This document shows positions 1-64,000 of a DNA stretch of 64,000 bases, piece by piece. The translations under genes and the position numbers were made by a program. Position 1 is the stretch's first letter. Each line of letters begins with the position of its first letter. The notes beneath the pieces are model-generated. The model was not told the origin of the DNA, made no database searches, and saw nothing but the letters and a program-made list of their open reading frames with translations. Source of the DNA: Acholeplasma sp. (GTDB taxonomy: Bacteria; Bacillota_I; Bacilli_A; Acholeplasmatales; Acholeplasmataceae); contig QZKD01000037.1 in the NCBI GenBank assembly GCA_003605085.1, positions 1 to 64,000 on the forward strand. Reading direction: 5' to 3'.

Positions 1-74
1 TCGATGAAGATATTTGCATTGACTGTGGTGCATGCCAAGAAGTTTGCCCAACAGACGCGATTATCGAAGTTTAA
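1..74 (+). CDS. Ferredoxin, C-terminal end (partial)
   Basis: The frame starting at base 3 reads through a C-x2-C-x2-C-x3-CP motif (CIDCGACQEVCP) and stops at a TAA at 72-74. This is the second cluster-binding half of a bacterial 2[4Fe-4S] ferredoxin, a small cytosolic electron carrier. The 5' part lies outside the window. A terminator follows 15 bases later. It may be relevant to the EtfAB/lactate dehydrogenase genes at 38-41 kb, because bifurcating lactate dehydrogenases use reduced ferredoxin, but that link is inference. Confidence 0.85.
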   Translation, partial: DEDICIDCGACQEVCPTDAIIEV

Positions 75-87
75 TGCTTAATTAAGA

Positions 88-118
88 TGAAAAAGGAGCA
101 TGAATGCTCCTTTTTTAT
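88..118. terminator. Bidirectional rho-independent terminator
   Basis: GGAGCA-TGAA-TGCTCC, with an A-run on the left and a T-run on the right, so it can end both the ferredoxin transcript (+) and the lipoprotein operon arriving on the minus strand. Confidence 0.85.
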
Positions 119-126
119 TTTTGTAA

Positions 127-525
127 CTAAAAGCTATATGACATCGATCCCTTGGCATCGTCTCCTACAACGCGTAGACGTGCTCTATTGTCTTGTAATA
201 TCAATTGATTAGTTCCTTCTTGAAGTTCAATGATTCCATCAAGATCGCTAACAATGATCACCTTAAAACGTCCACTAGAAATATCTGTGGAAACAACAAT
301 CGTCAATTCTCCATCGTGATCAAATGATCTCAAGGTATAAATTCCTGAAAAGCGATTAAACTCAATCGAATCATTCCGTTCAACCATACCTAAAAATGAA
401 TACGTATCTCCTGTTGCCAGCATTTTCTCATCATTGTCAAATAATTCTCCATGTTCAGAAAAATTGCATGCAGTAAGCATAAAACTCATGACGAATAACG
501 TGCATAAAATACCTAATTTTTTCAT
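127..525 (-). CDS. Small putative lipoprotein
   Basis: 132 residues. The N-terminus is a typical lipoprotein signal (MKK, hydrophobic core, lipobox LTAC with Cys20), so the mature protein is probably anchored on the outer face of the membrane. The rest is a short acidic, beta-strand-rich domain that I do not recognise. It starts at an ATG 6 bases after a GAGGTAAA ribosome site. It is 2 bases downstream of the TerB-like gene, so the two are co-transcribed and end at the bidirectional terminator. No function can be assigned. Confidence 0.75.
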   Translation of the reverse strand: MKKLGILCTLFVMSFMLTACNFSEHGELFDNDEKMLATGDTYSFLGMVERNDSIEFNRFSGIYTLRSFDHDGELTIVVSTDISSGRFKVIIVSDLDGIIELQEGTNQLILQDNRARLRVVGDDAKGSMSYSF

Positions 526-527
526 GT

Positions 528-1289
528 TTAATTTACCTCAGATTCCGTTCTAAATAACTCATAGTATTCTTTATGTTCATCAAGTCGTTCTTGTGCTGTT
601 CTTAGAACATCCTCAAAATCAAGATGAAAATAACTTAAGATAGGAAAGATTAAATCATATTCAGCTTGTTCAATCTTGAAATCAGCAATCGAAATTAACA
701 ACAATTCTTCCACCACACGACGTACAGCGATAGGACTCATCGCTTTAACTGCTTTATATAAAGCATCAATTGGTATTTTATATGCCATAATTTTTTCTGG
801 ATCCAAGCCTATCATACTGCATAAGACGATGAGCATTTGTACTTCTTGTGGTGTAATGATGCCATCTGCTTCAACCATGTAATGAGCCAAAATCACTAAT
901 ACAATTTGATCAAGTGGCGTGAGTTCGCTCATTAGATTAAAGCTCTTATAAAAGTCTTTATAGTGATTCATATCAAATCCATGAAGAGATGCCATGTAAT
1001 CAATCAGTGATAATTCTTGATGCTTAAGTTTTTTATCGACAGACATCATCGTATACCCCATGCGGAGTACCTCAAGCAATTTCTTATCGCCAATGACGGA
1101 TAAGATATCTTTGATCTCTTCATCGGATAAACGATCGATTGCTTTTAAATCGATATTCATACTTTGAGCAAACATCCAAATCAAATTAAGTTCTTCAAGT
1201 TTAACATCAAGATCAGATGTCACAATCATATTTAGAAATACGATAATCGCTATTTTTTCTTGATCAGAATAATTTTCCATAAACGACAT
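528..1289 (-). CDS. TerB-like tandem-domain protein
   Basis: About 253 residues from the ATG at 1289, preceded by AGAGGTG at good spacing; an upstream in-frame TTG at 1307 lacks such a site. All-helical and soluble. The second half contains a TerB/co-chaperone-like signature (MVEADGIITPQEVQML), and the first half has a similar helical layout, suggesting two copies of the fold. TerB-family domains occur in tellurite/stress-associated proteins of unclear biochemical role. It is translationally close to the downstream lipoprotein. A second TerB-like gene lies at 59241-59732. The family call is tentative. Confidence 0.6.
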   Translation of the reverse strand: MSFMENYSDQEKIAIIVFLNMIVTSDLDVKLEELNLIWMFAQSMNIDLKAIDRLSDEEIKDILSVIGDKKLLEVLRMGYTMMSVDKKLKHQELSLIDYMASLHGFDMNHYKDFYKSFNLMSELTPLDQIVLVILAHYMVEADGIITPQEVQMLIVLCSMIGLDPEKIMAYKIPIDALYKAVKAMSPIAVRRVVEELLLISIADFKIEQAEYDLIFPILSYFHLDFEDVLRTAQERLDEHKEYYELFRTESEVN

Positions 1290-1311
1290 GACATTCACCT
1301 CTTTCAATTTT

Positions 1312-1317
1312 ATTATA
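1312..1317 (-). promoter_or_regulatory. -10 box of TerB-like/lipoprotein operon
   Basis: TATAAT on the minus strand, 23 bases ahead of the start at 1289. The -35 region is only a T-run, immediately after the terminator of the candidate small RNA, so part of the transcription could be read-through. Confidence 0.5.
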
Positions 1318-1333
1318 CTTGATTATGGGAAAA

Positions 1334-1518
1334 GAAAAAACACCAACCGGTGTTTTCATATAAGGTATTCCCCATAGATAATACTACAAGAAATCAATCA
1401 GTTAAAAACGAAAACGTATAAATTTATTGCGAGAATGAAAAACGTAAAACACTTAATTTGAATCCCTAAAAACTAAATGTAACATTTCAAACGAAAACAT
1501 TTATCTATGGGGAATACG
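1334..1518 (-). ncRNA. Candidate structured small RNA (~185 nt)
   Basis: Three elements line up on the minus strand. A promoter (TTGCAC, 17-base spacer, TATACT at 1524-1529) predicts a 5' end near 1518. A perfect 17-bp inverted repeat (1365-1381 and 1501-1517, GTATTCCCCATAGATAA) begins at that 5' end and would close a long-range stem around ~120 nt of AT-rich sequence. A terminator hairpin AAAACACC-GGTT-GGTGTTTT plus T-run follows at 1334-1356. No open reading frame with a ribosome site is present inside. The size and end-closing stem resemble 6S RNA, but I cannot confirm the central bubble. A remnant of a small inverted-repeat element is the alternative. Confidence 0.5.
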
Positions 1519-1523
1519 CCTTC

Positions 1524-1552
1524 AGTATACATCGATATCACTCAATGTGCAA
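1524..1552 (-). promoter_or_regulatory. Promoter of candidate small RNA
   Basis: -35 TTGCAC (1547-1552), 17-base spacer, -10 TATACT (1524-1529). It lies directly after the terminator of the repeat-protein gene, so the transcript is independent of it. Confidence 0.45.
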
Positions 1553-1560
1553 GTGTAATA

Positions 1561-1584
1561 TAAAAAAAGGATCTAACGATCCTC
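1561..1584 (-). terminator. Terminator of repeat-protein gene
   Basis: On the minus strand GGATC-GTTA-GATCC followed by T7. The TAG stop codon of the gene lies within the loop. Confidence 0.75.
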
Positions 1585-2109
1585 ATTTTTCTTTTCATAG
1601 GGTTTCTTTTCAAAAGGTTTTTGATAGGGACGATTTTGTCCTTGACCTTCTCTTGGGGTATAAGGCTTTCTGCCTTCTTGGCCTTCTTTTGGTGTGTAGG
1701 GTTTGCGGAATTCTTGACCTTCTCTTGGTGTGTATGGGGGTCTGCCTTCTTGACCTTCACGTGGAGTATATGGTTTTCTATTATCTTGACCTTCACGTGG
1801 TGTATAAGGTTTTCTGCCTTCTTGACCTTCGCGAGGTGTGAAGGGTTTTCTTCCCTCTTGGCCTTCACGTGGTGTATAAGGCTTTTTAAACTCTCTTGGT
1901 TTAGATGGATCGTAAGGTTTTCTTTCTTCAAAGGGACGCTTGCTGTATGCTTCGCTCTTCGCCATTGAAATCATGGGTTCGTCATCTTTAACAGCCACTT
2001 CCCTCTTGTTGGTGCGTGGCAAATCCGAACGCTTAAATCCTTTTTTATCGTCTCTTTCATCCATGAGTTCGTGATAAGATTTTTTACTGCTCTCTTTGTA
2101 GGTTTTCAC
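1573..2109 (-). CDS. Basic low-complexity protein with seven 12-residue repeats
   Basis: 178 residues. Residues 1-74 are charged and helix-prone. Residues 75-158 hold seven tandem copies of a 12-residue unit close to RKPYTPREGQEG, and the tail is again Lys/Pro/Tyr-rich. There are no signal peptide and no hydrophobic segment. The protein is Arg/Lys-rich and probably disordered, as seen in tails of RNA helicases and pseudouridine synthases, so an RNA-binding role is a guess. It starts at a GTG (2107-2109) with AAGGAAAG upstream at rather long spacing. The gene is monocistronic with its own promoter, a ~100-nt leader and a terminator. Other-frame reading frames here are by-products of the repeat. 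Confidence 0.65.
   Translation of the reverse strand: MKTYKESSKKSYHELMDERDDKKGFKRSDLPRTNKREVAVKDDEPMISMAKSEAYSKRPFEERKPYDPSKPREFKKPYTPREGQEGRKPFTPREGQEGRKPYTPREGQDNRKPYTPREGQEGRPPYTPREGQEFRKPYTPKEGQEGRKPYTPREGQGQNRPYQKPFEKKPYEKKNEDR
1636..1887 (-). repeat. Seven 36-bp in-frame tandem repeats
   Basis: Encodes the 12-residue units. Copies differ mainly at the last two positions (EG, DN, EF, GQ) and by silent changes, so the array is old enough to have diverged but could still vary in copy number. Confidence 0.85.
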
Positions 2110-2149
2110 AAAATTAGTTTCTTTCCTTTTTAGATTTGTTTGGTGATTC

Positions 2150-2190
2150 GTAGGCGTATGTGAGCCAAAAAGTAGCTTTTTTATACGTCT
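2150..2190 (-). promoter_or_regulatory. 5' leader hairpin of repeat-protein gene
   Basis: In the leader RNA a CGTAT/ATACG outer pair (2155-2159, 2183-2187) encloses an AAAAAGCTACTTTTT-type inner stem. It lies between the promoter and the GTG start, so it could act as a leader structure. No known riboswitch is recognised. Confidence 0.3.
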
Positions 2191-2208
2191 AATTTATCCC
2201 TCGAGATA

Positions 2209-2237
2209 ATCTTATAATGATTTCATCATTTTGTCAA
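2209..2237 (-). promoter_or_regulatory. Promoter of repeat-protein gene
   Basis: Perfect -35 TTGACA (2232-2237), 17-base spacer, -10 TAAGAT (2209-2214), about 100 bases ahead of the GTG start. Confidence 0.6.
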
Positions 2238-2252
2238 TTATATCCGACCTCT

Positions 2253-2279
2253 TACAAAAAAATAAGCATAATATGCTCA
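2253..2279 (-). terminator. Terminator at end of operon B (after nagB)
   Basis: On the minus strand AGCAT-ATT-ATGCT followed by TATTTTTTT, overlapping the nagB TGA stop. Confidence 0.7.
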
Positions 2280-3008
2280 TTTTTCTTTTAATTTGGAAGC
2301 TGCGGGTTCATCTAAGATAATTGTGCAGTTCGGATGGAGTTGTAAGATGGATGCAGGTAGCTGGGATGTTACATCACCATAGATCATTTGATGGACCGCT
2401 TCAGCTTTTTCAATACCTGAAGCAATGAGCAATAACTCTTTAGCTCGCATGATGTTTTTTATGCCCATGGTGATGGCATATTTTGGTACATCATCCAGTG
2501 AGCCAAAAAAGCGTGAGTTATCTTTTCGTGTTCGTTCATCTAATGTTACAACGAAAGTTTCATTTCCTAGGGGTGTCCCAGGTTCGTTAAATCCGATATG
2601 ACCATTAGACCCGATACCTAAAACTTGCAAATCAAGCGGGTTCTTTTTTAGCAGTCGATTGTATTCTTTAGCAATCTCATCGATTCTTTCGATGTCGTTA
2701 TCTGGAATGTGAATATTTGCTAGTTGGATATCGATATGTTTAAAAAGATGCTCATTCATAAATGAGTAGTAACTTTGTGAGTGTGACCGAGGGATGCCTA
2801 CATATTCGTCTAAATTAAACGTCATCACATCTTTAAATGAGATTTCTTTTAAACGATAAGCTTTCACTAAACGTTCGTAAAGACCAATCGGTGATGATCC
2901 TGTGGCTAACCCAAGTTTCGCATATGGATTTGACTTTAATAGCGTGATCACTTTTTGTGCTGCTTGATCCGATATCTCGCTGTAATCACGACAGATAATG
3001 ATATTCAT
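2277..3008 (-). CDS. nagB: Glucosamine-6-phosphate deaminase
   Basis: 243 residues, the usual length of Bacillus-type NagB. It converts glucosamine-6-phosphate to fructose-6-phosphate and ammonia in the cytosol, delivering amino sugars to glycolysis. Visible signatures: LATGSSP near 34-40 (phosphate loop), NLDEY with the catalytic-type Asp67, and GIGSNGHIGFNEPG at 131-144 with the His/Glu pair of the ring-opening relay. It is the last gene of operon B, 8 bases after murQ, followed by a terminator. Its substrate requires deacetylation of GlcNAc-6-P, yet no nagA is present in this window. Confidence 0.95.
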   Translation of the reverse strand: MNIIICRDYSEISDQAAQKVITLLKSNPYAKLGLATGSSPIGLYERLVKAYRLKEISFKDVMTFNLDEYVGIPRSHSQSYYSFMNEHLFKHIDIQLANIHIPDNDIERIDEIAKEYNRLLKKNPLDLQVLGIGSNGHIGFNEPGTPLGNETFVVTLDERTRKDNSRFFGSLDDVPKYAITMGIKNIMRAKELLLIASGIEKAEAVHQMIYGDVTSQLPASILQLHPNCTIILDEPAASKLKEK

Positions 3009-3016
3009 GGGGTCTC

Positions 3017-3919
3017 CTAAAAAATAGCTTTTAATGACTCGCGGATGTTTCCGTTATGTTGTTCCAGTAACTCTTTAATCTTTTCAGGTTCTTCAATGTG
3101 GGAGATGATACCAAAAATGGCATATTTGACCGAATTATACTTGGCAAGATATGTTTCAGCAACCTCTTCGGTGCAACCCGTAATTTCCATCACAATATTG
3201 GTTGCTCGAGAGACCAATTTGTTATTTGACATTTGGACATCGATCATTAAATTTTCATAGACTTTCCCAATTTTGACCATCGATGCAGTAGTAATCATGT
3301 TTAGGATCAGTTTTTGGGCGGTCCCCGATTTCATACGTGTAGATCCTGTCAGCGGTTCAGCACCAGTAATGGCTTCGATGGGATAATCTGCCACTTTGGC
3401 AAGTTCAGAGCGTTCTGCTGTGGTAATACACGCCGTTTTCGCACCCACTTCTTTGGCATACTCAACTGCACCGATCACATAAGGTGTTCTACCTGAAGCC
3501 GCAATTCCTAAAACGATATCTTTGTTGGTCAGATGGATCGCTTTTAAGTCTTGATGAGCTTGCCATTTGGAATCTTCCACACCTTCGATGGCATACCGAA
3601 GTGCTTCATCGCCGCCAGCAATAAGTCCAATCACCATATCGTTACCGACACCAAACGTCGGTGGGCATTCAGAGGCATCAAGTACACCAAGTCTTCCACT
3701 TGTGCCCGCACCAATATAGATAAGTCTTCCCCCATGAAAAAAGGCTTCGGTGACATGATCGACGACTAAAGCGATTTGATCAATCGCTTTTTCTACGGCA
3801 AGTGGTACTTTTTTGTCTTCTTCATTGATCATTTTAAGCATGTCTTTAGTACTTGCAATATCGATATTCTTCGTGTTTTCATTGCGTTTTTCTGTGCTGA
3901 TTTTACTGATGTCTACCAT
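3017..3919 (-). CDS. murQ: N-acetylmuramic acid 6-phosphate etherase
   Basis: 300 residues, full length. The SIS-domain lyase cleaves the lactyl ether of MurNAc-6-P, giving GlcNAc-6-P and D-lactate. Signatures: IYIGAGTSGRLGVLDASECPP (residues ~67-86) with Glu84 at the position of the catalytic Glu of E. coli MurQ, and the GSTRMKSGTAQK segment. Its start overlaps the preceding kinase by 7 bases and has a GAGGTGAAATC ribosome site, so the two are translationally coupled. The D-lactate product is the probable link to the LctBCD-type dehydrogenase genes at 38-41 kb. Confidence 0.96.
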   Translation of the reverse strand: MVDISKISTEKRNENTKNIDIASTKDMLKMINEEDKKVPLAVEKAIDQIALVVDHVTEAFFHGGRLIYIGAGTSGRLGVLDASECPPTFGVGNDMVIGLIAGGDEALRYAIEGVEDSKWQAHQDLKAIHLTNKDIVLGIAASGRTPYVIGAVEYAKEVGAKTACITTAERSELAKVADYPIEAITGAEPLTGSTRMKSGTAQKLILNMITTASMVKIGKVYENLMIDVQMSNNKLVSRATNIVMEITGCTEEVAETYLAKYNSVKYAIFGIISHIEEPEKIKELLEQHNGNIRESLKAIF

Positions 3920-4830
3920 GATTTCACCTCGTTTATCGTCCCTAATCCGTGCCAGTAAGCACCCATCACAGATTCAAGGGGGCGTTCTTCCATCTCATAG
4001 TCTTTGAGATGTCTTTTTAGATATTGTTCAAGCGCTTCTTTGACAAAGGGTGCATTTTGAATAAATCCACCGCGAAGCGCAATCTTGATTTTCTCATTTT
4101 GATGAAGATGTGTGGCTGCTCTAACAACCTGAATACCGATACCATAACCCTCTTTGGCCAAGAGGTGATACGCTTCTTTATATTGGAGTGCAAGTTCAGA
4201 AATCGTCTTTGCATAAAGAGACAATTCTGTTTTTGTCTTTTGATAGACATGTTGAACGAGATCTTTGCGAGTTTCAATATGCAACTCTTCCATGAATTTC
4301 TTTTGAAATCTCGTTGGTTTAGCTCCTAAATCAAACATCTTTGTTAATCCCTTGAGTGCTGAGATCACAAGATGATACGCAGAGCCTTCATCACCTAAAA
4401 GATAACCATAGCCACCGATAATCTGTTGTTTCTTCCCATCATCAATCATCAGTGCACTACCTGTACCACTGATCACCATGATGACTCCTTGATCTTTTTG
4501 TCTTTGGATGGAGTATAAGGCAAGCTCAGCATCCGTAATGAGTTCTACAGTCGCGTGATACGTATTTTCAATCGAGGATAAGAATGCTTCTTTATCGTGA
4601 ATATTGGTAGCTCCTGAAATGCCCATAACAATATGAATACGATCAGAGTCTTTCCTACGACTTAAAAGTGCGTGAATGGTCTTATGAATATTTTCCTTGG
4701 CGAGTGATTCTTGAATGGTGAAGTTAGAAAACCCAAATTCAGCACGTTCAATTTCGTTCCCCTGTTCATCAAAGAGTACACCTAATGTGGTTGTTCCCCC
4801 ACCATCAATGCCTAGAATGTAGCGGTTCAT
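3913..4830 (-). CDS. BadF/BadG-family amino-sugar kinase (MurK/NagK-like)
   Basis: 305 residues with the actin-like ATPase fold: phosphate-1 loop GIDGGGTTT at residues 8-16, ISGTGSALMI, and GGYGYLLGDEGSAY. Characterised relatives are GlcNAc kinases and the clostridial MurK, which phosphorylates both MurNAc and GlcNAc. Between nagZ and murQ, it most likely makes MurNAc-6-P (and GlcNAc-6-P) for MurQ and NagB. It overlaps nagZ by 26 bases and murQ by 7. A second paralogue is at 34705-35676. Which kinase takes which sugar cannot be read from sequence. Confidence 0.85.
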   Translation of the reverse strand: MNRYILGIDGGGTTTLGVLFDEQGNEIERAEFGFSNFTIQESLAKENIHKTIHALLSRRKDSDRIHIVMGISGATNIHDKEAFLSSIENTYHATVELITDAELALYSIQRQKDQGVIMVISGTGSALMIDDGKKQQIIGGYGYLLGDEGSAYHLVISALKGLTKMFDLGAKPTRFQKKFMEELHIETRKDLVQHVYQKTKTELSLYAKTISELALQYKEAYHLLAKEGYGIGIQVVRAATHLHQNEKIKIALRGGFIQNAPFVKEALEQYLKRHLKDYEMEERPLESVMGAYWHGLGTINEVKSW

Positions 4831-6394
4831 AATGGACTGGAATCCTCCCTTCTAAACGTAGATCGCCTTTGAGATACCCTAAAAGTACACGAATCGAGTT
4901 TGGGGTATATTCATATAGACAAACATAGTTTTGGATATGTTCAGTATAGTAAAGATCAAAGGGATTACGCATCGCGATGACATGGAGATCTTTTCCTAGT
5001 TTTGATAGTTCATCAATCAGTTTAATCTGTGATGGATAGATATTAGCATTATAGGAAGTCATAATGATTTGATCGACATCTTTTGCTTGTTCAATCACAA
5101 AAGATATATCATCCTCTGAAGGTATAATAGGCACACGTTGTGTCTTTAATTTGGGAAGTTCCTTATGAATATGAGCCACAATATCATATAAACCATCGGT
5201 ATCATCTGCTTGTGTCGTCGCTTTTGGAAGCATGCCAATAAATAGTGCAGACGCCTTAAGTTTTAAAGGTTCTCCCTTGACAAGAGTCAATGCTTTTTTG
5301 ACAATATGATAACTAAAGGCTTGGTGTTCTTTATTTTCAACATGGTGTTTAATGGCTTCATAAGGCTTTTCTAAATCTATAGGTTTGAGCTTAGATTTTG
5401 TGTCAAGCACACGTTTGACACGTTCATCTAAAACATCTAGTGGAAGTTCGTTGGTTTCTATGGCGTGTTTAATTCTTTGGATGGCCTCGATCTGTAAGGG
5501 TTCTGAGTGACAGATACAGACGAGATTTGCCCCTGCTTGAATCGACATAAGCGATGCTTCAACGGTTCCATAGTGATCTTGGATCGCTTTCATTTCCATT
5601 CCGTCGGTGACGATTAAACCTTCGAATCCTAAAGTCTCTCTTAAAAATCCAGTTAAGCATTTTTTTGAAAGTGTGGTAGGTCTTCCCTCTTCGGTGAATG
5701 CTGGAAAATTAATATGGGAGCTCATAAGTGCTCCAATACCTTCTTTAATGGCACGTTTAAAGGGCACAAGTTCAATGGCTTCAAGACGTTCCAATGGATA
5801 ATCCACAGATGGAAGTGCAAGATGTGAATCTAAATGAGTATCTCCATGACCTGGAAAGTGTTTCCCTGTTGCAAAAATATGATTTTGTAATCCTTTGATA
5901 TATTGGATACCATAATCAGCCACACGGATAGGATCATCACTATAACTTCTGACACCAATGACCGGATTTTTAGGATTGTTGTTGACATCGAGCACTGGAG
6001 CTAAATTCATGTTCACTCCTAGAGCAAGCAACTCTTCTCCCATGAAATCTCCCATTTTATATGCATCGTCTAAGCTCCCTGCTGCAGATAATGTCATCGC
6101 TCCAGGGAAGAATGTTGCTCCATGGAAAATCCGGGTCACCATCCCACCTTCTTGGTCAATAGAAATAAACATGGGGATGCCTAAGGTTTCATGCGCTAAT
6201 TTTTGTAAGCTTTGATTGAGTGTGAAGAGTTGTTTTGGATCTTTTGCGTTGCGCGCAAAAAGGATGATGTTACCCACCTTGAGTTCTTTAATCAGATGAA
6301 TGGCATGATCAGTGATATCTACCCCTTCGATACCAAACATCAACAGTTGTCCAATTTTCTCTTCAATGGTCAATCGACTTATGTCATAGTTCAT
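4805..6394 (-). CDS. nagZ: Beta-N-acetylhexosaminidase, GH3 (NagZ)
   Basis: 529 residues. GH3 N-acetylglucosaminidase that removes GlcNAc from the non-reducing end of muropeptides or GlcNAc-MurNAc. The NagZ loop KHFPGHGDT (178-186) followed by DSH (189-191) supplies the family's Asp-His acid/base dyad, and IVTDGMEM carries the nucleophile Asp near 264. A C-terminal domain of ~190 residues follows, as in Bacillus NagZ. There is no signal peptide, so it acts in the cytosol after import, unlike the secreted B. subtilis enzyme. It overlaps namZ and the kinase on either side, pointing to tight coupling of glycan trimming and phosphorylation. Confidence 0.93.
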   Translation of the reverse strand: MNYDISRLTIEEKIGQLLMFGIEGVDITDHAIHLIKELKVGNIILFARNAKDPKQLFTLNQSLQKLAHETLGIPMFISIDQEGGMVTRIFHGATFFPGAMTLSAAGSLDDAYKMGDFMGEELLALGVNMNLAPVLDVNNNPKNPVIGVRSYSDDPIRVADYGIQYIKGLQNHIFATGKHFPGHGDTHLDSHLALPSVDYPLERLEAIELVPFKRAIKEGIGALMSSHINFPAFTEEGRPTTLSKKCLTGFLRETLGFEGLIVTDGMEMKAIQDHYGTVEASLMSIQAGANLVCICHSEPLQIEAIQRIKHAIETNELPLDVLDERVKRVLDTKSKLKPIDLEKPYEAIKHHVENKEHQAFSYHIVKKALTLVKGEPLKLKASALFIGMLPKATTQADDTDGLYDIVAHIHKELPKLKTQRVPIIPSEDDISFVIEQAKDVDQIIMTSYNANIYPSQIKLIDELSKLGKDLHVIAMRNPFDLYYTEHIQNYVCLYEYTPNSIRVLLGYLKGDLRLEGRIPVHYEPLHSRH

Positions 6395-7526
6395 AGATGT
6401 GATAGCGCTCCTTGATTTTTGTAAAAGCTGCTTTGTCCTGCTTTAGTTTCTTTTTAATTTCTTCTAGAGTTAATCCATCTTCACTGGCAAAACGATCACC
6501 CGTTAATAAACTGATAAATGGGGCTCGTCCACCTGAGTAAGGATTGAGGATTTCAAATTCTTTATGCATATGTCTGATCACATCTAAAAGCACATAGCCC
6601 GTATAGACGGGTTCATATAGATCTTTATCTATAAGATAGAGTTCTATACCGTGGCAGAGAATGCCCTGATGCTTAGAAAACATCGGTGTAAAGTATTGAC
6701 TTCGAAAGGCAACACCTTTAAGATTATATGCATTTAATGCTTCTATCACTTCTTCTGCCTTCAGCCAAGGTGCACCAATCAAAGAGAATGGTTTCGTGGT
6801 TCCTCGACCTTCCGACATATTCGTGCCTTCAAATAGACATGTTGCTAAATAATGATACATCGTTTCTAAAGTGGGAATATTAGGAGAGGGTTGTACAAAA
6901 TGACGCCCCGTGGCTAAGAAATCCATCTTGCGTGTCCAACCTTGCATTTTGACAATATCCAGTTGGCACTTAATTCCATATTCTTCATTAAAGAGCATCG
7001 CCAGTTCGCCTATCGTTAACCCATAACGTTGTAAAATGGGATAATATCCGACAAAGGAACGGTAATCAAGATTCAGGATATTCCCTTCCACATGAATGCC
7101 ATCAACCGGATTAGGTCTATCAAGGACTACAAAATGTTTGTTATATTCAGCACATGCGCTCATCGCATAAGCCATCGTATATAAATAGGTGTAATAGCGT
7201 GTACCCACATCTTGGATATCAAAAAAGAGTACATCAAGGATATCGAGCATTTCTTTGGTGGGACGACGTGTTTTCCCGTAGAGAGAATAGACATATGCTT
7301 TCGTCTTTTCGTCGACATAAGGTTCAAGCTCAACACCTGCTTGTACATTCCCACGAATCCCATGCTCAGGTGAGAATAAAGCTACTAAATTCACCTTTTC
7401 ACTTAATATATCAATGGTTGAGCGGAAATGATCATCAACCCCCGTAGGATTGGTGATTAAGCCAACACGTTTTCCTTCGAATAAGTGCATGTATTCACTT
7501 ATGTTTTCTAAACCAACTTTAATCAT
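6384..7526 (-). CDS. namZ: Exo-beta-N-acetylmuramidase, DUF1343/GH171 (NamZ)
   Basis: 380 residues and a close fit to the DUF1343 family (B. subtilis YbbC/NamZ), which removes MurNAc from the non-reducing end of peptide-free peptidoglycan chains. Conserved blocks: GLITNPTGVD, ALFSPEHGIRG, FFDIQDVGTRYYTYLYT, VLDRPNPV and EGTNMSEGRGTTKPF. There is no signal peptide, so it is cytosolic, paired with NagZ (overlap 11 bases). Alternating NamZ and NagZ action would degrade imported GlcNAc-MurNAc oligomers to monosaccharides. It starts at an ATG after TAGGAGAACGTC and overlaps the upstream yesL-like gene by 8 bases. Confidence 0.93.
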   Translation of the reverse strand: MIKVGLENISEYMHLFEGKRVGLITNPTGVDDHFRSTIDILSEKVNLVALFSPEHGIRGNVQAGVELEPYVDEKTKAYVYSLYGKTRRPTKEMLDILDVLFFDIQDVGTRYYTYLYTMAYAMSACAEYNKHFVVLDRPNPVDGIHVEGNILNLDYRSFVGYYPILQRYGLTIGELAMLFNEEYGIKCQLDIVKMQGWTRKMDFLATGRHFVQPSPNIPTLETMYHYLATCLFEGTNMSEGRGTTKPFSLIGAPWLKAEEVIEALNAYNLKGVAFRSQYFTPMFSKHQGILCHGIELYLIDKDLYEPVYTGYVLLDVIRHMHKEFEILNPYSGGRAPFISLLTGDRFASEDGLTLEEIKKKLKQDKAAFTKIKERYHIYEL

Positions 7527-8160
7527 GACGTTCTCCTAGGGATATGATATAGTTCGTCGCTTTTTCGTGAACGAAAACAGCAAGAACCATGGGAATGGAT
7601 AAGCCTCCAAATATAGCAAACAACATCGTCACTTGTGTCAACATAAGTGCGAAGGGAATGAGATGTATCAACATCAGTAAAATCGTTCTAAGAAAATATT
7701 TTCCCGATAGTGCAAACGCTAGTTTCATCATCAAACCTAGTTTTAATCTCGGATACGTCGTCACAATGGGCAGTGTATATAATGTCACCACAAAGACTAC
7801 AAACAAGAAAGCAAACGCGATGTAATATCCGATTTGATAAAACAACGTTTCATGGCTAGAAAGTACGTTGACGTAATAGGTCACATTATAATAGCCTAAT
7901 AAAAGAACAATGATCAAGATCAATCCGATTTGAAGTTTGCGCATGAAATCCGCTTTGAAAAAGGCAAAATAACTTGAAAATAAGCGAACTTCATTTTTGT
8001 GGGTATACTCATAAAAGAGTTTATACCCAGCTGCAAGCGAGGGAAACAAAGTGATTAAAGGAATTGACGTTAAAATCATCAAAACGTTGATCATGATGAT
8101 TCGAATCACCCAGTCTGCGATGCGATTTATTTTTTGATAGATGGATGACTCGTAGTTCAT
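7519..8160 (-). CDS. YesL-family (DUF624) membrane protein
   Basis: 213 residues with about five hydrophobic segments and the N-terminal layout of the DUF624/YesL family, which is regularly encoded beside carbohydrate ABC permeases. The biochemical role of the family is unknown; an accessory function in uptake is assumed. It sits between the permease pair and namZ with a good GGAGGATTTT ribosome site, 12 bases after the permease stop. Confidence 0.8.
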   Translation of the reverse strand: MNYESSIYQKINRIADWVIRIIMINVLMILTSIPLITLFPSLAAGYKLFYEYTHKNEVRLFSSYFAFFKADFMRKLQIGLILIIVLLLGYYNVTYYVNVLSSHETLFYQIGYYIAFAFLFVVFVVTLYTLPIVTTYPRLKLGLMMKLAFALSGKYFLRTILLMLIHLIPFALMLTQVTMLFAIFGGLSIPMVLAVFVHEKATNYIISLGERHD

Positions 8161-8172
8161 AAAATCCTCCGA

Positions 8173-9171
8173 TTAACCAACAATACCTGTCCGTTCAATG
8201 GATTCCACAAATCCTTTTTGGACAAATAAATACATGATGAGAAGTGGAAGCATCATAAGTAATGCCGATACATTCGAAATGAGGGCTAAGAACAATGGGT
8301 TTTCCCATATATCTTGACCCACAAGGTCAAGTGCTCCCGCATAGAAAAGTGCTGCATACACATTTTCAGCTGCGTTCAGTAAACGCATGGTAAGTAGCGG
8401 GAAATCAGCTTTTGATACTTCAAATATCTTAACGAAATAAGCATCATTCCATTGCCATACAAAGGCGAATAATCCCACCGTGACCATCGCGCCACGTGCA
8501 TTAGGTAACATGACATTCCAGAATGTGCGGAATACCGAAGCACCATCAATCATGGCTGATTCTTCTAATTCTTTGGGAAGTCCTCTAAAGAACTGTCTAA
8601 AGATATAAATAAAGATTCCTGAACGAATCCCCATGCCTAAACCAGACATAAGGTAAATCGCACCTTCCTTACCAATGAGCTGTAAATCTCTAAAATAAAG
8701 ATATTGCGCCAGCGATAATGCTTGAGGTGGAATCACAATCGTTAAGATGACTAAGACGAAGAGGATATTGCTTCCTCTAAAGCGTAGTCTTGAGAATGCA
8801 TATCCTGCTAAAGCAGTCGATGCCATCTGCAAAATCATCGCGAAGAAGGAAAGCTTAAACGTATTGAGAAGTGCATCCCAATAATCTAAAACCATAATCG
8901 ATAATTTAATATTTAAGGTAGACCATACTTCTGGAATCCATACAACTGCAGGATTGTTGACATCTTCAGGTGCTCGAAGCGCCATTAATATCTGCTGAAT
9001 CGTGGGAAATAAGATGACAAAGCATAATCCAATTAAGAAAACATAACGAACGACTTGACTCGTGATCTCTTTAATCTTACGGTTACGCTTAAAGACCACA
9101 TGAGGTTCTCTCATCTTTTCCACATATCCTGTAATCTGGGTTCTAACCTGATCAAAGATGTTAGTTTTCAT
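8173..9171 (-). CDS. Carbohydrate ABC transporter permease (MalG type)
   Basis: About 332 residues from the ATG at 9171, 8 bases after GGAGG (an upstream start at 9186 lies inside the previous gene). Six transmembrane segments and the permease EAA loop (EESAMIDGASVFRTFWNVMLPN) that docks on the ATPase. It forms a heterodimeric channel with the permease at 9161-10102. In this operon the probable cargo is peptidoglycan-derived oligosaccharide, an inference from the neighbouring NamZ/NagZ/MurQ. No ATPase gene is present in the window, so a shared MsmX/MsmK-type ATPase is needed. Confidence 0.9.
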   Translation of the reverse strand: MKTNIFDQVRTQITGYVEKMREPHVVFKRNRKIKEITSQVVRYVFLIGLCFVILFPTIQQILMALRAPEDVNNPAVVWIPEVWSTLNIKLSIMVLDYWDALLNTFKLSFFAMILQMASTALAGYAFSRLRFRGSNILFVLVILTIVIPPQALSLAQYLYFRDLQLIGKEGAIYLMSGLGMGIRSGIFIYIFRQFFRGLPKELEESAMIDGASVFRTFWNVMLPNARGAMVTVGLFAFVWQWNDAYFVKIFEVSKADFPLLTMRLLNAAENVYAALFYAGALDLVGQDIWENPLFLALISNVSALLMMLPLLIMYLFVQKGFVESIERTGIVG

Positions 9172-10102
9172 AGTGCGAACCTCCAATCTTTAATCCTTTA
9201 GCGATCACAGCAAGTGATCCCAACATCACCACGATGGTTGCTACATACACCCATGCCATCGCTGAGCTAAGTCCCCAGTTTTGTTGATTGAGTTCATCTG
9301 AGATAATCGTTGAGACAGGGGATGTCAAGAAAGTATCGACAAGAGCATAGACAGTGACAGTCACGATGTGTGGTGAAACATTGGGTAATGTGATTAACCA
9401 AAACATTTCATACCCTGTCGCTCCTTCAATTTTCGCTGCTTCATATAAGTGTTTAGGCACTGACTGAATGCTTGCTAGGAAAAGTAAAATAGGAACGCCT
9501 GCTAAAGCGAGGATATCATAGATTCGGTCGATCAATCCTACGATAAATGTCACGAGAATTGGGGTAAGTCCTGTTTGAATCAAATAGAATTCCAAATCAA
9601 AGATTTGATCAATTCCTGATTGTTCTAAAATTTGAGCAATCGCTTCGCCTCCACCAAGTGCAGTTGCTACTGCTGCGGAGTTTAAAATGACAGGAATAAA
9701 GAAGATTGCTCGAATGACTGCTCTTCCTCTAAACTTCATATTTAAAAGCACTGCGATAAATAGACTAAAGATTAAGAGTACAGGTAAATTAATCAGTGAA
9801 TCCACAGTCGTATTAATCAGTTCTACTTTAAATGATGAGGTTTGAGTGACGTGTGTGTTAAATGCGTAGATATAGTTATCAAAACCGATGAATTCTCGTG
9901 TGATTTCACCCACACGTGGTGTTAACTGATAAAAACTATACATGAAAGATTCTATTAGGGGTACTAAAAACAGTAAGATGAATCCCAAGATCCACGGTGC
10001 TAAGAAAATGGCTGCCCAAATGCGCTTTTGATTTTTATATGAAATTTCAAACTTTTTCTTCGCGTTTTCGTTATAGGGACGTTTTGTGAATAATTTTTGC
10101 AT
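9161..10102 (-). CDS. Carbohydrate ABC transporter permease (MalF/UgpA type)
   Basis: About 313 residues from the ATG at 10102, spaced 8 bases from GGGAGG. Six transmembrane segments, a long first periplasmic-side loop, and the EAA loop (EAAKIEGATGYEMFWLITLPN). It pairs with the MalG-type permease, whose start it overlaps. It is one of two permease pairs in operon B; this pair has no binding protein directly adjacent and may share those at 16.6-21.2 kb. Confidence 0.9.
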   Translation of the reverse strand: MQKLFTKRPYNENAKKKFEISYKNQKRIWAAIFLAPWILGFILLFLVPLIESFMYSFYQLTPRVGEITREFIGFDNYIYAFNTHVTQTSSFKVELINTTVDSLINLPVLLIFSLFIAVLLNMKFRGRAVIRAIFFIPVILNSAAVATALGGGEAIAQILEQSGIDQIFDLEFYLIQTGLTPILVTFIVGLIDRIYDILALAGVPILLFLASIQSVPKHLYEAAKIEGATGYEMFWLITLPNVSPHIVTVTVYALVDTFLTSPVSTIISDELNQQNWGLSSAMAWVYVATIVVMLGSLAVIAKGLKIGGSHYEN

Positions 10103-10106
10103 TGTT

Positions 10107-12662
10107 CTAACCTCCCACAACGACATAATCTAAAGCATCTATGGTTGTTACACCTATAGTAACTGGACTTAGATTATAGTTAATCCATAGCGTTAATCCA
10201 TGGGAATACGTCACTTGATAGACATTCAGTCCAATTCGTTCATGGTTGATTAGATATCCTTCGTGGATTCCAAGATCATCCATGGTATTGACCTGCAATT
10301 CAATCAAATCTACCCAATTGGTATATTGAGTCGACATGTAATAGTTATATTCCGTAGCTAAAAGTTCTCTTGAATCATCATAAGAGAGGGTATACTTAAG
10401 GTTTGATCCTGTTTCTAAAACTTTTAAGAAATTGTAATCGACACTGCGTGAGTTATTGACATTGATACTCTGTGTCGAGTAATCAATTAGTCCTGATAAA
10501 GCGAGTTGTACGAGAGGGATTTGATCATCGATGATGGAATAAAGAGTCGCTTCTGTCGGAAGATCGGTGATGACATCCGCATAAGGTATAGCAAAACCAA
10601 GCGGATTCTCAAGCATAATCGTCTCAGTCATTCCAGCAAGAACCATTTCTTGAATGCGAAGCGCATCCTGTCTATAGATCACATCCGATTTCGTATAATG
10701 TCCTGAAAGAATAGACCCCATGTAACCTAAGGATAAATAATTTCCATCGTAATCCTTGGTAAACCGATCATAGATCGCTTGATAATAGACTGGATTAATC
10801 ACAAAATCATCTGCGGAATGTTGATACTGAGTTTCAGAATAAGGAAGTCTTGAAGGGTAATGGTACGTAAATGCTAAGGATAATGAGCCATCAATTCGAC
10901 TTGCCGTATAGCGGTAGCGATCAAAAAGTTTATGATAATCGCTTGCAGTGGATAGATCGATATTTGCATAAAGAGGAATTCCTAATTCATCTAACGTATT
11001 TTCCAAATGGTTATATCCACGCTTCCCACCTAGTATTCGTTCAATATCGGCTTTCGTGTGAAGATCAGAGGATAAGCCACCATTCATTAAACCTAAATAA
11101 TTAATCGATAATGAAGTAAGACCTAGATCAATCATCTCTGAGATAATGGATTCAGCTTGTTTAAAGGTGGTCATAGATCGTGTGGTATAGTAAGGAACAC
11201 CTAAAACAAACTCTTTTTTGTCATATGCTCCAATAAAGGACAGATTTAAAATGGTGTCTTCAGTTTGGTCTTTATCGGTAAGCCCTTGGTTTAAAAGATA
11301 AGTGCGATACGCATTAGCAATACCTACGTAGGAGTTATCTGTGCCTGTTAAGAAATGATAATCCACAGAAAAGTCAGTATTTACAATAGCCTTAGTCCAT
11401 AGATTCACACCATATTGATTGAACCCAGATCCTAACATGACGCGTTCGGTTTCTCTCATATCAAAGGAAGTGAAGACTTTGTTATAGGAATCAATACGTC
11501 CACTGACATCGGCATGGATATTGGCCATGGCATCACCTTGACTAATGATCGCTGCATAACCTCCATCTTCCTTGACCATGCCATAAAGAGGTATATTAAT
11601 CTTTTGTTGCTCTTCTTCCATCTTATAGGGTAGTAAGGATAAATCTTGACCATAAAGATGTTTACGATAAGGATTTTGATAGGATTTTCCATTATTAAAA
11701 TCGATTACAGCACCGTTCCCATCGGGTAAAACGATGTATCCTTCTGTTTCAACATCAGCCACTTCAGATACTGCCGTACCAAAGAGTGGATATAAAATGA
11801 TATTGGCAATTTTCACATTGTCGGGTTCGACGATGGAGTCTCTTAAGATGGTCGTCTTAATCCCTTCTTCTGTTAACAAGACTTCGACAGCAACTTCAAA
11901 GGATACTTTTTCATAAAACTCAAAATAACCATAAAGTGCATTTTCTTCAATGGCTCTTTCACGGGTATAACCTAGTTTCTCATAAAATATTTCATATAAC
12001 CGATTTTTTACCAACCGTGACATGCTTTCGTAGGCTGTAATTTCATAAAGTCCAGTTTCTTCATTAAATCCTTTATAGGCAATGCTTTCAAGAATGGAAC
12101 GATCTTCTAGTGTCTCCATCACATCTTTGGGAAGATATTTGGGGAAGAAGAGATAGTCAATTTCTAAATCTTCGATGCGATAAAGCACTTGGAAACCATT
12201 GGATAGATATTTAATATCATAAGTTCTCGCACCAGCATCATTTAAAACACTTGCTGGATGTGAAATGGCAAGTTTGTAGTTATTAATCGTGGTTGATGCC
12301 CCTGCTTTATCGAAATAGGTAATTTCTAAGGTTGATTTTTGTTTTTCAATCGCGGTGACGGTAATATTCTTACCTGGAGTGGTTTCCCAAGGATCACGAT
12401 CATTGGGGTTAGAGCGCCAAATGGTGCCACTTCGTTTGTCTAAAACACGGAAATATGAGGTTGTTTCATCAAGGTATAATGCAAAATCATCGTTTTCAGC
12501 AACCCATCTATCGACATTAGATAATGTTTCAGCGTCCATGAATCCTGTTTTTTCAAAGGATTGAACGTCTCCTAGTGGTATGGTGGATGCTTTGAGATTA
12601 AAGAGGAAGACATAACCAAGAAGCAAGATAACGATCAAAGAGAGGATAATGATTTTTTTCAT
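10107..12662 (-). CDS. Membrane-anchored DUF5696 protein, possible glycosidase
   Basis: 851 residues. An N-terminal hydrophobic segment (~3-22) probably anchors it outside the cell. Residues ~50-330 look like a beta-sandwich, and ~350-740 have the alternating strand/helix pattern of a (beta/alpha)8 barrel, with acidic clusters such as the ANIDLSTASDYHKLFDRY region. DUF5696 proteins recur beside carbohydrate ABC permeases with NHL and YIP1 proteins, as here, and have no firmly established activity that I know of. It starts 11 bases after the YIP1 gene. I infer a surface glycoside hydrolase or glycan-binding partner of the transporters; the catalytic residues are not identified. Confidence 0.7.
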   Translation of the reverse strand: MKKIIILSLIVILLLGYVFLFNLKASTIPLGDVQSFEKTGFMDAETLSNVDRWVAENDDFALYLDETTSYFRVLDKRSGTIWRSNPNDRDPWETTPGKNITVTAIEKQKSTLEITYFDKAGASTTINNYKLAISHPASVLNDAGARTYDIKYLSNGFQVLYRIEDLEIDYLFFPKYLPKDVMETLEDRSILESIAYKGFNEETGLYEITAYESMSRLVKNRLYEIFYEKLGYTRERAIEENALYGYFEFYEKVSFEVAVEVLLTEEGIKTTILRDSIVEPDNVKIANIILYPLFGTAVSEVADVETEGYIVLPDGNGAVIDFNNGKSYQNPYRKHLYGQDLSLLPYKMEEEQQKINIPLYGMVKEDGGYAAIISQGDAMANIHADVSGRIDSYNKVFTSFDMRETERVMLGSGFNQYGVNLWTKAIVNTDFSVDYHFLTGTDNSYVGIANAYRTYLLNQGLTDKDQTEDTILNLSFIGAYDKKEFVLGVPYYTTRSMTTFKQAESIISEMIDLGLTSLSINYLGLMNGGLSSDLHTKADIERILGGKRGYNHLENTLDELGIPLYANIDLSTASDYHKLFDRYRYTASRIDGSLSLAFTYHYPSRLPYSETQYQHSADDFVINPVYYQAIYDRFTKDYDGNYLSLGYMGSILSGHYTKSDVIYRQDALRIQEMVLAGMTETIMLENPLGFAIPYADVITDLPTEATLYSIIDDQIPLVQLALSGLIDYSTQSINVNNSRSVDYNFLKVLETGSNLKYTLSYDDSRELLATEYNYYMSTQYTNWVDLIELQVNTMDDLGIHEGYLINHERIGLNVYQVTYSHGLTLWINYNLSPVTIGVTTIDALDYVVVGG

Positions 12663-12673
12663 ATCGACCCCTC

Positions 12674-13315
12674 CTAATAACGCAAGTTTAGCTCTTCATA
12701 GATCGAGGCTATGAACGAGATAAACTGCTGAATTAAATCAAAGAACAACAAACCTAAAAACATCATGACACTCATCGATAAGACGGTTGCGATAAATGCT
12801 AAGATGGTTTTTCCTAAACCATATTGATGAATATTTAAAACACCCATGAAAAGCATCCATCCTGTAAGAGCGTAAGCAATGCCCATAAGTAGTTGATAAA
12901 ATGCCATTTCTTCTAGCGTTAAAAAGTTGGATAATATGACCGCAGGATACCCAATCACGATGAGCGGGAACAACGCATACCCTGTGACCATCAGTATTTC
13001 AACATATTTTCCTTTACCTTCCATCAATGTTGTCACCGACCAGTTACCCACGGTAAAAAGGAAGATCAGCAAGGCGACAGAAAAGATTTCTTGGAGTGAG
13101 TTGAGTTCTAATGGATTGTTTGGGTTAATGAGAACTCCTTCATATTGAAATTGGAAAATTCTGAAGAAAGCAAACAATAAGATAAAGACGATAGCTACAG
13201 AGAGTTTGCCCTTCTTATAACGCTTAAATTCTTCAAATCCATCAAAGGGATGTAAAAGTAACGTTTTGGGAAACTTAAAATAATCGTTGATGAACTGTTT
13301 CATTTTAGTCTTCAT
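12674..13315 (-). CDS. YIP1-family membrane protein
   Basis: 213 residues with five hydrophobic segments after a soluble ~40-residue N-terminus; the layout matches bacterial YIP1-domain proteins found in the same ABC-transporter clusters. Function unknown, perhaps assembly or membrane organisation of the uptake complex. Its ATG overlaps the end of the NHL gene by 11 bases, with GGGAGG 11 bases ahead, so it is translationally coupled. Confidence 0.75.
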   Translation of the reverse strand: MKTKMKQFINDYFKFPKTLLLHPFDGFEEFKRYKKGKLSVAIVFILLFAFFRIFQFQYEGVLINPNNPLELNSLQEIFSVALLIFLFTVGNWSVTTLMEGKGKYVEILMVTGYALFPLIVIGYPAVILSNFLTLEEMAFYQLLMGIAYALTGWMLFMGVLNIHQYGLGKTILAFIATVLSMSVMMFLGLLFFDLIQQFISFIASIYEELNLRY

Positions 13316-14780
13316 ACAAGATCGAGCCTCCCTTCCGATACGTCTTTCTTATCTTGAGTCCGATCCAAGTGCCTCCTAAAAGAACCACCACAAGGACGAT
13401 ATAACCAAAGTTTTCTTTAATGATTGCATTTCGATATTCTTTGAATGCTTTTGAATAGTAATACTGATCATGGCCAAGATTGAAGTAATCCATCGCTTCT
13501 TCGAAACGACCTTCTCTGAGTAAGTATTTCCCTATTCCGTTATACGCAATTTCGTAGTTGGTATTCAGTTTAAGCACATCTTGCCATATTTCTGCCGCTT
13601 CATCAAACTGACCATTGATATGATAACCGATCGCTTGATTGACAGCACGACCGAACTCGGTGAGCCGATAGACGATGACTGTTCTTGATTTTCGATCTAA
13701 GACTAATAGATCATCTCCTAAATAACCGATCGCTACACCTTCGGTGAACTTATCGGATTGTGAACCTTCATCACCATTGATATAAAGAAGATTTCCTTCG
13801 CTATCATAGGTAAATAATCTCGAACGCTTTTGGTCAAGAACAGTATAGATTCCATCTTTTGTTGCGGCGATGTCCACTAAAAGTGAAGGTCCTGAAACCA
13901 CGTAATTATTCATACCATCAATATAATGAATATCTCCCATGGGTGGATGATATCCATTCTTCTTAATGACATCCACGCCTTTAGGATTGATAAGCTGAAT
14001 GGTGTTTTCAGCGTTATTATCCGAAGGTTTTGAGGTGGCATAGATAAAGCTTTGTTCATTGATTTGAACCGATGTATATTCTGTGGGCAGATAAAGTTGG
14101 AGTTGAGCGAGTTGTGCTTCAGTCATTAAAGATCGTCTAAAAATTTCAAGTGGTGTGAGAGAGACTGGATTCACCCCAGTAAAACGATTAAATGATCCAT
14201 CGTTATTGACTTCAATGATCCCTTCATAGACGTTTTTTGCGACGACGTACATACGTTCAGTATTGTCAACGGTAATATTTTTGGGTTCAAATGCAAGTTC
14301 ATCAAATGTGGGATCATCCATTCCAGAAAAAACATTGATTACTTCAAATTGATGATTGAGCTTAACAATGCGATTATTGCCGGTATCACTTATGTAAATG
14401 CCTGAATCTTTGACATCAAGACCTAACGCTCCGTTGATGGTTAAATCACTGAAATCCGTGACTCCTTCTTCCGTCAACTGAGCAATGTAGGCATCAGAGA
14501 GTACAAAGGATGTGTATTCTCCTTCGAGTTCAAAGGATGTACTAATCGTAATTAGTTTGTTCTCAACAGAATCAATCATATAGATCATGTCATCATAGAT
14601 AACAAAGTCTTCAGGTGAGGTGAGTTGTGTCCTTAAAGTTTGCGCATTAAAATAAGCAGCATAGGTCATCCCGGGTGCTGAGTGGACCACATCGCCATAA
14701 TATGAATAATTATAGCGCAGTGAAACAAGCTGAATGGGTAGAGTAAAGATGAGAGTGAAGATCGTCATTAATTTGATCAT
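13305..14780 (-). CDS. Secreted NHL-repeat/TPR protein with C-terminal membrane anchor
   Basis: 491 residues. Signal sequence at 1-20, then NHL-type beta-propeller repeats (for example GLDVKDSGIYISDTGNNRIVKL), a TPR-like helical stretch near 385-440 (IGYHINGQFDEAAEIWQDVL, IGKYLLREGRFEEAMDYF), and a transmembrane segment near 455-475 followed by a basic tail. It is therefore exposed outside and anchored at its C-terminus. Such proteins recur with DUF5696 and YIP1 genes. It is likely a scaffold or sensor of the glycan-uptake machinery; this is inference from context. Confidence 0.75.
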   Translation of the reverse strand: MIKLMTIFTLIFTLPIQLVSLRYNYSYYGDVVHSAPGMTYAAYFNAQTLRTQLTSPEDFVIYDDMIYMIDSVENKLITISTSFELEGEYTSFVLSDAYIAQLTEEGVTDFSDLTINGALGLDVKDSGIYISDTGNNRIVKLNHQFEVINVFSGMDDPTFDELAFEPKNITVDNTERMYVVAKNVYEGIIEVNNDGSFNRFTGVNPVSLTPLEIFRRSLMTEAQLAQLQLYLPTEYTSVQINEQSFIYATSKPSDNNAENTIQLINPKGVDVIKKNGYHPPMGDIHYIDGMNNYVVSGPSLLVDIAATKDGIYTVLDQKRSRLFTYDSEGNLLYINGDEGSQSDKFTEGVAIGYLGDDLLVLDRKSRTVIVYRLTEFGRAVNQAIGYHINGQFDEAAEIWQDVLKLNTNYEIAYNGIGKYLLREGRFEEAMDYFNLGHDQYYYSKAFKEYRNAIIKENFGYIVLVVVLLGGTWIGLKIRKTYRKGGSILYED

Positions 14781-14791
14781 AGCATTACCTC

Positions 14792-15676
14792 TTACTTCAT
14801 ACCAGAGTGACTAAATGTTTCCACAATCCTAGATTGCGAAATGATAAAGAAGGTGACTGGAACAATCATCATGATAAAGGATACAGCAGCAATCGTTCCG
14901 GCACGTTCGATCGATCCTTGGGCAATTTGTCTTAATGCATACGATACTGGTTTTAATTCTTCACTGAAAATAAAGGATCCACCATCGGTTGTCCATAGAC
15001 GTTGGAACAATAAGATGACAAGCGTTAACCATGCCGGTTTGACTAAAGGCATCACGATTTGGAAGAAAATACGATATTCTGAGGCACCATCAATCTTCGC
15101 TGATTCAATGAGTTCATCAGGAATTTGTTGCATAAACTGCTTCATCAAATAAAGACCTAGTGACGATGCAATTGCCGGTAAAATGATGGCGAGTGGTGTA
15201 TCAATTAACCCGATTTGTGAAATGATTATATAGTTTGGGGTTGCTGTGACTTGAGGAGCAAACATTAAGGAGTAAACAACTAAAGTGAAGATTAAATTGC
15301 GTCCAGGAAACTTGTATTTGGCAAGTGGATAAGCACACATCGAAGCGATTAAAACATGTCCAAGCGTTCCTGTCAACGTAATCAAAATTGTGTTAAAGAA
15401 GTAACGCGAAAAGGGAATCCAAGAGTTTCCAATCAGTTCAGATAAGTCTCTAAAGTTATCCAATGTTAGGTTTCTGGGAAATAATCTTGGTGGGAATAAG
15501 AAAAGTTCATCCAAAGATTTAAAGGCATTGGATACCGTCATCACAAGTGGATAAGCAGAGAACGTACCAAAGATTAAAAGTAGGGCAAATAAGGCAATAT
15601 CTCCAACTTTCGATCGGTTTAATTTACGACGTTTTCTAAAGTTTAAGGCCGATTTTAACTTCATTTCTAAAGTCAT
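14792..15676 (-). CDS. Carbohydrate ABC transporter permease (MalG type), second pair
   Basis: About 294 residues from the ATG at 15676; a GTG at 15685 is an alternative. Six transmembrane segments with the docking loop ESAKIDGASEYRIFFQIVMPL. It pairs with the permease at 15678-16616 and lies directly downstream of the large binding protein, so these three form one importer. The C-terminal ISQSRIVETFSHSGMK is typical of the family. Confidence 0.9.
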   Translation of the reverse strand: MTLEMKLKSALNFRKRRKLNRSKVGDIALFALLLIFGTFSAYPLVMTVSNAFKSLDELFLFPPRLFPRNLTLDNFRDLSELIGNSWIPFSRYFFNTILITLTGTLGHVLIASMCAYPLAKYKFPGRNLIFTLVVYSLMFAPQVTATPNYIIISQIGLIDTPLAIILPAIASSLGLYLMKQFMQQIPDELIESAKIDGASEYRIFFQIVMPLVKPAWLTLVILLFQRLWTTDGGSFIFSEELKPVSYALRQIAQGSIERAGTIAAVSFIMMIVPVTFFIISQSRIVETFSHSGMK

Positions 15677-15677
15677 C

Positions 15678-16616
15678 TTATTCACCGACCTTTCTTAAGA
15701 TGCTTCGAACAATTAAGTTCGCAGACATCATAATGAAAAACAGTAATGTCGCTATCGCAGAGGCATACCCTAATTCAAAACGAGTGGAACCATAATCGAT
15801 CAAATGCGTGACGATGGTATGTCCTGCATACTGAACCGAAGGGAATCCAACGAGCTGCATCGACACTTCTGCAATTGCTAAAGAGGTCGTAATCTGCATG
15901 ACCGCACCAAACAGAAGTTGTGGTTTCATCGATGGAAGGGTGATATACCAGAGTTCTTGCCAACGGTTCTTCACTCCATCAATGGCACCCGCTTCAAAAA
16001 GCGTTTTATCAACACTTTGTAGTCCAGCAATAAACGCGAGGAAAGATACACCTAATGAGAGCCATAACTGAACGATAATGATCACTGTCATAATATAATC
16101 CGTATCTTTCAACCAAAGAATAGGATTATCGATGATTCCAAAATTGATCAAAAATGCGTTAAGATAGCCATGAATATCCCCAGAGAAGATAATAAGCCAC
16201 ATCAAAAATGCATTCCCTGAAATGGAAGGTGCATAAAAGATAAGTGTCATGAATGCTCTTAATTTGGGAGGGAGTTCGTTGATTAACCATGCAAAAACAA
16301 AGGCGAGTAAATAACTGACAGGTCCTGTGACCACAGCTAAGATGAGTGTATTTTTCAAGGCGATGATAAAGACATCATCATCGAGCAATAATTTGATATA
16401 GTTATCGAGTCCAATAAATCTTGGTGCTTGAAGTAAATCATATGAGGTAAAACTAATTCCTAAAGACATGAAGACGGGAATGACTGTGAACGTCATGAAA
16501 AGAATGACATAAGGAGCCATTAAGATATAGCTATGTTTATGTTTCTTGACCTCACGCCACATAAGTTCGCGTTTGGTCTTTTTGGATATCACAGGTTGAG
16601 TTAATTCATGTGTCAT
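15678..16616 (-). CDS. Carbohydrate ABC transporter permease (MalF/UgpA type), second pair
   Basis: 312 residues, six transmembrane segments and the docking loop EAGAIDGVKNRWQELWYITLPS. The cytosolic N-terminus is long and basic. The ribosome site is TAGGAGGATCAC. It follows the 969-residue binding protein by 9 bases and abuts its partner permease. Confidence 0.9.
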   Translation of the reverse strand: MTHELTQPVISKKTKRELMWREVKKHKHSYILMAPYVILFMTFTVIPVFMSLGISFTSYDLLQAPRFIGLDNYIKLLLDDDVFIIALKNTLILAVVTGPVSYLLAFVFAWLINELPPKLRAFMTLIFYAPSISGNAFLMWLIIFSGDIHGYLNAFLINFGIIDNPILWLKDTDYIMTVIIIVQLWLSLGVSFLAFIAGLQSVDKTLFEAGAIDGVKNRWQELWYITLPSMKPQLLFGAVMQITTSLAIAEVSMQLVGFPSVQYAGHTIVTHLIDYGSTRFELGYASAIATLLFFIMMSANLIVRSILRKVGE

Positions 16617-16625
16617 GTGATCCTC

Positions 16626-19535
16626 CTAGTTAAGCCCAAACTCGCGGCGTTTTTTCAAGAGCTCAGCATTAATAATCTGAACGTAATCGTAGATCGTTTC
16701 TCTTGGATTCGATGATTCTTCATAGACTAAACGGAAGGCATTGTCTAAATGGCGTCCTGTCATATATCCACCTGGAACTTCAGGAATACCTTTGACCCAT
16801 TGCCATTGTTCATAGAGTTTTTGATATTCAATAACTTTCCAAGGAAGTTGACCAAGCGCTTCGATGTTTGCGGTTGGATAACGGGCAGCTGCACCTAAGA
16901 TGCCTTCCATTTCACGTCCATATTGGACTTGAATTTCTGTGCTTGTCCACCATTTCAAATATTCCCACGCATCGTCTTTCTTATCGGATTGATTGAGAAT
17001 CATAATCCCTGTTCCTGTGGATACTGTCTCGCGACGAATCTGAGTGATCCCAAATTCATCCTCATATTCAGTTCCTGGAACCGAAATAAAATTCCATTTT
17101 CCTCTAATTTCTGGAGCGAACACAGAAAGGGTGTTGTAGGTATTATAGTAGGTAATCCCAATAGGCATTTGTCCACTTCTGAATCGATTGACAAAGTTGG
17201 CTTCTACCGGGAAAGAATAGTCGGTGTAAAACTGGGTCCAACGTTCGAAAACCATGGGACCGAGTCCTTCGTTAAATCCACTTTCTCTACCACCATCTAG
17301 ATAAAATTCACCATCATTTTGGTAAAACATCGTAGAGAATATGGGGTTAGGTGGAAGTTCGATGACACTACCTTGGGTTTGTGGTACGGGTAAATAGAAT
17401 TCAAGATTGTGTTTTTGTAAATCAGGAATGAGTGAAATGACATCATCCCACGTATCCGGTGGGTTTAGCCCCAAATCTTGGAAGATATCGGTGCGATAGA
17501 AAAGCATTAAGAAAATTTGTTGTTCAGGAAGTGCATAGACACCAGATTCATATTGATAAGGAACGATGGCACTGTCCATAAAGCGCTCGCTAATGACTTC
17601 ATAATCGGTAAAATTCGTTAAATCATATGCGGCATTACGCATGGCATAATTGACAGGCACACTGTGTCCTTGACCCATTGCGACATCAGGACCGACACCT
17701 GATAAGGTAGCCGGTAGCAAAACTGCACCATTGACAAGTTTTAAATCGACTTTAATTCCCGTAGACGGTGTAAATGATTCATCAATCAGTTTTCTTAAGA
17801 CATTTGCTTGGTCTTTCCCAATCGATAACCATACTTCAATCGCTTCGCCTTCTGTAGTTGTTGTACTACCAATCGATGAATAATCCGTGGTGAATGTCGA
17901 GAAGAATGCTCTGAAATTGAACCATGTTTTTTCTAATATATTCGCTCGTGAACGAGGAAGAGTAGCATCTTCACCTGAAACGATGACATAATCGATTTCT
18001 AGAGGGTGTGCATTGAGTAAGATAATAAGTGTACCTAAAGCTGAGACATTGGCATTGTAGTTGGATAAATTACGATGAATTTCTCTTGGTTTTTCAATAA
18101 AATCATCGAGTTGAAGTAAGATAGTATCTAAAATCCCTGTTTTTTCACTCTTAGATCCAGAGATATCAATCAAGGCTTGTCTTACATCGGTTAGATTGTT
18201 TCTTTCTGTCTGCAAGCGACCCACCAGATTATCGATGCGTTCTGTTAATTGATAATCGCGATATTGATCAGGTTCAGGTCCGGTGTAGACTAAGATTTCA
18301 CGGTAGAGTTTATTCAGTTCATCAATCGAACTTTGTATCTGTGCGATCAAAGGTCCATATTCACCTAAAGAGACTTCCATAGATAACGTATGGTTGCCTT
18401 CTTCCAAATAGAACCAAAAGGGTTCATCTTGTGTGCCTAAGGTCTGTAATCGCCAGTTATTGTCATGTTTAAAGGGATAGCTTTCAAGTTCTTGAAAAGG
18501 GATGTCTCCATCGATATAGATATTGCGTCCTGCATTCATCCCTGAAGCTTGTTTTTGTTTGACGCGTAGACTTATTTGATAAAGACCTGTTTCTGGAACT
18601 TGAAAGTGCCAGGTAATTTGATCTCCTGTTACACCCCAGTTGTTACCACCAATGGTATTGAGCTTGATCTTTGATGGCGAGGTAGAACTCGAGAGGGGTG
18701 AGGTACGATCATTTAATGGGTAAAGCGTAGGTGATGTCGTATAAGCGGCATCTTCTGCTTCGATGATTTCAATTTCATCATCCATCTTTGGATAATTGTT
18801 TATGTTATATTCTGCTTCAATTTCTTGATACGTCTTTCGCTCGATCACAGAAACTATTTCAATTTTTTCTATCATCAAAGGTTCTCTGATAGATTCTAAA
18901 GATAATGCATTTAAACCTTCTTCGAAATAAAATGCATAAGGTTCTTGGACATATCCAATAGAATCTTTAATAAAGCTTTTTGTCCAGCGTGGTTGCTCGA
19001 CTTGACTTGGTCGTATATCATTTCCATAGATATCCTGAATGACATCGTTTTTGTTACCCCAAATTCTAGGAAATGTTAGATTTTGTGCCCCATCAAAAGG
19101 AATGACATCATTGATGTAGAGTGCGCGTTCAATCGATGAGCTCTTCCCAGGATAGGGATAATAATGAATGACGATTTGATAGAATCCTGTTTCGGGAATC
19201 TCAACTTCCCATGTTGTTTTTCCTGTTTCATACGTTAAAAGCACATCATCTTTTCCTGAATATGTGCCTAGAATATCAACACCTTCAGTCGCATCCACAT
19301 AGTTGTGACCTAAAATGGTGATGGTTGGTATTTGCGGAAAAAGTTGTGGTCGACTTACCTGATATTGATAATAAGGTGAGTTTTGATAGTAAGCAAGATC
19401 GGAAATATCTAAAGATTCTTCTCTTTGATTAAAACTGAGCGTATCGATTTTTGATGCTGAAATAACCACATCAGCTACAATGTAGATCAAAAGAAGAATT
19501 CCTAAGGATAATAAGACGATGACAAACTTTTTCAC
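16626..19535 (-). CDS. Membrane-anchored solute-binding protein with two carbohydrate-binding-like domains
   Basis: 969 residues, twice the usual size of a binding protein. An N-terminal hydrophobic segment (5-28) anchors it. Residues ~70-230 and ~255-410 are two related beta-sandwich units with matching motifs (VPETGFYQI/VPETGLYQI, YINDVIPF/YIDGDIPF, FYFEEGLNAL/FYLEEGNHTL) resembling CBM- or PA14-like glycan-binding modules. A helical linker leads to an extracellular solute-binding domain from ~565 (VDLKLVNGAV, PYQYESGVYALPEQQ, WWTSTEIQVQYGREM). It starts at a GTG after AAAGGAG. It probably captures polymeric or long oligosaccharides for the adjacent permeases. Confidence 0.85.
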   Translation of the reverse strand: MKKFVIVLLSLGILLLIYIVADVVISASKIDTLSFNQREESLDISDLAYYQNSPYYQYQVSRPQLFPQIPTITILGHNYVDATEGVDILGTYSGKDDVLLTYETGKTTWEVEIPETGFYQIVIHYYPYPGKSSSIERALYINDVIPFDGAQNLTFPRIWGNKNDVIQDIYGNDIRPSQVEQPRWTKSFIKDSIGYVQEPYAFYFEEGLNALSLESIREPLMIEKIEIVSVIERKTYQEIEAEYNINNYPKMDDEIEIIEAEDAAYTTSPTLYPLNDRTSPLSSSTSPSKIKLNTIGGNNWGVTGDQITWHFQVPETGLYQISLRVKQKQASGMNAGRNIYIDGDIPFQELESYPFKHDNNWRLQTLGTQDEPFWFYLEEGNHTLSMEVSLGEYGPLIAQIQSSIDELNKLYREILVYTGPEPDQYRDYQLTERIDNLVGRLQTERNNLTDVRQALIDISGSKSEKTGILDTILLQLDDFIEKPREIHRNLSNYNANVSALGTLIILLNAHPLEIDYVIVSGEDATLPRSRANILEKTWFNFRAFFSTFTTDYSSIGSTTTTEGEAIEVWLSIGKDQANVLRKLIDESFTPSTGIKVDLKLVNGAVLLPATLSGVGPDVAMGQGHSVPVNYAMRNAAYDLTNFTDYEVISERFMDSAIVPYQYESGVYALPEQQIFLMLFYRTDIFQDLGLNPPDTWDDVISLIPDLQKHNLEFYLPVPQTQGSVIELPPNPIFSTMFYQNDGEFYLDGGRESGFNEGLGPMVFERWTQFYTDYSFPVEANFVNRFRSGQMPIGITYYNTYNTLSVFAPEIRGKWNFISVPGTEYEDEFGITQIRRETVSTGTGIMILNQSDKKDDAWEYLKWWTSTEIQVQYGREMEGILGAAARYPTANIEALGQLPWKVIEYQKLYEQWQWVKGIPEVPGGYMTGRHLDNAFRLVYEESSNPRETIYDYVQIINAELLKKRREFGLN

Positions 19536-19553
19536 AAAAACACTCCTTTGGAG

Positions 19554-19586
19554 AATCCCCCCTTTGCCTTTTCGAAAGGGGGGATT
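19554..19586 (-). promoter_or_regulatory. Intercistronic 12-bp hairpin after the binding-protein gene
   Basis: AATCCCCCCTTT, 9-base loop, AAAGGGGGGATT, a perfect stem between the 543-residue binding protein and the rest of operon B. There is no long T-run. Such hairpins commonly stabilise or partly terminate so that the binding protein is made in excess over its permeases. Confidence 0.7.
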
Positions 19587-19595
19587 ATCTACTGA

Positions 19596-21227
19596 TTAAT
19601 TTCCTAAATAGTCTTCAAGCGCAGCATCATAAATCGGTTTGATTTGATCCATGAGCGTACGTGATGTTCCTTCACGAATACCGAGATTAATATTTCTCCG
19701 CCATCCGTTTTCACCGTAAGCACCGATGCCCACAGCATTGATTAAATCTAAATAAATCTTGTCATAGATTGCCAAATATGCTTCTACATAGGATTCTTGA
19801 TCGAATTTTGTCATCAATGTGAGTTCAAATTCATCGGCATATTGTTGATCGGTCTTCCAAAGTTGTAATGCATTCCATACTTCAAAGACGAGTTCTTCTT
19901 TTTCAGGTGTCATACCACTTGCAATATGATAAAGCGCAACACCAGAAATTGGTGATACATAATCTCCTACATATGTATCCGATTGAGGATAGGGTACAAA
20001 GCCTAATTCAAAAGGTAGACCACCCCAACGATTGTCTGCGGTCACAAACCATAATTGACCTGGATGCAACGCAACTTGACCTGCCATCCAAGTGGGTGAA
20101 CCTGCATCGTATTGAGGTGTTGGCTCAAATAAACCTTTGACATAAAGAGAATTGATGAAGTCATAGGTTGCAAGCGCAGGATTTTGAGCAAAAGCTACCC
20201 GTCCTGTATCTTTGTTGATCAAACTACCACCATTAAGGGGTACCATATTTTCAGCATAATAGGAGGGCATACCACCTAATGCATAACGATCTGGACCTAA
20301 TGAATTTAAAGCAGTTTGAACTGCGGTTGCCCATGTTTCAAAGGTTGACCATGTCCAGTTACCATCTAAGAAAAGTTCGGTTGGATTATCAACACCAAGG
20401 CTAGCAACTAAGTCAGCATTGTAATATAAACCAGCATCAACGGTGAGTTTACCTACTTCAAAACCGTAAACCGAATCACGATATGAACCAATTTCTTGAT
20501 AACTTGGATCGATATTCTCACCAATGGTGGACATGTATTGATCGACTGAAACAATCGCTTCACCTAAAACAAGTTGTTGAATCCAGTCAGAGACTGACCA
20601 ATAAATTTCAGATAAATGATCGCCTGAAATCGAGGATTGAATAATCGCATTCACGCGATCAGGACCCCAAGGTGCATTCGCTGGATAGGGAAGATATTGA
20701 ATGTCGACATTAAACTGTTCTTCCACTTGTGTTTGTCTTTCTTGTTTTGCTAATTGTTCAGTTCCACTATAATTGGCATCAAATGGATCCACTTCATAGG
20801 GTGCACCATGCATAATGCGTATCACAGTTGCTGGAATATCCACACATATTCCATTCACTAATTCTTGATGAACGCCACATCCTGATGCAGTTAAAACAAC
20901 AATAAGTCTAGTCACTGTCACTTCTTTGCCATCACTACCCGTCACTTTATAGGTTAAGGTGTAATTTCCAGCGGTCGAAAGATTAAGATTGGCTACACCT
21001 TCGACAACGATGGATGATGTGATGTTTCCTGTGACGCTATCGGTTGCTGTTACACCTTCAAGTGGATCGAAGGTATCCCCTGCATTTAAGGTCACTTCTG
21101 AAACACCTGAAATGGATGCTGTTGGCGTATCGGTTGGAACAGGTGTCGGTTCCCCTTCATCTCCGCCACAAGCAACAAGCCCCAATAAGACAGTGAGCAT
21201 AAGGAAAAAACCAAGTATTTTTTTCAC
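19596..21227 (-). CDS. Solute-binding lipoprotein with N-terminal Ig-like domain
   Basis: 543 residues. Lipoprotein signal with lipobox LVAC (Cys20). Residues ~38-112 form a DUF5011-type Ig-like domain, then a C-x10-C element (CGVHQELVNGIC), then an extracellular solute-binding domain (~132-543; EVDPFDANYSGTEQLAK, FNVDIQYLPYPANAPWGPDR). It is the first gene of operon B, with a GTG start after GAGGTTTATACA. Probably the main receptor for imported peptidoglycan sugars, expressed above the downstream genes because of the hairpin at 19554-19586. The ligand is inferred from context only. Confidence 0.87.
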   Translation of the reverse strand: MKKILGFFLMLTVLLGLVACGGDEGEPTPVPTDTPTASISGVSEVTLNAGDTFDPLEGVTATDSVTGNITSSIVVEGVANLNLSTAGNYTLTYKVTGSDGKEVTVTRLIVVLTASGCGVHQELVNGICVDIPATVIRIMHGAPYEVDPFDANYSGTEQLAKQERQTQVEEQFNVDIQYLPYPANAPWGPDRVNAIIQSSISGDHLSEIYWSVSDWIQQLVLGEAIVSVDQYMSTIGENIDPSYQEIGSYRDSVYGFEVGKLTVDAGLYYNADLVASLGVDNPTELFLDGNWTWSTFETWATAVQTALNSLGPDRYALGGMPSYYAENMVPLNGGSLINKDTGRVAFAQNPALATYDFINSLYVKGLFEPTPQYDAGSPTWMAGQVALHPGQLWFVTADNRWGGLPFELGFVPYPQSDTYVGDYVSPISGVALYHIASGMTPEKEELVFEVWNALQLWKTDQQYADEFELTLMTKFDQESYVEAYLAIYDKIYLDLINAVGIGAYGENGWRRNINLGIREGTSRTLMDQIKPIYDAALEDYLGN

Positions 21228-21266
21228 TGTATAAACCTCGTTTCTTTACGTATTTTTCTTCTTGAA

Positions 21267-21289
21267 ACTACGCCATTCGTTTGCGTAGT
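21267..21289 (-). promoter_or_regulatory. Leader hairpin of operon B
   Basis: ACTACGC, 9-base loop, GCGTAGT in the 5' leader between the predicted start of transcription (~21302) and the GTG. It may stabilise the mRNA 5' end or be an operator. Confidence 0.4.
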
Positions 21290-21308
21290 GCGTAAGTTGT
21301 TTGATTCC

Positions 21309-21344
21309 ATTATAACGGATGACATGATAAAAAATAATGTCATC
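21309..21344 (-). promoter_or_regulatory. Operon B promoter with inverted-repeat operator candidate
   Basis: -10 TATAAT (21309-21314). The expected -35 position is poor (TTATTT) and lies inside an inverted repeat GATGACAT-N11-ATGTCATC (21318-21325, 21337-21344). A weak -35 covered by a symmetric site suggests control by a dimeric regulator, possibly the RpiR/MurR-type protein at 36978-37823. Confidence 0.5.
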
Positions 21345-21394
21345 TTCATGCTTTTTCAACATTAAAAAATTATTTTCACAAACTGCTTATTTCT

Positions 21395-21411
21395 CGCACG
21401 TGCGCGCGTGT
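21395..21411. other. Alternating pyrimidine-purine GC island
   Basis: Seventeen bases of strict alternation (CGCACGTGCGCGCGTGT) in otherwise AT-rich intergenic DNA, with a 10-bp palindrome CGCACGTGCG inside. It lies between the surface-gene terminator and the operon B promoter. Z-DNA-prone; function unknown. Confidence 0.4.
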
Positions 21412-21422
21412 TGGCTAACACA

Positions 21423-21447
21423 AAGTACCCGAAAGGTTCGGGTACTT
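21423..21447 (-). terminator. Terminator of surface-protein gene
   Basis: Perfect 11-bp stem AAGTACCCGAA / TTCGGGTACTT with a 3-base loop, 26 bases after the stop codon; the T-run is short (TGTGTT). Confidence 0.75.
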
Positions 21448-21473
21448 CGGAAGCTTCAATTAAAGTTTAAGAT

Positions 21474-23918
21474 TTAACTTCTTTTCTTAAGAAAGACAAT
21501 GAGTCCAGCAACCATGATGATGCTGAATGTGATAAACAATGCGCTAGAACCATTGATTGCAGAGCCACAACCTGTTTCTGGAACAACTTGGAGTGCTTCA
21601 ATAGCTTCTTGAGCTTCTTCAAGAGCAGTTTCAAGTGCAACAATGCGTGCGATCGCTGCTGCTAATGCTGCTTCATCGTCACCAAATTGGTCTTCAAGAT
21701 CAGCTAATGCTTGTTCAGCTGCTTCGAGTTGAGCAAGTAGATCAGCAATTTCTTCATTGAGTACGACATGCACGTCAAAGGTCACAACAGTGACATTACC
21801 TGCTAAGTCTTCAACGGTGACTTCAACAGCATATGTTCCACCTGCATTTAAGTTTAAATTGCCATTATTGGAAACATAGACTGCAAGATCATCAACAGAA
21901 TCAAAGTAATCAAAGACAACAACGTTTGCTAAAATAGCTGCATCACGGTTCGTGTATTGACCAGTTTCAATGGTGTAATTATCATCAACCACTAACGCGA
22001 TTGGTGCGGTTGTATCATCAACAGTTAGCATGTAAGAAGCAGTCTTCACGATATCATAATCGAAATCAGGAACTTCTAATACATATGAACCAACGACATC
22101 ATAAGGAAGACCCTTAACAAATGCGTTTTCTGGAATCGATGAAGTACCCTTAACAACAACGATGAATCCGCCATCTTCGAGTGTTAAAGCTGCTTGCCAT
22201 ACGGCTGGATCAACGACGTTCGTATTTAATGCATCGGTGGTTGGAAGTGGGTTAGCTTCATTCATAACCTTATTGTTTGCTCTTGATAATACTTGATCAA
22301 GTTTTCCATCAGCACCGAAGACTGCAATGGCAGATGTCCAGCTTAAGGTCATCGCTTTAACAGTAGCTACGTTTGTATAAATATGAACGTTATAATCGTT
22401 CGTTGTGGTTGCTGTTGGGTTAAATGCTTGGTAAGCATAAGTTGTACCATTCATGGTGACTACAGGAAGTACGCCATCAAAATGAACGTGATGTGTGAAT
22501 TCTAAGTCAATTTGATATTGACCAGGTTGTGGGAAGTAAGTGTTGAAATCTGCTGGGAATGTTACATCAATGGTATCAGTAATATCATTACCATAACCAT
22601 CATCCGCAGTAATACCTTCCATTAAGTCGACATAAAGATCTTCATCAACATAACGATTCATGACGCCTGCAAATCTTGGAGGCATAACACCAATAACAAT
22701 ATCAACTTCTCTTTCAGTCACTAAAGATTCTGGATTGGTTGCACGATAAATCGCTTTGTAACCATCACCAAATGCAGATGAATCGATAACGGTAACTGCT
22801 CCAGATGGAGTGTAGGCATTAGCAATTTCATCATAGGTGAACGTAATGGTTTCAAGGACGGTTTCATCTTGAGAAATTTCGACTTCATAGTCAATCTTTT
22901 CCGTATTGTTGATGATTGCGCCTGTCGTATCGTCAAACATATCGATCCATGTAACGGAAATATCATTAGGGAGATCGAAAGCGCCATTATAGTCAACAAC
23001 GACGTTAATGCCTGCTGTTGTTGGATCATCATCCATTGCACCTAGTGCGTTATCGAATACTGGAGCTTGTGTTACATAGTTAAACTCAATAGGTTCTACA
23101 GTATCATCTGCTAATAAACCAGGTAACATTTTCACGAAATTGGTCGATGTATATGCGCCTCTATCGTGAGTACCAAAGGTAACGACTGTCCAATCTGCTG
23201 GAATCGTCACATAGTCTGGATTTCCATCAATGAGTAATGAGCGGTCTTCGATTGGAGCATCTGCAGCTGTACCATACATTCTCCATGCAAGGTAAACTAG
23301 GGGTTCCAATACATAACCTTCATCATCGACATCATCAACAATCATTCTAACTGGAGTAACAAGCATATCTGCAGGTTTTGGATCTGCTGCATCATATGCA
23401 GTTTTTTCTTCAGCGGTAGCTAAACGCCAATCTGGCGCTTCAGTTGTACCTTCGTTCTTGATGTATTGGCTGAAGAAATGGTCTTCGACCATTGCTAAAT
23501 CACCATTTTCATCAAAATATGCATAAATACGATGAACGACTGATGTTAAATCGGTACGTGCTGTTGCTGTGGATAATACTACTTCTTCATCTGTGTTATT
23601 GAAGAATACACCAGCAAAAGCATTCCATGAGAGAGTTCCCATTTCGTTAGATGCAATAAATCCATCTGAGTTTCCATCATTGAATTCACTTGCAAAACGA
23701 GCGGCACCTCTAACAAAATGATAGCGATAACCCGCATACTCAAATGTCCAAAAAGAACTTCCTAATTTGGTTTGAGTACAAGCATTGGTTCCTTCTAAAC
23801 ATGCAATTTGATCATAAGGATAAAGATCAATCAAATCGCCATCGGCAGCTTGAGTCTTGACTGAATAGCCAAAAGCTATAAACAAGCCGAGCAATAAAAA
23901 TGCGACTACTTTTTTCAT
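21474..23918 (-). CDS. Large acidic surface protein with sorting-signal-like C-terminus
   Basis: 814 residues. Signal peptide 1-24; Ig/DUF5011-like beta domains (for example ITADDGYGNDITDTIDVTF and the region ending TVEDLAGNVTVVTFDVHVV); an acidic coiled coil (~715-770, Leu heptads, Ala/Glu-rich); then VPETG, a hydrophobic segment and the basic tail KKRS. That last part has the order of an LPXTG cell-wall sorting signal with Val for Leu and a Cys two residues later; it may equally be a simple membrane anchor. The gene is monocistronic with a strong promoter, an AGGAGG site and a terminator. It is probably an abundant surface/S-layer-like or adhesion protein linked to the glycan-scavenging regulon by position and by the cre site. 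Confidence 0.7.
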   Translation of the reverse strand: MKKVVAFLLLGLFIAFGYSVKTQAADGDLIDLYPYDQIACLEGTNACTQTKLGSSFWTFEYAGYRYHFVRGAARFASEFNDGNSDGFIASNEMGTLSWNAFAGVFFNNTDEEVVLSTATARTDLTSVVHRIYAYFDENGDLAMVEDHFFSQYIKNEGTTEAPDWRLATAEEKTAYDAADPKPADMLVTPVRMIVDDVDDEGYVLEPLVYLAWRMYGTAADAPIEDRSLLIDGNPDYVTIPADWTVVTFGTHDRGAYTSTNFVKMLPGLLADDTVEPIEFNYVTQAPVFDNALGAMDDDPTTAGINVVVDYNGAFDLPNDISVTWIDMFDDTTGAIINNTEKIDYEVEISQDETVLETITFTYDEIANAYTPSGAVTVIDSSAFGDGYKAIYRATNPESLVTEREVDIVIGVMPPRFAGVMNRYVDEDLYVDLMEGITADDGYGNDITDTIDVTFPADFNTYFPQPGQYQIDLEFTHHVHFDGVLPVVTMNGTTYAYQAFNPTATTTNDYNVHIYTNVATVKAMTLSWTSAIAVFGADGKLDQVLSRANNKVMNEANPLPTTDALNTNVVDPAVWQAALTLEDGGFIVVVKGTSSIPENAFVKGLPYDVVGSYVLEVPDFDYDIVKTASYMLTVDDTTAPIALVVDDNYTIETGQYTNRDAAILANVVVFDYFDSVDDLAVYVSNNGNLNLNAGGTYAVEVTVEDLAGNVTVVTFDVHVVLNEEIADLLAQLEAAEQALADLEDQFGDDEAALAAAIARIVALETALEEAQEAIEALQVVPETGCGSAINGSSALFITFSIIMVAGLIVFLKKRS

Positions 23919-23947
23919 TTTTTCCTCCTATTTTTTCGTTCTATACT

Positions 23948-23983
23948 AAGTGTATTTTACACTTGAAGTGAAAGCGCTGTCAA
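23948..23983 (-). promoter_or_regulatory. Promoter with CcpA-type cre site over the -35 box
   Basis: -35 TTGACA (23978-23983), 18-base spacer, -10 TAAAAT (23954-23959). TGAAAGCGCTGTCA at 23969-23982 matches the Bacillus cre consensus closely and covers the -35, as in catabolite-repressed promoters. A perfect palindrome AAGTGTA-TTT-TACACTT (23948-23964) also surrounds the -10, a second operator candidate. Confidence 0.72.
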
Positions 23984-24057
23984 TTTCATTTCGATATGTT
24001 TCTCTTTATTGAGGTCTTTATTACATATTTTGATAATTTTTTTCAGTGATACCAATT

Positions 24058-27000
24058 TCAGCGAATCGTGCCAGGAAGATAACTATAGAAGGTTCTTGTT
24101 GTGGTAATTCCTTCAATCATGACACTCACGGTGAAACTTACCGTCATGCTATGATCAGGCATCTTAATGATTCGACCCGTATTATCTAGGTATTCTGGAT
24201 GATCAGAAACAAACGTAATTGTGGCATCACTAAAATCTTGAGCAACTTTATACTCAACATCAGCCATCTTCTCAAAGAGTGGAATAAGTCCTGCATTCCG
24301 TAAGGTTTGTGGACAATTCTTACCCGAGAAATCCACATGATATTTCATATGATCACTCGGTAAATTATATTTCACTAAAAGTTGATTGGCTAGTTTTGCA
24401 GTGCGTTGCCAAATTCTATAGACATCCGCATCCTGATTGACACCCATTTCAATACCGATACCGTTACGGTTACCTCCACCAGCATACGTTCCTTGACCGG
24501 GTAAGGTGGATCCATCACCAGCGTGATAGCCACGTTCAATTTCAGGAAGATGTTGATAGACTTCTTTATCATCCATCGTAAAATGCCATGATACCCAAAG
24601 CTCTGTACCCGCCATGGCATTACTATATAAGTAATTTGCATGCGCTAAAGCTCCAGCTCCTGGATTCGTATTTGCGGTGTCATGTACCACGACCCAATAC
24701 ACGTTATAGGGATTATATTGGGTTATTCCTTCGGGATGAGGATCAAATCCTTCACCTGGACGAATACCTGTCGAAACAGGAACAATTTTACTTTGGTTCA
24801 CCACGATTTCATCAAAATAGAATCTTGACACTGATTCATATTTAAAGTCATCATAATTGAATCCTACCCCTACTGCTGTCCAATGATGAGGGGTGGTATA
24901 GGTCACCATGTTCATCGTCAATAGATCGAGAAGACTATTTTCATCGAGTGAAGAATAGACTTCAAAGGTATACTCTGCTTGAACATCGGGATCATCAACA
25001 AGCGATGCTGTAATGGTGACGATGCCAGGTGTATGGTTGGTTATAATACCATAGGGATCAACAGATGCAACTAAAGGATCACTTGATACAAAATTCACTT
25101 CTGCATCACTGATGGATGCAGGAAACGGTGTAGCTTCTAAGGTGAATGTTGTAGATGGTGTGTGAATGTTTTCAATTACCGATGGAGTTAGTTCAATACC
25201 AGGTGTTGTCGTGACTGTGATTGTAATGGATGTATTGATGGATGTATCGATGGTTGAACGCACAGTTAGGGTCACCTCACCACTTCGAATTGGAGTTAAT
25301 AAGCCTTCTCTTGTGATCAGCATGACATCAGGATTTGATGTGATCCAGCGAATGCTTGTGGTTACAAGATCAAAAGGTAATACAAGATAATTGATGGTAT
25401 ATGTATCACCCATCATGATTTCTGTGATGGGATTCTCTACGATGATTTTGGCTGGTAAAGTTTTAATATATTCTGTTTCTGTCAGAATATCCGTTTCACT
25501 TACATAATGTCCTAGAAGCATCTTGGGCTCAATGTTATTGAAATAGGCCATATCAAGAGGGTCCATGCCCCAGTGATTCAGTGTGAACTCGACTGAATTA
25601 TCTAAATTGGATCCAGCAAGATACCTACTGACATCCGTCACACTGTTAAATCTTGCATAAGCATGAATATCCACACTACCTGTTTCAATCACGATACCAT
25701 CCACCATTTCATAGAGAACATTGCGTTCAACTTTAATTTCAGTGGTGGATTCATAGGTCGTATCAGGGGTAATGATGATGCCTTGATAAACGCGATTGAT
25801 CTGATTTTTACTGATTTCGATTATCCCACCGCGATAGTTAGTCACTGAAATCGCATGACCCGAGAAATATTCAATCACGTTATTTGTGATCGTAAGACCG
25901 TCAACTAAGGTGAGTGTCATAAAACTACCTGATTTTGCAGGTCCAGTTTGAACACCTTGAATCGTGAGATTTTCAATAGGATCACTATTCATGATTTGAC
26001 CATTTCGATCAAAGACAAGATCTAAGATGGAGATGTTATGTGCAGCTACAGTCACTATTGATTCAATCACTGCACCAGGTAATCCCGTTAAGGTGACTCC
26101 ATTTTCTGCTAAAGTAAAATCTGTTGTGTATGAACCTTCAGCTAAGATAAGTGTCGTTCCTTCACTAACGTGAGGTAATGCATCTTCTACAGTATCAAAA
26201 ACATCGATGTCTTTGGTAAATGTCATCGCGTTATAAAGATAACTGCTTTCTATCAACCCAGGGACCACAAGAATGTAATTGACGATGGTGAATGTTTGGT
26301 TGATGACGATACTCACATCGCCTTCAGAGATAATTGTCACAGTAACAGTTCCTGCTTTGTGAACGGTGGCTATGCCTTCATTATCAAAACTTAGAATAGA
26401 GGTATCTGAAGATTCATATTGAAGATAGGGATAAGCATCAATGGGTGTGAGTATGACGGGAATAACACCGCTAAAGGTCACGTTGATTTGATCACCTAGA
26501 TCAATGGTAAGATCTGTCGGTGATGGATAGACTTTAATGCTAATCGTTTGAGATACGCTATCGTCATAGGTTGAGCGAACAATGATGTTAGCTTCTCCTG
26601 CGGCAACACCTGTCACAAACCCATTTTCATTGACGGTTAATATCGCTTCATTGGATGAAGTAAACGTATACTGATCGTTACTACTTACCATTATTTGTCC
26701 AACATCACCTATCACAAGTTCGGATTGATAATTGGTGATGCTTAATTCAATAACTTTTCTCACATGAACCGTCACAGTGATACTAACAGTATTGTCGGTG
26801 ACTGATGTGATGGTGATGGTGGCACTTCCTTCAGTCACGCCTGTAACCACGCCTTCGTCATTGACGGTTGCGATACTTGGATCGGATGAACTAAAGGTCA
26901 CTGGATCATTGGTTTCATATAAGAGTGATGCAGTCAATCCTACGGTGACTTGAAGATCAGGGTTTGTGGTGGTTAAGGTCACAAGTTTATTGACCGTCAC

Positions 27001-27288
27001 TCCAATCGTGATGAAGACGTCTGGGTTTGAAATAGATGTGACGGTAATGATGGCAGTTCCCACACTTTCTCCTGTCAGGATCCCTTCTTCATCAATTGTG
27101 ACGATATCTTCATTCGATGAGCTAAATGAAACAAACTTCCCATCATTGGTATCAATCGGTATTTCGAGTGTTTCTCCTTCTTTGATTGTAATCGATGAAA
27201 GTTCACTTGCCAGTGTGATCTCTTGACATCCCGCTAAAAATACCAAGAAGATTCCTATAAGTAAACTCAATATTCCTTTATTTTTCAT
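24058..27288 (-). CDS. Secreted N-acetylmuramoyl-L-alanine amidase with Big2 repeats and beta-helix
   Basis: 1076 residues. Lipoprotein signal (lipobox LAGC). Four Big2-type Ig repeats (ITVTSISNPDVFITIGV, SSDPSIATVNDEGVVTG), a right-handed beta-helix-like region (~375-575), two more Big2 repeats, and a C-terminal Amidase_2 domain in the last ~210 residues: WVVVHDTAN (zinc His), GYHAGDG, GIGIEMGVN, and YHVDFSGKNCP (second His and Cys ligand). It would cut stem peptides from glycan strands outside the cell, producing the denuded glycan used by DigH-type enzymes. It is the last gene of operon A; the ribosome site is GAGGGAGGAATACG. No clear terminator follows. Confidence 0.88.
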   Translation of the reverse strand: MKNKGILSLLIGIFLVFLAGCQEITLASELSSITIKEGETLEIPIDTNDGKFVSFSSSNEDIVTIDEEGILTGESVGTAIITVTSISNPDVFITIGVTVNKLVTLTTTNPDLQVTVGLTASLLYETNDPVTFSSSDPSIATVNDEGVVTGVTEGSATITITSVTDNTVSITVTVHVRKVIELSITNYQSELVIGDVGQIMVSSNDQYTFTSSNEAILTVNENGFVTGVAAGEANIIVRSTYDDSVSQTISIKVYPSPTDLTIDLGDQINVTFSGVIPVILTPIDAYPYLQYESSDTSILSFDNEGIATVHKAGTVTVTIISEGDVSIVINQTFTIVNYILVVPGLIESSYLYNAMTFTKDIDVFDTVEDALPHVSEGTTLILAEGSYTTDFTLAENGVTLTGLPGAVIESIVTVAAHNISILDLVFDRNGQIMNSDPIENLTIQGVQTGPAKSGSFMTLTLVDGLTITNNVIEYFSGHAISVTNYRGGIIEISKNQINRVYQGIIITPDTTYESTTEIKVERNVLYEMVDGIVIETGSVDIHAYARFNSVTDVSRYLAGSNLDNSVEFTLNHWGMDPLDMAYFNNIEPKMLLGHYVSETDILTETEYIKTLPAKIIVENPITEIMMGDTYTINYLVLPFDLVTTSIRWITSNPDVMLITREGLLTPIRSGEVTLTVRSTIDTSINTSITITVTTTPGIELTPSVIENIHTPSTTFTLEATPFPASISDAEVNFVSSDPLVASVDPYGIITNHTPGIVTITASLVDDPDVQAEYTFEVYSSLDENSLLDLLTMNMVTYTTPHHWTAVGVGFNYDDFKYESVSRFYFDEIVVNQSKIVPVSTGIRPGEGFDPHPEGITQYNPYNVYWVVVHDTANTNPGAGALAHANYLYSNAMAGTELWVSWHFTMDDKEVYQHLPEIERGYHAGDGSTLPGQGTYAGGGNRNGIGIEMGVNQDADVYRIWQRTAKLANQLLVKYNLPSDHMKYHVDFSGKNCPQTLRNAGLIPLFEKMADVEYKVAQDFSDATITFVSDHPEYLDNTGRIIKMPDHSMTVSFTVSVMIEGITTTRTFYSYLPGTIR

Positions 27289-28333
27289 CGTATTCCTCCC
27301 TCTTCGACATCACGAGATTTGCTATTTCATGTCTTAGTTTTAAAATGCTCTTGGTTTCACGAGATGGATGAACATCGTTCGATAATAGAACAAATCCAAC
27401 ACCTGCTTTTCGATCCATAAACATATTACATCCTGTAAATCCAGTATGCAAAATCGTATCATCAAAGGATACCATACTTCCAGCAGATGACATCATCGTA
27501 GGTTTATCCCAACCGAGTGCACGGATCAACACGTTTTCATTGGGTAATACTCTTTTTTCCTGAGCCATAAAGAGCATATCGAGTGTGTGATTGGAAAGTA
27601 CAAATTCTTTTCTTAGTATGGCTAGCATGAAACGTGCGATATCTTTAGTCGTTGAAAATAATCCAGCATGACCCGCTTCACCACCCATAGCAAACGCTTT
27701 TTCATCATGGACAAGTCCTTGAAGATAGCCTTGATAGACGTCATCGTTTCGATATTCGGTCGGAGCACATGTGGATGCTTTGGGATGATAGCCTGTATGT
27801 TTCATGCCAAGAGGTTTAAAAATGAGTTCTTGAGAAACCTCATCAAGACTTCGACCGGTGATCTTTTCAATGATCAGTCCAAGAAGGATATACCCTATAT
27901 CTGAATACACGATCGTTTCGCCTACTGGGGAAATGAGTGGTGCTGAAAAGACTTTATCCAAGACTTCATCTTTTGACTTTAATGTTTTTGCCCGAGGGAT
28001 ATCTGCCGGTAATCCTGATGTATGGGTCATTAAATGGTAGATGGTAATTTCAGGATGAATAAAACGATCTAGGATATCCTTGATCTTTGATTTAAGGCTT
28101 AATCTTCCCCCTTCAATCAAAGACATGATCATAGTGGTGGTTGATATCACTTTGGTCAATGAAGCGACATCATAGATGACACTTGACTTGTTTTTGATCT
28201 TTTTAGGGTGGGTTTGAAAATAACCTAATGTTTTTATTTCCATGTATCCGCTTACATGAACAATGGCGTAGGAGGCCCCTGCTAAGGAGCCTTCTTTAAT
28301 CACACCATTTAAAATATCATCAATAGCTTTCAT
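27278..28333 (-). CDS. Beta-lactamase-fold serine hydrolase, AmiE-like muropeptide amidase
   Basis: 351 residues, no signal peptide, therefore probably cytosolic. The penicillin-binding-protein/beta-lactamase fold is shown by SLTK (catalytic Ser-x-x-Lys, residues ~58-61), YSDIGY (Tyr of the second motif), EAGHAGLFSTTKDIARF, and HTGFTG replacing KTG. The B. subtilis muropeptide-recovery operon carries a relative, AmiE (YbbE), an N-acetylmuramyl-L-alanine amidase acting on MurNAc-peptides after NagZ. The same role fits here, removing residual peptides after import. A peptidase or esterase activity cannot be excluded. It overlaps both neighbours by 4 and 11 bases. Confidence 0.8.
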   Translation of the reverse strand: MKAIDDILNGVIKEGSLAGASYAIVHVSGYMEIKTLGYFQTHPKKIKNKSSVIYDVASLTKVISTTTMIMSLIEGGRLSLKSKIKDILDRFIHPEITIYHLMTHTSGLPADIPRAKTLKSKDEVLDKVFSAPLISPVGETIVYSDIGYILLGLIIEKITGRSLDEVSQELIFKPLGMKHTGYHPKASTCAPTEYRNDDVYQGYLQGLVHDEKAFAMGGEAGHAGLFSTTKDIARFMLAILRKEFVLSNHTLDMLFMAQEKRVLPNENVLIRALGWDKPTMMSSAGSMVSFDDTILHTGFTGCNMFMDRKAGVGFVLLSNDVHPSRETKSILKLRHEIANLVMSKREEYDEK

Positions 28334-31300
28334 AGTTTTAAGACGAATTTCCGAACCAAATAAATGGCTACTGCGAGCCCCGATACCGATCCACCGACAA
28401 TGGCGATGGTGACGACTGTTTGATTGACGTTAGGTTCTTCAGGATCTGTGATGGGCACACATACGCCATCAATGAGTTCTTCATCAGGCTCACAAATAGG
28501 TGGATTGGGCACACATATGCCATCAATCAATGTTTCATCAGGTTCACAGACCGGAGGATTGGGAACACAAATACCATCCACAAGCGTTTCATCAGGCTCA
28601 CAAATCACAGGTATTTCAGGTTCCACATCACTGGGCCATGGAAAGGTGACATACTCTGTCCAATAACTCTCCATCAATCGTTCTAAGGATTGAACGACCA
28701 GTGTATTTGTACTATTTAAGGTTTTATAGCTAAAGAATGAACTTCCTTTGATAATGTCATACTTTTGATTGTATCTGAGTTGTTCCATGAGTTCGTTTTC
28801 TGCTTCCCATGAACCATCAGCAAACCGGTAGAAACCATGTCCGATGATGAGATCAACCTCATTTTCACTGCAGAGTTCAGCCCACCAATCGACTAAATCT
28901 GCATAAGGTGCTGAACTATGATCAAATTCCCAGTAAAACTGGGGCATGATATAATGCAGCCAACCTTCTTCCACCCATTTCTTGGTATCTGCATATTGAT
29001 CATGATAGCTTTCTAGTGTATAAGGTGATGTATTGGATCCCTCTAAACCTTGAGATTGCCAAATGCCAAAGGGAGAAATTCCAAACTTAACGGTTTCGCT
29101 TTCACTTACATTATAACTCTCAACAATCGAAAAGAGATCAGAGACTAAGATATTGACGTTTTCTCTCCGCCAATCCGCTAAGGATTGATCGATTTCTTTG
29201 GTTCTTTCATAGGTGGCTGCATCCTCTGCATTATCCATCCCGTTATATGAGTAAAAATAGTCATCGAAATGAATACCATCGATATTGTATTCTGACATGA
29301 GTTCTTGAACAATGTTTTTGATGTATGCTCTCACTTGATTTTCACCAGGATTCAAAATAAGTCGTCCTGATAAATCTTGTAAAACAAGATCGGGATGTAG
29401 TTTGGCAAAATTATCGTCATGAAGAAGCGCTAATTGACTTTCTTTAGATCCTGTTCCTGTAGATACCCGATAAGGGTTCAGCCAGGCATGAATCTCAATA
29501 CCGCGCTTGTGTCCCTCTTCAATCCAGAACTCCAAGACATCCCATCCGGGATCTTGTCCTTCAATCCCCGTTAAATAACGAGAGAAAGGTGCGTACTCGG
29601 ATGGATAGAAGGCATCATTCATGGGTCGAACTTGCAAGAAAACCGTATTGAAATGATACGTGACGAGGGTATCTAAAATTTCAGTAATTTCTGCTTTATA
29701 TTGAGCTTCTGAAGTGTGAAGGGGGATATCGATGTTATTCACGGTTGCTACCCATACCGCACGCACTTCGGCTTCGTTTTCAATATATTCAATCGGAAGT
29801 TGAATGGGAATGGTTGAATTGTAATACGTCACCACCGTTCCATCGCGGATGACATATTCATTGTTTTCATCCGGTGGAATATCCATTCTAAGGCGTTCCT
29901 CTAAAACATCTGAGGTATTACCCGCTAAATCTTCTGCATAATACTCTAAGGTATAGGTCACGTTGAGATTTAAGATCAGTGCTTCACTAAACAAAGCCCA
30001 CGGTGTCCAAAGACTACCATTGTGAAGTCTAAAATAGACTATATCTCCTAAAGCACTCGGTGCTAAAGTGACTGTAGTTTCTCCGGTATAATATCTGCCA
30101 TCATAGGGACCATCAATGGTGATCGTTGGATCTAAAGGTGCCGTTAAATCAATGGTAAAAGTGATGCTTTGGATGGTGCCACACGCATCATCATTTTTGT
30201 ATTCAACGGTATATTCGCCTTCAGTTCCAAAGTAAAGATCATCTGTGTACGTTGTCCACTCTCCCCCATTGATCCGGTAAAGAAGGCTTGTTTGTCCGTT
30301 TATGGATAGTGTTGCTTCACGGTAATAAGGATCCGTTCCAGTCCCCAACAGTTCAATCTCTGGTTCTGGATAGCATGCTTGAACCACGGTAATTAAACGA
30401 TTGACTTCGATGGATTCAACGCCTTCACCGTTAATCGTCTTGGTACGAATATAATAATTCCCTGTATCATCTAAGGTGATTGGACCGGTGTATAGATTCC
30501 ACTCTCCCACACTACCGTGATTGATTGCAACCCATATGGTTTCACTGGTTGAAGTAATCGATACCATAGAACCCAGTACATAACTGGTGCTAATCATATC
30601 CCCGGTAATACTGATGACAGGGATATCATTATTTTGTTTATCGATGGTAATCGTATATCCAGAGATCAGTGATTCTTCGAGCGTATCTGAAATAGCTTTG
30701 ACATGCAGGCTATAGGTTTTTTCTTGATCAAAGATCAGAGGTTCTGTATAAAGTGTCCATGCTCCACCATCAATGCTTATAAAAATATCATGAGGTGATG
30801 TCATGGTTGCAGTGACATTGCTTGTATAAAGATTGCCTAACATAGTTCCGTTAAGGGTGACTTCTGGATTGGGGATATTGCTTTCTGCCCACATATTCAA
30901 AGGCGTTTCTGTCCAGTAGGTATTGCCCACCAAGGTCATTTGTGAACTTTCAAGATACGCTGCAGAATACATTGAAGATCCCTTAATTTCTGGATGTTTT
31001 TGATTGTATCTGAGTTGAACTTGAAGTTCATCGGTTGCCCAACTTGTATTGTGAGCCCCATGTCCGATGATTAAATCCACATCGGTTCCTCTAACCACCG
31101 ATGCCCACCAATCCACGACATCAGCATAAGGTGCGGTCGCATGCTCAAAACTCCAATAGACTTGAGGCATAATGTAATGGAGCCATCCCTCTTCTACCCA
31201 ACGTTTACTGTCCGCATATTGATCGTAATAGGATTCAGAAGTTCCAGTCGACGTATTGGACCCTTCTCCTTGGGACTGCCAAATACCAAAAGGAGAAATC

Positions 31301-32178
31301 CCAAAGCGTATATCTGTGTCGTTAGTGGTATTATATCCGACGACATCCTCCATCACACCACGGACAACATCATTGACATTTTCTCTTCTCCAATCACCTA
31401 AGGTTTGACCAGCAAGTTTATAGGTATCATAGGTGGCTGAATCGCTGGATAGTCCTGAATAAGGATAGAAATAGTCGTCAAAATGAACGCCATCGACATT
31501 ATATAAAGTGATGAGTTCAGTCACGACATTACGAATATATGTTTTAACTGCAGGTTCCCCTGGATTTAAGATATAAGGATATACACCTTCAGAGTTTGGA
31601 TTACCTGCGATCACTAAATTGGGGTTAATGCGTGCAAAATTGGTTGAGTGAAGTGCTGAAAGCATGGATGTTTTGCTTGCTGATGAGTTTTGAACACGGT
31701 AAGGATTCATCCATGCGTGAAACTCAATGCCTTGTGAATGTGCATAATCAATCATGTACTGCATGACATCCCAACCCGGACTCGTTCCTTCTGTCCCCGT
31801 GAGCCAGCGGCTCCAAGGAGCATATGATGATTGATAAAAGGCGTCGTTATTTGGACGTACTTGGAAAAGGATTGCATTCATGTTTTTCGCTTTAACTTTC
31901 GCGATTAACGCTTGATATGCCGTTTTATATTGTGTTTCACTGGTGTGAAGTGGCATGTTTAAATTATAGACAGTGGCTACCCAGACACCACGAAACTCAG
32001 TTTGACTTTCGCTATAACTATCTGGAATCATCACGGGATCGGTTGTGTTATAGTGCGTGACCGTGATGCCAGAGCGTGTTAAAACAATGAGTGATGCTGC
32101 TTCACTGAAGAAGCTAACACTCAAAAATAACATAAACATGATGAGAATGGAAAGTACTCCATATTTGATTTTGTTCAT
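28330..32178 (-). CDS. Secreted protein with two DigH/GHL10-type glycosidase domains
   Basis: 1282 residues. Signal peptide 1-27. Two GHL10 (DUF187) barrels, ~55-430 and ~790-1165, each with FRGVWVATV/VRAVWVATV, a LFQVRP- or LQVRP-type strand, the DGVHFDDYFYPY or DGIHFDDYFYSY loop with paired Asp, and FGISPFGIWQSQG. Between them lie several Ig-like beta domains. The tail has three CEPDE.L(V/I)DG(I/V)C units and a transmembrane segment with a basic end. E. coli DigH of this family cleaves peptidoglycan glycan lacking stem peptides. Next to the secreted amidase it would cut denuded strands into importable pieces. Confidence 0.85.
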   Translation of the reverse strand: MNKIKYGVLSILIMFMLFLSVSFFSEAASLIVLTRSGITVTHYNTTDPVMIPDSYSESQTEFRGVWVATVYNLNMPLHTSETQYKTAYQALIAKVKAKNMNAILFQVRPNNDAFYQSSYAPWSRWLTGTEGTSPGWDVMQYMIDYAHSQGIEFHAWMNPYRVQNSSASKTSMLSALHSTNFARINPNLVIAGNPNSEGVYPYILNPGEPAVKTYIRNVVTELITLYNVDGVHFDDYFYPYSGLSSDSATYDTYKLAGQTLGDWRRENVNDVVRGVMEDVVGYNTTNDTDIRFGISPFGIWQSQGEGSNTSTGTSESYYDQYADSKRWVEEGWLHYIMPQVYWSFEHATAPYADVVDWWASVVRGTDVDLIIGHGAHNTSWATDELQVQLRYNQKHPEIKGSSMYSAAYLESSQMTLVGNTYWTETPLNMWAESNIPNPEVTLNGTMLGNLYTSNVTATMTSPHDIFISIDGGAWTLYTEPLIFDQEKTYSLHVKAISDTLEESLISGYTITIDKQNNDIPVISITGDMISTSYVLGSMVSITSTSETIWVAINHGSVGEWNLYTGPITLDDTGNYYIRTKTINGEGVESIEVNRLITVVQACYPEPEIELLGTGTDPYYREATLSINGQTSLLYRINGGEWTTYTDDLYFGTEGEYTVEYKNDDACGTIQSITFTIDLTAPLDPTITIDGPYDGRYYTGETTVTLAPSALGDIVYFRLHNGSLWTPWALFSEALILNLNVTYTLEYYAEDLAGNTSDVLEERLRMDIPPDENNEYVIRDGTVVTYYNSTIPIQLPIEYIENEAEVRAVWVATVNNIDIPLHTSEAQYKAEITEILDTLVTYHFNTVFLQVRPMNDAFYPSEYAPFSRYLTGIEGQDPGWDVLEFWIEEGHKRGIEIHAWLNPYRVSTGTGSKESQLALLHDDNFAKLHPDLVLQDLSGRLILNPGENQVRAYIKNIVQELMSEYNIDGIHFDDYFYSYNGMDNAEDAATYERTKEIDQSLADWRRENVNILVSDLFSIVESYNVSESETVKFGISPFGIWQSQGLEGSNTSPYTLESYHDQYADTKKWVEEGWLHYIMPQFYWEFDHSSAPYADLVDWWAELCSENEVDLIIGHGFYRFADGSWEAENELMEQLRYNQKYDIIKGSSFFSYKTLNSTNTLVVQSLERLMESYWTEYVTFPWPSDVEPEIPVICEPDETLVDGICVPNPPVCEPDETLIDGICVPNPPICEPDEELIDGVCVPITDPEEPNVNQTVVTIAIVGGSVSGLAVAIYLVRKFVLKL
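28459..28602 (-). repeat. Three 54-bp tandem repeats encoding a C-x10-C unit
   Basis: Encodes three consecutive copies of CEPDETLVDGIC followed by VPNPP(V/I), residues ~1193-1240, just outside the C-terminal membrane anchor. The Cys pairs could form small disulfide loops in a stalk. Confidence 0.85.
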
Positions 32179-33389
32179 TCAGACTTCCTTCCTACAAATA
32201 ATGCTTTTAATTGATCCATGCCTTCTTTTGCTTTTTCGGTATCAATGAATGTTTTATACGTAAAGAAAACATTGCCTTTAACACTTTCATATTGATTGGC
32301 ATATTTGACTTGATCAACGACTTCCGCTGAATTCAAATAGCGCCCATCAGTACCGAGTCGGTACGCACCATGTCCAATATATAAATCGACAGGTGAGTCT
32401 TTACACAAGTCTTGCCACCAATCGACGATATCAGCAAATGGAGCTAACTTGTGACCGAAGTCAAAATAAATTTGTGGGACGATATAATCGATAATACCTT
32501 TTTTAACCCAGTCATACGCATCTGCATATTGACCATAATAGCATTCACCACAGTGTGGATCGACATTGGCACCTTGCGGATCACTGTATTTGGTTTTCCA
32601 GATACCAAAAGGTGACAGTCCAAAACGCAATTTTGGATTTTTCTCTTTGAGAGCATGATAGATTTTTTCCATGGCATCCGTGACGTGATGTCGTCTAAAA
32701 TCGCCTAGTGACCAATCAAGATTTTCGCGATACTCGTAATCTTTTAAATCATTTTCCACGTCATCTAATCCTGCATAGGGATAAAAATAGTCATCAAAAT
32801 GAATGCCATCGACATCATAGTTTGTGACAAGTTCCAACATGGAATCCACTAAAAATTGTTTAACTTCTTCTCTTGCTGGATTTAAAATAATCTGCCCTTT
32901 TTTATCTTTCACGATGAGTTCAGGATGACGTTTTGCAAAATTTTTGTCATCACATGTGTTTAGATACTCATCTTTGGGTATGTTTCCATTTAAAGAGATG
33001 CGATAGGGGTTACACCACGCATGAAATTCTAAACCACGCGTTTTGGTTTCCTCAATGATCCATTTTAAAATATCATAAGGCGGTTCTTTACCTTCAGTAC
33101 CTGTGAAGTAGCGACTATAGGGATTTAACTCCGATCGATAAAAGGCATCGTTTGTCGTTCTTACTTGAAATAGAATTGCCGTCATGTTGTACTCTTTGGC
33201 TGTATCCAGCATACGAATGACTTTCTCTTCATATGTTTTGATATCTTCTACGGTTGGTAGATCGATATTGACGACGTTGGAAACCCAAAAAGCACGAAAT
33301 GGTTTTTCATGATAGTTTTCTGGGATATTCACTGGATGATCTGTGCCAAAATGATTGATGCGATGTCCATCAGGATGATAAATAGGCAT
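32175..33389 (-). CDS. Cytosolic DigH/GHL10-type glycosidase
   Basis: 404 residues forming one GHL10 domain like those of the neighbouring secreted protein (FRAFWVSNVVNIDLP, DGIHFDDYFYPYAG, FGLSPFGIWKTKY, DYIVPQIYFDFGHK) but without signal peptide or anchor. It probably cleaves longer imported peptidoglycan oligosaccharides inside the cell, feeding NamZ and NagZ. Start and stop overlap neighbours by 1-4 bases. An intracellular member next to a secreted tandem copy suggests duplication with division of labour. Confidence 0.85.
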   Translation of the reverse strand: MPIYHPDGHRINHFGTDHPVNIPENYHEKPFRAFWVSNVVNIDLPTVEDIKTYEEKVIRMLDTAKEYNMTAILFQVRTTNDAFYRSELNPYSRYFTGTEGKEPPYDILKWIIEETKTRGLEFHAWCNPYRISLNGNIPKDEYLNTCDDKNFAKRHPELIVKDKKGQIILNPAREEVKQFLVDSMLELVTNYDVDGIHFDDYFYPYAGLDDVENDLKDYEYRENLDWSLGDFRRHHVTDAMEKIYHALKEKNPKLRFGLSPFGIWKTKYSDPQGANVDPHCGECYYGQYADAYDWVKKGIIDYIVPQIYFDFGHKLAPFADIVDWWQDLCKDSPVDLYIGHGAYRLGTDGRYLNSAEVVDQVKYANQYESVKGNVFFTYKTFIDTEKAKEGMDQLKALFVGRKSE

Positions 33390-34708
33390 TAATTTTTCTC
33401 CTTGTAATAGGTCAAATAAGGTGCATGGGCAACCAACAACTCATCAAATGCTTTTTGTGCTTGAACGATCGAGTGGGTCATTGGATGCATCTGTAACGCA
33501 AGTCTCGCTTTACCTAGGTTCTTTTCATAAATGGCATCGACGAGAAGTTCTTCATAAGCTTTAACCTGTTGAATTAACCCTCTGATTTGCACAGGAAGTT
33601 CACCGATATGAACCGGAATAGGACCATCTTTGGTGATACGGCAGGTAATCTCTATCGCGCATCCATCAGGTAAGTCTTTAATATGTCCGTTATTGACTGT
33701 ATTGACCACCTGATAGTCTCTTTTGTCATTCACTATCGATGAGATTACACTACATGCCACATCTGAGTAATAGGCTCCACCGCGTTTTTCGAGTTCTTTT
33801 GGCTTTTCTTTTAAGTTTGGATCGCGATATTGTTCGAAAAGTCGGTCTTCAATAGCTTTGACGAGTTCAGCTCGCGTCTCGTTCTTTGCATAGGATTCTA
33901 AAAACTTTTTAAACATTTCCTCATAGAAATAATAATATTTTAAATAGGGTGATGGATAACAGCCCAATTCCTTCATGAAGGCATAACTCCATGCAAGTGG
34001 ATCGATGTTATTCATGGTCATCTGTTTTTCTTTGATCTTATCAATAATTTCCGGTAAACGATCTTTCTTGTTATGGAAGACATTTAAAACAAAAGATAGA
34101 TGATTTAACCCTGCAAAGATAGGAACAAGTTTATCGGGTTTAACATCGAGTACATCCGAAAAATGCATCGTCATATTGATAGGGACATTACAAACACCAA
34201 TATAGCGATCAAATTCAGCGTAACGGAAGACTGCTTCGGATACGACTCCTGCTGGATTGGTGAAATTAATGAGCCATGCGTGTTCACAAAGTTCTTTCAT
34301 ATCCTTGATGATATCAAAGATGATGGGGACTGTACGAAGCGCTTTGAAGACACCGCCTGCACCATTGGTTTCTTGACCAAGCATGTTGTATTTCGCAGGA
34401 ATGCGTTCATCTTTAATTCTTGCTTCTAAAAGACCTACACGAAATTGTGTCGTTACAAAATCTGCATTAGGAAGTGCTTCTCTTCGATCAAGTGTTAAAT
34501 AGACCTTGATGGGAAGATTTGCTTTTTCGACCATGCGTTTCGCTAATTGACCGACAATCTCTAGCTTTTCTTTACCTTCGTCGATGTCAACAAGCCAAAT
34601 TTCAGCAAGTGGTAATTCGTTATACCGCTTGATAAATCCTTCGATAAGTTCTGGGGTGTAGGATGAACCACCACCAATTGTGACTATTTTTAAACCGTGT
34701 TCTGTCAT
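33389..34708 (-). CDS. GH4-family NAD-dependent glycosidase
   Basis: 439 residues. An N-terminal Rossmann motif VTIGGGSSYTPELIEG, then NAD/metal-site blocks typical of family 4: TNPAGVVSEA, CNVPIN, GLNHLSF. GH4 enzymes hydrolyse glycosides, often 6-phosphorylated, by a redox mechanism needing NAD+ and Mn2+. Relatives are annotated 6-phospho-beta-glucosidase. Placed between an amino-sugar kinase and a DigH-like enzyme, the substrate here may instead be an amino-sugar disaccharide or its 6-phosphate; this is inference. Translationally coupled on both sides. Confidence 0.85.
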   Translation of the reverse strand: MTEHGLKIVTIGGGSSYTPELIEGFIKRYNELPLAEIWLVDIDEGKEKLEIVGQLAKRMVEKANLPIKVYLTLDRREALPNADFVTTQFRVGLLEARIKDERIPAKYNMLGQETNGAGGVFKALRTVPIIFDIIKDMKELCEHAWLINFTNPAGVVSEAVFRYAEFDRYIGVCNVPINMTMHFSDVLDVKPDKLVPIFAGLNHLSFVLNVFHNKKDRLPEIIDKIKEKQMTMNNIDPLAWSYAFMKELGCYPSPYLKYYYFYEEMFKKFLESYAKNETRAELVKAIEDRLFEQYRDPNLKEKPKELEKRGGAYYSDVACSVISSIVNDKRDYQVVNTVNNGHIKDLPDGCAIEITCRITKDGPIPVHIGELPVQIRGLIQQVKAYEELLVDAIYEKNLGKARLALQMHPMTHSIVQAQKAFDELLVAHAPYLTYYKEKN

Positions 34709-35676
34709 AGTGCGCCACTCTCCTTGAGATTGTGATCAATCGTCTTGGTTTGTTCGATCTTGAGATGATCAAGTGCTCTTAAATACGCGCCTACCATCGG
34801 AGAATATTTTGGTTGAATCAAATACGCTTTAGGGACTTCCTGTTTTAGAACATCAAGCATCTTATCTTTAAGTCTTTGATTCCCATCTTTGAAGACACGT
34901 CCCCCAATCACAACAGGAAATGCTTCATCTTCTGCTTGAATTTGTTTGATCACACCTGCGGTTTGATGCCCTAAATAAACCGCCATCTTGTCAATGATTT
35001 CTTGACAAACTTGATCGCCTTGATCAGATAAAGCAAAGACTAATCCAGTAATCATACCTAGTTGTTCTCTTGAAAGTACATTTTTAGGATAGAGAAGTGG
35101 AATCAGTTTTTCCATGGAATCTAAGTGAAAGAGTTTAGGAATTTCTTGACTTAATTTTGTCGGTATATAGGTCATTTCATTATCACGAAAGGCGAAGTGT
35201 AGTGCTTCTCTAGCGATGTCAAGTCCGCCCCCATAAATACCTAGAATGAAGCCTAAACTTCGTAAGATTGCCTGTTTGCCATTCTTATGAATCGCTGCGG
35301 CATTCGTTCCAGTCCCGGAGATACAAACTGCGCCATGAGGCTCTTTTAAACCACTTCTTAAAATCAACCATGCATCGTTTTCTAACGAGAAGGGAATTTG
35401 ACCCAATAGATGTTTAGTGGCACGATTTAGTTTATCAAAATCATCGACCGTGTCTGCACCTGTAAGTCCTAAGTGTGCATAGGAGAGATCGCTAAGTGAT
35501 ATATGAAGAGCATTTAATGCTTCCTCAAGAAGCATTTTGACGACTTCTTCATAGGTATGAATGCCTAAGGATTGATGGGAACAACCTGGACCTATGGTGC
35601 GATAAAGGATATGACCCTCTAGATCAAAAATACCAAGATCTGTTTTTGTTCCTCCACCATCAATGGCTAATATCAT
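34705..35676 (-). CDS. BadF/BadG-family amino-sugar kinase, second copy
   Basis: 323 residues, actin-like kinase: AIDGGGTKTDLG at 4-15, ISGTGTNAAA, GIYGGGLDIAREAL, and a C-terminal VGAYLRAL segment. Its family includes GlcNAc kinase and MurK. It differs clearly from the copy at 3913-4830, so the two probably divide GlcNAc and MurNAc (or disaccharide) substrates. It overlaps anmK and the GH4 gene by 4 bases each. Confidence 0.83.
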   Translation of the reverse strand: MILAIDGGGTKTDLGIFDLEGHILYRTIGPGCSHQSLGIHTYEEVVKMLLEEALNALHISLSDLSYAHLGLTGADTVDDFDKLNRATKHLLGQIPFSLENDAWLILRSGLKEPHGAVCISGTGTNAAAIHKNGKQAILRSLGFILGIYGGGLDIAREALHFAFRDNEMTYIPTKLSQEIPKLFHLDSMEKLIPLLYPKNVLSREQLGMITGLVFALSDQGDQVCQEIIDKMAVYLGHQTAGVIKQIQAEDEAFPVVIGGRVFKDGNQRLKDKMLDVLKQEVPKAYLIQPKYSPMVGAYLRALDHLKIEQTKTIDHNLKESGAL

Positions 35677-36836
35677 GATATACCTTCTTCTTTGTGATAA
35701 TAGGTCACTTGACCTAAGATAGTTTTTCTTTTTGCCCCAGTGGCTTTTAATACATTACTTGGTTGCTTGTGAAGTGTCTCATGACCAAGAATGAGAAAAG
35801 CTAGAGCTTCTTTTGCATCACCATGGCCACCAATCTGATTGATAGTTAACCAAGTGATTTCAGGAAGTCTCTTTTCTAATTCACCAAGAATAAACTGGTT
35901 GTGCATACCTCCACCCGAGATAATGACTTCATCAACCCTGTGCTTGGGCAAGATGAAATGCTTGAATTGATGAATGATGGAGTTTACGGTAAACATGGAT
36001 AATGTATGAATGATGTCTTCAGGTTTTTCTTGTTGGTATGTGTTGAGCAGGGCATGTGTATATAATCTTCCAAAGATTTCACGACCGGTTGATTTGGGAG
36101 GTTCCATCAAGAGATATGGATGATTCATAAGCTCATTCATGAGTGAATCGATCATCTTTCCTGAAGATGCAATGTTTCCATCTTCATCATAAGAACGTTG
36201 ATAAAACAGATACATCGCTTCATCAATCATCATATTTCCCGGTCCTGTATCAAATGCATAAACATCATCTTCTGTGGCTTGCTTGGGTAATACAGTGACA
36301 TTGGAAATTCCTCCGATGTTATGTAGTACGCGCGTTTTTTCTTCGTCTCTATAAAGGATATAATCCATATAAGGGACTAAAGGTGCTCCAACTCCACCTT
36401 CTGCAATATCTGCATTTCTAAAATTAGTGATGACAGTTGTCTTCATGATGGAAGCAATCGCTGAACCATCACCGAGTTGTAGTGAAGATCGCACATGGGT
36501 TTTATCGTCTTCGTTAATATGCCATATGGTTTGTCCATGTGAACTGACAAATGCAATATGATCAATTGGAATATGATTCTTTTCGCATAATCGTTTCGCA
36601 GCAAAACCAAAAGCGTAGCCTAATTCCATATTCAGACTGGTGATTAATTCTAGGCTACAAGAGATTGGATTTAATGCTTGAATGATTCTTTTCTTCAAAA
36701 GGGGGTCAAATGGAAAGGTCTCGAAAGCAACTAAATCAACTCGTGTTGACTTACCCATGCCATCGATTGATGCAATCACTACATCGATCCCATCCAATGA
36801 GGTGCCACTCATGATGCCAACTGCCATGTCCTTCAT
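35673..36836 (-). CDS. anmK: Anhydro-N-acetylmuramic acid kinase
   Basis: About 387 residues from the ATG at 36836 (GAGGTG 6 bases ahead). It opens the 1,6-anhydro ring of anhMurNAc and phosphorylates it, giving MurNAc-6-P for MurQ. Signatures: GIMSGTSLDGIDVV, SHGQTIWH, HNIGGISNVTVLP, DTGPGNMMIDEAM, ISGGGMHNQFI. AnhydroMurNAc arises from lytic transglycosylases, none of which is seen here, so the substrate probably comes from wall turnover of other bacteria. First gene of operon A. Confidence 0.95.
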   Translation of the reverse strand: MKDMAVGIMSGTSLDGIDVVIASIDGMGKSTRVDLVAFETFPFDPLLKKRIIQALNPISCSLELITSLNMELGYAFGFAAKRLCEKNHIPIDHIAFVSSHGQTIWHINEDDKTHVRSSLQLGDGSAIASIMKTTVITNFRNADIAEGGVGAPLVPYMDYILYRDEEKTRVLHNIGGISNVTVLPKQATEDDVYAFDTGPGNMMIDEAMYLFYQRSYDEDGNIASSGKMIDSLMNELMNHPYLLMEPPKSTGREIFGRLYTHALLNTYQQEKPEDIIHTLSMFTVNSIIHQFKHFILPKHRVDEVIISGGGMHNQFILGELEKRLPEITWLTINQIGGHGDAKEALAFLILGHETLHKQPSNVLKATGAKRKTILGQVTYYHKEEGIS

Positions 36837-36859
36837 GACAACCACCTCGATCTAACTCT

Positions 36860-36914
36860 ATTATAAAACAACCGTAGGTTTGCTGTAAGTTTTCCCCATC
36901 GTTATGGTTGTTTT
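36860..36914 (-). promoter_or_regulatory. Operon A promoter with separated inverted repeats
   Basis: -10 TATAAT (36860-36865) with a CTTACA-like -35 at 18-base spacing. AAAACAACC (36865-36873) and GGTTGTTTT (36906-36914) form 9-bp inverted arms, one touching the -10 and one about 40 bases upstream, a plausible paired site for a SIS-domain regulator. Confidence 0.45.
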
Positions 36915-36945
36915 TTTCAATTATGAGAAAAAACACCTGATTCAT

Positions 36946-36970
36946 GAAAAAACGCATGAACAATCATGCG
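36946..36970 (-). terminator. Terminator of RpiR-type regulator gene
   Basis: CGCATGA-TTGT-TCATGCG followed by T6 on the minus strand, 8 bases after the stop; it separates the regulator from operon A. Confidence 0.8.
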
Positions 36971-36977
36971 CTTTATG

Positions 36978-37823
36978 TTAACGTTTAAATTTTTTAAATG
37001 TCTTATACGTCATTTCTAGTGTTCTTACTGAACGGTCGATATCGGTATAGGCACAGTGAGCAAAGAGTGCATCCACGACACACATTTGAGAGATACGTGA
37101 GGTCATCGCCCCACTACGGAATTCACCTTCGAGTGATGAGGTATATAAAACGATATCTGAGAGGTCCGCTAAGATCGAAGATCCTAGTTTAGTAATAGAA
37201 ATAATCTTCGCTTTATTTTCTCTGGCTAGCAATGCAGCACTGACAATTTCTTTTGTTTTACCTGAGTTTGAGATAAAGATAATCACATCTTTTTGATTGA
37301 TAAATGAAGCATCTACGAGCTGCTCATGGGATTCTCCTTGAGCGATACAAAACTTGTTGATACGTCTTAATTTCATCTCTAAATCCTTACAGACAAGATA
37401 GGAAGATCCTTTACCAAAAATGAGAATCTTTCGTGCGCTCATGATCAGTTCTGCAGCTTGCTTGGTGATGTCTTCATCGTAAAGTTTTAAGGTGTCTTCT
37501 AACACGCGAATATTATTTTCAATCGCGCTTCGACCGCAATGTTCATCTCGACCTAAAATCACATCGACATATTCTTTATTTTCAGGTATTTCTACCTTAG
37601 CGTTCGCTAAAATAAAATCAATTTTAAAATCCTTGAATCCTTTGTACCCTAATTTTTTACACATCCGAACTACGGATGCAGGGGAGGTATAGGCGGCTTC
37701 AGCTATTTTTTCCACACTAAAATCTTTAATGGTTTCTTTGTTTTCAATCAGATAATCTAAAACAACACGTTCTGCCATGCTAAGTTCTTCTTTGTACTTA
37801 AGCATATTAAGCATGACGCTCAT
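36978..37823 (-). CDS. RpiR/MurR-type transcriptional regulator
   Basis: 281 residues. N-terminal helix-turn-helix (~10-75; FSVEKIAEAAYTSPASVVRM, KKLGYKGFKDFKIDF) and a C-terminal SIS domain (~120-250; ILIFGKGSSYLVCKDLEMKL, IIFISNSGKTKEIV) that binds phosphosugars. MurR-type members answer to MurNAc-6-P or GlcNAc-6-P. Monocistronic and upstream of operon A, so it probably controls operon A and perhaps B and the lactate operon. The effector is inferred from context. The ribosome site is GAGGTGATTTC. Confidence 0.88.
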   Translation of the reverse strand: MSVMLNMLKYKEELSMAERVVLDYLIENKETIKDFSVEKIAEAAYTSPASVVRMCKKLGYKGFKDFKIDFILANAKVEIPENKEYVDVILGRDEHCGRSAIENNIRVLEDTLKLYDEDITKQAAELIMSARKILIFGKGSSYLVCKDLEMKLRRINKFCIAQGESHEQLVDASFINQKDVIIFISNSGKTKEIVSAALLARENKAKIISITKLGSSILADLSDIVLYTSSLEGEFRSGAMTSRISQMCVVDALFAHCAYTDIDRSVRTLEMTYKTFKKFKR

Positions 37824-37856
37824 GAAATCACCTCACCAACGAAATCTTGCAAGACT

Positions 37857-37908
37857 ATTATATCATTTTTTGATCAATATTACCTAGAGTAAATGTATGC
37901 GCTTTACT
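37857..37908 (-). promoter_or_regulatory. Regulator promoter and operator candidate
   Basis: Extended -10 TGATATAAT (-10 at 37857-37862) with a poor -35. AGTAAA-N9-TTTACT (37888-37908) lies just upstream, a 21-bp symmetric site whose right half also partly resembles cre. Autoregulation is plausible. Confidence 0.45.
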
Positions 37909-37911
37909 TCT

Positions 37912-37969
37912 TTTAACAAAAGATGGCAAGCGCTGTGCTTGCCATCTCTTGGATGGGGGTTCCCATCCA
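37912..37969 (-). terminator. Double hairpin ending the lactate-oxidation operon
   Basis: First hairpin TGGATGGG-loop-CCCATCCA (37950-37969), second 11-bp hairpin AGATGGCAAGC-loop-GCTTGCCATCT (37921-37947) followed by TTTTGTT. The second is the likely terminator; the first has no T-run. Confidence 0.7.
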
Positions 37970-37995
37970 TTTGAAAGGAAAAAAATGAAGGTCCT

Positions 37996-39393
37996 TTAGA
38001 TGACTTTTCCAGGATTTAAAATGTGTTTTGGATCAAAGGATGCTTTGATTCCACGCATTATTGTAAGTTGCGTTTCGCCGAGTTGTTTTTTCATATACTC
38101 TCTTTTTGCATAACCGATACCATGTTCACCAGAAACAAGTCCACCATATGAAAATGCCTTTTCATAAAGTGCATGAAAACCTACATCAAGTTTTTCATGC
38201 CATGTGGCATCATCAAGTCCATCCTTACAGAAGTAGATATGAAGATTACCGTCTCCAACATGGCCAAAATAAGGAATTCTAATCTCTAGCTGATTAGATA
38301 TTTCTCTGACATAGTTCAAGAAGTTAGCGATATTCGATCGTGGTAATACCACATCACATTCATCAATCTCAGATGTTGATGCTTTGATCGCTTCAAGGAA
38401 ACCACCACGCACCGTCCAAACGCTTTTTCTTCGCTCTTCGGTATCCACTAAAAATACATCAAGCGCATGGTACTTATCGATACAAAGTGCACTTGCAACT
38501 TCAATATCTTCATCAATGGCTTTTTCATTATTGCCATCATAACTGATGAGTAGATAAGCTTCATAGTTATTGTGAGGGATCTTCTTCCCTAAGAATTCCT
38601 CAGAATATTGCAAAGATTGTTTTTCTAAAAACTCGAGAGCTGTGGGTAACACATGATCCATAATCAGTTGAGGTGCTGCAGCGATCGCATCTTCTCTTGA
38701 AGCGAAAGGAACGAGCAAGCTTACCGTTTTCTTTGGTTTTGGAATGAGCTTTAATGTCGCTTCAACGATGATTCCCAATGTGCCTTCGCTACCTATAATC
38801 AGGTCCTTTAGGCCATATCCTGTGGAATTCTTGACAACTTTTCCACCAAATTTGACAATTTCTCCATTGGGGAGAACCACTTCTAGTCCACGCACCCAGT
38901 CACGTGTAACTCCGTATTTAATTGCTCGCATACCTCCAGCATTGGTCGAAATGTTTCCACCAATGGTTGCTGATTTTTCTCCTGGATCAGGTGCGTAAAA
39001 GAGGTTTTCTTTTTCGACATGTTCATAAATATCCATCAAAAGAACACCCGGTTCAACGCGTAGGGTTAGGTTCGTTTTATCGAGTTCAATGATTTGGTTC
39101 ATGCCGGATACATCAAGTAGAATACCACCCAAAATAGGAACACACGCACCGACTAATCCTGTTCCACTCCCACGGACTGTGACAGGAATGGTCTGTTCAT
39201 AGGCATAAGTCATGATTTTGGATACTTCGTATTTATCTTTAACTTTCACATGAACTTCAGGCATATGTTTGATGGTTTGAAGTTCATCATGGGCATAATC
39301 TTGTTCGATCTGGTCACCAGAAAAGAGATGGTCTTTACCGACAATGTTTGCTAAGAATTCAAGATCTTTCGTTTCAATTTTATGGTAGTTCAT
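37996..39393 (-). CDS. FAD-linked D-lactate dehydrogenase, LctD/GlcD type
   Basis: About 466 residues from the ATG at 39393. FAD-binding type-4 (PCMH) signatures TVRGSGTGLVGACVP, GEKSATIGGNISTNAGG, GSEGTLGI, then the C-terminal metal-site motifs GHVGDGNLHIYF and SGEHGIGYAK. The gene follows etfB and etfA in the same order as lctBCD of Acetobacterium woodii, whose complex oxidises D-lactate with NAD+ driven by reduced ferredoxin. Here D-lactate from MurQ is the obvious source. Glycolate or 2-hydroxyglutarate as substrates cannot be excluded. No lactate permease or racemase is adjacent, which fits an internal supply. Confidence 0.85.
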   Translation of the reverse strand: MNYHKIETKDLEFLANIVGKDHLFSGDQIEQDYAHDELQTIKHMPEVHVKVKDKYEVSKIMTYAYEQTIPVTVRGSGTGLVGACVPILGGILLDVSGMNQIIELDKTNLTLRVEPGVLLMDIYEHVEKENLFYAPDPGEKSATIGGNISTNAGGMRAIKYGVTRDWVRGLEVVLPNGEIVKFGGKVVKNSTGYGLKDLIIGSEGTLGIIVEATLKLIPKPKKTVSLLVPFASREDAIAAAPQLIMDHVLPTALEFLEKQSLQYSEEFLGKKIPHNNYEAYLLISYDGNNEKAIDEDIEVASALCIDKYHALDVFLVDTEERRKSVWTVRGGFLEAIKASTSEIDECDVVLPRSNIANFLNYVREISNQLEIRIPYFGHVGDGNLHIYFCKDGLDDATWHEKLDVGFHALYEKAFSYGGLVSGEHGIGYAKREYMKKQLGETQLTIMRGIKASFDPKHILNPGKVI

Positions 39394-40589
39394 CATTTCA
39401 CCTGCCATATTTGATCAATCAGTTTGTTCAGTTCAGGTAAGACTTCATATAGATCTCCCACGATACTGTAATGACTGATGTCAAAGAGTTTATTGTGTTC
39501 ATCCTGATTGACGGTAATAATTAAATCCGCTTCTTTCATACCTTCAATATATTGGACGGCACCACTAATCCCAAGATTGATAATCAATTTAGGTTTGACC
39601 GTACGTCCCGAAAGTCCGATTTGGTGTTTCGCATCAAACCATCCATTCTCAATGAGCGGACGAGTACACGCCACTTGTGCATCGAGTTTTTTCACTAAAG
39701 GTTCGATAAGTGCAAGATCTTTTTCTTTTTTGAAAGCTCGACCTACCGCGATAATGACATCGGCATCAGAAATATCTTTGACTTGAGGTTTATCTAAGCG
39801 ACTGATTAAATGAATTCGATCAGGAAGTTCAATACCTTCAATGGATTCATGTGAGATGATACCATGAGGTGTTTCTTTTTCAGGTAGTTTAAACATCTTA
39901 TACCTGATGGTCGCTAGTTGTGGACGATGATTGGGGGTATTGATCTTTGCCATGATGTTACCACCAAAAGCTGGTCTAATCTGTAACAAATCACCATCTT
40001 CTTTGATATCGAGCATCGTACAATCAGCGGTTAGTCCTGTTTTTAATCGAGCGGCAATTCTTGGCGCAAACGATCTTCCAAAAGGGGTTGACCCTAATAA
40101 GATAACATTGTTCTTATAGTGTAAGTAAAAGGATTCTACAACGCGAGCATAGCGTTCAACATTGAATGTTTCTAACGCGATATGATCATAGACAAAGACA
40201 CGGTCTACACCATATTCCAATGCTTCTTCTGCCATCTTTGCTACGTTATATCCAATAAGTAGTGCAAACACGGGTTCCTGGGTTTTCTTGGCGAGTTCTT
40301 TTGCTTTTCCGATAAGTTCCCACGAGACATGATGTACTGCTTGGTGATGATGTTCGATATAGACCGTGATGCCTTTAAATAATGATTTATTCACGGAAGG
40401 TTTCACAGTTTCAACGAGCTCACAAATGCCTTCGGGTCCTTTTTTCACACATAACTTACAAATCTTGCATGATGCATTAATAGAAAGATACGCATCTTGA
40501 TACTCAAATGCGTTAAATGGACAAAGATCAATCAATTTCTTAGCAGCCTCAGGGGTTACTTTATCATTGTGGACTTTAATATATGCCAT
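39393..40589 (-). CDS. etfA: Electron-transfer flavoprotein alpha subunit with N-terminal ferredoxin-like domain
   Basis: About 398 residues, longer than a plain EtfA. The first ~60 residues hold Cys near 23, 41, 44, 47 and 56 (CPFNAFEY, CKICKLC), able to bind one [4Fe-4S] cluster, as in LctC of bifurcating lactate dehydrogenases. The EtfA part follows, ending in the FAD domain (GLSGRTVKPKLIINLGISGA, FDISHYSIVGD). With EtfB it carries two flavins. Start chosen at the second Met for SD spacing (AGGTGAAATG). It overlaps the dehydrogenase start by one base. Confidence 0.9.
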   Translation of the reverse strand: MAYIKVHNDKVTPEAAKKLIDLCPFNAFEYQDAYLSINASCKICKLCVKKGPEGICELVETVKPSVNKSLFKGITVYIEHHHQAVHHVSWELIGKAKELAKKTQEPVFALLIGYNVAKMAEEALEYGVDRVFVYDHIALETFNVERYARVVESFYLHYKNNVILLGSTPFGRSFAPRIAARLKTGLTADCTMLDIKEDGDLLQIRPAFGGNIMAKINTPNHRPQLATIRYKMFKLPEKETPHGIISHESIEGIELPDRIHLISRLDKPQVKDISDADVIIAVGRAFKKEKDLALIEPLVKKLDAQVACTRPLIENGWFDAKHQIGLSGRTVKPKLIINLGISGAVQYIEGMKEADLIITVNQDEHNKLFDISHYSIVGDLYEVLPELNKLIDQIWQVK

Positions 40590-40597
40590 CATTTCAC

Positions 40598-41389
40598 CTA
40601 AAGATATCGATTGTCTTTTAAGACATCGAAAAATGCTTTTGCAAGATCGCTCTTCTTGCCTTTAATCATCTTTGTTTCGGTTCTTTTTTGCGGTGGAAAA
40701 ATTTCATCGACTTGTGTCGGTGATCCGGATAGACCATAATGATCCGGATTTTGATCATCAAGATCCTTGAGAGAAACGATCTTGACCAAGGTATCTTTCA
40801 TCTTTCTTTTTCTAAGATAAGAAGGAAGTCTTGGTGTATTCATGCCTTTATCTATCGTTAAAAGACAAGGGAAATCAATTTCAATAAGTTCTTCATATTC
40901 ATCGTAAGCTGAGCGTACGATGAGTGAATGTTCTTTGATCTCGATAATTTCTTTGACATAAGGAGTATGAGGGATACCTAAAAATTCTGCAATCTCAGGT
41001 CCCACTTGTGCGGTATCACCATCGGTGGTCTGTTTACCACAGATAACGACGTCATAAGGACCGATATGTTCAATCAGTTGACTTAGCGTGTATGAGGTTG
41101 CTAAAACATCCGCTCCAGCAAAACGGCGATCGCTGATCAGTGTCCCTTGATCAGCACCCATATAGATGGCCTCATAAAGAACTTGACTTGCTGCAGGTGG
41201 TCCCATGGAAATCGCGTGAACACATGCATCCTTTGAACGTTCTTTAAGTTCAAAAGATGCCTCAAGTGCAAAAAGATCAAAAGGATTCATTTTAACGTTG
41301 TTTCCATCTCTGATGAGCACACCGGTTTTGGGATCTACTTGGACATTGGACGATGCAGGAACTTGCTTGATGCAGGTAATTATTTTCAT
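40598..41389 (-). CDS. etfB: Electron-transfer flavoprotein beta subunit
   Basis: 263 residues. Typical EtfB: CIKQVPASSNVQVDPKTGVL, MNPFDLFALEASFELKE, and the nucleotide loop GKQTTDGDTAQVGPEIAEFL. In bifurcating Etfs this subunit binds the flavin that splits electrons. First gene of the three-gene operon, 8 bases ahead of etfA. Confidence 0.92.
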   Translation of the reverse strand: MKIITCIKQVPASSNVQVDPKTGVLIRDGNNVKMNPFDLFALEASFELKERSKDACVHAISMGPPAASQVLYEAIYMGADQGTLISDRRFAGADVLATSYTLSQLIEHIGPYDVVICGKQTTDGDTAQVGPEIAEFLGIPHTPYVKEIIEIKEHSLIVRSAYDEYEELIEIDFPCLLTIDKGMNTPRLPSYLRKRKMKDTLVKIVSLKDLDDQNPDHYGLSGSPTQVDEIFPPQKRTETKMIKGKKSDLAKAFFDVLKDNRYL

Positions 41390-41427
41390 GAATAAACCTC
41401 TAACATAAAGGATGTCTCACTATAAAC

Positions 41428-41440
41428 TTATCATAGATAA
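41428..41440 (-). promoter_or_regulatory. Palindrome in etfB promoter region
   Basis: TTATC-ATA-GATAA, overlapping a TATGAT -10-like sequence about 45 bases ahead of etfB. A candidate operator; the promoter boxes here are weak. Confidence 0.35.
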
Positions 41441-41512
41441 CTTAACTTGAATAGCCTTTCCATCATTTGCACATTATTTTTTCAAGTTTAGGAAAATATG
41501 TTCGTAGCTATA

Positions 41513-41537
41513 AGAAAAAAGCCACAGAGGTGGCTCT
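41513..41537 (-). terminator. Terminator of ROK/PIG-L operon
   Basis: AGCCAC-CTCT-GTGGCT followed by T5, directly after the PIG-L stop codon. Confidence 0.8.
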
Positions 41538-42388
41538 TAATCCATCATTTTCTTTATGCGATTAAAAACATCTTTTTTGAATCGTTCGATGTAGGAGGTT
41601 ACATACGTAACGATATCGAGTGTATCATCTTCAATAAGTGGTGTTAAATCCATCGCGTTGATGATTTGATCCGCACGATCCACCTTATGAGCAATGGCAT
41701 AGGTTGCATTGGCAGCACGTCGACCGATGGTTGCCACATCATAACGTTTTCCACCCGCAATTTGGGAATCAAACACTTCGACTAAGGCTTGTGCTAAATC
41801 GGGATGGCCTGAAACATTGAACTGAATCTTTTCTTCATCCAGCATCCAGTCTAAATCACGCCATACTTCACATCCATACACTTTCTTAGGACGCACTTCT
41901 TTGGGTAATCGTCTTAATGCTTGAATCACTTTGGTCGTCACGCCGATATGGGTGTCGTGTTTATCCGCAAGATTATGCGTATATAGAATCTCTGGTCTTG
42001 CAGCTAAAAGGATTCTTTCAAGATCATCAACAACAAACTTATTGTTAGGATCCTTAGTTTCTTTACTCGAATATTCAAGGAGTGCAAGAGCTCCAAATTC
42101 ACCAATCGTCGCAGCTTTTTTTTGTTCGATTCGTCTAACTTCAATCATATCTTCATCGGTATAATCTTTGTAGATACCCTCTCTTGCAGAGCCACTACCG
42201 TTGGTTACGACCACACCTAAAAACCATTGATCATCATGTCCTAAACATTGCAATATACCATCATATGCCATGATCTCAATATCATCTTGATGAGCAGCAA
42301 TCGACATGTGAGTTGTGCGTTTAATCGCTTCACTAAGCTCTTTATTATCAGGTATATACCATGATGCTTGGGGTTTATTTAGTTTCAT
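41537..42388 (-). CDS. PIG-L/LmbE-family deacetylase
   Basis: About 283 residues from the ATG at 42388 (GAGGGAGACT ahead). The zinc motif AHQDD (near residue 32) and the second His site HDTH define the PIG-L/LmbE family, enzymes that deacetylate GlcNAc in conjugates. No signal peptide, so cytosolic. It overlaps the ROK-like gene. Given the missing nagA it could contribute to amino-sugar deacetylation here, but family members usually act on glycosides rather than GlcNAc-6-P; the substrate is unknown. Confidence 0.8.
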   Translation of the reverse strand: MKLNKPQASWYIPDNKELSEAIKRTTHMSIAAHQDDIEIMAYDGILQCLGHDDQWFLGVVVTNGSGSAREGIYKDYTDEDMIEVRRIEQKKAATIGEFGALALLEYSSKETKDPNNKFVVDDLERILLAARPEILYTHNLADKHDTHIGVTTKVIQALRRLPKEVRPKKVYGCEVWRDLDWMLDEEKIQFNVSGHPDLAQALVEVFDSQIAGGKRYDVATIGRRAANATYAIAHKVDRADQIINAMDLTPLIEDDTLDIVTYVTSYIERFKKDVFNRIKKMMD

Positions 42389-42396
42389 AGTCTCCC

Positions 42397-43806
42397 TCAC
42401 TTCTTTATTTCTGGAAGGCTGGCAGCAGCAATCGACTGACCAACTCTTCTGTTGTTTTCATCGGGTAATACAATCTCGATGGTAGAGGCTAACTCTGGAA
42501 ATTCATCTGCCAAGATGTCTTTAGCGACATCAAGCATAATCTCGCCACCTTTTCCAGAAGTGACACGACCTAAAATCATTACGACCTGGATTTTATAGAA
42601 TAGGCTATAGTAGGCTAAACCGTAGGCTAAATAAGCTCCCATGGTTTGATATATCTCTTCTGCTTTTGGATCTCCATAAGCCATCATACTCTGAATCATC
42701 TTTAATTTACTTGCTGGAGAAAGATCATCTTCAAGTTCAATCTTGGCTGCTTTCGCGAGTTTTATAATCGCTTCTTGTGAAAAATACTCAACTCCAACAC
42801 CTAAATCCCCAGACCAAGGGTCTACTTCAGCGTTCGGATTCAAATCTAAAGGTACAAAGGCAAGTTCATTGAGCCATCCAGTAATGTTACCAAATTCATC
42901 TACATAACCCGCTGCTTCAGATGTTCCCATGGCGATACCTAAAACTTGATGCTTTCCTAAACTCATCGCTCCTGCTAAAGCGGTGACGTCACCATCATTG
43001 GCAACTTCAATGGGAATATCACCCATCTCTTTAGCGATATCTAGATACATATCCTTAATTTTATCATGAAAATCTTGATCATTCACTTGAATGTAAAGGG
43101 ATCCGACCATGGTCTTATTATCGATATATATCCCTGCTGCAGAGACACCAATCGCATCCACTCTAGGCATTTTTGAAGCAGCTCTTAATAATGAATCTTT
43201 CACTCCTTCAATATGATAGTTTGGATCATGATGAAGTTTAGGATACCAAACGATTTCTTCAGAATAAATGGGGTTCCCATCGATAACAGCAGAGACCTTG
43301 CGGTCCGAACCACCTGCATCAAAACCAATGCGATATCCATTTAAATGTCTTCCTATGGGTTTAGATGTTTCATTCGTTTGAGGAAGACTATCATATGTCG
43401 TGATGATCACTTTAAATGGGTGTTCATAGACTCGACTCATAAACGCTTGATCAAATGATCTTTGACCGTCTTTTGAATAGATATCTTGAATCGCTTGACC
43501 AAGATACTCTGGTCCACCAATAAAGACTCGAAAGCCGCCTTTAAGCCAAAGGAGAGTTTTGACTAAACGCTCGATATAAAGAATATTCTCATGTTGATAT
43601 TTTTCACTAGAGAAAATTTGTGTTTCGTATGTAGCTATCTGCCCTTGACTACGCTCTAATGCGATACCGACTTTGATGGGAGATGCTTCTTCTTTTACCG
43701 CATGTTCAAAAGCCCGAAAAGCCAAAACAATCGGAAGATAATCAGGATCTAAAACAAGATGATGTTTGGGATGTTGGTTAAATGTGAATGGATTCATAGG
43801 GATCAT
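42397..43806 (-). CDS. ROK-like protein with N-terminal extension
   Basis: 469 residues. Residues ~1-150 match nothing I recognise. From ~153 the ROK/actin-like fold appears: RIGFDAGGSDRKVSAVIDG (phosphate 1), IGVSAAGIYID, VANDGDVTALAGAM, and LGIAMGTSEAAGYVD. It is probably a sugar kinase or degenerate sensor; the usual ROK zinc-site CxCGxxGC is not visible. Coupled to PIG-L, so amino sugars are a possible substrate. It starts at ATG 43806, close to GAGGTGTC; an ATG at 43797 is an alternative. Confidence 0.7.
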   Translation of the reverse strand: MIPMNPFTFNQHPKHHLVLDPDYLPIVLAFRAFEHAVKEEASPIKVGIALERSQGQIATYETQIFSSEKYQHENILYIERLVKTLLWLKGGFRVFIGGPEYLGQAIQDIYSKDGQRSFDQAFMSRVYEHPFKVIITTYDSLPQTNETSKPIGRHLNGYRIGFDAGGSDRKVSAVIDGNPIYSEEIVWYPKLHHDPNYHIEGVKDSLLRAASKMPRVDAIGVSAAGIYIDNKTMVGSLYIQVNDQDFHDKIKDMYLDIAKEMGDIPIEVANDGDVTALAGAMSLGKHQVLGIAMGTSEAAGYVDEFGNITGWLNELAFVPLDLNPNAEVDPWSGDLGVGVEYFSQEAIIKLAKAAKIELEDDLSPASKLKMIQSMMAYGDPKAEEIYQTMGAYLAYGLAYYSLFYKIQVVMILGRVTSGKGGEIMLDVAKDILADEFPELASTIEIVLPDENNRRVGQSIAAASLPEIKK

Positions 43807-43820
43807 GACACCTCAATACT

Positions 43821-43849
43821 ATTATATCGCATCATCTTTATCTTGTCTA
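43821..43849 (-). promoter_or_regulatory. Promoter of ROK/PIG-L operon
   Basis: -35 TAGACA (43844-43849), exactly 17 bases, -10 TATAAT (43821-43826). Confidence 0.7.
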
Positions 43850-43854
43850 TACAT

Positions 43855-45420
43855 TTAAGATGATTGTGTTTCTCTAAGCAAAAACTCTTTGAGTGCATCG
43901 ATAAAATGGTTGATATCATCGGGTCTAACGATTAAAACAAACTCTTCAGAATAATCACTATTCTTGTAATTAATTTGATCCGCAAGCGCACGCACTTTAA
44001 TGACATATTCACCAGGTGCTAAATCGAGCGTCATGGATGATTCCTCTGTTTCAAAGAGTTCTCCGTTGATACTAACCATGTAAGATAGACTGTGTTGAAT
44101 CGGATCAAATCTAAGATCTCCCGTTTGATCTACATAAAGATTTAATGGTCGATCAAGTTTTATTCTGGGATCAGGGAATCCCACCGGATTGGGTCTTGGG
44201 ATATGTTCACCTTTCACAAGATAAACTCCATTTGTCACCGCGCGGACAGTTCCATCGGACGGTGTATTCATAATGTCATAGGTTCCTTCAGTGTTCTTAA
44301 GTGCCATGGTCGTGGATCCCCCACCATCGATATTGTAGGCTTTATCTGCACCAAAATACACCATGATTTGGGCGAGTTCATAGAGGTTGACCCCATCCAT
44401 ACCGAGCGGCTTATTTCGACCATCTACGGTGACAAAGAAGACAGTACCATCTTCTTTTTGACCAATCGCAGTTCTAGGATGCTTCCACTCAGGATCTAGT
44501 CCATAATCGAGATGGGTCACCGGAATACCGTCTGTGACGAGTTCGTCATAGACACCTACTGCAAATCTGACATCTTCAAAACCACACCCAAGCTTTCGTT
44601 GAACAACGACATAATCTAAAGCTGTGATGAAATCATCTTCATTAAAATCATGACCCACGATCACAAAGGTATGATCTTCTACGGTCATATCCACATCGGT
44701 TTGATTTTCTAGAACACCACTACCAAAATAACGTACACCATCCATTTTGGTTTCTTTTGCTTCTATGATGATTTTATTTGCAGTCGTTGAAATAGGAAGA
44801 TCATAATTATCAAAATAAACAGTAATCAATTCATTGCTTGTTGGAAGATTGTTGATTCTTTCTACAGAAACTTCCTTTTTTAGAGCACCATCTTCATCAT
44901 ATACAAGCAAGACATACCCTTGATAACAAGGGACACCAAAGACAACAGTGCCATCATCTTTAAATCCTGCAGCTGGACGAGATGAAACGACACCTGAAGC
45001 GATGGTTTCAAAATTACGCACATATAAACCCTGAGGTTGGCCATTGAGATTGGTTATTGAGGTGTTGTAGAAATCCCCATTAACGCCCCCAATAACTTCA
45101 TAATTCTCGTATCTATTATGAATATCTTCGATATGTCCCAAAAGAGTTCCTCGTCCCCAACTGTCGTGAGGCTTATAGTTATCTCCAACAACGACGTTTA
45201 AGTCACTATAGTTTTGAACATTAGCACCTAAGTAGTTGATGACTTGATCGGACAAGACACCATCGTATTCGAGTTCGCCAATGATCTTCGTATGTCGAAC
45301 ACCATCGATATACTGTGTTTCCTTAAGGGATGTGGTTAACCGCATTTCAGCACGAACAGTGTATCCCGTGAAGGCTAGAAATAGAACAATAACGAGACTA
45401 AGAGTTAACAATTTTTTCAT
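43855..45420 (-). CDS. Secreted phosphodiester glycosidase (NAGPA domain)
   Basis: About 521 residues from the ATG at 45420 (AGGAGG ahead); a longer frame to 45474 would overrun the preceding gene and lacks the signal. Signal peptide MKKLLTLSLVIVLFLAFTGY. The NAGPA core (~80-385) shows GGVNGDFYN, RTAIGQKEDGTVFFVTVDGR and YNIDGGGSTTMAL, as in the enzyme that uncovers mannose-6-phosphate by removing GlcNAc from a phosphodiester. A C-terminal FnIII-like domain follows. In bacteria such enzymes may act on glycopolymers with sugar-phosphodiester links (teichoic-type or capsular), releasing GlcNAc. Confidence 0.85.
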   Translation of the reverse strand: MKKLLTLSLVIVLFLAFTGYTVRAEMRLTTSLKETQYIDGVRHTKIIGELEYDGVLSDQVINYLGANVQNYSDLNVVVGDNYKPHDSWGRGTLLGHIEDIHNRYENYEVIGGVNGDFYNTSITNLNGQPQGLYVRNFETIASGVVSSRPAAGFKDDGTVVFGVPCYQGYVLLVYDEDGALKKEVSVERINNLPTSNELITVYFDNYDLPISTTANKIIIEAKETKMDGVRYFGSGVLENQTDVDMTVEDHTFVIVGHDFNEDDFITALDYVVVQRKLGCGFEDVRFAVGVYDELVTDGIPVTHLDYGLDPEWKHPRTAIGQKEDGTVFFVTVDGRNKPLGMDGVNLYELAQIMVYFGADKAYNIDGGGSTTMALKNTEGTYDIMNTPSDGTVRAVTNGVYLVKGEHIPRPNPVGFPDPRIKLDRPLNLYVDQTGDLRFDPIQHSLSYMVSINGELFETEESSMTLDLAPGEYVIKVRALADQINYKNSDYSEEFVLIVRPDDINHFIDALKEFLLRETQSS

Positions 45421-45430
45421 GATATGCCTC

Positions 45431-46060
45431 CTAAACCGTAGGTATCGTGATGACGGTTGATCCAACATGATCAAAGGTCATCTCAAAACGATAGGAGAGG
45501 TCTCCCACAATAACATCAAAAATCATTTCATCAAAATAGGTATCCCCCAAGACAAGTTCAAAATTAGCGACTACACTACCTTCAATCTCGGTTTGAAAAA
45601 ATAAGGAAACCTCATCATAGAACTCTGTCTTTAAAAAATACTTTCCACTGACTTCCATAAACCATGTGGGTTGAAATGCGTGGAAGAAATCATAACTTGA
45701 ATCCGCATCATCACAGGGAATAATTTCACTTCGATAGCCCTCATCCACAGGAAAATAATGGGTGCATGTACCGCTTAGATTCGTGTAATATTCTTTGATG
45801 CCATCCATTTCAAACGATGCAGAAGTTTGGTCGATTTCCATCGTCATGGTATAAAGATCAGCAAGCTGCTGAACCGAAATCTCTAACGTATAATTATCGA
45901 GGACTGCCATCCTTTCAAACGTCTGTTCAAATGGTGTTTTGATGATTTCACAGACACCATCAATCAATTCTTCACCCTCGTCACATTCAATCGTTTGATT
46001 CTCACACGATGATAGAATGAAGATGCACAGGATCAGTGCAAAAAATACAATCTTTTTCAT
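45431..46060 (-). CDS. Lipoprotein with C-x10-C element
   Basis: 209 residues. Lipobox LSSC (Cys19), directly followed by CDEGEELIDGVC, the same C-x10-C element seen in two other secreted proteins of this window. The remaining ~165 residues form an antiparallel beta-rich domain resembling LolA/LppX-like lipoprotein folds in pattern only. It lies 10 bases upstream of the phosphodiester-glycosidase start, so they are co-transcribed. Function unknown. Confidence 0.7.
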   Translation of the reverse strand: MKKIVFFALILCIFILSSCENQTIECDEGEELIDGVCEIIKTPFEQTFERMAVLDNYTLEISVQQLADLYTMTMEIDQTSASFEMDGIKEYYTNLSGTCTHYFPVDEGYRSEIIPCDDADSSYDFFHAFQPTWFMEVSGKYFLKTEFYDEVSLFFQTEIEGSVVANFELVLGDTYFDEMIFDVIVGDLSYRFEMTFDHVGSTVITIPTV

Positions 46061-46142
46061 ATTTATCTCCTTAGAAATAAAGATTCTCGTCGTTTACACC
46101 GTTATTTTATCTTTTAATCCATGGAAAAAAGTTTCAATAAGT

Positions 46143-46165
46143 AAAAAAAGAGGAATTTTCCTCTT
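46143..46165 (-). terminator. Terminator of GGDEF gene
   Basis: AAGAGGA-loop-TCCTCTT followed by a T7 run on the minus strand, just after the stop. Confidence 0.8.
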
Positions 46166-46168
46166 CTC

Positions 46169-47590
46169 TTATGGCAAATACTTGCGTTCCTTCTTATCTT
46201 GATACATCCGTTTATCGGCTAAGCGAATCACCATTTGTAAATCTTCATGATCATCCTTATAGTGAGCGACCCCTGAACCAAATTCAATCGGTACATTTTG
46301 GCCATCAATCACGAAGGGTGTGACTTTGACATCATCATGAATTTTTTCTAAACGTTTGATGCCTTCTTGGAGTTTGAGATCTGGCATTAAAATAACAAAT
46401 TCATCCCCACCGGTTCGGTAAACAGAGTCTTTTGACAAAAGATTACGCTTGATAATTTGAACAAAATGGACGATATATTGATCTCCTGCTGAGTGGCCAT
46501 AAGTATCGTTGACTTTCTTTAGATCGTTCACATCAAGGATAGCAAGACATAAGGCTGTATGATTATGCTTAACCAAAGATTGGATGGTCTTATCATAATG
46601 TTCTCTAGAGTATGCCCCTGTTAAAGAATCAAATTGTGATAGTTTATGGATTTCTTCAACCAGGTGATGATTGTTTAAAGCGATTTCAATTTGCGATGCG
46701 AGATGCTTGATAAGAAGTTTATCTTGTTCATCAAATGCATCTTTGTTATTCATGTTGTCCAAGTTGATAAATCCATAAATTTTATCATCGAATTGAATCG
46801 CACACGTTAAGACGGATGCTGCCATTTCTGTTTCTTTTTCTGCAAATTCTCTGGCCACATCACGTTCAGGATTAGCTTCATTAAATGTTTTAATATCACG
46901 AATGACTGTGGGTTCCAATAATGTTCCAATACGATATTGATACGTATCTTGATAACGTAAATTAACTTCCCTTAGCATGTCTAAGTCGTAACCTACGGCA
47001 GCTCGAAACTCCATGAACTCATCATCCTTATGGATTAAAATACTACCCGATTCTGCTTTAGGGACTAAATCGATGGCAATCTCTAAAATATCTTGGAGTA
47101 ACTTATCAATATCATCATCTAAAAGCATTTTGGGGGTGACACCCATCATCGCCTGTGTGATTTCATAACTTCTTTCCAAGTGTTGAAACTTCTTTTTAAG
47201 GACGCTCAACTCAATTTCTTTTCGAATCACGATCTGCTCAAAATAATGACAAAATATCAAAGTGAGTGAAGCAATCAGATAAAAATCAGTGATGATGTTA
47301 TGTGAAAAGATGACGATATCGACAATATGAAAGGCACCGAAAGCAAAAACAATCACTACGCCAAGTAATCCACCACGAAGGCGATCAAATTGCATCCAAA
47401 TGGTCGCTATTATCATAATGATGATTCCCGCTACAATGAGGACTTTTTCATATAAGGTGCTTTCTAAAAACTCGGAATATCCATCTGTAAGAAGGGGAAT
47501 CGTTAACCATGCTAAAAGAAGTACAATGACTGCACTTCTTAAAATGAGGGATAACATACGATTCACTTTAATGACATATGATGTTTCCAA
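46169..47590 (-). CDS. Membrane GAF-GGDEF diguanylate cyclase
   Basis: About 473 residues if translation starts at the TTG at 47590, which has AAGGTG 5 bases ahead; upstream codons lack a ribosome site. Around four to five transmembrane segments (~10-120), a short coiled coil, a GAF-like domain (~150-310; GYDLDMLREVNLRY, FINLDNMNNKDAFDEQD), and a GGDEF domain with intact GGDEF motif (TGGDEFVIL). It would make cyclic di-GMP in response to a signal bound by GAF. A conventional promoter lies upstream. Confidence 0.85.
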   Translation of the reverse strand: METSYVIKVNRMLSLILRSAVIVLLLAWLTIPLLTDGYSEFLESTLYEKVLIVAGIIIMIIATIWMQFDRLRGGLLGVVIVFAFGAFHIVDIVIFSHNIITDFYLIASLTLIFCHYFEQIVIRKEIELSVLKKKFQHLERSYEITQAMMGVTPKMLLDDDIDKLLQDILEIAIDLVPKAESGSILIHKDDEFMEFRAAVGYDLDMLREVNLRYQDTYQYRIGTLLEPTVIRDIKTFNEANPERDVAREFAEKETEMAASVLTCAIQFDDKIYGFINLDNMNNKDAFDEQDKLLIKHLASQIEIALNNHHLVEEIHKLSQFDSLTGAYSREHYDKTIQSLVKHNHTALCLAILDVNDLKKVNDTYGHSAGDQYIVHFVQIIKRNLLSKDSVYRTGGDEFVILMPDLKLQEGIKRLEKIHDDVKVTPFVIDGQNVPIEFGSGVAHYKDDHEDLQMVIRLADKRMYQDKKERKYLP

Positions 47591-47621
47591 AAGATCACCT
47601 TTCTTGCCTCTAGTAGCCCAT

Positions 47622-47665
47622 ATTATACCGTAAATACACCCCTCATACAATAAGTATCAAGGGGT
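47622..47665 (-). promoter_or_regulatory. GGDEF-gene promoter with flanking inverted repeat
   Basis: -35 TTGTAT (47645-47650), 17 bases, -10 TATAAT (47622-47627). ACCCCT (47638-47643) and AGGGGT (47660-47665) flank the -35, a possible operator. Confidence 0.55.
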
Positions 47666-47711
47666 ATATCACCAAAATGTCCTTAAGTTTTTATTAAGTA
47701 ACTACGATCGC

Positions 47712-49496
47712 TTACTTACAAATCATAACAAGGAGATCTTCTTCGAAAATGATGAGGGGTTCATCTAGGTCAAGATTTCCCTTAAAGATGTCAAGTTTTC
47801 CTTCTTTGATCGTTCCAATCCAGACGTAATCTTGATTTCCGCTCATGAAGACTGTATAAATCCCTTGAGCCTTGGTGGGAAAAGATATTGGGAAAGAATG
47901 CTTTAAAATATCTTGTGCCTTATAGGCATAGACCTCATAGGTCTCTTCTTCGCTACCCTCTTCATCATAGGTTAATAAATCAATGAATAATGGATAAAGC
48001 TTGCGATTTTTAGAAAGCTGAGTCATAAGTCTACTCAGATACTCGTTGGAAATAATTGTATTTTGAACATTATAACTTTGTGCAATATCAAAATGCTTAG
48101 GATCTAAAAGTTCAATAATGATCTCTGCTTGATGTTTTTTCGCGAGTTCTTGGGTCATCAATAGAGTCACTAAAACCTCTGAATCGTATTCGGATGGGTC
48201 GAGATTATCTTCGGATAGGATCAAGATGTGATCGATATGTTCAATCGTTTCCGTATACGACTGAATCGCACTAGCTTCATTGGATTCCATTTGTGAAACG
48301 TGGATTTTTACGTGGTTTTCTCTTTCATATAAACGGATGGAATCAAGAATATACGGTAGTTTTTGATTTTTGCCAAAAATGACGATATATTTTTCATGAT
48401 AGCGTGTTTGATCGTTGATCGTCAGAGGTTCGTAATGATGGAGTGGTTTTTCTCTTTTGCGTTCAACATCCTTGGATTCACTCGAAAGCACATATAACGT
48501 ATCCCCTAAGGAATAAATGGGGATGGCGTAATGATGATGTTCCATAAACTCACGTGGTTTTATGTCTTTTACGGTATAAAATTCAGCACCTTCAAACGAT
48601 AAGAGTTCATGATAGACTTGATTGAGTTCCGGCATCAATAATGTCTGTGCGATCAATCGACCCATGAGTTCGTCGGGTAATAGAGGTAATATTTGATCAT
48701 TTAATCTACTATGTTTGGCAATATAATCATTGATCAATCCGATGGAACTATGTTCTTTGACTTCAACCAAGATGGTTTGATGAGGTTTGATATTCATATT
48801 GCTTACAAGCATCAATGTTTTCATCGAGAGCATATCTTTATGTGTAAGAGTTGAGAGTTCATGTTCATCAGATAAGATCACGACTGTCTTTGAATCTTCA
48901 ATACAGATATTCATAAGATCTCGTTTGGAGAAGACTTCACCATGTCTTACGATAATGGATAACTTCTTTTTATTGCCATCTTGGACATCAAATAGCTTAC
49001 GCTTAATCTCATTTTCAATGACTTCTTTATCATGATGACTTAGAATAACAATCGCGGTTGTTTCATCATCATAACGATAATCGGCAATGAGTTCTAGGGC
49101 TTTATGGTTCCAGTTTAGGATGACGATGTGATGATAAAGGTGTAACTTAGTCTTCCCCTTGTTGGCATTATCGATGATGTTGGAGAAGGTGTTTGCCACG
49201 TATCCAATGATACCACCGGTAAAAGTGATCATCGATGTTAAAATCACAAGGATGGATATAATACGTATGGCAATCGGAACCGCTGGATCATAGAATCCCG
49301 GTTCAAGCATCCAAGTGATCCCTGATGCCCATAATGCTGTGATGATATTGCCGTAATGTTCTGGTGCAATCAAATACGCAATTACAGATGAAATAAGCCA
49401 TAAAATAACATTGAAAAGGATGATGAAAAGAAGGATGATTCCTCTCGCATTCTTTTCACGCATGAGACTAAACCATTGTCTAATCTTTTGTTTCAT
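47712..49496 (-). CDS. CASTOR/POLLUX-like ion channel or NAD-binding channel subunit
   Basis: About 594 residues from the ATG at 49496 (GGAG 7 bases ahead). Two to three transmembrane segments (20-45, 70-115) with a pore-like stretch (NIITALWASGITWMLEPG), then two cytosolic Rossmann/RCK-like halves (HIVILNWNHKALELI, YIVIFGKNQKLPYILDSI) and a C-terminal region. This matches bacterial proteins related to plant CASTOR/POLLUX channels. The operon also encodes MscS, suggesting ion or osmotic homeostasis. Ion selectivity is unknown. Confidence 0.75.
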   Translation of the reverse strand: MKQKIRQWFSLMREKNARGIILLFIILFNVILWLISSVIAYLIAPEHYGNIITALWASGITWMLEPGFYDPAVPIAIRIISILVILTSMITFTGGIIGYVANTFSNIIDNANKGKTKLHLYHHIVILNWNHKALELIADYRYDDETTAIVILSHHDKEVIENEIKRKLFDVQDGNKKKLSIIVRHGEVFSKRDLMNICIEDSKTVVILSDEHELSTLTHKDMLSMKTLMLVSNMNIKPHQTILVEVKEHSSIGLINDYIAKHSRLNDQILPLLPDELMGRLIAQTLLMPELNQVYHELLSFEGAEFYTVKDIKPREFMEHHHYAIPIYSLGDTLYVLSSESKDVERKREKPLHHYEPLTINDQTRYHEKYIVIFGKNQKLPYILDSIRLYERENHVKIHVSQMESNEASAIQSYTETIEHIDHILILSEDNLDPSEYDSEVLVTLLMTQELAKKHQAEIIIELLDPKHFDIAQSYNVQNTIISNEYLSRLMTQLSKNRKLYPLFIDLLTYDEEGSEEETYEVYAYKAQDILKHSFPISFPTKAQGIYTVFMSGNQDYVWIGTIKEGKLDIFKGNLDLDEPLIIFEEDLLVMICK

Positions 49497-49507
49497 CAAA
49501 ACACTCC

Positions 49508-50464
49508 TTACTCTTTGTGTTCTTTATTTGCCTGATGAACGACAACTTGTGGGAAAGGAATATTGATACCTTTACGATCAAAAAGGAGTTTTAATTCTCG
49601 ATTTAAGGCACGGGTTACATCATAACGATTCTTTTCTTCACATTTAGCAGCAATTCTCACAACAACCGATGAATCCGCTAGTTCATTGACACCTTTATAA
49701 ATAGGACCTTCAACGATTTCAGGAATTGACTTTTTCATTTCAGGAAGATACTCTTTGATGACCTCTTCAACTTTGATTAAGTCAGCACCATACTCAACGG
49801 AGATATCTGAAATAGCGACGGAGAGTTCAGCGGATAGATTGACGATTTCACGAATATCAGAATTCGCAATAATAAGAACATTTCCAGCGATATCCTGTAC
49901 ACGTGTATTTCTCGGACCTATTTGTTTAACAGTTCCTCTAAAGTTCCCCACTTCTACAATATCGCCAACGACAAACTGACGTTCAAAGATAATGGATAAT
50001 CCTGAAAAAACATCTTGAAGTAGACCCTGTGCTCCAAAAGAGACTGCTAAACCAGCAATCCCAGCACCTGCAAGTAAAGTCGGTGTTTGTACACCCCAAG
50101 CAGATAAAATAAGGAGTAGTCCAATGAGGATACTGATGTATTTGACGATGGATGTAAAGAGGATTCCTAGAGTCTCTGCACGATGGCCTTTTTTAGTAAG
50201 TAATTTCACCAAAAATAGCAATACAAAGTTTAGAATCCAAACAAAGATTAAGATGGTCACACTTTCTAAGATATTCACATAACTGTTTTTGAAAAAACCG
50301 ATCAAATCAAAAAACTTTCCGATGGAATTGTCGATAATGTTCGCAAATGCCGTTCCTGGAAATAAAATACCTGACAGACTACCTAACAGGATGAAGACTC
50401 CGATCACCACCGCGGTCACAATCATTTCAATGCGTTCTTTTTTCGTTCTTTCTTTTTGGTTCAT
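49508..50464 (-). CDS. Small-conductance mechanosensitive channel, MscS family
   Basis: 318 residues. Three transmembrane segments, the third being the Gly/Ala-rich pore helix (LLAGAGIAGLAVSFGAQGLLQDVFSG), followed by the beta domain (FVVGDIVEVGNFRGTVKQIG, NVLIIANSDI) and the alpha/beta C-terminal domain. It opens on membrane tension to release solutes in hypo-osmotic shock, especially useful to a cell with a weak or absent wall. It lies between the FnIII-like and CASTOR-like genes with 8-12 base gaps. Confidence 0.92.
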   Translation of the reverse strand: MNQKERTKKERIEMIVTAVVIGVFILLGSLSGILFPGTAFANIIDNSIGKFFDLIGFFKNSYVNILESVTILIFVWILNFVLLFLVKLLTKKGHRAETLGILFTSIVKYISILIGLLLILSAWGVQTPTLLAGAGIAGLAVSFGAQGLLQDVFSGLSIIFERQFVVGDIVEVGNFRGTVKQIGPRNTRVQDIAGNVLIIANSDIREIVNLSAELSVAISDISVEYGADLIKVEEVIKEYLPEMKKSIPEIVEGPIYKGVNELADSSVVVRIAAKCEEKNRYDVTRALNRELKLLFDRKGINIPFPQVVVHQANKEHKE

Positions 50465-50476
50465 GGGTTTTTTCTC

Positions 50477-51772
50477 CTATTCATGAATCTCATCATAAAG
50501 GATATGACGAATGAGATAATTTTGTTGATTTCTAATACCTATCGTAATTTGATAGTTTTCTGCTGAAGGAATGGAAATCGTAAAGCTTACCGATTTACTC
50601 TCTACTGATGGTGTGAAATCAAATACATCACCACCTAAATATATGGGGTGATCACCTGTTAATTCAAAGATGTCGTAATAAGGAATTTGGAAGTAGTGAT
50701 TAGGATCCACGACCGTGATTGTCACTTCAAGGAAACCATTGACTTCTACGATGGAAAAGTCGATGGAATATGTATCTAATGTCGTGACTTCTTCTTCGTA
50801 GATGATCTTAGTTTCTTCTCTTAATGTTCCTGGATTGATATAGGTCGCTTTTCCTATGATCGTATATGTGGTATTCTTTGCTAGTCCAGAAACGGGAACA
50901 TTTAGATAAAATCCTGTGACTTGATGAAGACTCACATCAAAGTCATCGATCAGTTGATTGCCTTTATAAACCTCTATTTGGTACATCACATCAACGTCAC
51001 TATAAGAATCTGGATAAAGGGACAGATAAATCTCGTTTTGATTGATTCGATCAAGATAAAGCGAAGAAGATAGAGTAAACTCTGGTGTAATCCAAATCTC
51101 ATCGAGGAGGACCGGTCCTTCGCTCGTGAGCCCTTCTAAATACACATGGAATGGAGAACTCGTGAAGATTTGCGTAAGCTCAATGGATTGCAAACTTTCG
51201 GTTACGATAATCTCTTGATAATCGATGGGCATTTCTGGTTCCCAAGAGAATCCGTAATATAAGATCACGTTTTCATAGATAGATTCAGGATCATGAATTT
51301 TGACGTCGATGATGTAGATTGAATCAAATTCATCCCCTGTCACCTGATACCCTAAAATGGCTCCACCGGTGCTTTCTTCAGTCGTAAGGACCACAGAATC
51401 TAAACGTTCTTGACCAAAACCTTTACTTCCATAGACACTTAACCTATATTCTGTATTCGGGTTAAGTTCATCAAAATATCCCGCATTCTCACCTAGAGAA
51501 ATCGGGACTTCATAGTATTCCATTTGATTTTCTAAAACGACAAAAAGCGTCTCTAGATCAAGCGCTTGGTCTTGATCGGTCACGGAGACTTGATAGATAA
51601 TTTCATTGGTCAGTGCTTCTGCTTTTATAATCGTAGCTTTAGGAGAACTAGGGATCAGCGTCACAGCAGCGACTGCAGCAACCACAGTCACAGCAAAAGA
51701 AGACATCCATGTCTTAATGATTTCATATTGTCTTCTAAAACGCTCATTCTTGTTTTTCTGACGTCTGGGCAT
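50477..51772 (-). CDS. Single-pass membrane protein with FnIII-like repeats
   Basis: About 431 residues from the ATG at 51772 (AAGGAAG ahead). The N-terminus is basic (MPRRQKNKNERFRRQ) and cytosolic, followed by one transmembrane helix (~25-45) and an extracellular region of about four fibronectin III-like units (LNPNTEYRLSVYG, LAKNTTYTIIGKATY). First gene of the channel operon. Perhaps a surface sensor or adhesion protein; no catalytic motif seen. Confidence 0.65.
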   Translation of the reverse strand: MPRRQKNKNERFRRQYEIIKTWMSSFAVTVVAAVAAVTLIPSSPKATIIKAEALTNEIIYQVSVTDQDQALDLETLFVVLENQMEYYEVPISLGENAGYFDELNPNTEYRLSVYGSKGFGQERLDSVVLTTEESTGGAILGYQVTGDEFDSIYIIDVKIHDPESIYENVILYYGFSWEPEMPIDYQEIIVTESLQSIELTQIFTSSPFHVYLEGLTSEGPVLLDEIWITPEFTLSSSLYLDRINQNEIYLSLYPDSYSDVDVMYQIEVYKGNQLIDDFDVSLHQVTGFYLNVPVSGLAKNTTYTIIGKATYINPGTLREETKIIYEEEVTTLDTYSIDFSIVEVNGFLEVTITVVDPNHYFQIPYYDIFELTGDHPIYLGGDVFDFTPSVESKSVSFTISIPSAENYQITIGIRNQQNYLIRHILYDEIHE

Positions 51773-51866
51773 AAAGACTTCCTTGCTTAATGTCATCACT
51801 TTAGAATCGTAGTTGCTTTTTCTTTCTATTATACCGCGAATGTAAGGTTTTTTTAAGAGACCTTTT

Positions 51867-51895
51867 TTAAAAATAATAAAAGGCTTGCGCCTTTC
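51867..51895 (-). terminator. Terminator of NUDIX operon
   Basis: AAAGGC-GCAA-GCCTTT followed by TATTATTTTT on the minus strand, right after the NUDIX stop. Confidence 0.75.
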
Positions 51896-52426
51896 TTAAT
51901 AATCGTTGAAATGAGAGTGAACATCCTTGGTCAGTTGGAGATCAAAGATGATGTTAATGAAACTTTTATGATAACTGATGAAGGTCTTTTGATCAATCAT
52001 CTGCATGATATCTTCACGCGATGCCCACTTAACCTGTTGAACTTCTTCTTTTTGAAGATTTAGCCTGTTTATGTCTACATCTTTTACGACAATATAGACA
52101 TCATCAAAACCAAAAGAAAAGCTTACAGTCAGTGCAGGACGCATGCCAGCTAAAGAGATCTCCAATCCCAGTTCTTCAAAAACTTCTCTTTCAGCTGCTT
52201 GAATCGAGGTATCACCTTGAACAGCACTTCCTCCTACAGTCACATCCCATAAATTCGACCATCCCTGTTTGAAGGGTTGTCGCTGCTGAATGAGCATTTG
52301 ACCTTTCGAATTAAAAATACAAACATGAACGACTGTATGATAATATCCATCTGGAACCTTTTCACCACGCTTGATGATTTTTCCCGTCTTTTTTCTATCA
52401 ATATCATATAATTCCCAAAGTTCCAT
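51896..52426 (-). CDS. NUDIX hydrolase, IDI-like subgroup
   Basis: 176 residues. Begins with ELWELYDIDRKKTGKIIKRG, typical of the isopentenyl-diphosphate-isomerase-like NUDIX group, with QQRQPFKQGWSNLWDVTVGG before the NUDIX box. The box reads GSAVQGD-x7-REVFEELGL, so the first conserved Glu is Asp while the REx2EE core is intact. It probably hydrolyses a nucleoside-diphosphate-linked substrate. It is 11 bases downstream of the NahK-like kinase, so an amino-sugar nucleotide is a possible substrate. Confidence 0.82.
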   Translation of the reverse strand: MELWELYDIDRKKTGKIIKRGEKVPDGYYHTVVHVCIFNSKGQMLIQQRQPFKQGWSNLWDVTVGGSAVQGDTSIQAAEREVFEELGLEISLAGMRPALTVSFSFGFDDVYIVVKDVDINRLNLQKEEVQQVKWASREDIMQMIDQKTFISYHKSFINIIFDLQLTKDVHSHFNDY

Positions 52427-52437
52427 GATGACTCCTT

Positions 52438-53514
52438 CTACCGATACTTGTTGACAATCTTTGTCATCTCAATCATTTTTTCTTCCATGCGTTTAACGAG
52501 CGTCAATTGACTCTTCGCACGATCTAAATTATGATTTTCCCTATGAATTTTAAAGTAAACATCCCCAAGAAGATGATCCATCAAAAATCGCATCCCTAGT
52601 TCAAGAGTAATGATAATCGCTGACGTTGGTAAATAATCAAACTCAGCATTTGTCATCACATCTTTGAGTGGTCGAATAAATCCTTTGGTAAACGTTTCAA
52701 AACGCTCCAAATCAAGATCGACGATAGCTAAATTCGTTTCATCTTCAAGTGCAGTACTACACCCAAAGCGAATCGCATCTCCATAATCATAGAGTAGGCT
52801 TCCAGGCATGACGGTATCCAAATCAACAATACACTTGATCGCTTCTGTAGTTCTATCAAATAAGATATTATTTATTTTTGTATCATTATGTGTGACACGA
52901 AGTGGAATTCTCTTTTCTTCGATTCCTTTGACAATTAAATCCGCATACCCTTCTTTAGAAAGAACAAAATCAATCCATTCTTTGGCTTCAATCACACGTT
53001 CAGGGATCGCTTTTTTAAGTGACTCTTTAAAGACTTGAAATCGTTTAGGTGTATGATGGAAATCTCTAATTGTTTCAAAGAGATCAGATGGATCAAACGT
53101 ATGAAGTCTCTTTTGAAACTCACCAAAAGCTTCACCCGCAAGTTCGAGATAAGAAGGATTGGGGACTTGTTCAAAAGAAATCGAGTTTTCTACAAAATGA
53201 AAGAGACGATAATGATCTTCGCCATCTAAATAATAACTAGTGCCCTCTATTGTAGGGATAAAAGATAAGACTTTATCTTTAGGATCGATACCCTCTTCGA
53301 TATATTGATGTTTAATATGTTCGGTCACACGTTTTATATTCATCATGACTTCGGGTATATGATGAAAAACACGATGATTCACCCATTGTAAGACATACTG
53401 TCGATCTGGGTTAATACAGGTGATCAAATACGTATCATTGATATGACCGCTGCCATAGCGTTCATGGGATATATACGTGCCCTCGTGTTGAAACTTATCC
53501 AAAATGTGTTTCAT
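52438..53514 (-). CDS. Phosphotransferase resembling N-acetylhexosamine 1-kinase (NahK)
   Basis: 358 residues with the aminoglycoside-phosphotransferase-like kinase fold. GSGHINDTYLI near 22-32 is characteristic of NahK/LnpB-type kinases; catalytic HNDTKINNILFD and metal-binding IVDLDTVMPG are present. NahK makes GlcNAc-1-P or GalNAc-1-P from the free sugar. Here it could give scavenged GlcNAc an anabolic fate as UDP-GlcNAc precursor, in contrast to the 6-kinases at 4 and 35 kb. Substrate is inferred. Confidence 0.75.
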   Translation of the reverse strand: MKHILDKFQHEGTYISHERYGSGHINDTYLITCINPDRQYVLQWVNHRVFHHIPEVMMNIKRVTEHIKHQYIEEGIDPKDKVLSFIPTIEGTSYYLDGEDHYRLFHFVENSISFEQVPNPSYLELAGEAFGEFQKRLHTFDPSDLFETIRDFHHTPKRFQVFKESLKKAIPERVIEAKEWIDFVLSKEGYADLIVKGIEEKRIPLRVTHNDTKINNILFDRTTEAIKCIVDLDTVMPGSLLYDYGDAIRFGCSTALEDETNLAIVDLDLERFETFTKGFIRPLKDVMTNAEFDYLPTSAIIITLELGMRFLMDHLLGDVYFKIHRENHNLDRAKSQLTLVKRMEEKMIEMTKIVNKYR

Positions 53515-53582
53515 GAAGAACCTTCTTCCACTTATCTACTTCTTTTATTGTAGCCGAACTTGACTAGATAAACAAGAGTCAA

Positions 53583-54035
53583 TTATTGTCCACCTAAAGT
53601 CCAGTGCGCATCTTGAACTTGAAGGAGATCTTTGATTTCTTTAAGTAAGTGAACAGGAGGAAGCCCCAGTTCAATCATTTCGCGATGAAAAAGAAAGTAT
53701 TTTCTGCCATCACTAAATTGATAACGATAACCCAATCCTTCAATCGCACCTTGAATCATGCCTGTGTATTTAAAAGAGGAGGATTCCATGGTCTCTCGAA
53801 TTTTTTCATGAAAAAAAGAGGAGTATGTTCTATTCGCATAAAACTTCATGTGAAGCGAAGGTCCATATCGAAGACTATAGGAGAATTTGGCGATTTTCTT
53901 CCCCTTTTTTTGGAAAACAAAGATCAAGTCCTTGGTAGGTGATTGTTTAGGCTGATACCCCAGATGCATCAAAAAAGCAGTAAGCTCTTTAAAAAATTCT
54001 TGGTGAACAGAAACTGTGTCAAACCAAATATGCAT
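53583..54035 (-). CDS. Conserved-looking hypothetical protein
   Basis: About 150 residues from the ATG at 54035; an in-frame TTG at 54053 is an alternative. Soluble, mixed alpha/beta, with an Arg/Lys/Tyr-rich centre (KKIAKFSYSLRYGPSLHMKF). No signal peptide, no recognisable motif. The leader includes the frameshifted micro-lipoprotein region and a strong promoter 220 bases upstream. Function unknown. Confidence 0.6.
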   Translation of the reverse strand: MHIWFDTVSVHQEFFKELTAFLMHLGYQPKQSPTKDLIFVFQKKGKKIAKFSYSLRYGPSLHMKFYANRTYSSFFHEKIRETMESSSFKYTGMIQGAIEGLGYRYQFSDGRKYFLFHREMIELGLPPVHLLKEIKDLLQVQDAHWTLGGQ

Positions 54036-54059
54036 GAAACCATCTTCTTTCAATAATCT

Positions 54060-54222
54060 TTAAATATAAAAAGTATTCAATAATGAAAAATTATCTCTTT
54101 TTTCAATCTTCTCTATTTCGTTATTGTTATTGGAAATCAATATGACGAAGATGACCTCTTCTTTATAACAACTCGTGAGAAATAGCAAAATTACACTCAA
54201 TAAAAAAAGAAAAATAACTCAT
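54060..54222 (-). pseudogene. Micro-lipoprotein reading frame broken at a T7 run
   Basis: From the ATG at 54222 the frame reads MSYFSFF and ends after 19 residues. If one T of the T7 run (54202-54208) is dropped, the frame opens to 53 residues with a textbook lipoprotein signal (MSYFSFLLSVILLFLTSC, lipobox LTSC) and an Asn-rich then charged tail ending at 54060. An SD-like AAGGGGGG lies 12 bases upstream and a good promoter 40 bases upstream. It may be decayed or switched by slippage; chance in AT-rich DNA is possible. Confidence 0.4.
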
Positions 54223-54256
54223 TTTTCAAACAATCCCCCCTTGTTACTTTAATGAA

Positions 54257-54285
54257 ATTATAGCATAACTCCAAATGATTGTCAT
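54257..54285 (-). promoter_or_regulatory. Strong promoter ahead of micro-lipoprotein and hypothetical gene
   Basis: -35 ATGACA (54280-54285), 17 bases, extended -10 TGCTATAAT (-10 at 54257-54262). Confidence 0.7.
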
Positions 54286-54308
54286 CCGTATGATTATGAA
54301 TGAAAATG

Positions 54309-54344
54309 TAAAAAAAGGCGATGTCGTTTTCCGAAATCGCCTAA
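54309..54344 (-). terminator. Terminator of the ABC-exporter operon
   Basis: AGGCGAT/ATCGCCT stem with an inner TCG/CGA pair, followed by T7 on the minus strand, 14 bases after the last exporter stop. Confidence 0.8.
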
Positions 54345-54357
54345 ATTATTTGATTCA

Positions 54358-55983
54358 TCATGTATTGTCTATAATCGATAATCCTTTATTGTGAACTGTG
54401 ATCACTTGATCATAAAGTGCTTTATGTTCTTCAATCACGACATGACTTACATTGATGACGGTCACGTGATTTAAAGCAATCAAAATAGATTCAATCGCTT
54501 TGACTCTTTCAAAATCTAAACTAGCAAAAGCTTCATCTAAATATAAGATATCCGCTTGACTAATCAATCCTCTCGCAATCGCGATACGACTCTTTTCACC
54601 ACCAGAAATATTTTTTCCATTATCAAGTATCATGAAATCCAATCCTTCTTCATGACTTAAGATAAACTCTTTAAGTCCTGCTTGTTCGATGGCTTTCCAT
54701 ATCACTTCATCACTGTAATCCCTATATAGTGTCAAGTTATGTCTTACCGTATCTTCGAAGAGAAATACCTGTTGTTCAATATTGGCAATCTTGGCATAAT
54801 AACTTTCTTTTTTTACATCATTTAAGGCTATTCCATCGACGAAAATCGATCCAGTTTGAGGTTTAAAGTACTTTCTTAGCAATCTTAGAATCGTTGATTT
54901 TCCTCCACCAGAAGGTCCAATAATCAGGTACTTCTTTCCTTTTTCGAGTCTGAGATTCACATGACTGAGCACTTGATGATCGTCATAGCCAAAACTCACA
55001 TCGTTTAGTTCGATAGATTCTTGGAATGAATCGAGATTGATCGTTTCAATATCATTTTCTTTATTCTCTGTGCTTTCCTTGATTCGCTTAAAAATTGATT
55101 TAACAGACATCCATCTGGGAATCGATTGTGAGAAGACACCAATCGGTTCGACCACACGATCGATGTTGGTGGCAATGACTGCGATTCCCGCAAAGGTGAT
55201 CAATCCTTGGATTGCCATATAGGAAACAAAAAGCATCACTCCTAAAAAGATAATAGAGAAGTTTGCTGTCTGTGCTGCATAGACAAACGATAAAATGCGA
55301 TCAATGACGTATTTCTTTTCTTGTACTGATTCGCTCTTACGGTAGAAGTTTTCTTTAACTCTTTCTTCTAGTCCATTACTTTTGATGATATTAAATGCAG
55401 ATAAAACTTCTTTAATAAATCCACTGTACCCTGCAAAAAGGATACTTCTTTCTTCATTATGCTTTCTGACGGGCTTGGTCACGATTTGTGAGAGAAGCCC
55501 ATTGATGAGCATAACCCCTAAGCCTACAAATAAAATCATGGGGCTAATAATGATGAAAATAATAATTCCTGTAATAAATCCAATGATCGCTTCGCTCATC
55601 TCCAAGATACTCATAAAGTAATCTTGTTCTATGATATTGAAATCATTGGTGAGCGCAGATACATAGACAGCATTATTCTCTTTTTGAAACTCATTGATAT
55701 GTTTATGAAACACTTGTTTCAAGTAATCGACTTTCATTCTTTGCATCGCATCTTTAATGAAGATGCTTCTTGACCACGCGATGAGCATATTTGCTGGGAA
55801 TAAAATGGCTGCAATGATCAGCATTTCTTTTGCTTTTGACCAAAACAGGGGCCAATCTTGAACTTCAGCAATCGTGACGACATCAAATAACAGTAAAGAT
55901 AAACGAAAACTTAAGTATGCACCTAAACTTAAAAAGAGAATAACGATGGGGAAATAGCGAAAATAACGAATCTTATGCTTCAT
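54358..55983 (-). CDS. ABC exporter half-transporter, fused membrane and ATPase domains (second)
   Basis: About 541 residues from the ATG at 55983 (GGAGGA 7 bases ahead). Six transmembrane helices (~1-300) then the ATPase: Walker A IIGPSGGGKST, signature ISGGEKSR, Walker B ILYLDEAFASLD with catalytic Glu, switch His in VINVSHV. No C39 peptidase domain. It overlaps the first half-transporter by 11 bases, indicating a heterodimer. With the 37-residue peptide encoded upstream, peptide export is the likely role; lipid or drug export is the alternative. Confidence 0.87.
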   Translation of the reverse strand: MKHKIRYFRYFPIVILFLSLGAYLSFRLSLLLFDVVTIAEVQDWPLFWSKAKEMLIIAAILFPANMLIAWSRSIFIKDAMQRMKVDYLKQVFHKHINEFQKENNAVYVSALTNDFNIIEQDYFMSILEMSEAIIGFITGIIIFIIISPMILFVGLGVMLINGLLSQIVTKPVRKHNEERSILFAGYSGFIKEVLSAFNIIKSNGLEERVKENFYRKSESVQEKKYVIDRILSFVYAAQTANFSIIFLGVMLFVSYMAIQGLITFAGIAVIATNIDRVVEPIGVFSQSIPRWMSVKSIFKRIKESTENKENDIETINLDSFQESIELNDVSFGYDDHQVLSHVNLRLEKGKKYLIIGPSGGGKSTILRLLRKYFKPQTGSIFVDGIALNDVKKESYYAKIANIEQQVFLFEDTVRHNLTLYRDYSDEVIWKAIEQAGLKEFILSHEEGLDFMILDNGKNISGGEKSRIAIARGLISQADILYLDEAFASLDFERVKAIESILIALNHVTVINVSHVVIEEHKALYDQVITVHNKGLSIIDNT

Positions 55984-57628
55984 GAGAATATCCTCCATTA
56001 AAATAATCTTTTGCAGGATAGGAATTTAAATATCCATCTTTAATCTCGAGAACATAATCGTAATGATTGGTGATTCCCTCATAATATTTATGGCTAATTG
56101 CAATCACTGTTTGATCAAGATTCAGGAGTGTTTGTTCGATTTGTCGCCCTAACTCATCATTAAGTGATGAGGTTGCTTCATCAACAAATAGCAATTCACT
56201 TCGTTTTGCAAGCGCTCTGGCGATTGAAATGCGTTGGCGTTCACCACCGGATAAGTTTTTCCCATTTTCACTGATCATCGTATCGAGGCCTTGTTCTTGT
56301 TTCGCTAAAAAGTCACTAAGACCGGCGAATTCAATGACTTTTAAAACCCATTGACGATCCATAGGTTTAAATAAGGTGATATTGTCAAAAAGTGATGCTT
56401 CAAACAAAAAGACGTCTTGATAGATAAAACTGCTTTTATCGTTAAAAGAAGAGAGTTTGATATCGTGATAATCGGTTCCATCGACACGAATATCTCCCTG
56501 GTATACATCATCCATCATCGCTAAGAGCTTCATCAATGTAGATTTCCCTGAACCACTAGGTCCTTTGAGTAAATATTTCTTCCCTTTTTCGATGTTCATA
56601 GAGACGGATTTCAATATGACTTGTTCATCGTATTGAAAACGTAAGTCTTTAACTTCAATCTGATGGTTAAAGTTAAAATAGGCTGTTTTTCCATTTTTAT
56701 CGATGCCTAAATCCTCTTGATCGGTGATCTTATGAAAAATAGCATTCGAGGATTTTAAGGTGTTGATCATCGGCATGAGATTCATTAAAGGGAAAATCGT
56801 ATTCGAAGATAATGAAACCGTCAGAAATATTTCCCCGTATCCAATCCGCATATCGGGTTGATACATCAAAAGGACAACCAAGCCAAACATAACAAATTGC
56901 CCAATCGCGTTATTAGAAAACTGTTGTAGTGCCACAAATAAGTTAAATTTGAGTTTCTTCTGCTCCAAATGACCTATTTTGTCTTGGCTCTGCAAGAGAA
57001 ATTTGTCTTCGATATTATTGAGTTTTAATATTTCTAAACCATTAAACGTATTCGAAGCGTGTGTTGTAAATATTTCATGTTCAGTAGACACATCTTTTTG
57101 CATCTGAATGGTCCGTTTTTCATAAAATCTTGAGATGAGGAAAACAAAGATGGATACCCCAAAAACAATCAATCCGATCAAAGGATTAATGACGATGAGG
57201 ATCGATAATACGGCAAAATAATACCCGATTCGAAACACAACATTGAGCAATGTTACAAAGAATGTGTTTTCAAAGGTGTTAATATCATTGATCATATTGG
57301 ATATGTACACATCACGTGATTTCTTATTAAATGTACGGTAGCTCATATTCATGATCTTATCAAAGGCTTTAATACGAAGTTTAAGTAAGATATTACGCAT
57401 AAATTTAATACGCATCATCCGAGACAAGATAAAAAGTGATGCATGAAGAAGAATAAAGGCTAATGCACCAATGACTGCTAACCTAAAAAACTCCATTGTT
57501 TTTCTTTCGACACTTTCGACCACAAGGGCGAGTGTGAAGTTTTGGAGTAATTGGGTAATAATCGGGATAAAACATGCAAGTAAATAGATGAAGAACATTT
57601 TTTTGTCTTCGAGCAGAAATTTTTTCAT
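55973..57628 (-). CDS. ABC exporter half-transporter, fused membrane and ATPase domains (first)
   Basis: 551 residues. Six transmembrane helices (~1-310) then ATPase: Walker A LLKGPSGSGKST, signature LSGGERQR, Walker B LLFVDEATSSLN with Glu, switch His in VIAISHKYY. Both nucleotide sites of the pair look intact. It starts after GAGGTAACT, downstream of the peptide gene and a hairpin. No leader-peptidase domain, so the cargo would be leaderless or processed by another enzyme. Confidence 0.88.
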   Translation of the reverse strand: MKKFLLEDKKMFFIYLLACFIPIITQLLQNFTLALVVESVERKTMEFFRLAVIGALAFILLHASLFILSRMMRIKFMRNILLKLRIKAFDKIMNMSYRTFNKKSRDVYISNMINDINTFENTFFVTLLNVVFRIGYYFAVLSILIVINPLIGLIVFGVSIFVFLISRFYEKRTIQMQKDVSTEHEIFTTHASNTFNGLEILKLNNIEDKFLLQSQDKIGHLEQKKLKFNLFVALQQFSNNAIGQFVMFGLVVLLMYQPDMRIGYGEIFLTVSLSSNTIFPLMNLMPMINTLKSSNAIFHKITDQEDLGIDKNGKTAYFNFNHQIEVKDLRFQYDEQVILKSVSMNIEKGKKYLLKGPSGSGKSTLMKLLAMMDDVYQGDIRVDGTDYHDIKLSSFNDKSSFIYQDVFLFEASLFDNITLFKPMDRQWVLKVIEFAGLSDFLAKQEQGLDTMISENGKNLSGGERQRISIARALAKRSELLFVDEATSSLNDELGRQIEQTLLNLDQTVIAISHKYYEGITNHYDYVLEIKDGYLNSYPAKDYFNGGYSHEA

Positions 57629-57643
57629 AGTTACCTCATAAAA

Positions 57644-57669
57644 TCATGGACACCAACAGATGTCCATGA
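57644..57669 (-). promoter_or_regulatory. Intercistronic hairpin between peptide gene and exporter
   Basis: TCATGGACA-8-base loop-TGTCCATGA, perfect 9-bp stem, 3 bases after the peptide stop and upstream of the exporter ribosome site, without T-run. It could protect the peptide mRNA end or limit exporter expression, as in many bacteriocin operons. Confidence 0.7.
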
Positions 57670-57672
57670 GTA

Positions 57673-57786
57673 TTATTTCCAGAATGACCAAAGTTGAGTC
57701 ATCCAATAATCAGAGAGTTCATGGCACACGCACCAAGTGTGATTTACTTTGCCTGAGAAACCCTGTTTATTCAGTGTGAATTTCAT
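57673..57786 (-). CDS. 37-residue Trp/Cys-rich peptide, candidate exported peptide
   Basis: Short gene with a strong site GGAGG 8 bases before its ATG (57786) and a TAA at 57673-57675. It begins MKFTLNKQGFSGK, has a WCVCHE centre with two Cys (19 and 21), and a C-terminal half with three more Trp, ending QLWSFWK. No double-glycine leader, no signal peptide. It sits 14 bases after the HAAS/DUF4097 gene and before two ABC exporters. I infer a leaderless bacteriocin, toxin, signal or RiPP-like substrate of the exporter. No modification enzyme is adjacent. A regulatory leader peptide is the alternative. Confidence 0.7.
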   Translation of the reverse strand: MKFTLNKQGFSGKVNHTWCVCHELSDYWMTQLWSFWK

Positions 57787-57800
57787 ACTGATTTCCTCCG

Positions 57801-58775
57801 TTAATGAATATCTACTGTACCGGAGAGGGTGGATACCTTTTCTAAATGGATGCTTGTTTTCGTTTTATTGTTAATTGCTAAATCACCACTGACAGATTTG
57901 AAACGAATAACTTCAGGATAGAACTCTACGCCATTGACATCACCGCTGACAGAACTGAATTCTACGTTTTTTGCTTTCACATCTTTAAAATGTAAATCAC
58001 CGCTCACGGTATTCATATGAACATCACCTTGTATTTCGGTATGTTCCATGTCCAAATCTCCGCTCACCTGTGAGGATGAGAGGCCATTTAATGCTACATT
58101 CTTGATCAAAAGATCACCACTGACTGTATTCCATTTGGTATTTCCAAGGTTACAACCCTCTACAGTGATATCTCCACTGGTTATATTGATCTGTGATTGT
58201 TCTGTCTGTAGGTTTTTAATGATGAGATCACCACTTAAGCTGACAAATTTACTTTCTGTCACATGGAGTTCTTTGGGGAATTCGAAGACGAAATCAAGAT
58301 CATCTTGTTTTCTCATAAAAATGAGTCCACCTTTGAATTTAGGTGCTTCAAATCGAAATTCACCATTTCGATAACTGACATCATAATGATTGATATTGCC
58401 TCGTCCTTCATAATAGATGCGAATCTTATCATCAGGCGATGCTTGAACGATGTAATCTTCTGATATGGAACCAATCATGATCTTTAACGTATCTTGATCT
58501 GGGGTGAATTCTTTCCATAAAGTAAGTCCATCGGTATCTTCTTGTTCACTCGTGCGTTTTTCTTCAGAAGTACCATTACCATTGATGTTTTCAGCAAGTT
58601 CTTTTGCAAGTACTTTGGGATCACCAAATCGTAGCGGAATTTGTTCTTCGTTGAGTCCTTGTTTGATTGCTTCTTCGATCATCTCGCGATGGTCATTAAT
58701 GATATCTTCAATTTCTTCCATTTCGACTTTATTACGAATTAATTCGTTCCTTAAATCGTTTAAAAATGTCTTCAC
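57801..58775 (-). CDS. HAAS-domain plus DUF4097-like beta-helix protein
   Basis: 324 residues, GTG start after AGGAGG at 8 bases. Residues 1-65 are a HAAS/DUF1700-type helical domain (MEEIEDIINDHREMIEEAI, RFGDPKVLAKELAENI). After an acidic linker, residues ~150-324 form a DUF4097-like repetitive beta structure with SGDL/SGDI/SGDV turns every ~20 residues (VSGDLLIKN, VSGDLDMEH, VSGDLHFKD). No transmembrane segment. PadR-HAAS gene pairs are common in Bacillota envelope-stress or antimicrobial-response loci. It overlaps PadR by 44 bases and precedes the peptide gene. Confidence 0.78.
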   Translation of the reverse strand: MKTFLNDLRNELIRNKVEMEEIEDIINDHREMIEEAIKQGLNEEQIPLRFGDPKVLAKELAENINGNGTSEEKRTSEQEDTDGLTLWKEFTPDQDTLKIMIGSISEDYIVQASPDDKIRIYYEGRGNINHYDVSYRNGEFRFEAPKFKGGLIFMRKQDDLDFVFEFPKELHVTESKFVSLSGDLIIKNLQTEQSQINITSGDITVEGCNLGNTKWNTVSGDLLIKNVALNGLSSSQVSGDLDMEHTEIQGDVHMNTVSGDLHFKDVKAKNVEFSSVSGDVNGVEFYPEVIRFKSVSGDLAINNKTKTSIHLEKVSTLSGTVDIH

Positions 58776-59094
58776 TCTTCTTACCTCCTAAATTAATGAT
58801 GTGGTAGACACCACCAATAAATGCATCCCATTCCTCACGGAGTGATAAATAATAGATAAATCCTTTTTCAGTCATTTGATAGTATTTTCTTGGTGCCCCT
58901 TCAGTTGATTCTTGTAGATATGTTTCAAAGTATCCTTCAGAAGTGAGTCTCCTTAAGATGGGATAAATCGTATTTTCACTCACATCGATGTATGATGATA
59001 GCTGTGAAATGATTTCATATCCATAGGTATCTTTCTCTACTAAGACGGATAAGACGCATAATTCGATGATTCCTCGTTTAAATTGTGCATTCAT
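58732..59094 (-). CDS. PadR-family transcriptional regulator
   Basis: 120 residues. PadR winged helix: RGIIELCVLSVLVEKDTYGYEII, SENTIYPILRRLTSEGYFETY, and the APRKYYQMTEKG wing. First gene of the peptide/exporter operon; PadR members in such loci repress their own operon until a compound or stress inactivates them. The ribosome site is AAGGAGG. Ligand unknown. Confidence 0.9.
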   Translation of the reverse strand: MNAQFKRGIIELCVLSVLVEKDTYGYEIISQLSSYIDVSENTIYPILRRLTSEGYFETYLQESTEGAPRKYYQMTEKGFIYYLSLREEWDAFIGGVYHIINLGGKKSEDIFKRFKERINS

Positions 59095-59116
59095 CAGATA
59101 ACCTCCTTACGATCCA

Positions 59117-59145
59117 ATTATAACACAGTACTATTTGTCACACAA
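59117..59145 (-). promoter_or_regulatory. Promoter of PadR/peptide/exporter operon
   Basis: -35 TTGTGT (59140-59145), 17 bases, -10 TATAAT (59117-59122), 23 bases ahead of padR. The spacer has an AGTACT palindrome, a possible PadR contact. Confidence 0.55.
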
Positions 59146-59202
59146 TACCTAAAATGCATTTTCATATATTTTCATAAATAATCATTATTTAATGATTAAA
59201 AA

Positions 59203-59230
59203 TAAAAAAATCCTCGAAAGTGAGGATCTT
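59203..59230 (-). terminator. Terminator of TerB-like gene
   Basis: ATCCTC-loop-GAGGAT followed by T7 on the minus strand. Confidence 0.75.
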
Positions 59231-59240
59231 TTCATCATTA

Positions 59241-59732
59241 TTACATGATTTCTTCGGATTTTAGTTTCTTTTTCAACCGATCAGCCATCAGAAACAGCTT
59301 ACCGTCGTTATTAAAAAGTGACTTAATTGAGGTTAGTGCAGCATCATAAATTTGCTCGCTATATTTATTCTGATTCACGATATCGATCATTCTCTCTTCA
59401 CTCAAACCGTTTTCGATAAAACTTGCGACCTGATTTCTCATATAGACCGATAATTGATTCGCTTCCTTTTTCAAAAATGATTTGATGCGTCTATGCTCTG
59501 AGAAAGTAATTTTCCCATCGTTTCCAAAAAATAGATAAACAAGCAAGAGTGCTGATAATTCGGATTGATTCTTTTGGTAAGCATCTTCCCATTGCATTAA
59601 AGGTATTTGATCGCTTGGTTCATTTTTGGTTGGACCAGCAGCAAATCCTTCTGCTTGCTCTGTCATCAGCATATAAATGAGCGAACGTCTTCGAGTCCCA
59701 AAAAATAACCCTCTTGTTCTTCTATAACCCAA
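59241..59732 (-). CDS. TerB-like small protein
   Basis: 163 residues with a TTG start (59732). N-terminus is Arg-rich (GYRRTRGLFFGTRRRS), the rest helical with a TerB-like motif FFGNDGKITFSEHRRIKSFL and a second acidic NNDGK loop. Cytosolic, function unknown; compare the TerB-like gene at 528-1289. Translation depends on a G9 run as ribosome site, 6 bases from the TTG. The promoter is an extended -10 TGGTACAAT. Confidence 0.62.
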   Translation of the reverse strand: MGYRRTRGLFFGTRRRSLIYMLMTEQAEGFAAGPTKNEPSDQIPLMQWEDAYQKNQSELSALLLVYLFFGNDGKITFSEHRRIKSFLKKEANQLSVYMRNQVASFIENGLSEERMIDIVNQNKYSEQIYDAALTSIKSLFNNDGKLFLMADRLKKKLKSEEIM

Positions 59733-59738
59733 AATTTT

Positions 59739-59747
59739 CCCCCCCCC
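59739..59747 (-). repeat. G9 homopolymer serving as ribosome-binding site
   Basis: ACAAGGGGGGGGG lies 6 bases before the TTG of the TerB-like gene. Runs of this length are slippage-prone and could alter translation efficiency. Shorter G6 (54235-54240) and G5 (60972-60976) runs precede two other reading frames. Confidence 0.6.
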
Positions 59748-59806
59748 TTGTAAAGTTATGGATGAGTCTATTGTACCATTTAAAATAGAATAATTGTTTA
59801 TGCTTT

Positions 59807-60820
59807 CTATTTTTTATTCACATTAAACTTGAAATTGATAAAGTGTTTATATGTCTCATCTTTTCTTAAAATCGCTGAATTAAAGTCTTTAAAATGGATT
59901 CCACCGGGTTCATATTCGCATTCTAAAGTTAAGGATGAATAGACTCCATCTTCATAGACATCAGGAAGTTTACTTGGTGAGACTAAATTATGTGTAAAGA
60001 TAACAACAGCAGGATAATCGGTGGTGAGTTCTAAAGACAATTTCTTCGTAGGATCCACTAATTTTGCATACCCAATCTTCTCATCAAAAAGCCATGGATG
60101 ATCATAACCCATCGCAGGAGTATCCATAATAGAACGAATTCTCGATCCTAGATTGGATAGTTTTCTTAAGTCAAATGCGGTTTTTGTGACATCCACTTTT
60201 CCTAAGGGAATACCATGATTGTCACCTTCAATATATTTTGATGCATTCACCTGAAGCTCATGATCCATAATATCTCCATATCCTAAAAGATTGAAATAGA
60301 GATGGTTGGTAATACTACAAAGAGTATCTTTTGTCGTTGTTGCACGGTAGTCAATACGGAAATTCATGTCATTATCTAGGGTATAGATGACATCAAGGGT
60401 AAGTTCGCCAGGATAATCTTCTTCACCATCTAAACTGACGTAACGAAACGTCACTGAAGATACTTTGTCATCTTCTTTTATCTCGACGACTTCAAAATGA
60501 CGGAAACAGAAGCCAGTCGCTCCTCCGTGTAATTTTGTTTTATCTGAACGATAGGGATTGACGGGATAACTTACTCCATCAATCTCATAGGATGGGCAAA
60601 TAAGACGTCCTGCGGTCCGTCCAATGGTTTTCCCATAATCAAAATCAGAGGTTAAAAAGTCATTGAGTTCTTCGGGTCTGACAGAGACTTCTTTCCCTTC
60701 GACTTTGATCGAATAAACGGCTGCCCCATAGGAAATAAGTGTCACTGCCATTTTTTTTCTTTCGAAAGTAATCCGTTCAATAGGACCTACTTGAGTTTGA
60801 ATATTCTTTTCGTGTTTCAT
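59807..60820 (-). CDS. Aldose 1-epimerase (galactose mutarotase family)
   Basis: About 337 residues from the ATG at 60820 (AAGGAGAG ahead); a longer frame to 60907 has no ribosome site. Mutarotase signatures: GRTAGRL, KLHGGATGF (His), TNHLYFNLLG (His), and ECEYEPGGIH with the catalytic-type Glu. It interconverts alpha and beta anomers of aldoses in the cytosol. Monocistronic, with a TATACT -10 near 60853. Confidence 0.9.
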   Translation of the reverse strand: MKHEKNIQTQVGPIERITFERKKMAVTLISYGAAVYSIKVEGKEVSVRPEELNDFLTSDFDYGKTIGRTAGRLICPSYEIDGVSYPVNPYRSDKTKLHGGATGFCFRHFEVVEIKEDDKVSSVTFRYVSLDGEEDYPGELTLDVIYTLDNDMNFRIDYRATTTKDTLCSITNHLYFNLLGYGDIMDHELQVNASKYIEGDNHGIPLGKVDVTKTAFDLRKLSNLGSRIRSIMDTPAMGYDHPWLFDEKIGYAKLVDPTKKLSLELTTDYPAVVIFTHNLVSPSKLPDVYEDGVYSSLTLECEYEPGGIHFKDFNSAILRKDETYKHFINFKFNVNKK

Positions 60821-60864
60821 CGTACTCTCCTTGTTTATTTTTACTATTTTAGTATAACACGAGA

Positions 60865-60885
60865 TAGACTTCACTTCCATGTCTA
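60865..60885 (-). promoter_or_regulatory. Inverted repeat in mutarotase promoter
   Basis: TAGAC-N11-GTCTA upstream of the TATACT -10. A weak operator candidate. Confidence 0.25.
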
Positions 60886-60940
60886 CTGAATAGAAAACAA
60901 AAAGCACCCTTGATTTATCACATTCTTCTCATAAAATTTA

Positions 60941-60949
60941 TGTTATGAT
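60941..60949 (+). promoter_or_regulatory. Extended -10 promoter of small membrane protein gene
   Basis: TGTTATGAT, 33 bases ahead of the ATG at 60982; no good -35 is visible. Confidence 0.5.
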
Positions 60950-60981
60950 GATAGTATATATTAATCAAAGGGGGAATCATC

Positions 60982-61230
60982 ATGTTTGAAGCATATCTTG
61001 GTTTAACAGTTTTGGGATTGGTTGGTGTGGGATGGGGTTTATGGATGCTTATCTGGCCAGAAGGCTATTTACGTTTCATCAGTTTTCGGGGGCATATTAA
61101 AGGAGCACCCTGGAGAAATAGTATTCCGATTCGACCTATTTCTATAACGATAACTCGATACTTAGGAGGAATCACAATTCCTGCAAGTATCGGTGGAGTC
61201 ATCTATTTCATGATATTAATTTCTAAATAG
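60982..61230 (+). CDS. Small membrane protein
   Basis: 82 residues, two transmembrane helices (~5-25 and ~60-80) around a basic loop (FRGHIKGAPWRNSIPIRPISITITRY). Ribosome site AAAGGGGGAATCATC. Divergent from the mutarotase gene. I do not recognise a family. Confidence 0.65.
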   Translation: MFEAYLGLTVLGLVGVGWGLWMLIWPEGYLRFISFRGHIKGAPWRNSIPIRPISITITRYLGGITIPASIGGVIYFMILISK

Positions 61231-61278
61231 GCATAAGGATTTTCTTTCTTAATTCTTTCTTAAGTCGCTTACCAGTCA

Positions 61279-61307
61279 TTGGAATAAAGGGCATTTTATG
61301 CTATGAT
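61279..61307 (+). promoter_or_regulatory. Promoter of PAS-GGDEF gene
   Basis: -35 TTGGAA (61279-61284), 17 bases, extended -10 TGCTATGAT (-10 at 61302-61307). Confidence 0.6.
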
Positions 61308-61345
61308 AAATGTAAGGATATTGACATATTCTTAAGGTGGCAACG

Positions 61346-62242
61346 ATGATTACATTTCAAGAGTTTGAACGTATTTTTAAACATTTTAATGAAGGTGTCT
61401 ACTTAGTCGATAAAAACCGGAAAATACTTTACTATAACGAAGCGGCTGAACACTTTTCGGGTTATGATCGGCACTATGTAATGGGTCGTCATTGTTTTGA
61501 CAATATTTTTAATCATATGGCTGAAGATGGCACGCTTTTATGCTTTAACGGTTGTCCTCTTCATCGTTCAATTCAAGAGAATGTGGATACGGAAGCTTAT
61601 GTATATTTAAGACATAAAGACGGTTTTCGTCTGAAAGTTCACGTCAAAACCATGCCTATTCTCGAAAATGGTGAAGTGACTGGAGCTCTTGAAGTCTTTT
61701 CTCCTGTCATTCCTCAAGAGGATACCAATCAAACGATTCATTTTTATAAACAACAACTTTTAATGGATCCATTAACGAAAGTTCATAATCGTAAAATCCT
61801 TGAAACGGGTGATCCTTTACTTGATTTGAATCAAAGCGATATGCAACGCATGGGAGTCATCTTTCTCGATATTGACAATTTTAAATCTTATAATGATACC
61901 TATGGACATGAACTCGGTGACCGTATCCTCATTAATATTGCCAAGACGTTAACCAATGCCGTCGGTATGAATGATCTTGTCATTCGTTATGGCGGGGAAG
62001 AGTTTCTGATCTTATCTCCGGATAGTTCAAAAGAAAAACTGGTCATTCTTGCTGAAAAGATTCGTATCCTTGTTGAAAACACAAAAATAGAGAAAGATGA
62101 ACTTTCTCTTAATTATCAAATCTCATTAGGTGCTACTTTAAGACATTATAAAGAGCCCTTAGTTGCTTCGATTAATCGTGCCGATCAAGCGATGTATAAG
62201 AGTAAATTCTTAGGTAAGAATCGAGTGACATATTTAGAGTAA
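61346..62242 (+). CDS. PAS-GGDEF diguanylate cyclase
   Basis: 298 residues from the ATG at 61346 (AAGGTG ahead; a GTG at 61337 is within the ribosome site). PAS domain ~5-120 (NEGVYLVDKNRKILYYNEAA, GRHCFDNIF, with the Cys pair LLCFNGCPLH that also occurs in nitrogen- or redox-sensing PAS proteins), then a GGDEF domain with active-site variant GGEEF (YGGEEFLIL). Soluble. It would synthesise cyclic di-GMP. A second cyclase is at 46-47.6 kb, so c-di-GMP signalling is used by this organism. Confidence 0.88.
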   Translation: MITFQEFERIFKHFNEGVYLVDKNRKILYYNEAAEHFSGYDRHYVMGRHCFDNIFNHMAEDGTLLCFNGCPLHRSIQENVDTEAYVYLRHKDGFRLKVHVKTMPILENGEVTGALEVFSPVIPQEDTNQTIHFYKQQLLMDPLTKVHNRKILETGDPLLDLNQSDMQRMGVIFLDIDNFKSYNDTYGHELGDRILINIAKTLTNAVGMNDLVIRYGGEEFLILSPDSSKEKLVILAEKIRILVENTKIEKDELSLNYQISLGATLRHYKEPLVASINRADQAMYKSKFLGKNRVTYLE

Positions 62243-62246
62243 TCTA

Positions 62247-62786
62247 TCAAGAACTTCTTGTAGACACAGGAAGTTCTTTTTTCTTTATCTTTTGGTAAAT
62301 CTCTTCAATCAAAGGTGATTTTTCTTCCATATACCGGTCGATATCATGGGGATATTTTTTAGCAAGCATCATTTTTAGTGAACCATACGCTTCACGGTCC
62401 TCAGGATGTGTCTTTAACCAATCTCGAAATGAAAGATGACGTTGATATTCATCACTATCGATAGGGCATACATAAAGATGATGCTTCATCAAATGTGATT
62501 TATTGACATACTTAAAGGCTTCACGATCCAAAATGCCCAAATTGCCTTCGTGATGATAATCTAATACTTCAAGTTTTCGTTTAATATCCTCAAAATCAGT
62601 GCGTAAAATGATGATATCTATATCGATGACCGGTTTAGCAGCAAGCCCTTCAACCGATGTACTTCCCACATGTTCAATTCGTACATCCTTGTCCTTTAAG
62701 ACTTGATTGAGTTCATCTTTAATCTTCAAAAATGCTTCTTTCCATTCTTTCTGATAAGAAAGGACGATCACATCTTTTGTCTTCAT
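62247..62786 (-). CDS. GrpB/UPF0157-family protein
   Basis: 179 residues. IEHVGSTSVEGLAAKPVIDIDI (residues ~37-58) is the GrpB nucleotidyltransferase-like signature (GS-x-V then DxD). Length and C-terminal YxRHLxFRDWLxxHPxDxxxYxxLK pattern match. Cytosolic, function poorly defined. Its last codons coincide with the terminator of the convergent PAS-GGDEF gene. Its start overlaps the truncated VOC frame. Confidence 0.87.
   Translation of the reverse strand: MKTKDVIVLSYQKEWKEAFLKIKDELNQVLKDKDVRIEHVGSTSVEGLAAKPVIDIDIIILRTDFEDIKRKLEVLDYHHEGNLGILDREAFKYVNKSHLMKHHLYVCPIDSDEYQRHLSFRDWLKTHPEDREAYGSLKMMLAKKYPHDIDRYMEEKSPLIEEIYQKIKKKELPVSTRSS
62249..62284 (+). terminator. Terminator of PAS-GGDEF gene inside the grpB-like 3' end
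   Basis: AAGAACTTC, 12-base loop, GAAGTTCTT then T5; the same DNA encodes the last residues of the convergent GrpB protein. Confidence 0.7.
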
Positions 62787-62914
62787 AAGAGGACCTGCAT
62801 AAGTTTATCATAGGTGATGATAAGTCCAAGATGTTCATGATACCAAAGGTGAAGTGCTTCTTTGTCGCCTTTAAAAGAAAGAAGTACGCCTCCAAGACCT
62901 AAAATTTTTGCCAT
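62783..62914 (-). pseudogene. Truncated VOC/glyoxalase-family gene
   Basis: 43 codons from an ATG at 62914 with GGAG 7 bases ahead. The residues MAKILGLGGVLLSFKGDKEA and LHLWYHEHLGL are the first beta-strand and helix of a VOC (glyoxalase/bleomycin-resistance) domain, normally ~120 residues. The frame then stops and overlaps the grpB start by 4 bases, so most of the domain has been lost. Probably non-functional, kept for translational coupling. Confidence 0.7.
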
Positions 62915-62918
62915 ATGT

Positions 62919-63452
62919 CTACTCCATTATCGGGATCCAATATCTTTGAATAACTTCTTTAGTTCCCTCTTCAGGAATCTCATTTTCGAGTATACCCCCT
63001 TGAGAAACAATAGTTTTCGCGGATGCTAGGTTAGACTTATTGCACGTGACTAGTATTTGAGATAGCTTAGACTTTTTGCATTCAACTAAACCGAGTTTGA
63101 GTTGTTCTTTGGCATACCCTTGATTTCGATACTCAGGATGGATGGAATACCCGATGTGTCCACCATACTTCATCAAATACTCATTGAGTTCATACCTGAT
63201 GTTGATCATCCCAACGAGTTGATGGCTATCTTTTGTCACTGAAATAAATTGGATAGAGGGAACTTTATCTAGGGGGACATAGAGGCGTTGTTCGCCAAGC
63301 ATTACATGTTTTATCCAATCTTCTGCCTTCTCGTATTCTCGTAGACCAGATGTTCCTGAAAGACTATCACCACAATCCAAAAAAGCCTGTCTATAGGCTT
63401 CAATTTGGGCTTTATACTCAATGGTAGGTCGAATAAGTCGAATGTGTTCCAT
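62919..63452 (-). CDS. GNAT-family acetyltransferase
   Basis: 177 residues. Acetyl-CoA motif region IGYSIHPEYRNQGYAKEQLKLG (R/QxxGxG/A-like), then VTCNKSNLASAKTI. Begins with MEHIRLIRPT and an acidic substrate region GDSLSGTSGL. Substrate unknown. Ribosome site AAAGGAAATACATC. Its stop overlaps the ribosome site of the VOC remnant. Confidence 0.85.
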   Translation of the reverse strand: MEHIRLIRPTIEYKAQIEAYRQAFLDCGDSLSGTSGLREYEKAEDWIKHVMLGEQRLYVPLDKVPSIQFISVTKDSHQLVGMINIRYELNEYLMKYGGHIGYSIHPEYRNQGYAKEQLKLGLVECKKSKLSQILVTCNKSNLASAKTIVSQGGILENEIPEEGTKEVIQRYWIPIME

Positions 63453-63494
63453 GATGTATTTCCTTTAGTTTCGCGTGATATAAGGTGAATATGA

Positions 63495-63983
63495 TTAGGG
63501 TTTTACCCAACCATAAACATGGACATCAATCCATTTTTCGCCGTTAAAATGCGCTTGACGTTTCGTTCCTTCTTTGAAGAAATTGAGTCGTTCGAGTGTT
63601 TTGATGGACGCACGATTGTGTTGATAGACTTCTGCTTCAATTCGGTGAATGCCTGATTGGATTAGGTCTTGCATCAAGAGTTGTAAAGCAATTTTAGAAA
63701 ATCCTTGACCTCTTTGTTCCCCTAAGGCGAAACGTAGCCAAGCTACTTGATGTTTAGGATCCATATAGTTGATTCTTACATATCCGATTGGGACTTGATC
63801 GGACATGATCATTCGATAATCTTGATCCTTATCGAGTAACGCACGTTTAATATCTTCTTGTTGCTGCTCCAATGAAGTATCGTAATCATATTCCAAAGCA
63901 TGCTTAATCAAATAGGGATCATGTTTCCATGTATTGATCAAAGCTGAATCAAAGATCGTCACTTTTCTTAATGTAATTGCCAT
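63495..63983 (-). CDS. GNAT-family acetyltransferase (RimJ/RimL-like)
   Basis: 162 residues. LRFALGEQRGQGFSKIALQLL is the acetyl-CoA loop, IHRIEAEVYQHNRASIKTLERLNF the following strand and helix, and the C-terminus (GTKRQAHFNGEKWIDVHVYG) resembles RimJ/RimL and spermidine-acetyltransferase-type proteins. It starts after GGAGGTCTTCTT near the window end. Substrate unknown. Confidence 0.87.
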   Translation of the reverse strand: MAITLRKVTIFDSALINTWKHDPYLIKHALEYDYDTSLEQQQEDIKRALLDKDQDYRMIMSDQVPIGYVRINYMDPKHQVAWLRFALGEQRGQGFSKIALQLLMQDLIQSGIHRIEAEVYQHNRASIKTLERLNFFKEGTKRQAHFNGEKWIDVHVYGWVKP

Positions 63984-64000
63984 AAGAAGACCTCCATGTT

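Follow-up and report, generated by a model that had tools for sequence, protein, structure and literature searches.

A putative free-standing small RNA gene with a closing stem and a predicted two-step fold in Acholeplasmatales and Izemoplasmatales

We sought to identify what is encoded on the minus strand between two protein genes near the beginning of a 64,000-nucleotide stretch of Acholeplasma DNA, the whole of which is called the window here. The initial annotation had placed at this site an independent small RNA of about 185 nt with closed ends, in a lineage that it called Mollicutes-like, and had pointed to a resemblance with 6S RNA. The explanation that we favour, and consider rather probable, is a free-standing small RNA gene of a family of its own, absent from Rfam, whose product would fold in two steps and act in trans, likely bound to a protein. 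Comparison of the copies shows a promoter of its own with the +1 on the first base of the stem's 5' arm, a terminator, a closing stem, a conserved UUGU motif and, in the interior, an imitation of the 3' arm; the trans-acting, protein-bound role is our best guess.

The locus in the window

Read along the minus strand, a protein gene (2109-1573) is followed by a terminator-like hairpin (1584-1567), a promoter (1552-1524), the RNA gene and the next gene, which begins at 1307; the strand had been missing from the initial annotation. The -10 hexamer TATACT (1529-1524) is separated by six bases from the predicted +1 at G1517, and the -35 is weak, being TTGCAC (1552-1547) by eye and TGCACA from 1551 in a promoter scan. 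The predicted transcript runs from 1517 to 1329 (~189 nt) and is conserved according to the covariance model R1 described below. Its predicted 5' end is the G of GUAUUCCCC, and its length would be ~190 nt here and 130-250 nt in relatives. An inverted-repeat scan identified the two arms of the closing stem, 1517-1501 (5' arm) and 1381-1365 (3' arm), as 17 bp of 100% complementarity with 119 nt of A+U-rich sequence between them, the sole perfect pair among the 18 inverted-repeat pairs of the window (at least 15 nt, within 250 nt). The intervening sequence holds a GGGAUU motif (1466-1461), a mimic of the 3' arm with which the 5' arm is predicted to pair first, and an unpaired CUUGU motif (1390-1386) directly before the 3' arm. 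Downstream lies an intrinsic terminator stem-loop of 9 pairs (1357-1336), then TCTTTT, with the U-run extending to ~1329. The fold of the RNA (1519-1325) has a z of -4.7, and none of 200 shuffles was equally stable. The coordinates of the -10, +1, arms and terminator thus bear out the earlier claim that promoter, start, inverted repeat and terminator are aligned to the base. The perfect 17-bp end-closing stem also stood, whereas the length is corrected from ~185 to ~189 nt.

The surroundings were also inspected. The protein at 2109-1573 (minus strand), a neighbour of the RNA only in the window's clade, consists mostly of repeats like KPYTPREGQEGR; farther upstream, a gene run at 2277-6394 (minus strand) resembles amino-sugar recycling (nagB, murQ, a kinase and nagZ by eye). 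The reading frames within the RNA, inspected by eye in a few copies for a peptide, did not look conserved.

Distribution and anatomy of the family

An initial DNA search matched 14 of 61 genomes, the window's own included; a 29-nt match inside the loop (G056, locus L011) was left out as chance. The covariance model R1, built from 13 sequences, found the RNA in 27 of 88 genomes of the family at E <= 0.05, or 26 when the weak match in G085 (E 0.029) is excluded from the carriers, as it was here. In wider sets it matched 28/160 genomes of the order (E <= 0.001), 9/296 of the class (E <= 0.01), 6/34 of a family (f24) called Izemoplasmatales-like because of one identical element (L102 and L127), and 7/392 of the phylum, every one of these inside the same order. 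Carriers by genus were 18/20 in the window's own, Peloplasma-like genus, 5/5 in g15, 2/3 in g10 and 1/3 in g8; the small genomes of g7 gave none except the weak G085 match. Scanning named genomes with a sequence pattern yielded 23 contigs, chiefly Acholeplasmataceae and including Peloplasma aerotolerans M4Ah, an Acholeplasmatales and a Candidatus Izemoplasmatales, which agrees with the Mollicutes-like lineage proposed earlier. Both arms were present by a strict test in 21 of the 23. Of the remaining contigs, L095 carries the diverged copy also listed as L130, and L106, a 'Bacteroidales' pattern match, was taken as chance, its 3' arm being absent. Two scans of viral contigs returned 0 matches. 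Each carrier genome has one gene, with the exception of G073, which has two identical copies. These copies (L042 and L048) lie ~99 kb apart, in an assembly listed as 7% contaminated. P. aerotolerans M4Ah has been placed in the GTDB genus cluster UBA2284 in an account of that strain (PMC11122141). As judged by sequence comparison, the element is a conserved RNA gene, and its family appears to extend over Peloplasma-like and other Acholeplasmatales and Izemoplasmatales.

The sequence sets comprised the 13 of R1, intermediate sets of 29, 28 and 31, and the 34 copies used for anatomy and prefix folding; in this last set a genome with two locus ids entered a single time, and the second identical G073 copy (L048) was left out. 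Copies were oriented by three features, among them the downstream T-run; the -10 was not one of them. In 34/34 distinct copies, exactly 6 nt separate the -10 hexamer from the G that opens the arm (7 expected from shuffles). An intrinsic terminator of variable sequence follows the 3' arm in all except L053 (33/34; 0.8 expected), a count slightly favoured because the T-run helped to choose the orientation. The closing stem, ~16 bp across the family, is near-invariant, with 98.9% of 464 cells paired, and RNAalifold on the alignment found it to be the only conserved helix. Double-sided changes occur in 5 cells vs 0.8 in shuffles. The compensatory change looked for in relatives does exist, as one stem pair that alone varies on both sides (U-A to G-C), but it is confined to five sequences of the window's clade, where it was inherited. 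At each position of the 3' arm core, UAUGGGGAAU, 34/34 copies share the commonest base, and the 5' arm has few changes, which appear as wobble pairs; the sequence of both arms is conserved beyond what pairing needs. One copy, L130, has lost the outermost stem pairs. The loop is variable, ~95 to 180 nt as derived from element lengths, and keeps a GGGAUU-like motif starting at about position 49-67 and, before the 3' arm, UUGU in 33/34 copies (CUUGU in 22/34 vs 0.9 expected). Flanking genes differ among loci, and the downstream gene lies on either strand. The upstream gene was on the same strand as the RNA in 46/46 loci, though the gene differs between clades (50 loci tried, some genomes twice; 3 unparsed and 1 without an upstream frame).

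The predicted two-step fold

The motif in the loop commonly reads UAUUGGGAUUUAC and mimics the 3' arm, UAUGGGGAAUAC. When the 5' part of the RNA was folded alone, our reading of the folds gave a hairpin pairing the 5' arm with the motif in 31 of 31 copies (H1; 1517-1461 in the window, predicted from folding energies), with a mean z of -3.0. Pairing of the 5' arm with the loop beat shuffled loops (p <= 0.05) in 17/31 copies, as compared with 2/31 for the 3' arm. In none of the 31 was another form more stable than the closed one by over 0.1 kcal/mol. When growing prefixes were folded, 34/34 copies gave the hairpin at one length or another, and then the closing stem after the 3' arm had been made. 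The strength of H1 varies: the copy in the window ranks among the weaker ones, with a probability of 0.43 before emergence of the 3' arm, and in L028 and L036 the probability falls below 0.2. RNAalifold on the MAFFT alignment returned no helix at H1, in part because several of the aligned rows have the motif in the wrong place. With the H1 structure written by hand, 87.8% of cells pair, and the covariation of 0.082 was not above that of a control slid by +3 (0.084).

These energies, computed on related sequences, predict that during transcription the 5' arm would fold back first onto the interior GGGAUU, forming H1, and would then switch to the closing stem. The emerging 3' arm would take the place of the motif, which is thereby set free, and the molecule would be closed with both of its ends hidden. 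What would be new here is the interior GGGAUU as an imitation of the 3' arm, and with it the predicted switch. The two-step path has a precedent in the SRP RNA of E. coli, for which one account describes folding via a transient 5' hairpin that is rearranged once the 3' arm has been made (PMC6954663). The sequences are unrelated, and the resemblance is in working alone. The finished RNA would act in trans, and conservation alone suggests that a protein most likely binds the near-invariant duplex together with the junction at its inner end, the variable A+U-rich loop perhaps serving as a spacer. A bolder reading, which we offer only tentatively, is an undescribed class of bacterial noncoding RNA, an obligatory two-step folder whose 5' arm is kept engaged by an internal copy of its final partner, which closes and exposes GGGAUU only when complete, and whose duplex would be the docking site of a core machine (polymerase, ribosome or nuclease) in free-living wall-less bacteria.

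Known RNA families, rival explanations and significance

In the window no Rfam family reaches its threshold, and three matches beside the element at E <= 10 (snoRNA models and one lncRNA) were weak and taken as chance. Two housekeeping RNAs were ruled out by their location over cut-off on other contigs of the same genome, SRP RNA (RF00169) at G000:C14:4952-5046 and RNase P RNA (RF00011) at G000:C13:20356-20685. A riboswitch or mRNA leader was rejected on its surroundings: instead of one constant same-strand gene downstream, different genes follow, some on one strand and some on the other. For a Y RNA, which binds Ro, or a retron RNA, a Ro or reverse transcriptase gene would be expected alongside; reading 20 flanking proteins by eye (17 upstream, 3 downstream) brought neither to light. 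The uORFC-13-1 motif of Acholeplasma is likewise a computed RNA motif of the same order, but it is restricted to sites upstream of aroF as far as its description in one source goes (PMC8632094), whereas the new RNA has no fixed neighbour.

The comparison with 6S RNA required a wider search. The Rfam 6S model (RF00013) exceeded its cut-off of 46.4 bits in none of the 61 genomes and had no match at this locus; its five weak matches were all at other places. Four of these (L016, L017, L018 and L020) looked alike and were used to build a second covariance model, R2. In the window's own genome R2 identifies an RNA at G000:C11:26909-27052 (L081; E 9e-16), outside the window, where it adjoins an M42-like aminopeptidase gene. 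R2 matched 56/88 genomes of the family at E <= 0.1, 4-5 of these being marginal (E > 0.005), and 71/296 of the class. Across 23 copies, 12 of 27 predicted pairs carry double-sided changes, and Rfam 6S aligns full length at the R2 position in 3 of 19 distinct loci scanned, with 19-26 bits, below the cut-off. We infer that the R2 RNA is a divergent 6S of this branch. It co-occurs with the new RNA in 24 of 26 clear carriers; the two that lack it (G007 and G009) have assemblies listed as 92% and 81% complete. 6S RNA binds sigma-70 polymerase and templates pRNA, and is recognised by a closing stem, an open central bubble and a conserved apical helix. The new RNA is like 6S (SsrS) RNA in its size, its own promoter and its ends closed by a stem, but it has no model match, RNAalifold gave no conserved inner helices, and the genome's 6S place appears to be taken by the R2 RNA. 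The new RNA is therefore probably not 6S, and the resemblance suggested by the initial annotation was not supported.

Even so, a second polymerase-binding RNA alongside the canonical one could be considered, since Bacillus subtilis has two 6S RNAs. The closing stem, the size and the own promoter would suit such a 6S-2-like RNA, but the Rfam 6S model is unmatched, RNAalifold shows no conserved helix beyond the stem and the sequence is unlike that of the R2 RNA, and we regard this reading as unlikely. The main rival is a regulatory RNA that base-pairs with mRNAs through its loop motifs GGGAUU and CUUGU, the stem being a stabilising end-cap. We give it a real but limited chance: two short conserved motifs do stand within an otherwise variable loop, and H1 would conceal GGGAUU until the RNA is complete, but it is the paired arms, not the loop, that are most strongly conserved. 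Nor did a search with the arm 11-mer reveal a repeated arm-complementary site. Across six genomes there were 19 exact matches to TATTCCCCATA, 12 of them arms and the other seven in unrelated coding frames, so that arm-complementary targets were rejected; the three sites in the window's own genome are the two arms and one site inside an unrelated gene.

Two readings that make the element something other than a free-standing gene fare worse. A leader or attenuator would serve the next gene (1307-528 in the window); the element does lie on the same strand as that gene, its hairpin switch and terminator resemble an attenuator, and the neighbour is retained in the five closest copies (L025-L029). 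Other loci, however, have a different downstream gene, often on the opposite strand, and the terminator is an independent hairpin in 33/34; we consider a leader very improbable, and the earlier proposal of an independent RNA is upheld by the own promoter, terminator and closing stem together with the varying neighbours. Least probable of all is a DNA element, mobile or invertible, bounded by inverted repeats. Near-identical ends do flank a variable middle, but 13 of 14 matching genomes have a single match, and the two in G033 are the arms of one element; the window's own genome likewise has one match, so the check for a mobile repeat came out negative. Promoter and terminator moreover hold fixed places outside the repeat, the pattern is absent from the viral contigs scanned, and the GGGA side is always promoter-proximal and the UUGU side distal, where both motifs, though not the -10, helped to choose the orientation.

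The small RNA gene that we favour found no description in the literature searched, most of it at the level of the opening of abstracts. Its ends stay nearly the same in both orders even as the genes around it change, so the RNA probably matters to the cell. P. aerotolerans M4Ah, one of the carriers, is a cultured strain, and the two-step fold can be tested directly. The 6S-like R2 RNA, which the Rfam model misses throughout this branch, would close a gap in the 6S record.

What the first reader, a model, noticed from the sequence alone, without database searches (positions are those of the whole stretch)
37996..41389. LctBCD-type bifurcating lactate dehydrogenase probably coupled to MurQ-derived D-lactate
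The order etfB-etfA(with [4Fe-4S] N-terminus)-FAD dehydrogenase equals lctBCD of Acetobacterium woodii, but no lactate permease or racemase gene is adjacent. MurQ releases one D-lactate per MurNAc, and the operon directly abuts the MurR-type regulator and operon A. Together this would make the lactyl ether of muramic acid an electron source, with ferredoxin-driven NADH formation. I know of no described operon-level coupling of this kind.
Basis: partly seen in the sequence, partly recalled or inferred. Interest (0 to 1): 0.8.

Follow-up and report, generated by a model that had tools for sequence, protein, structure and literature searches.

The report
Lactate enzyme tied to cell-wall eating
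A bacterium that appears to have no cell wall of its own carries an anaerobic lactate-burning enzyme inside a large gene island for eating other bacteria's cell walls; dozens of relatives share this linkage, so the lactate released from wall sugar is probably used as fuel, a coupling I could not find described.

Summary
Window 37996-41389 (minus strand) encodes LctB, LctC and LctD, 53-57% identical to the electron-confurcating lactate dehydrogenase of Acetobacterium woodii (PDB 7QH2). Every residue shown there to matter is kept. In 61 relatives all 24 genomes with LctC have murQ, against 4 of 37 without. In a 395-genome class sample it is 47 of 48 against 55 of 347. Wherever both lie on one contig (34 genomes) they are on the same strand, at most 41 kb apart. 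In 20 genomes murQ lies less than 5 kb upstream; in one, murQ is 15 bp from lctB inside a namZ-nagZ-murK-anmK-murQ-lctBCD run. A canonical lctBCD locus instead carries LctP and LarA. LctP is absent from all 61 relatives. In the window murQ is 34 kb away and probably on another transcript, but lctB and anmK share a conserved operator-like palindrome. The genome has PFOR, RnfC and [FeFe]-hydrogenase and lacks MurC. Best reading: a wall-less peptidoglycan scavenger oxidises the lactyl group of muramic acid by ferredoxin-assisted NAD+ reduction. The enzyme is known; the pathway coupling appears undescribed. No biochemistry was done.

The parts
40598..41389 (-). lctB: EtfB subunit carrying the bifurcating b-FAD
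   Evidence: Pfam ETF; PDB 7qh2_B E 1.4e-89; DGDTAQVGP, RxFxG and SPT all present
39393..40592 (-). lctC: EtfA subunit with N-terminal one-[4Fe-4S] ferredoxin domain
   Evidence: Pfam ETF + ETF_alpha; PDB 7qh2_A E 4.6e-131; four Cys and Arg205 equivalent conserved
37996..39408 (-). lctD: FAD- and metal-dependent lactate dehydrogenase subunit
   Evidence: PDB 7qh2_C E 2.7e-181; His377, His384, Glu422, His423, Arg328, Glu37 and Glu139 equivalents conserved
41479..41496 (-). operator-like palindrome TTTTC-N8-GAAAA upstream of lctB
   Evidence: one of only two perfect matches in 64 kb; best distinct window site after anmK's own for a matrix built only from relatives' anmK upstream regions
36914..36931 (-). 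the same palindrome upstream of anmK
   Evidence: conserved upstream of anmK in relatives
36978..37823 (-). murR: MurR/RpiR-type regulator (HTH_6 + SIS), the likely regulator of both operators (inferred)
   Evidence: conserved next to lctD in relatives, 72-100% identical
35673..36845 (-). anmK: anhydro-N-acetylmuramic acid kinase, makes MurNAc-6-phosphate
   Evidence: NCBIfam NF007142, 516 bits against cut-off 435
34705..35676 (-). BadF/NagK-type amino-sugar kinase
   Evidence: Pfam BcrAD_BadFG
33389..34708 (-). family 4 glycosidase
   Evidence: Pfam Glyco_hydro_4 and 4C
32175..33389 (-). GHL10 glycosyl-hydrolase-like protein
   Evidence: Pfam PF02638
24058..27288 (-). secreted N-acetylmuramoyl-L-alanine amidase (Amidase_2) with Ig-like repeats
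   Evidence: Pfam
6384..7526 (-). namZ: exo-beta-N-acetylmuramidase
   Evidence: Pfam NamZ_N and NamZ_C
4805..6394 (-). nagZ: beta-N-acetylhexosaminidase
   Evidence: NCBIfam NF003740 above cut-off
3913..4830 (-). murK-like BadF-family MurNAc/GlcNAc kinase
   Evidence: Pfam BcrAD_BadFG; NagK-like, below cut-off
3017..3919 (-). murQ: MurNAc-6-phosphate etherase, releases D-lactate
   Evidence: TIGR00274, 395.8 bits against cut-off 302; PDB 1nri and 4lzj E 2e-99
2277..3008 (-). nagB: glucosamine-6-phosphate deaminase
   Evidence: TIGR00502 above cut-off

Best explanation
The locus encodes an electron-confurcating D-lactate dehydrogenase (LctBCD type) that serves peptidoglycan fermentation. Secreted and cytoplasmic hydrolases plus AnmK and BadF-type kinases convert foreign peptidoglycan to MurNAc-6-phosphate. 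[quoted passage not shown] LctD oxidises D-lactate to pyruvate. [quoted passage not shown] PFOR regenerates the reduced ferredoxin from that pyruvate, so the lactyl group yields acetyl-CoA, CO2 and 2 NADH; hydrogenase and Rnf rebalance carriers. A MurR-type regulator probably controls lctBCD and anmK together. Shown here: gene identities, conserved catalytic residues, linkage, co-occurrence, the shared upstream motif and presence of PFOR, RnfC and hydrogenase. Inferred: substrate and stereochemistry, reaction direction, regulation, energy yield.
For: Closest solved proteins are the A. woodii Ldh-EtfAB subunits. All residues that mutagenesis or structure tied to confurcation (PMC9232219) are present. 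LctC and murQ co-occur: 24/24 against 4/37 relatives (Fisher p 3e-13, not corrected for phylogeny), 47/48 against 55/347 in the class. Within genus g1 it is 12 both, 8 neither, none discordant; within g21, 3 and 2. All 34 same-contig pairs are co-directional, at most 41 kb apart, 20 under 5 kb with murQ upstream. Contiguous namZ-nagZ-murK-anmK-murQ-lctBCD run with about 15 bp between murQ and lctB in L085. A separate murQ/kinase/lctBCD cluster in a Clostridia MAG, kinase overlapping lctB. A canonical locus carries LctP and LarA. The one class genome with LctC but no murQ (G113) has LarA adjacent. LctP absent in 61/61 relatives, present in 4 of 48 LctC genomes of the class. The murQ+ LctC- genomes G021, G029 and G034 lack PFOR. 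Shared upstream palindrome. MurC absent, so foreign wall is the likely source.
Against: In the window murQ is 34 kb from lctBCD and a hairpin separates lctD from murR, so one transcript is unlikely. Some members of the clade (L079, L115, L119, L134, L136) have lctBCD away from peptidoglycan genes, and f22 genomes carry both genes unlinked. The murQ operon's own conserved upstream motif has similar half-sites but a different spacing. Lactate can cross membranes as the acid, or by transporters other than LctP, so external lactate is not excluded. A weak LarA-family hit exists in the genome (60 bits). No expression or enzyme data exist.
Confidence: 0.8

Rival explanations
1. The complex runs in the bifurcating direction: NADH plus pyruvate give D-lactate and reduced ferredoxin, a redox valve. 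Its place among peptidoglycan genes reflects shared regulation of fermentation only.
For: The reaction is reversible and near equilibrium (about +6 kJ/mol for lactate oxidation, PMC5861303). Rnf and hydrogenases that could use reduced ferredoxin are present.
Against: Linkage is specifically to the gene whose product is D-lactate, murQ, often directly upstream. Making D-lactate where MurQ already releases it would be opposed by product. The A. woodii enzyme is used for lactate consumption.
Confidence: 0.1
2. LctBCD is an ordinary external-lactate utilisation enzyme that sits in the island by chance or by hitch-hiking on one mobile block.
For: The island is gained or lost as a unit within genera, so part of the co-occurrence could be one linked event. 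Lactate crosses membranes without LctP.
Against: Two different arrangements (murQ upstream within 5 kb, or an island with murQ 31-41 kb downstream) and further linkage outside the clade (L185; L179 within about 1.1 kb, convergent). No LctP in 61 relatives. Shared palindrome upstream of lctB and anmK.
Confidence: 0.08
3. LctD acts on another 2-hydroxyacid such as glycolate or 2-hydroxyglutarate.
For: The NCBIfam model hit is GlcD, below its cut-off; the superfamily is broad.
Against: E = 2.7e-181 to LctD against 1.4e-70 to the next solved relative, a glycolate oxidase. All lactate-site and metal-site residues of 7QH2 that were checked are kept.
Confidence: 0.04

Closest known systems
LctBCD (Ldh-EtfAB) of Acetobacterium woodii, PDB 7QH2
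   Same: Subunits, gene order, 53-57% identity, cluster motif, flavin and lactate sites
   Different: Canonical lct loci come with LctP, LarA and a GntR/FCD regulator (C. ljungdahlii); here MurR, AnmK and peptidoglycan hydrolases take their place and no LctP is found
MurNAc catabolism by MurQ (E. coli, T. forsythia, C. glutamicum)
   Same: MurK/AnmK and MurQ release D-lactate from MurNAc-6-phosphate
   Different: In described systems no lactate dehydrogenase is part of the pathway. Engineered C. glutamicum on MurNAc accumulates lactate, and its use would need the quinone-dependent Dld (PMC6165865)
Fusobacterium nucleatum Ldh-ETF-Bcd-LrgAB cluster (PMC12630350)
   Same: D-lactate dehydrogenase encoded with an ETF
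   Different: That ETF is canonical (Phe in place of Gly123) and passes electrons to butyryl-CoA dehydrogenase; here the bifurcating Gly and b-FAD motif are present and no Bcd is encoded beside it
CarCDE caffeyl-CoA reductase-Etf of A. woodii, PDB 6FAH
   Same: Bifurcating EtfAB with a ferredoxin domain
   Different: Two clusters in EtfA and an acyl-CoA dehydrogenase partner; lower similarity

Membership tests
LctBCD electron-confurcating lactate dehydrogenase | EtfB b-FAD motif DGDTAQVGP with the Gly that makes room for FAD | tested here: met
   Complete in the window; in 61 orthologues seven positions incl. Gly123 invariant, Val 60/61, last Pro 51/61
LctBCD electron-confurcating lactate dehydrogenase | NAD-site RxFxG and anchor SPT in EtfB | tested here: met
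   Present in the window
LctBCD electron-confurcating lactate dehydrogenase | EtfA ferredoxin domain with C-x17-CxxCxxC, and Arg205 to b-FAD N5 | tested here: met
LctBCD electron-confurcating lactate dehydrogenase | LctD metal site His377/His384/Glu422, base His423, Arg328, Glu37/Glu139 | tested here: met
   Identical in the window and in all orthologues that cover the position (62-63)
LctBCD electron-confurcating lactate dehydrogenase | Ferredoxin-dependent lactate:NAD+ activity | not testable with these tools
   Needs purified enzyme
LctBCD electron-confurcating lactate dehydrogenase | Ferredoxin source in the genome | tested here: met
   PFOR (1706 bits) on contig C7, RnfC on C14, FeFe hydrogenase on C19 and C35
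Canonical lct lactate-utilisation operon (lctA-F) | Lactate permease LctP | tested here: not met
   PF02652 absent in the genome and in all 61 relatives
Canonical lct lactate-utilisation operon (lctA-F) | Adjacent LarA racemase and GntR/FCD regulator | tested here: not met
   Neighbours are MurR and a PIG-L protein; LarA-like hit elsewhere is weak (60 bits) against 208-250 bits for genuine LarA
MurQ etherase | TIGR00274 above curated cut-off | tested here: met
   395.8 bits against 302
Murein recycling of the cell's own wall | Own peptidoglycan synthesis (MurC) | tested here: not met
   Best hit 18.5 bits against a cut-off of 335; no full MurC in any same-genus genome. One marker only
Co-regulation by MurR | Same operator upstream of lctBCD and muramic-acid genes | tested here: inconclusive
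   lctB and anmK share TTTTC-N8-GAAAA; the murQ operon has a conserved but differently spaced motif; binding untested

The most novel reading that the evidence does not exclude
A widespread, undescribed mode of anaerobic energy metabolism: many Bacilli, several of them apparently wall-less, live partly on other bacteria's peptidoglycan and oxidise the lactyl ether of muramic acid with a dedicated electron-confurcating D-lactate dehydrogenase. The same murQ-lctBCD partnership appears to have arisen separately in at least one Clostridia lineage.
Probability: 0.72. Interest if true: 0.75.

Novelty: new variant of a known kind. Interest (0 to 1): 0.7.

Why it matters
In described MurNAc pathways the D-lactate from MurQ is a by-product with no dedicated enzyme. 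Here its oxidation looks built into the pathway, which would turn the three-carbon side chain of muramic acid into an energy source in strict anaerobes. It also suggests a nutritional role for peptidoglycan in wall-less Bacilli, and a role for confurcating lactate dehydrogenase that does not depend on external lactate. The genes are defined and the prediction can be tested directly.

Tried and rejected
Chance association: rejected by co-occurrence, strand and distance tests. Non-bifurcating Etf: rejected by the b-FAD motif. Recycling of own wall: disfavoured by lack of MurC. External-lactate operon: disfavoured by absence of LctP. A single transcript lctBCD-murR-anmK-murQ in the window: not supported; hairpins and upstream palindromes suggest several units. 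Promoter scan was uninformative (14 found, 15 expected). Literature searches for murQ with Etf or lctD, and for MurNAc with D-lactate and ferredoxin, found no description of the coupling; the library lacks most subscription papers.

Full report
Observation. The three genes exist exactly where stated: EtfB 40598-41389, EtfA 39393-40592, FAD dehydrogenase 37996-39408, all minus strand. Pfam and PDB searches identify them as LctB, LctC and LctD; the best solved relatives are the three A. woodii subunits of PDB 7QH2, at 55, 53 and 57% identity. They carry the only two ETF-domain places in the held genome.

Mechanistic residues. The cryo-EM and mutagenesis paper on the A. woodii complex (PMC9232219, read) names the residues on which confurcation depends. 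I mapped them on 61-63 orthologues. EtfB DGDTAQVGP, RxFxG and SPT, EtfA Arg205 and the four cluster cysteines, and LctD His377, His384, Glu422, His423, Arg328, Glu37 and Glu139 are all present in the window proteins. The Gly that separates FAD-binding from AMP-binding Etf (PMC12630350) is invariant. The Etf therefore groups with bifurcating types. My first mapping of LctB was off by one residue because of a construct offset; one search gives the corrected mapping.

Surroundings. The minus-strand genes from about 45 kb down to 2.3 kb form a peptidoglycan-utilisation island: phosphodiester glycosidase, PIG-L and ROK proteins, lctBCD, murR, anmK, a BadF kinase, a family 4 glycosidase, GHL10 proteins, a beta-lactamase-fold (PBP4B-like) protein, a secreted amidase, two substrate-binding proteins with permeases, namZ, nagZ, a murK-like kinase, murQ and nagB (the transport genes were named by eye). 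MurQ is above its curated cut-off (395.8 bits against 302) and aligns end to end with solved MurNAc-6-phosphate etherases.

Co-occurrence. Among 61 relatives, full-length LctC is in 24 genomes and all 24 have murQ; of 37 without LctC only 4 have murQ (Fisher p 3e-13). In 395 genomes drawn across the class, 47 of 48 LctC genomes have murQ against 55 of 347 (p 5e-31). These p-values ignore kinship. Within genus g1, however, 12 genomes have both and 8 neither, with none discordant; within g21 it is 3 and 2; within g4, 1 and 1. The four murQ-only relatives are informative: G021, G029 and G034 also lack PFOR, the expected ferredoxin source, and G056 is only 85% complete.

Linkage. In 34 genomes both genes are on one contig. 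In all 34 they share a strand and lie within 41 kb. There are two arrangements. In 20 genomes murQ is upstream of lctB within 5 kb; in L085 the run namZ-nagZ-murK-anmK-murQ-lctB-lctC-lctD-GH4-kinase is contiguous, with about 15 bp between murQ and lctB. In families f9 and f19 murQ and lctB are separated by about 0.8 kb, which in the one locus read through (L116) holds an alpha/beta hydrolase gene. In the other 14, including the window, lctBCD lies at one end of the island and murQ at the other, 31-41 kb downstream; the gene order between them is conserved across families.

Contrast. In a named Clostridium the neighbours are a GntR/FCD regulator, LctP and LarA (C. ljungdahlii). The single class genome with LctC and no murQ (G113) has LarA directly upstream. 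LctP is absent from all 61 relatives and present in 4 of 48 LctC genomes of the class. LarA-family hits occur in 16 of 61 relatives irrespective of LctC and are weak.

Phylogeny. A quick ML tree of 108 LctD rows places nearly all linked genes in one clade of 56 rows (SH-aLRT 97): 25 peptidoglycan-linked, 20 murQ-linked, 11 without visible linkage, several of these on short contigs. Two cases lie outside: a Clostridia MAG (L185), where murQ, a divergent murR and a BadF kinase precede lctBCD and the kinase overlaps lctB, and a Mycoplasmataceae MAG (L179), where murQ lies about 1.1 kb from lctD and is convergent. The partnership therefore seems to have formed more than once; the tree is a short search without bootstrap.

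Regulation. The palindrome TTTTC-N8-GAAAA occurs twice in 64 kb, once upstream of lctB (41479) and once upstream of anmK (36914); 0.37 expected, and 7 of 100 shuffles reach two, so the count alone is weak. The stronger test is a weight matrix built only from relatives' anmK upstream regions: it ranks the window anmK site first and the lctB site next among distinct sites (19.0 bits; the next unrelated site scores 9.2). I chose the motif after looking at both regions, so this is partly circular. Upstream of the transporter genes that lead to murQ, relatives conserve TGAAAATAATTTTTCAATTGTGAAAAT, with similar half-sites but other spacing. Co-regulation of lctBCD with anmK is likely; with murQ it is possible.

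Physiology. The genome has PFOR, RnfC and [FeFe]-hydrogenase and no MurC, in line with wall loss reported for Acholeplasmatales and Izemoplasmatales (PMC10868615). A same-family genome (G026) is named Acholeplasmataceae in NCBI; the window's own name is not given. The reaction is near equilibrium (about +6 kJ/mol, PMC5861303) and would be pulled by PFOR. That a related lct cluster without racemase supports use of D-lactate only is reported for Anaerostipes hadrus (PMC8914356), which fits MurQ's D-lactate.

Judgement. Enzyme identity is close to certain by sequence. The coupling to MurQ-derived D-lactate is the best explanation of the linkage (0.8). It is a known enzyme in a new pathway context. 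I found no paper that describes it.

Noticed in passing
window 36978-37823: The MurR-type regulator is 97-100% identical to the copies in four congeners whose LctC is only 76-89% identical, unusually strong conservation for a regulator.
   Followed up: no
L116:2344-3072: An alpha/beta hydrolase (Hydrolase_4/Abhydrolase) of 242 aa sits between murQ and lctB; other f9/f19 loci have a gap of the same size there. Its role is unknown.
   Followed up: partly
window 21349-21374 (-): Upstream of the binding-protein gene on the murQ side of the island, relatives conserve TGAAAATAATTTTTCAATTGTGAAAAT.
   Followed up: partly
window 28330-33389: Neighbouring GHL10-like genes, one of them a 1282-aa protein that repeats the domain by eye, conserved in the island across families.
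   Followed up: no
L185:5417-6676: The Clostridia-MAG LctC has extra cysteines in its N-terminal domain (two-cluster pattern), unlike the one-cluster window protein.
   Followed up: no
L179:9989-11158: The LctC frame of the Mycoplasmataceae MAG ends early under table 11; probably TGA is read as Trp there.
   Followed up: no
window 41537-43806: A PIG-L deacetylase-like gene and a ROK-like gene lie directly upstream of lctB and recur in the island of relatives.
   Followed up: no
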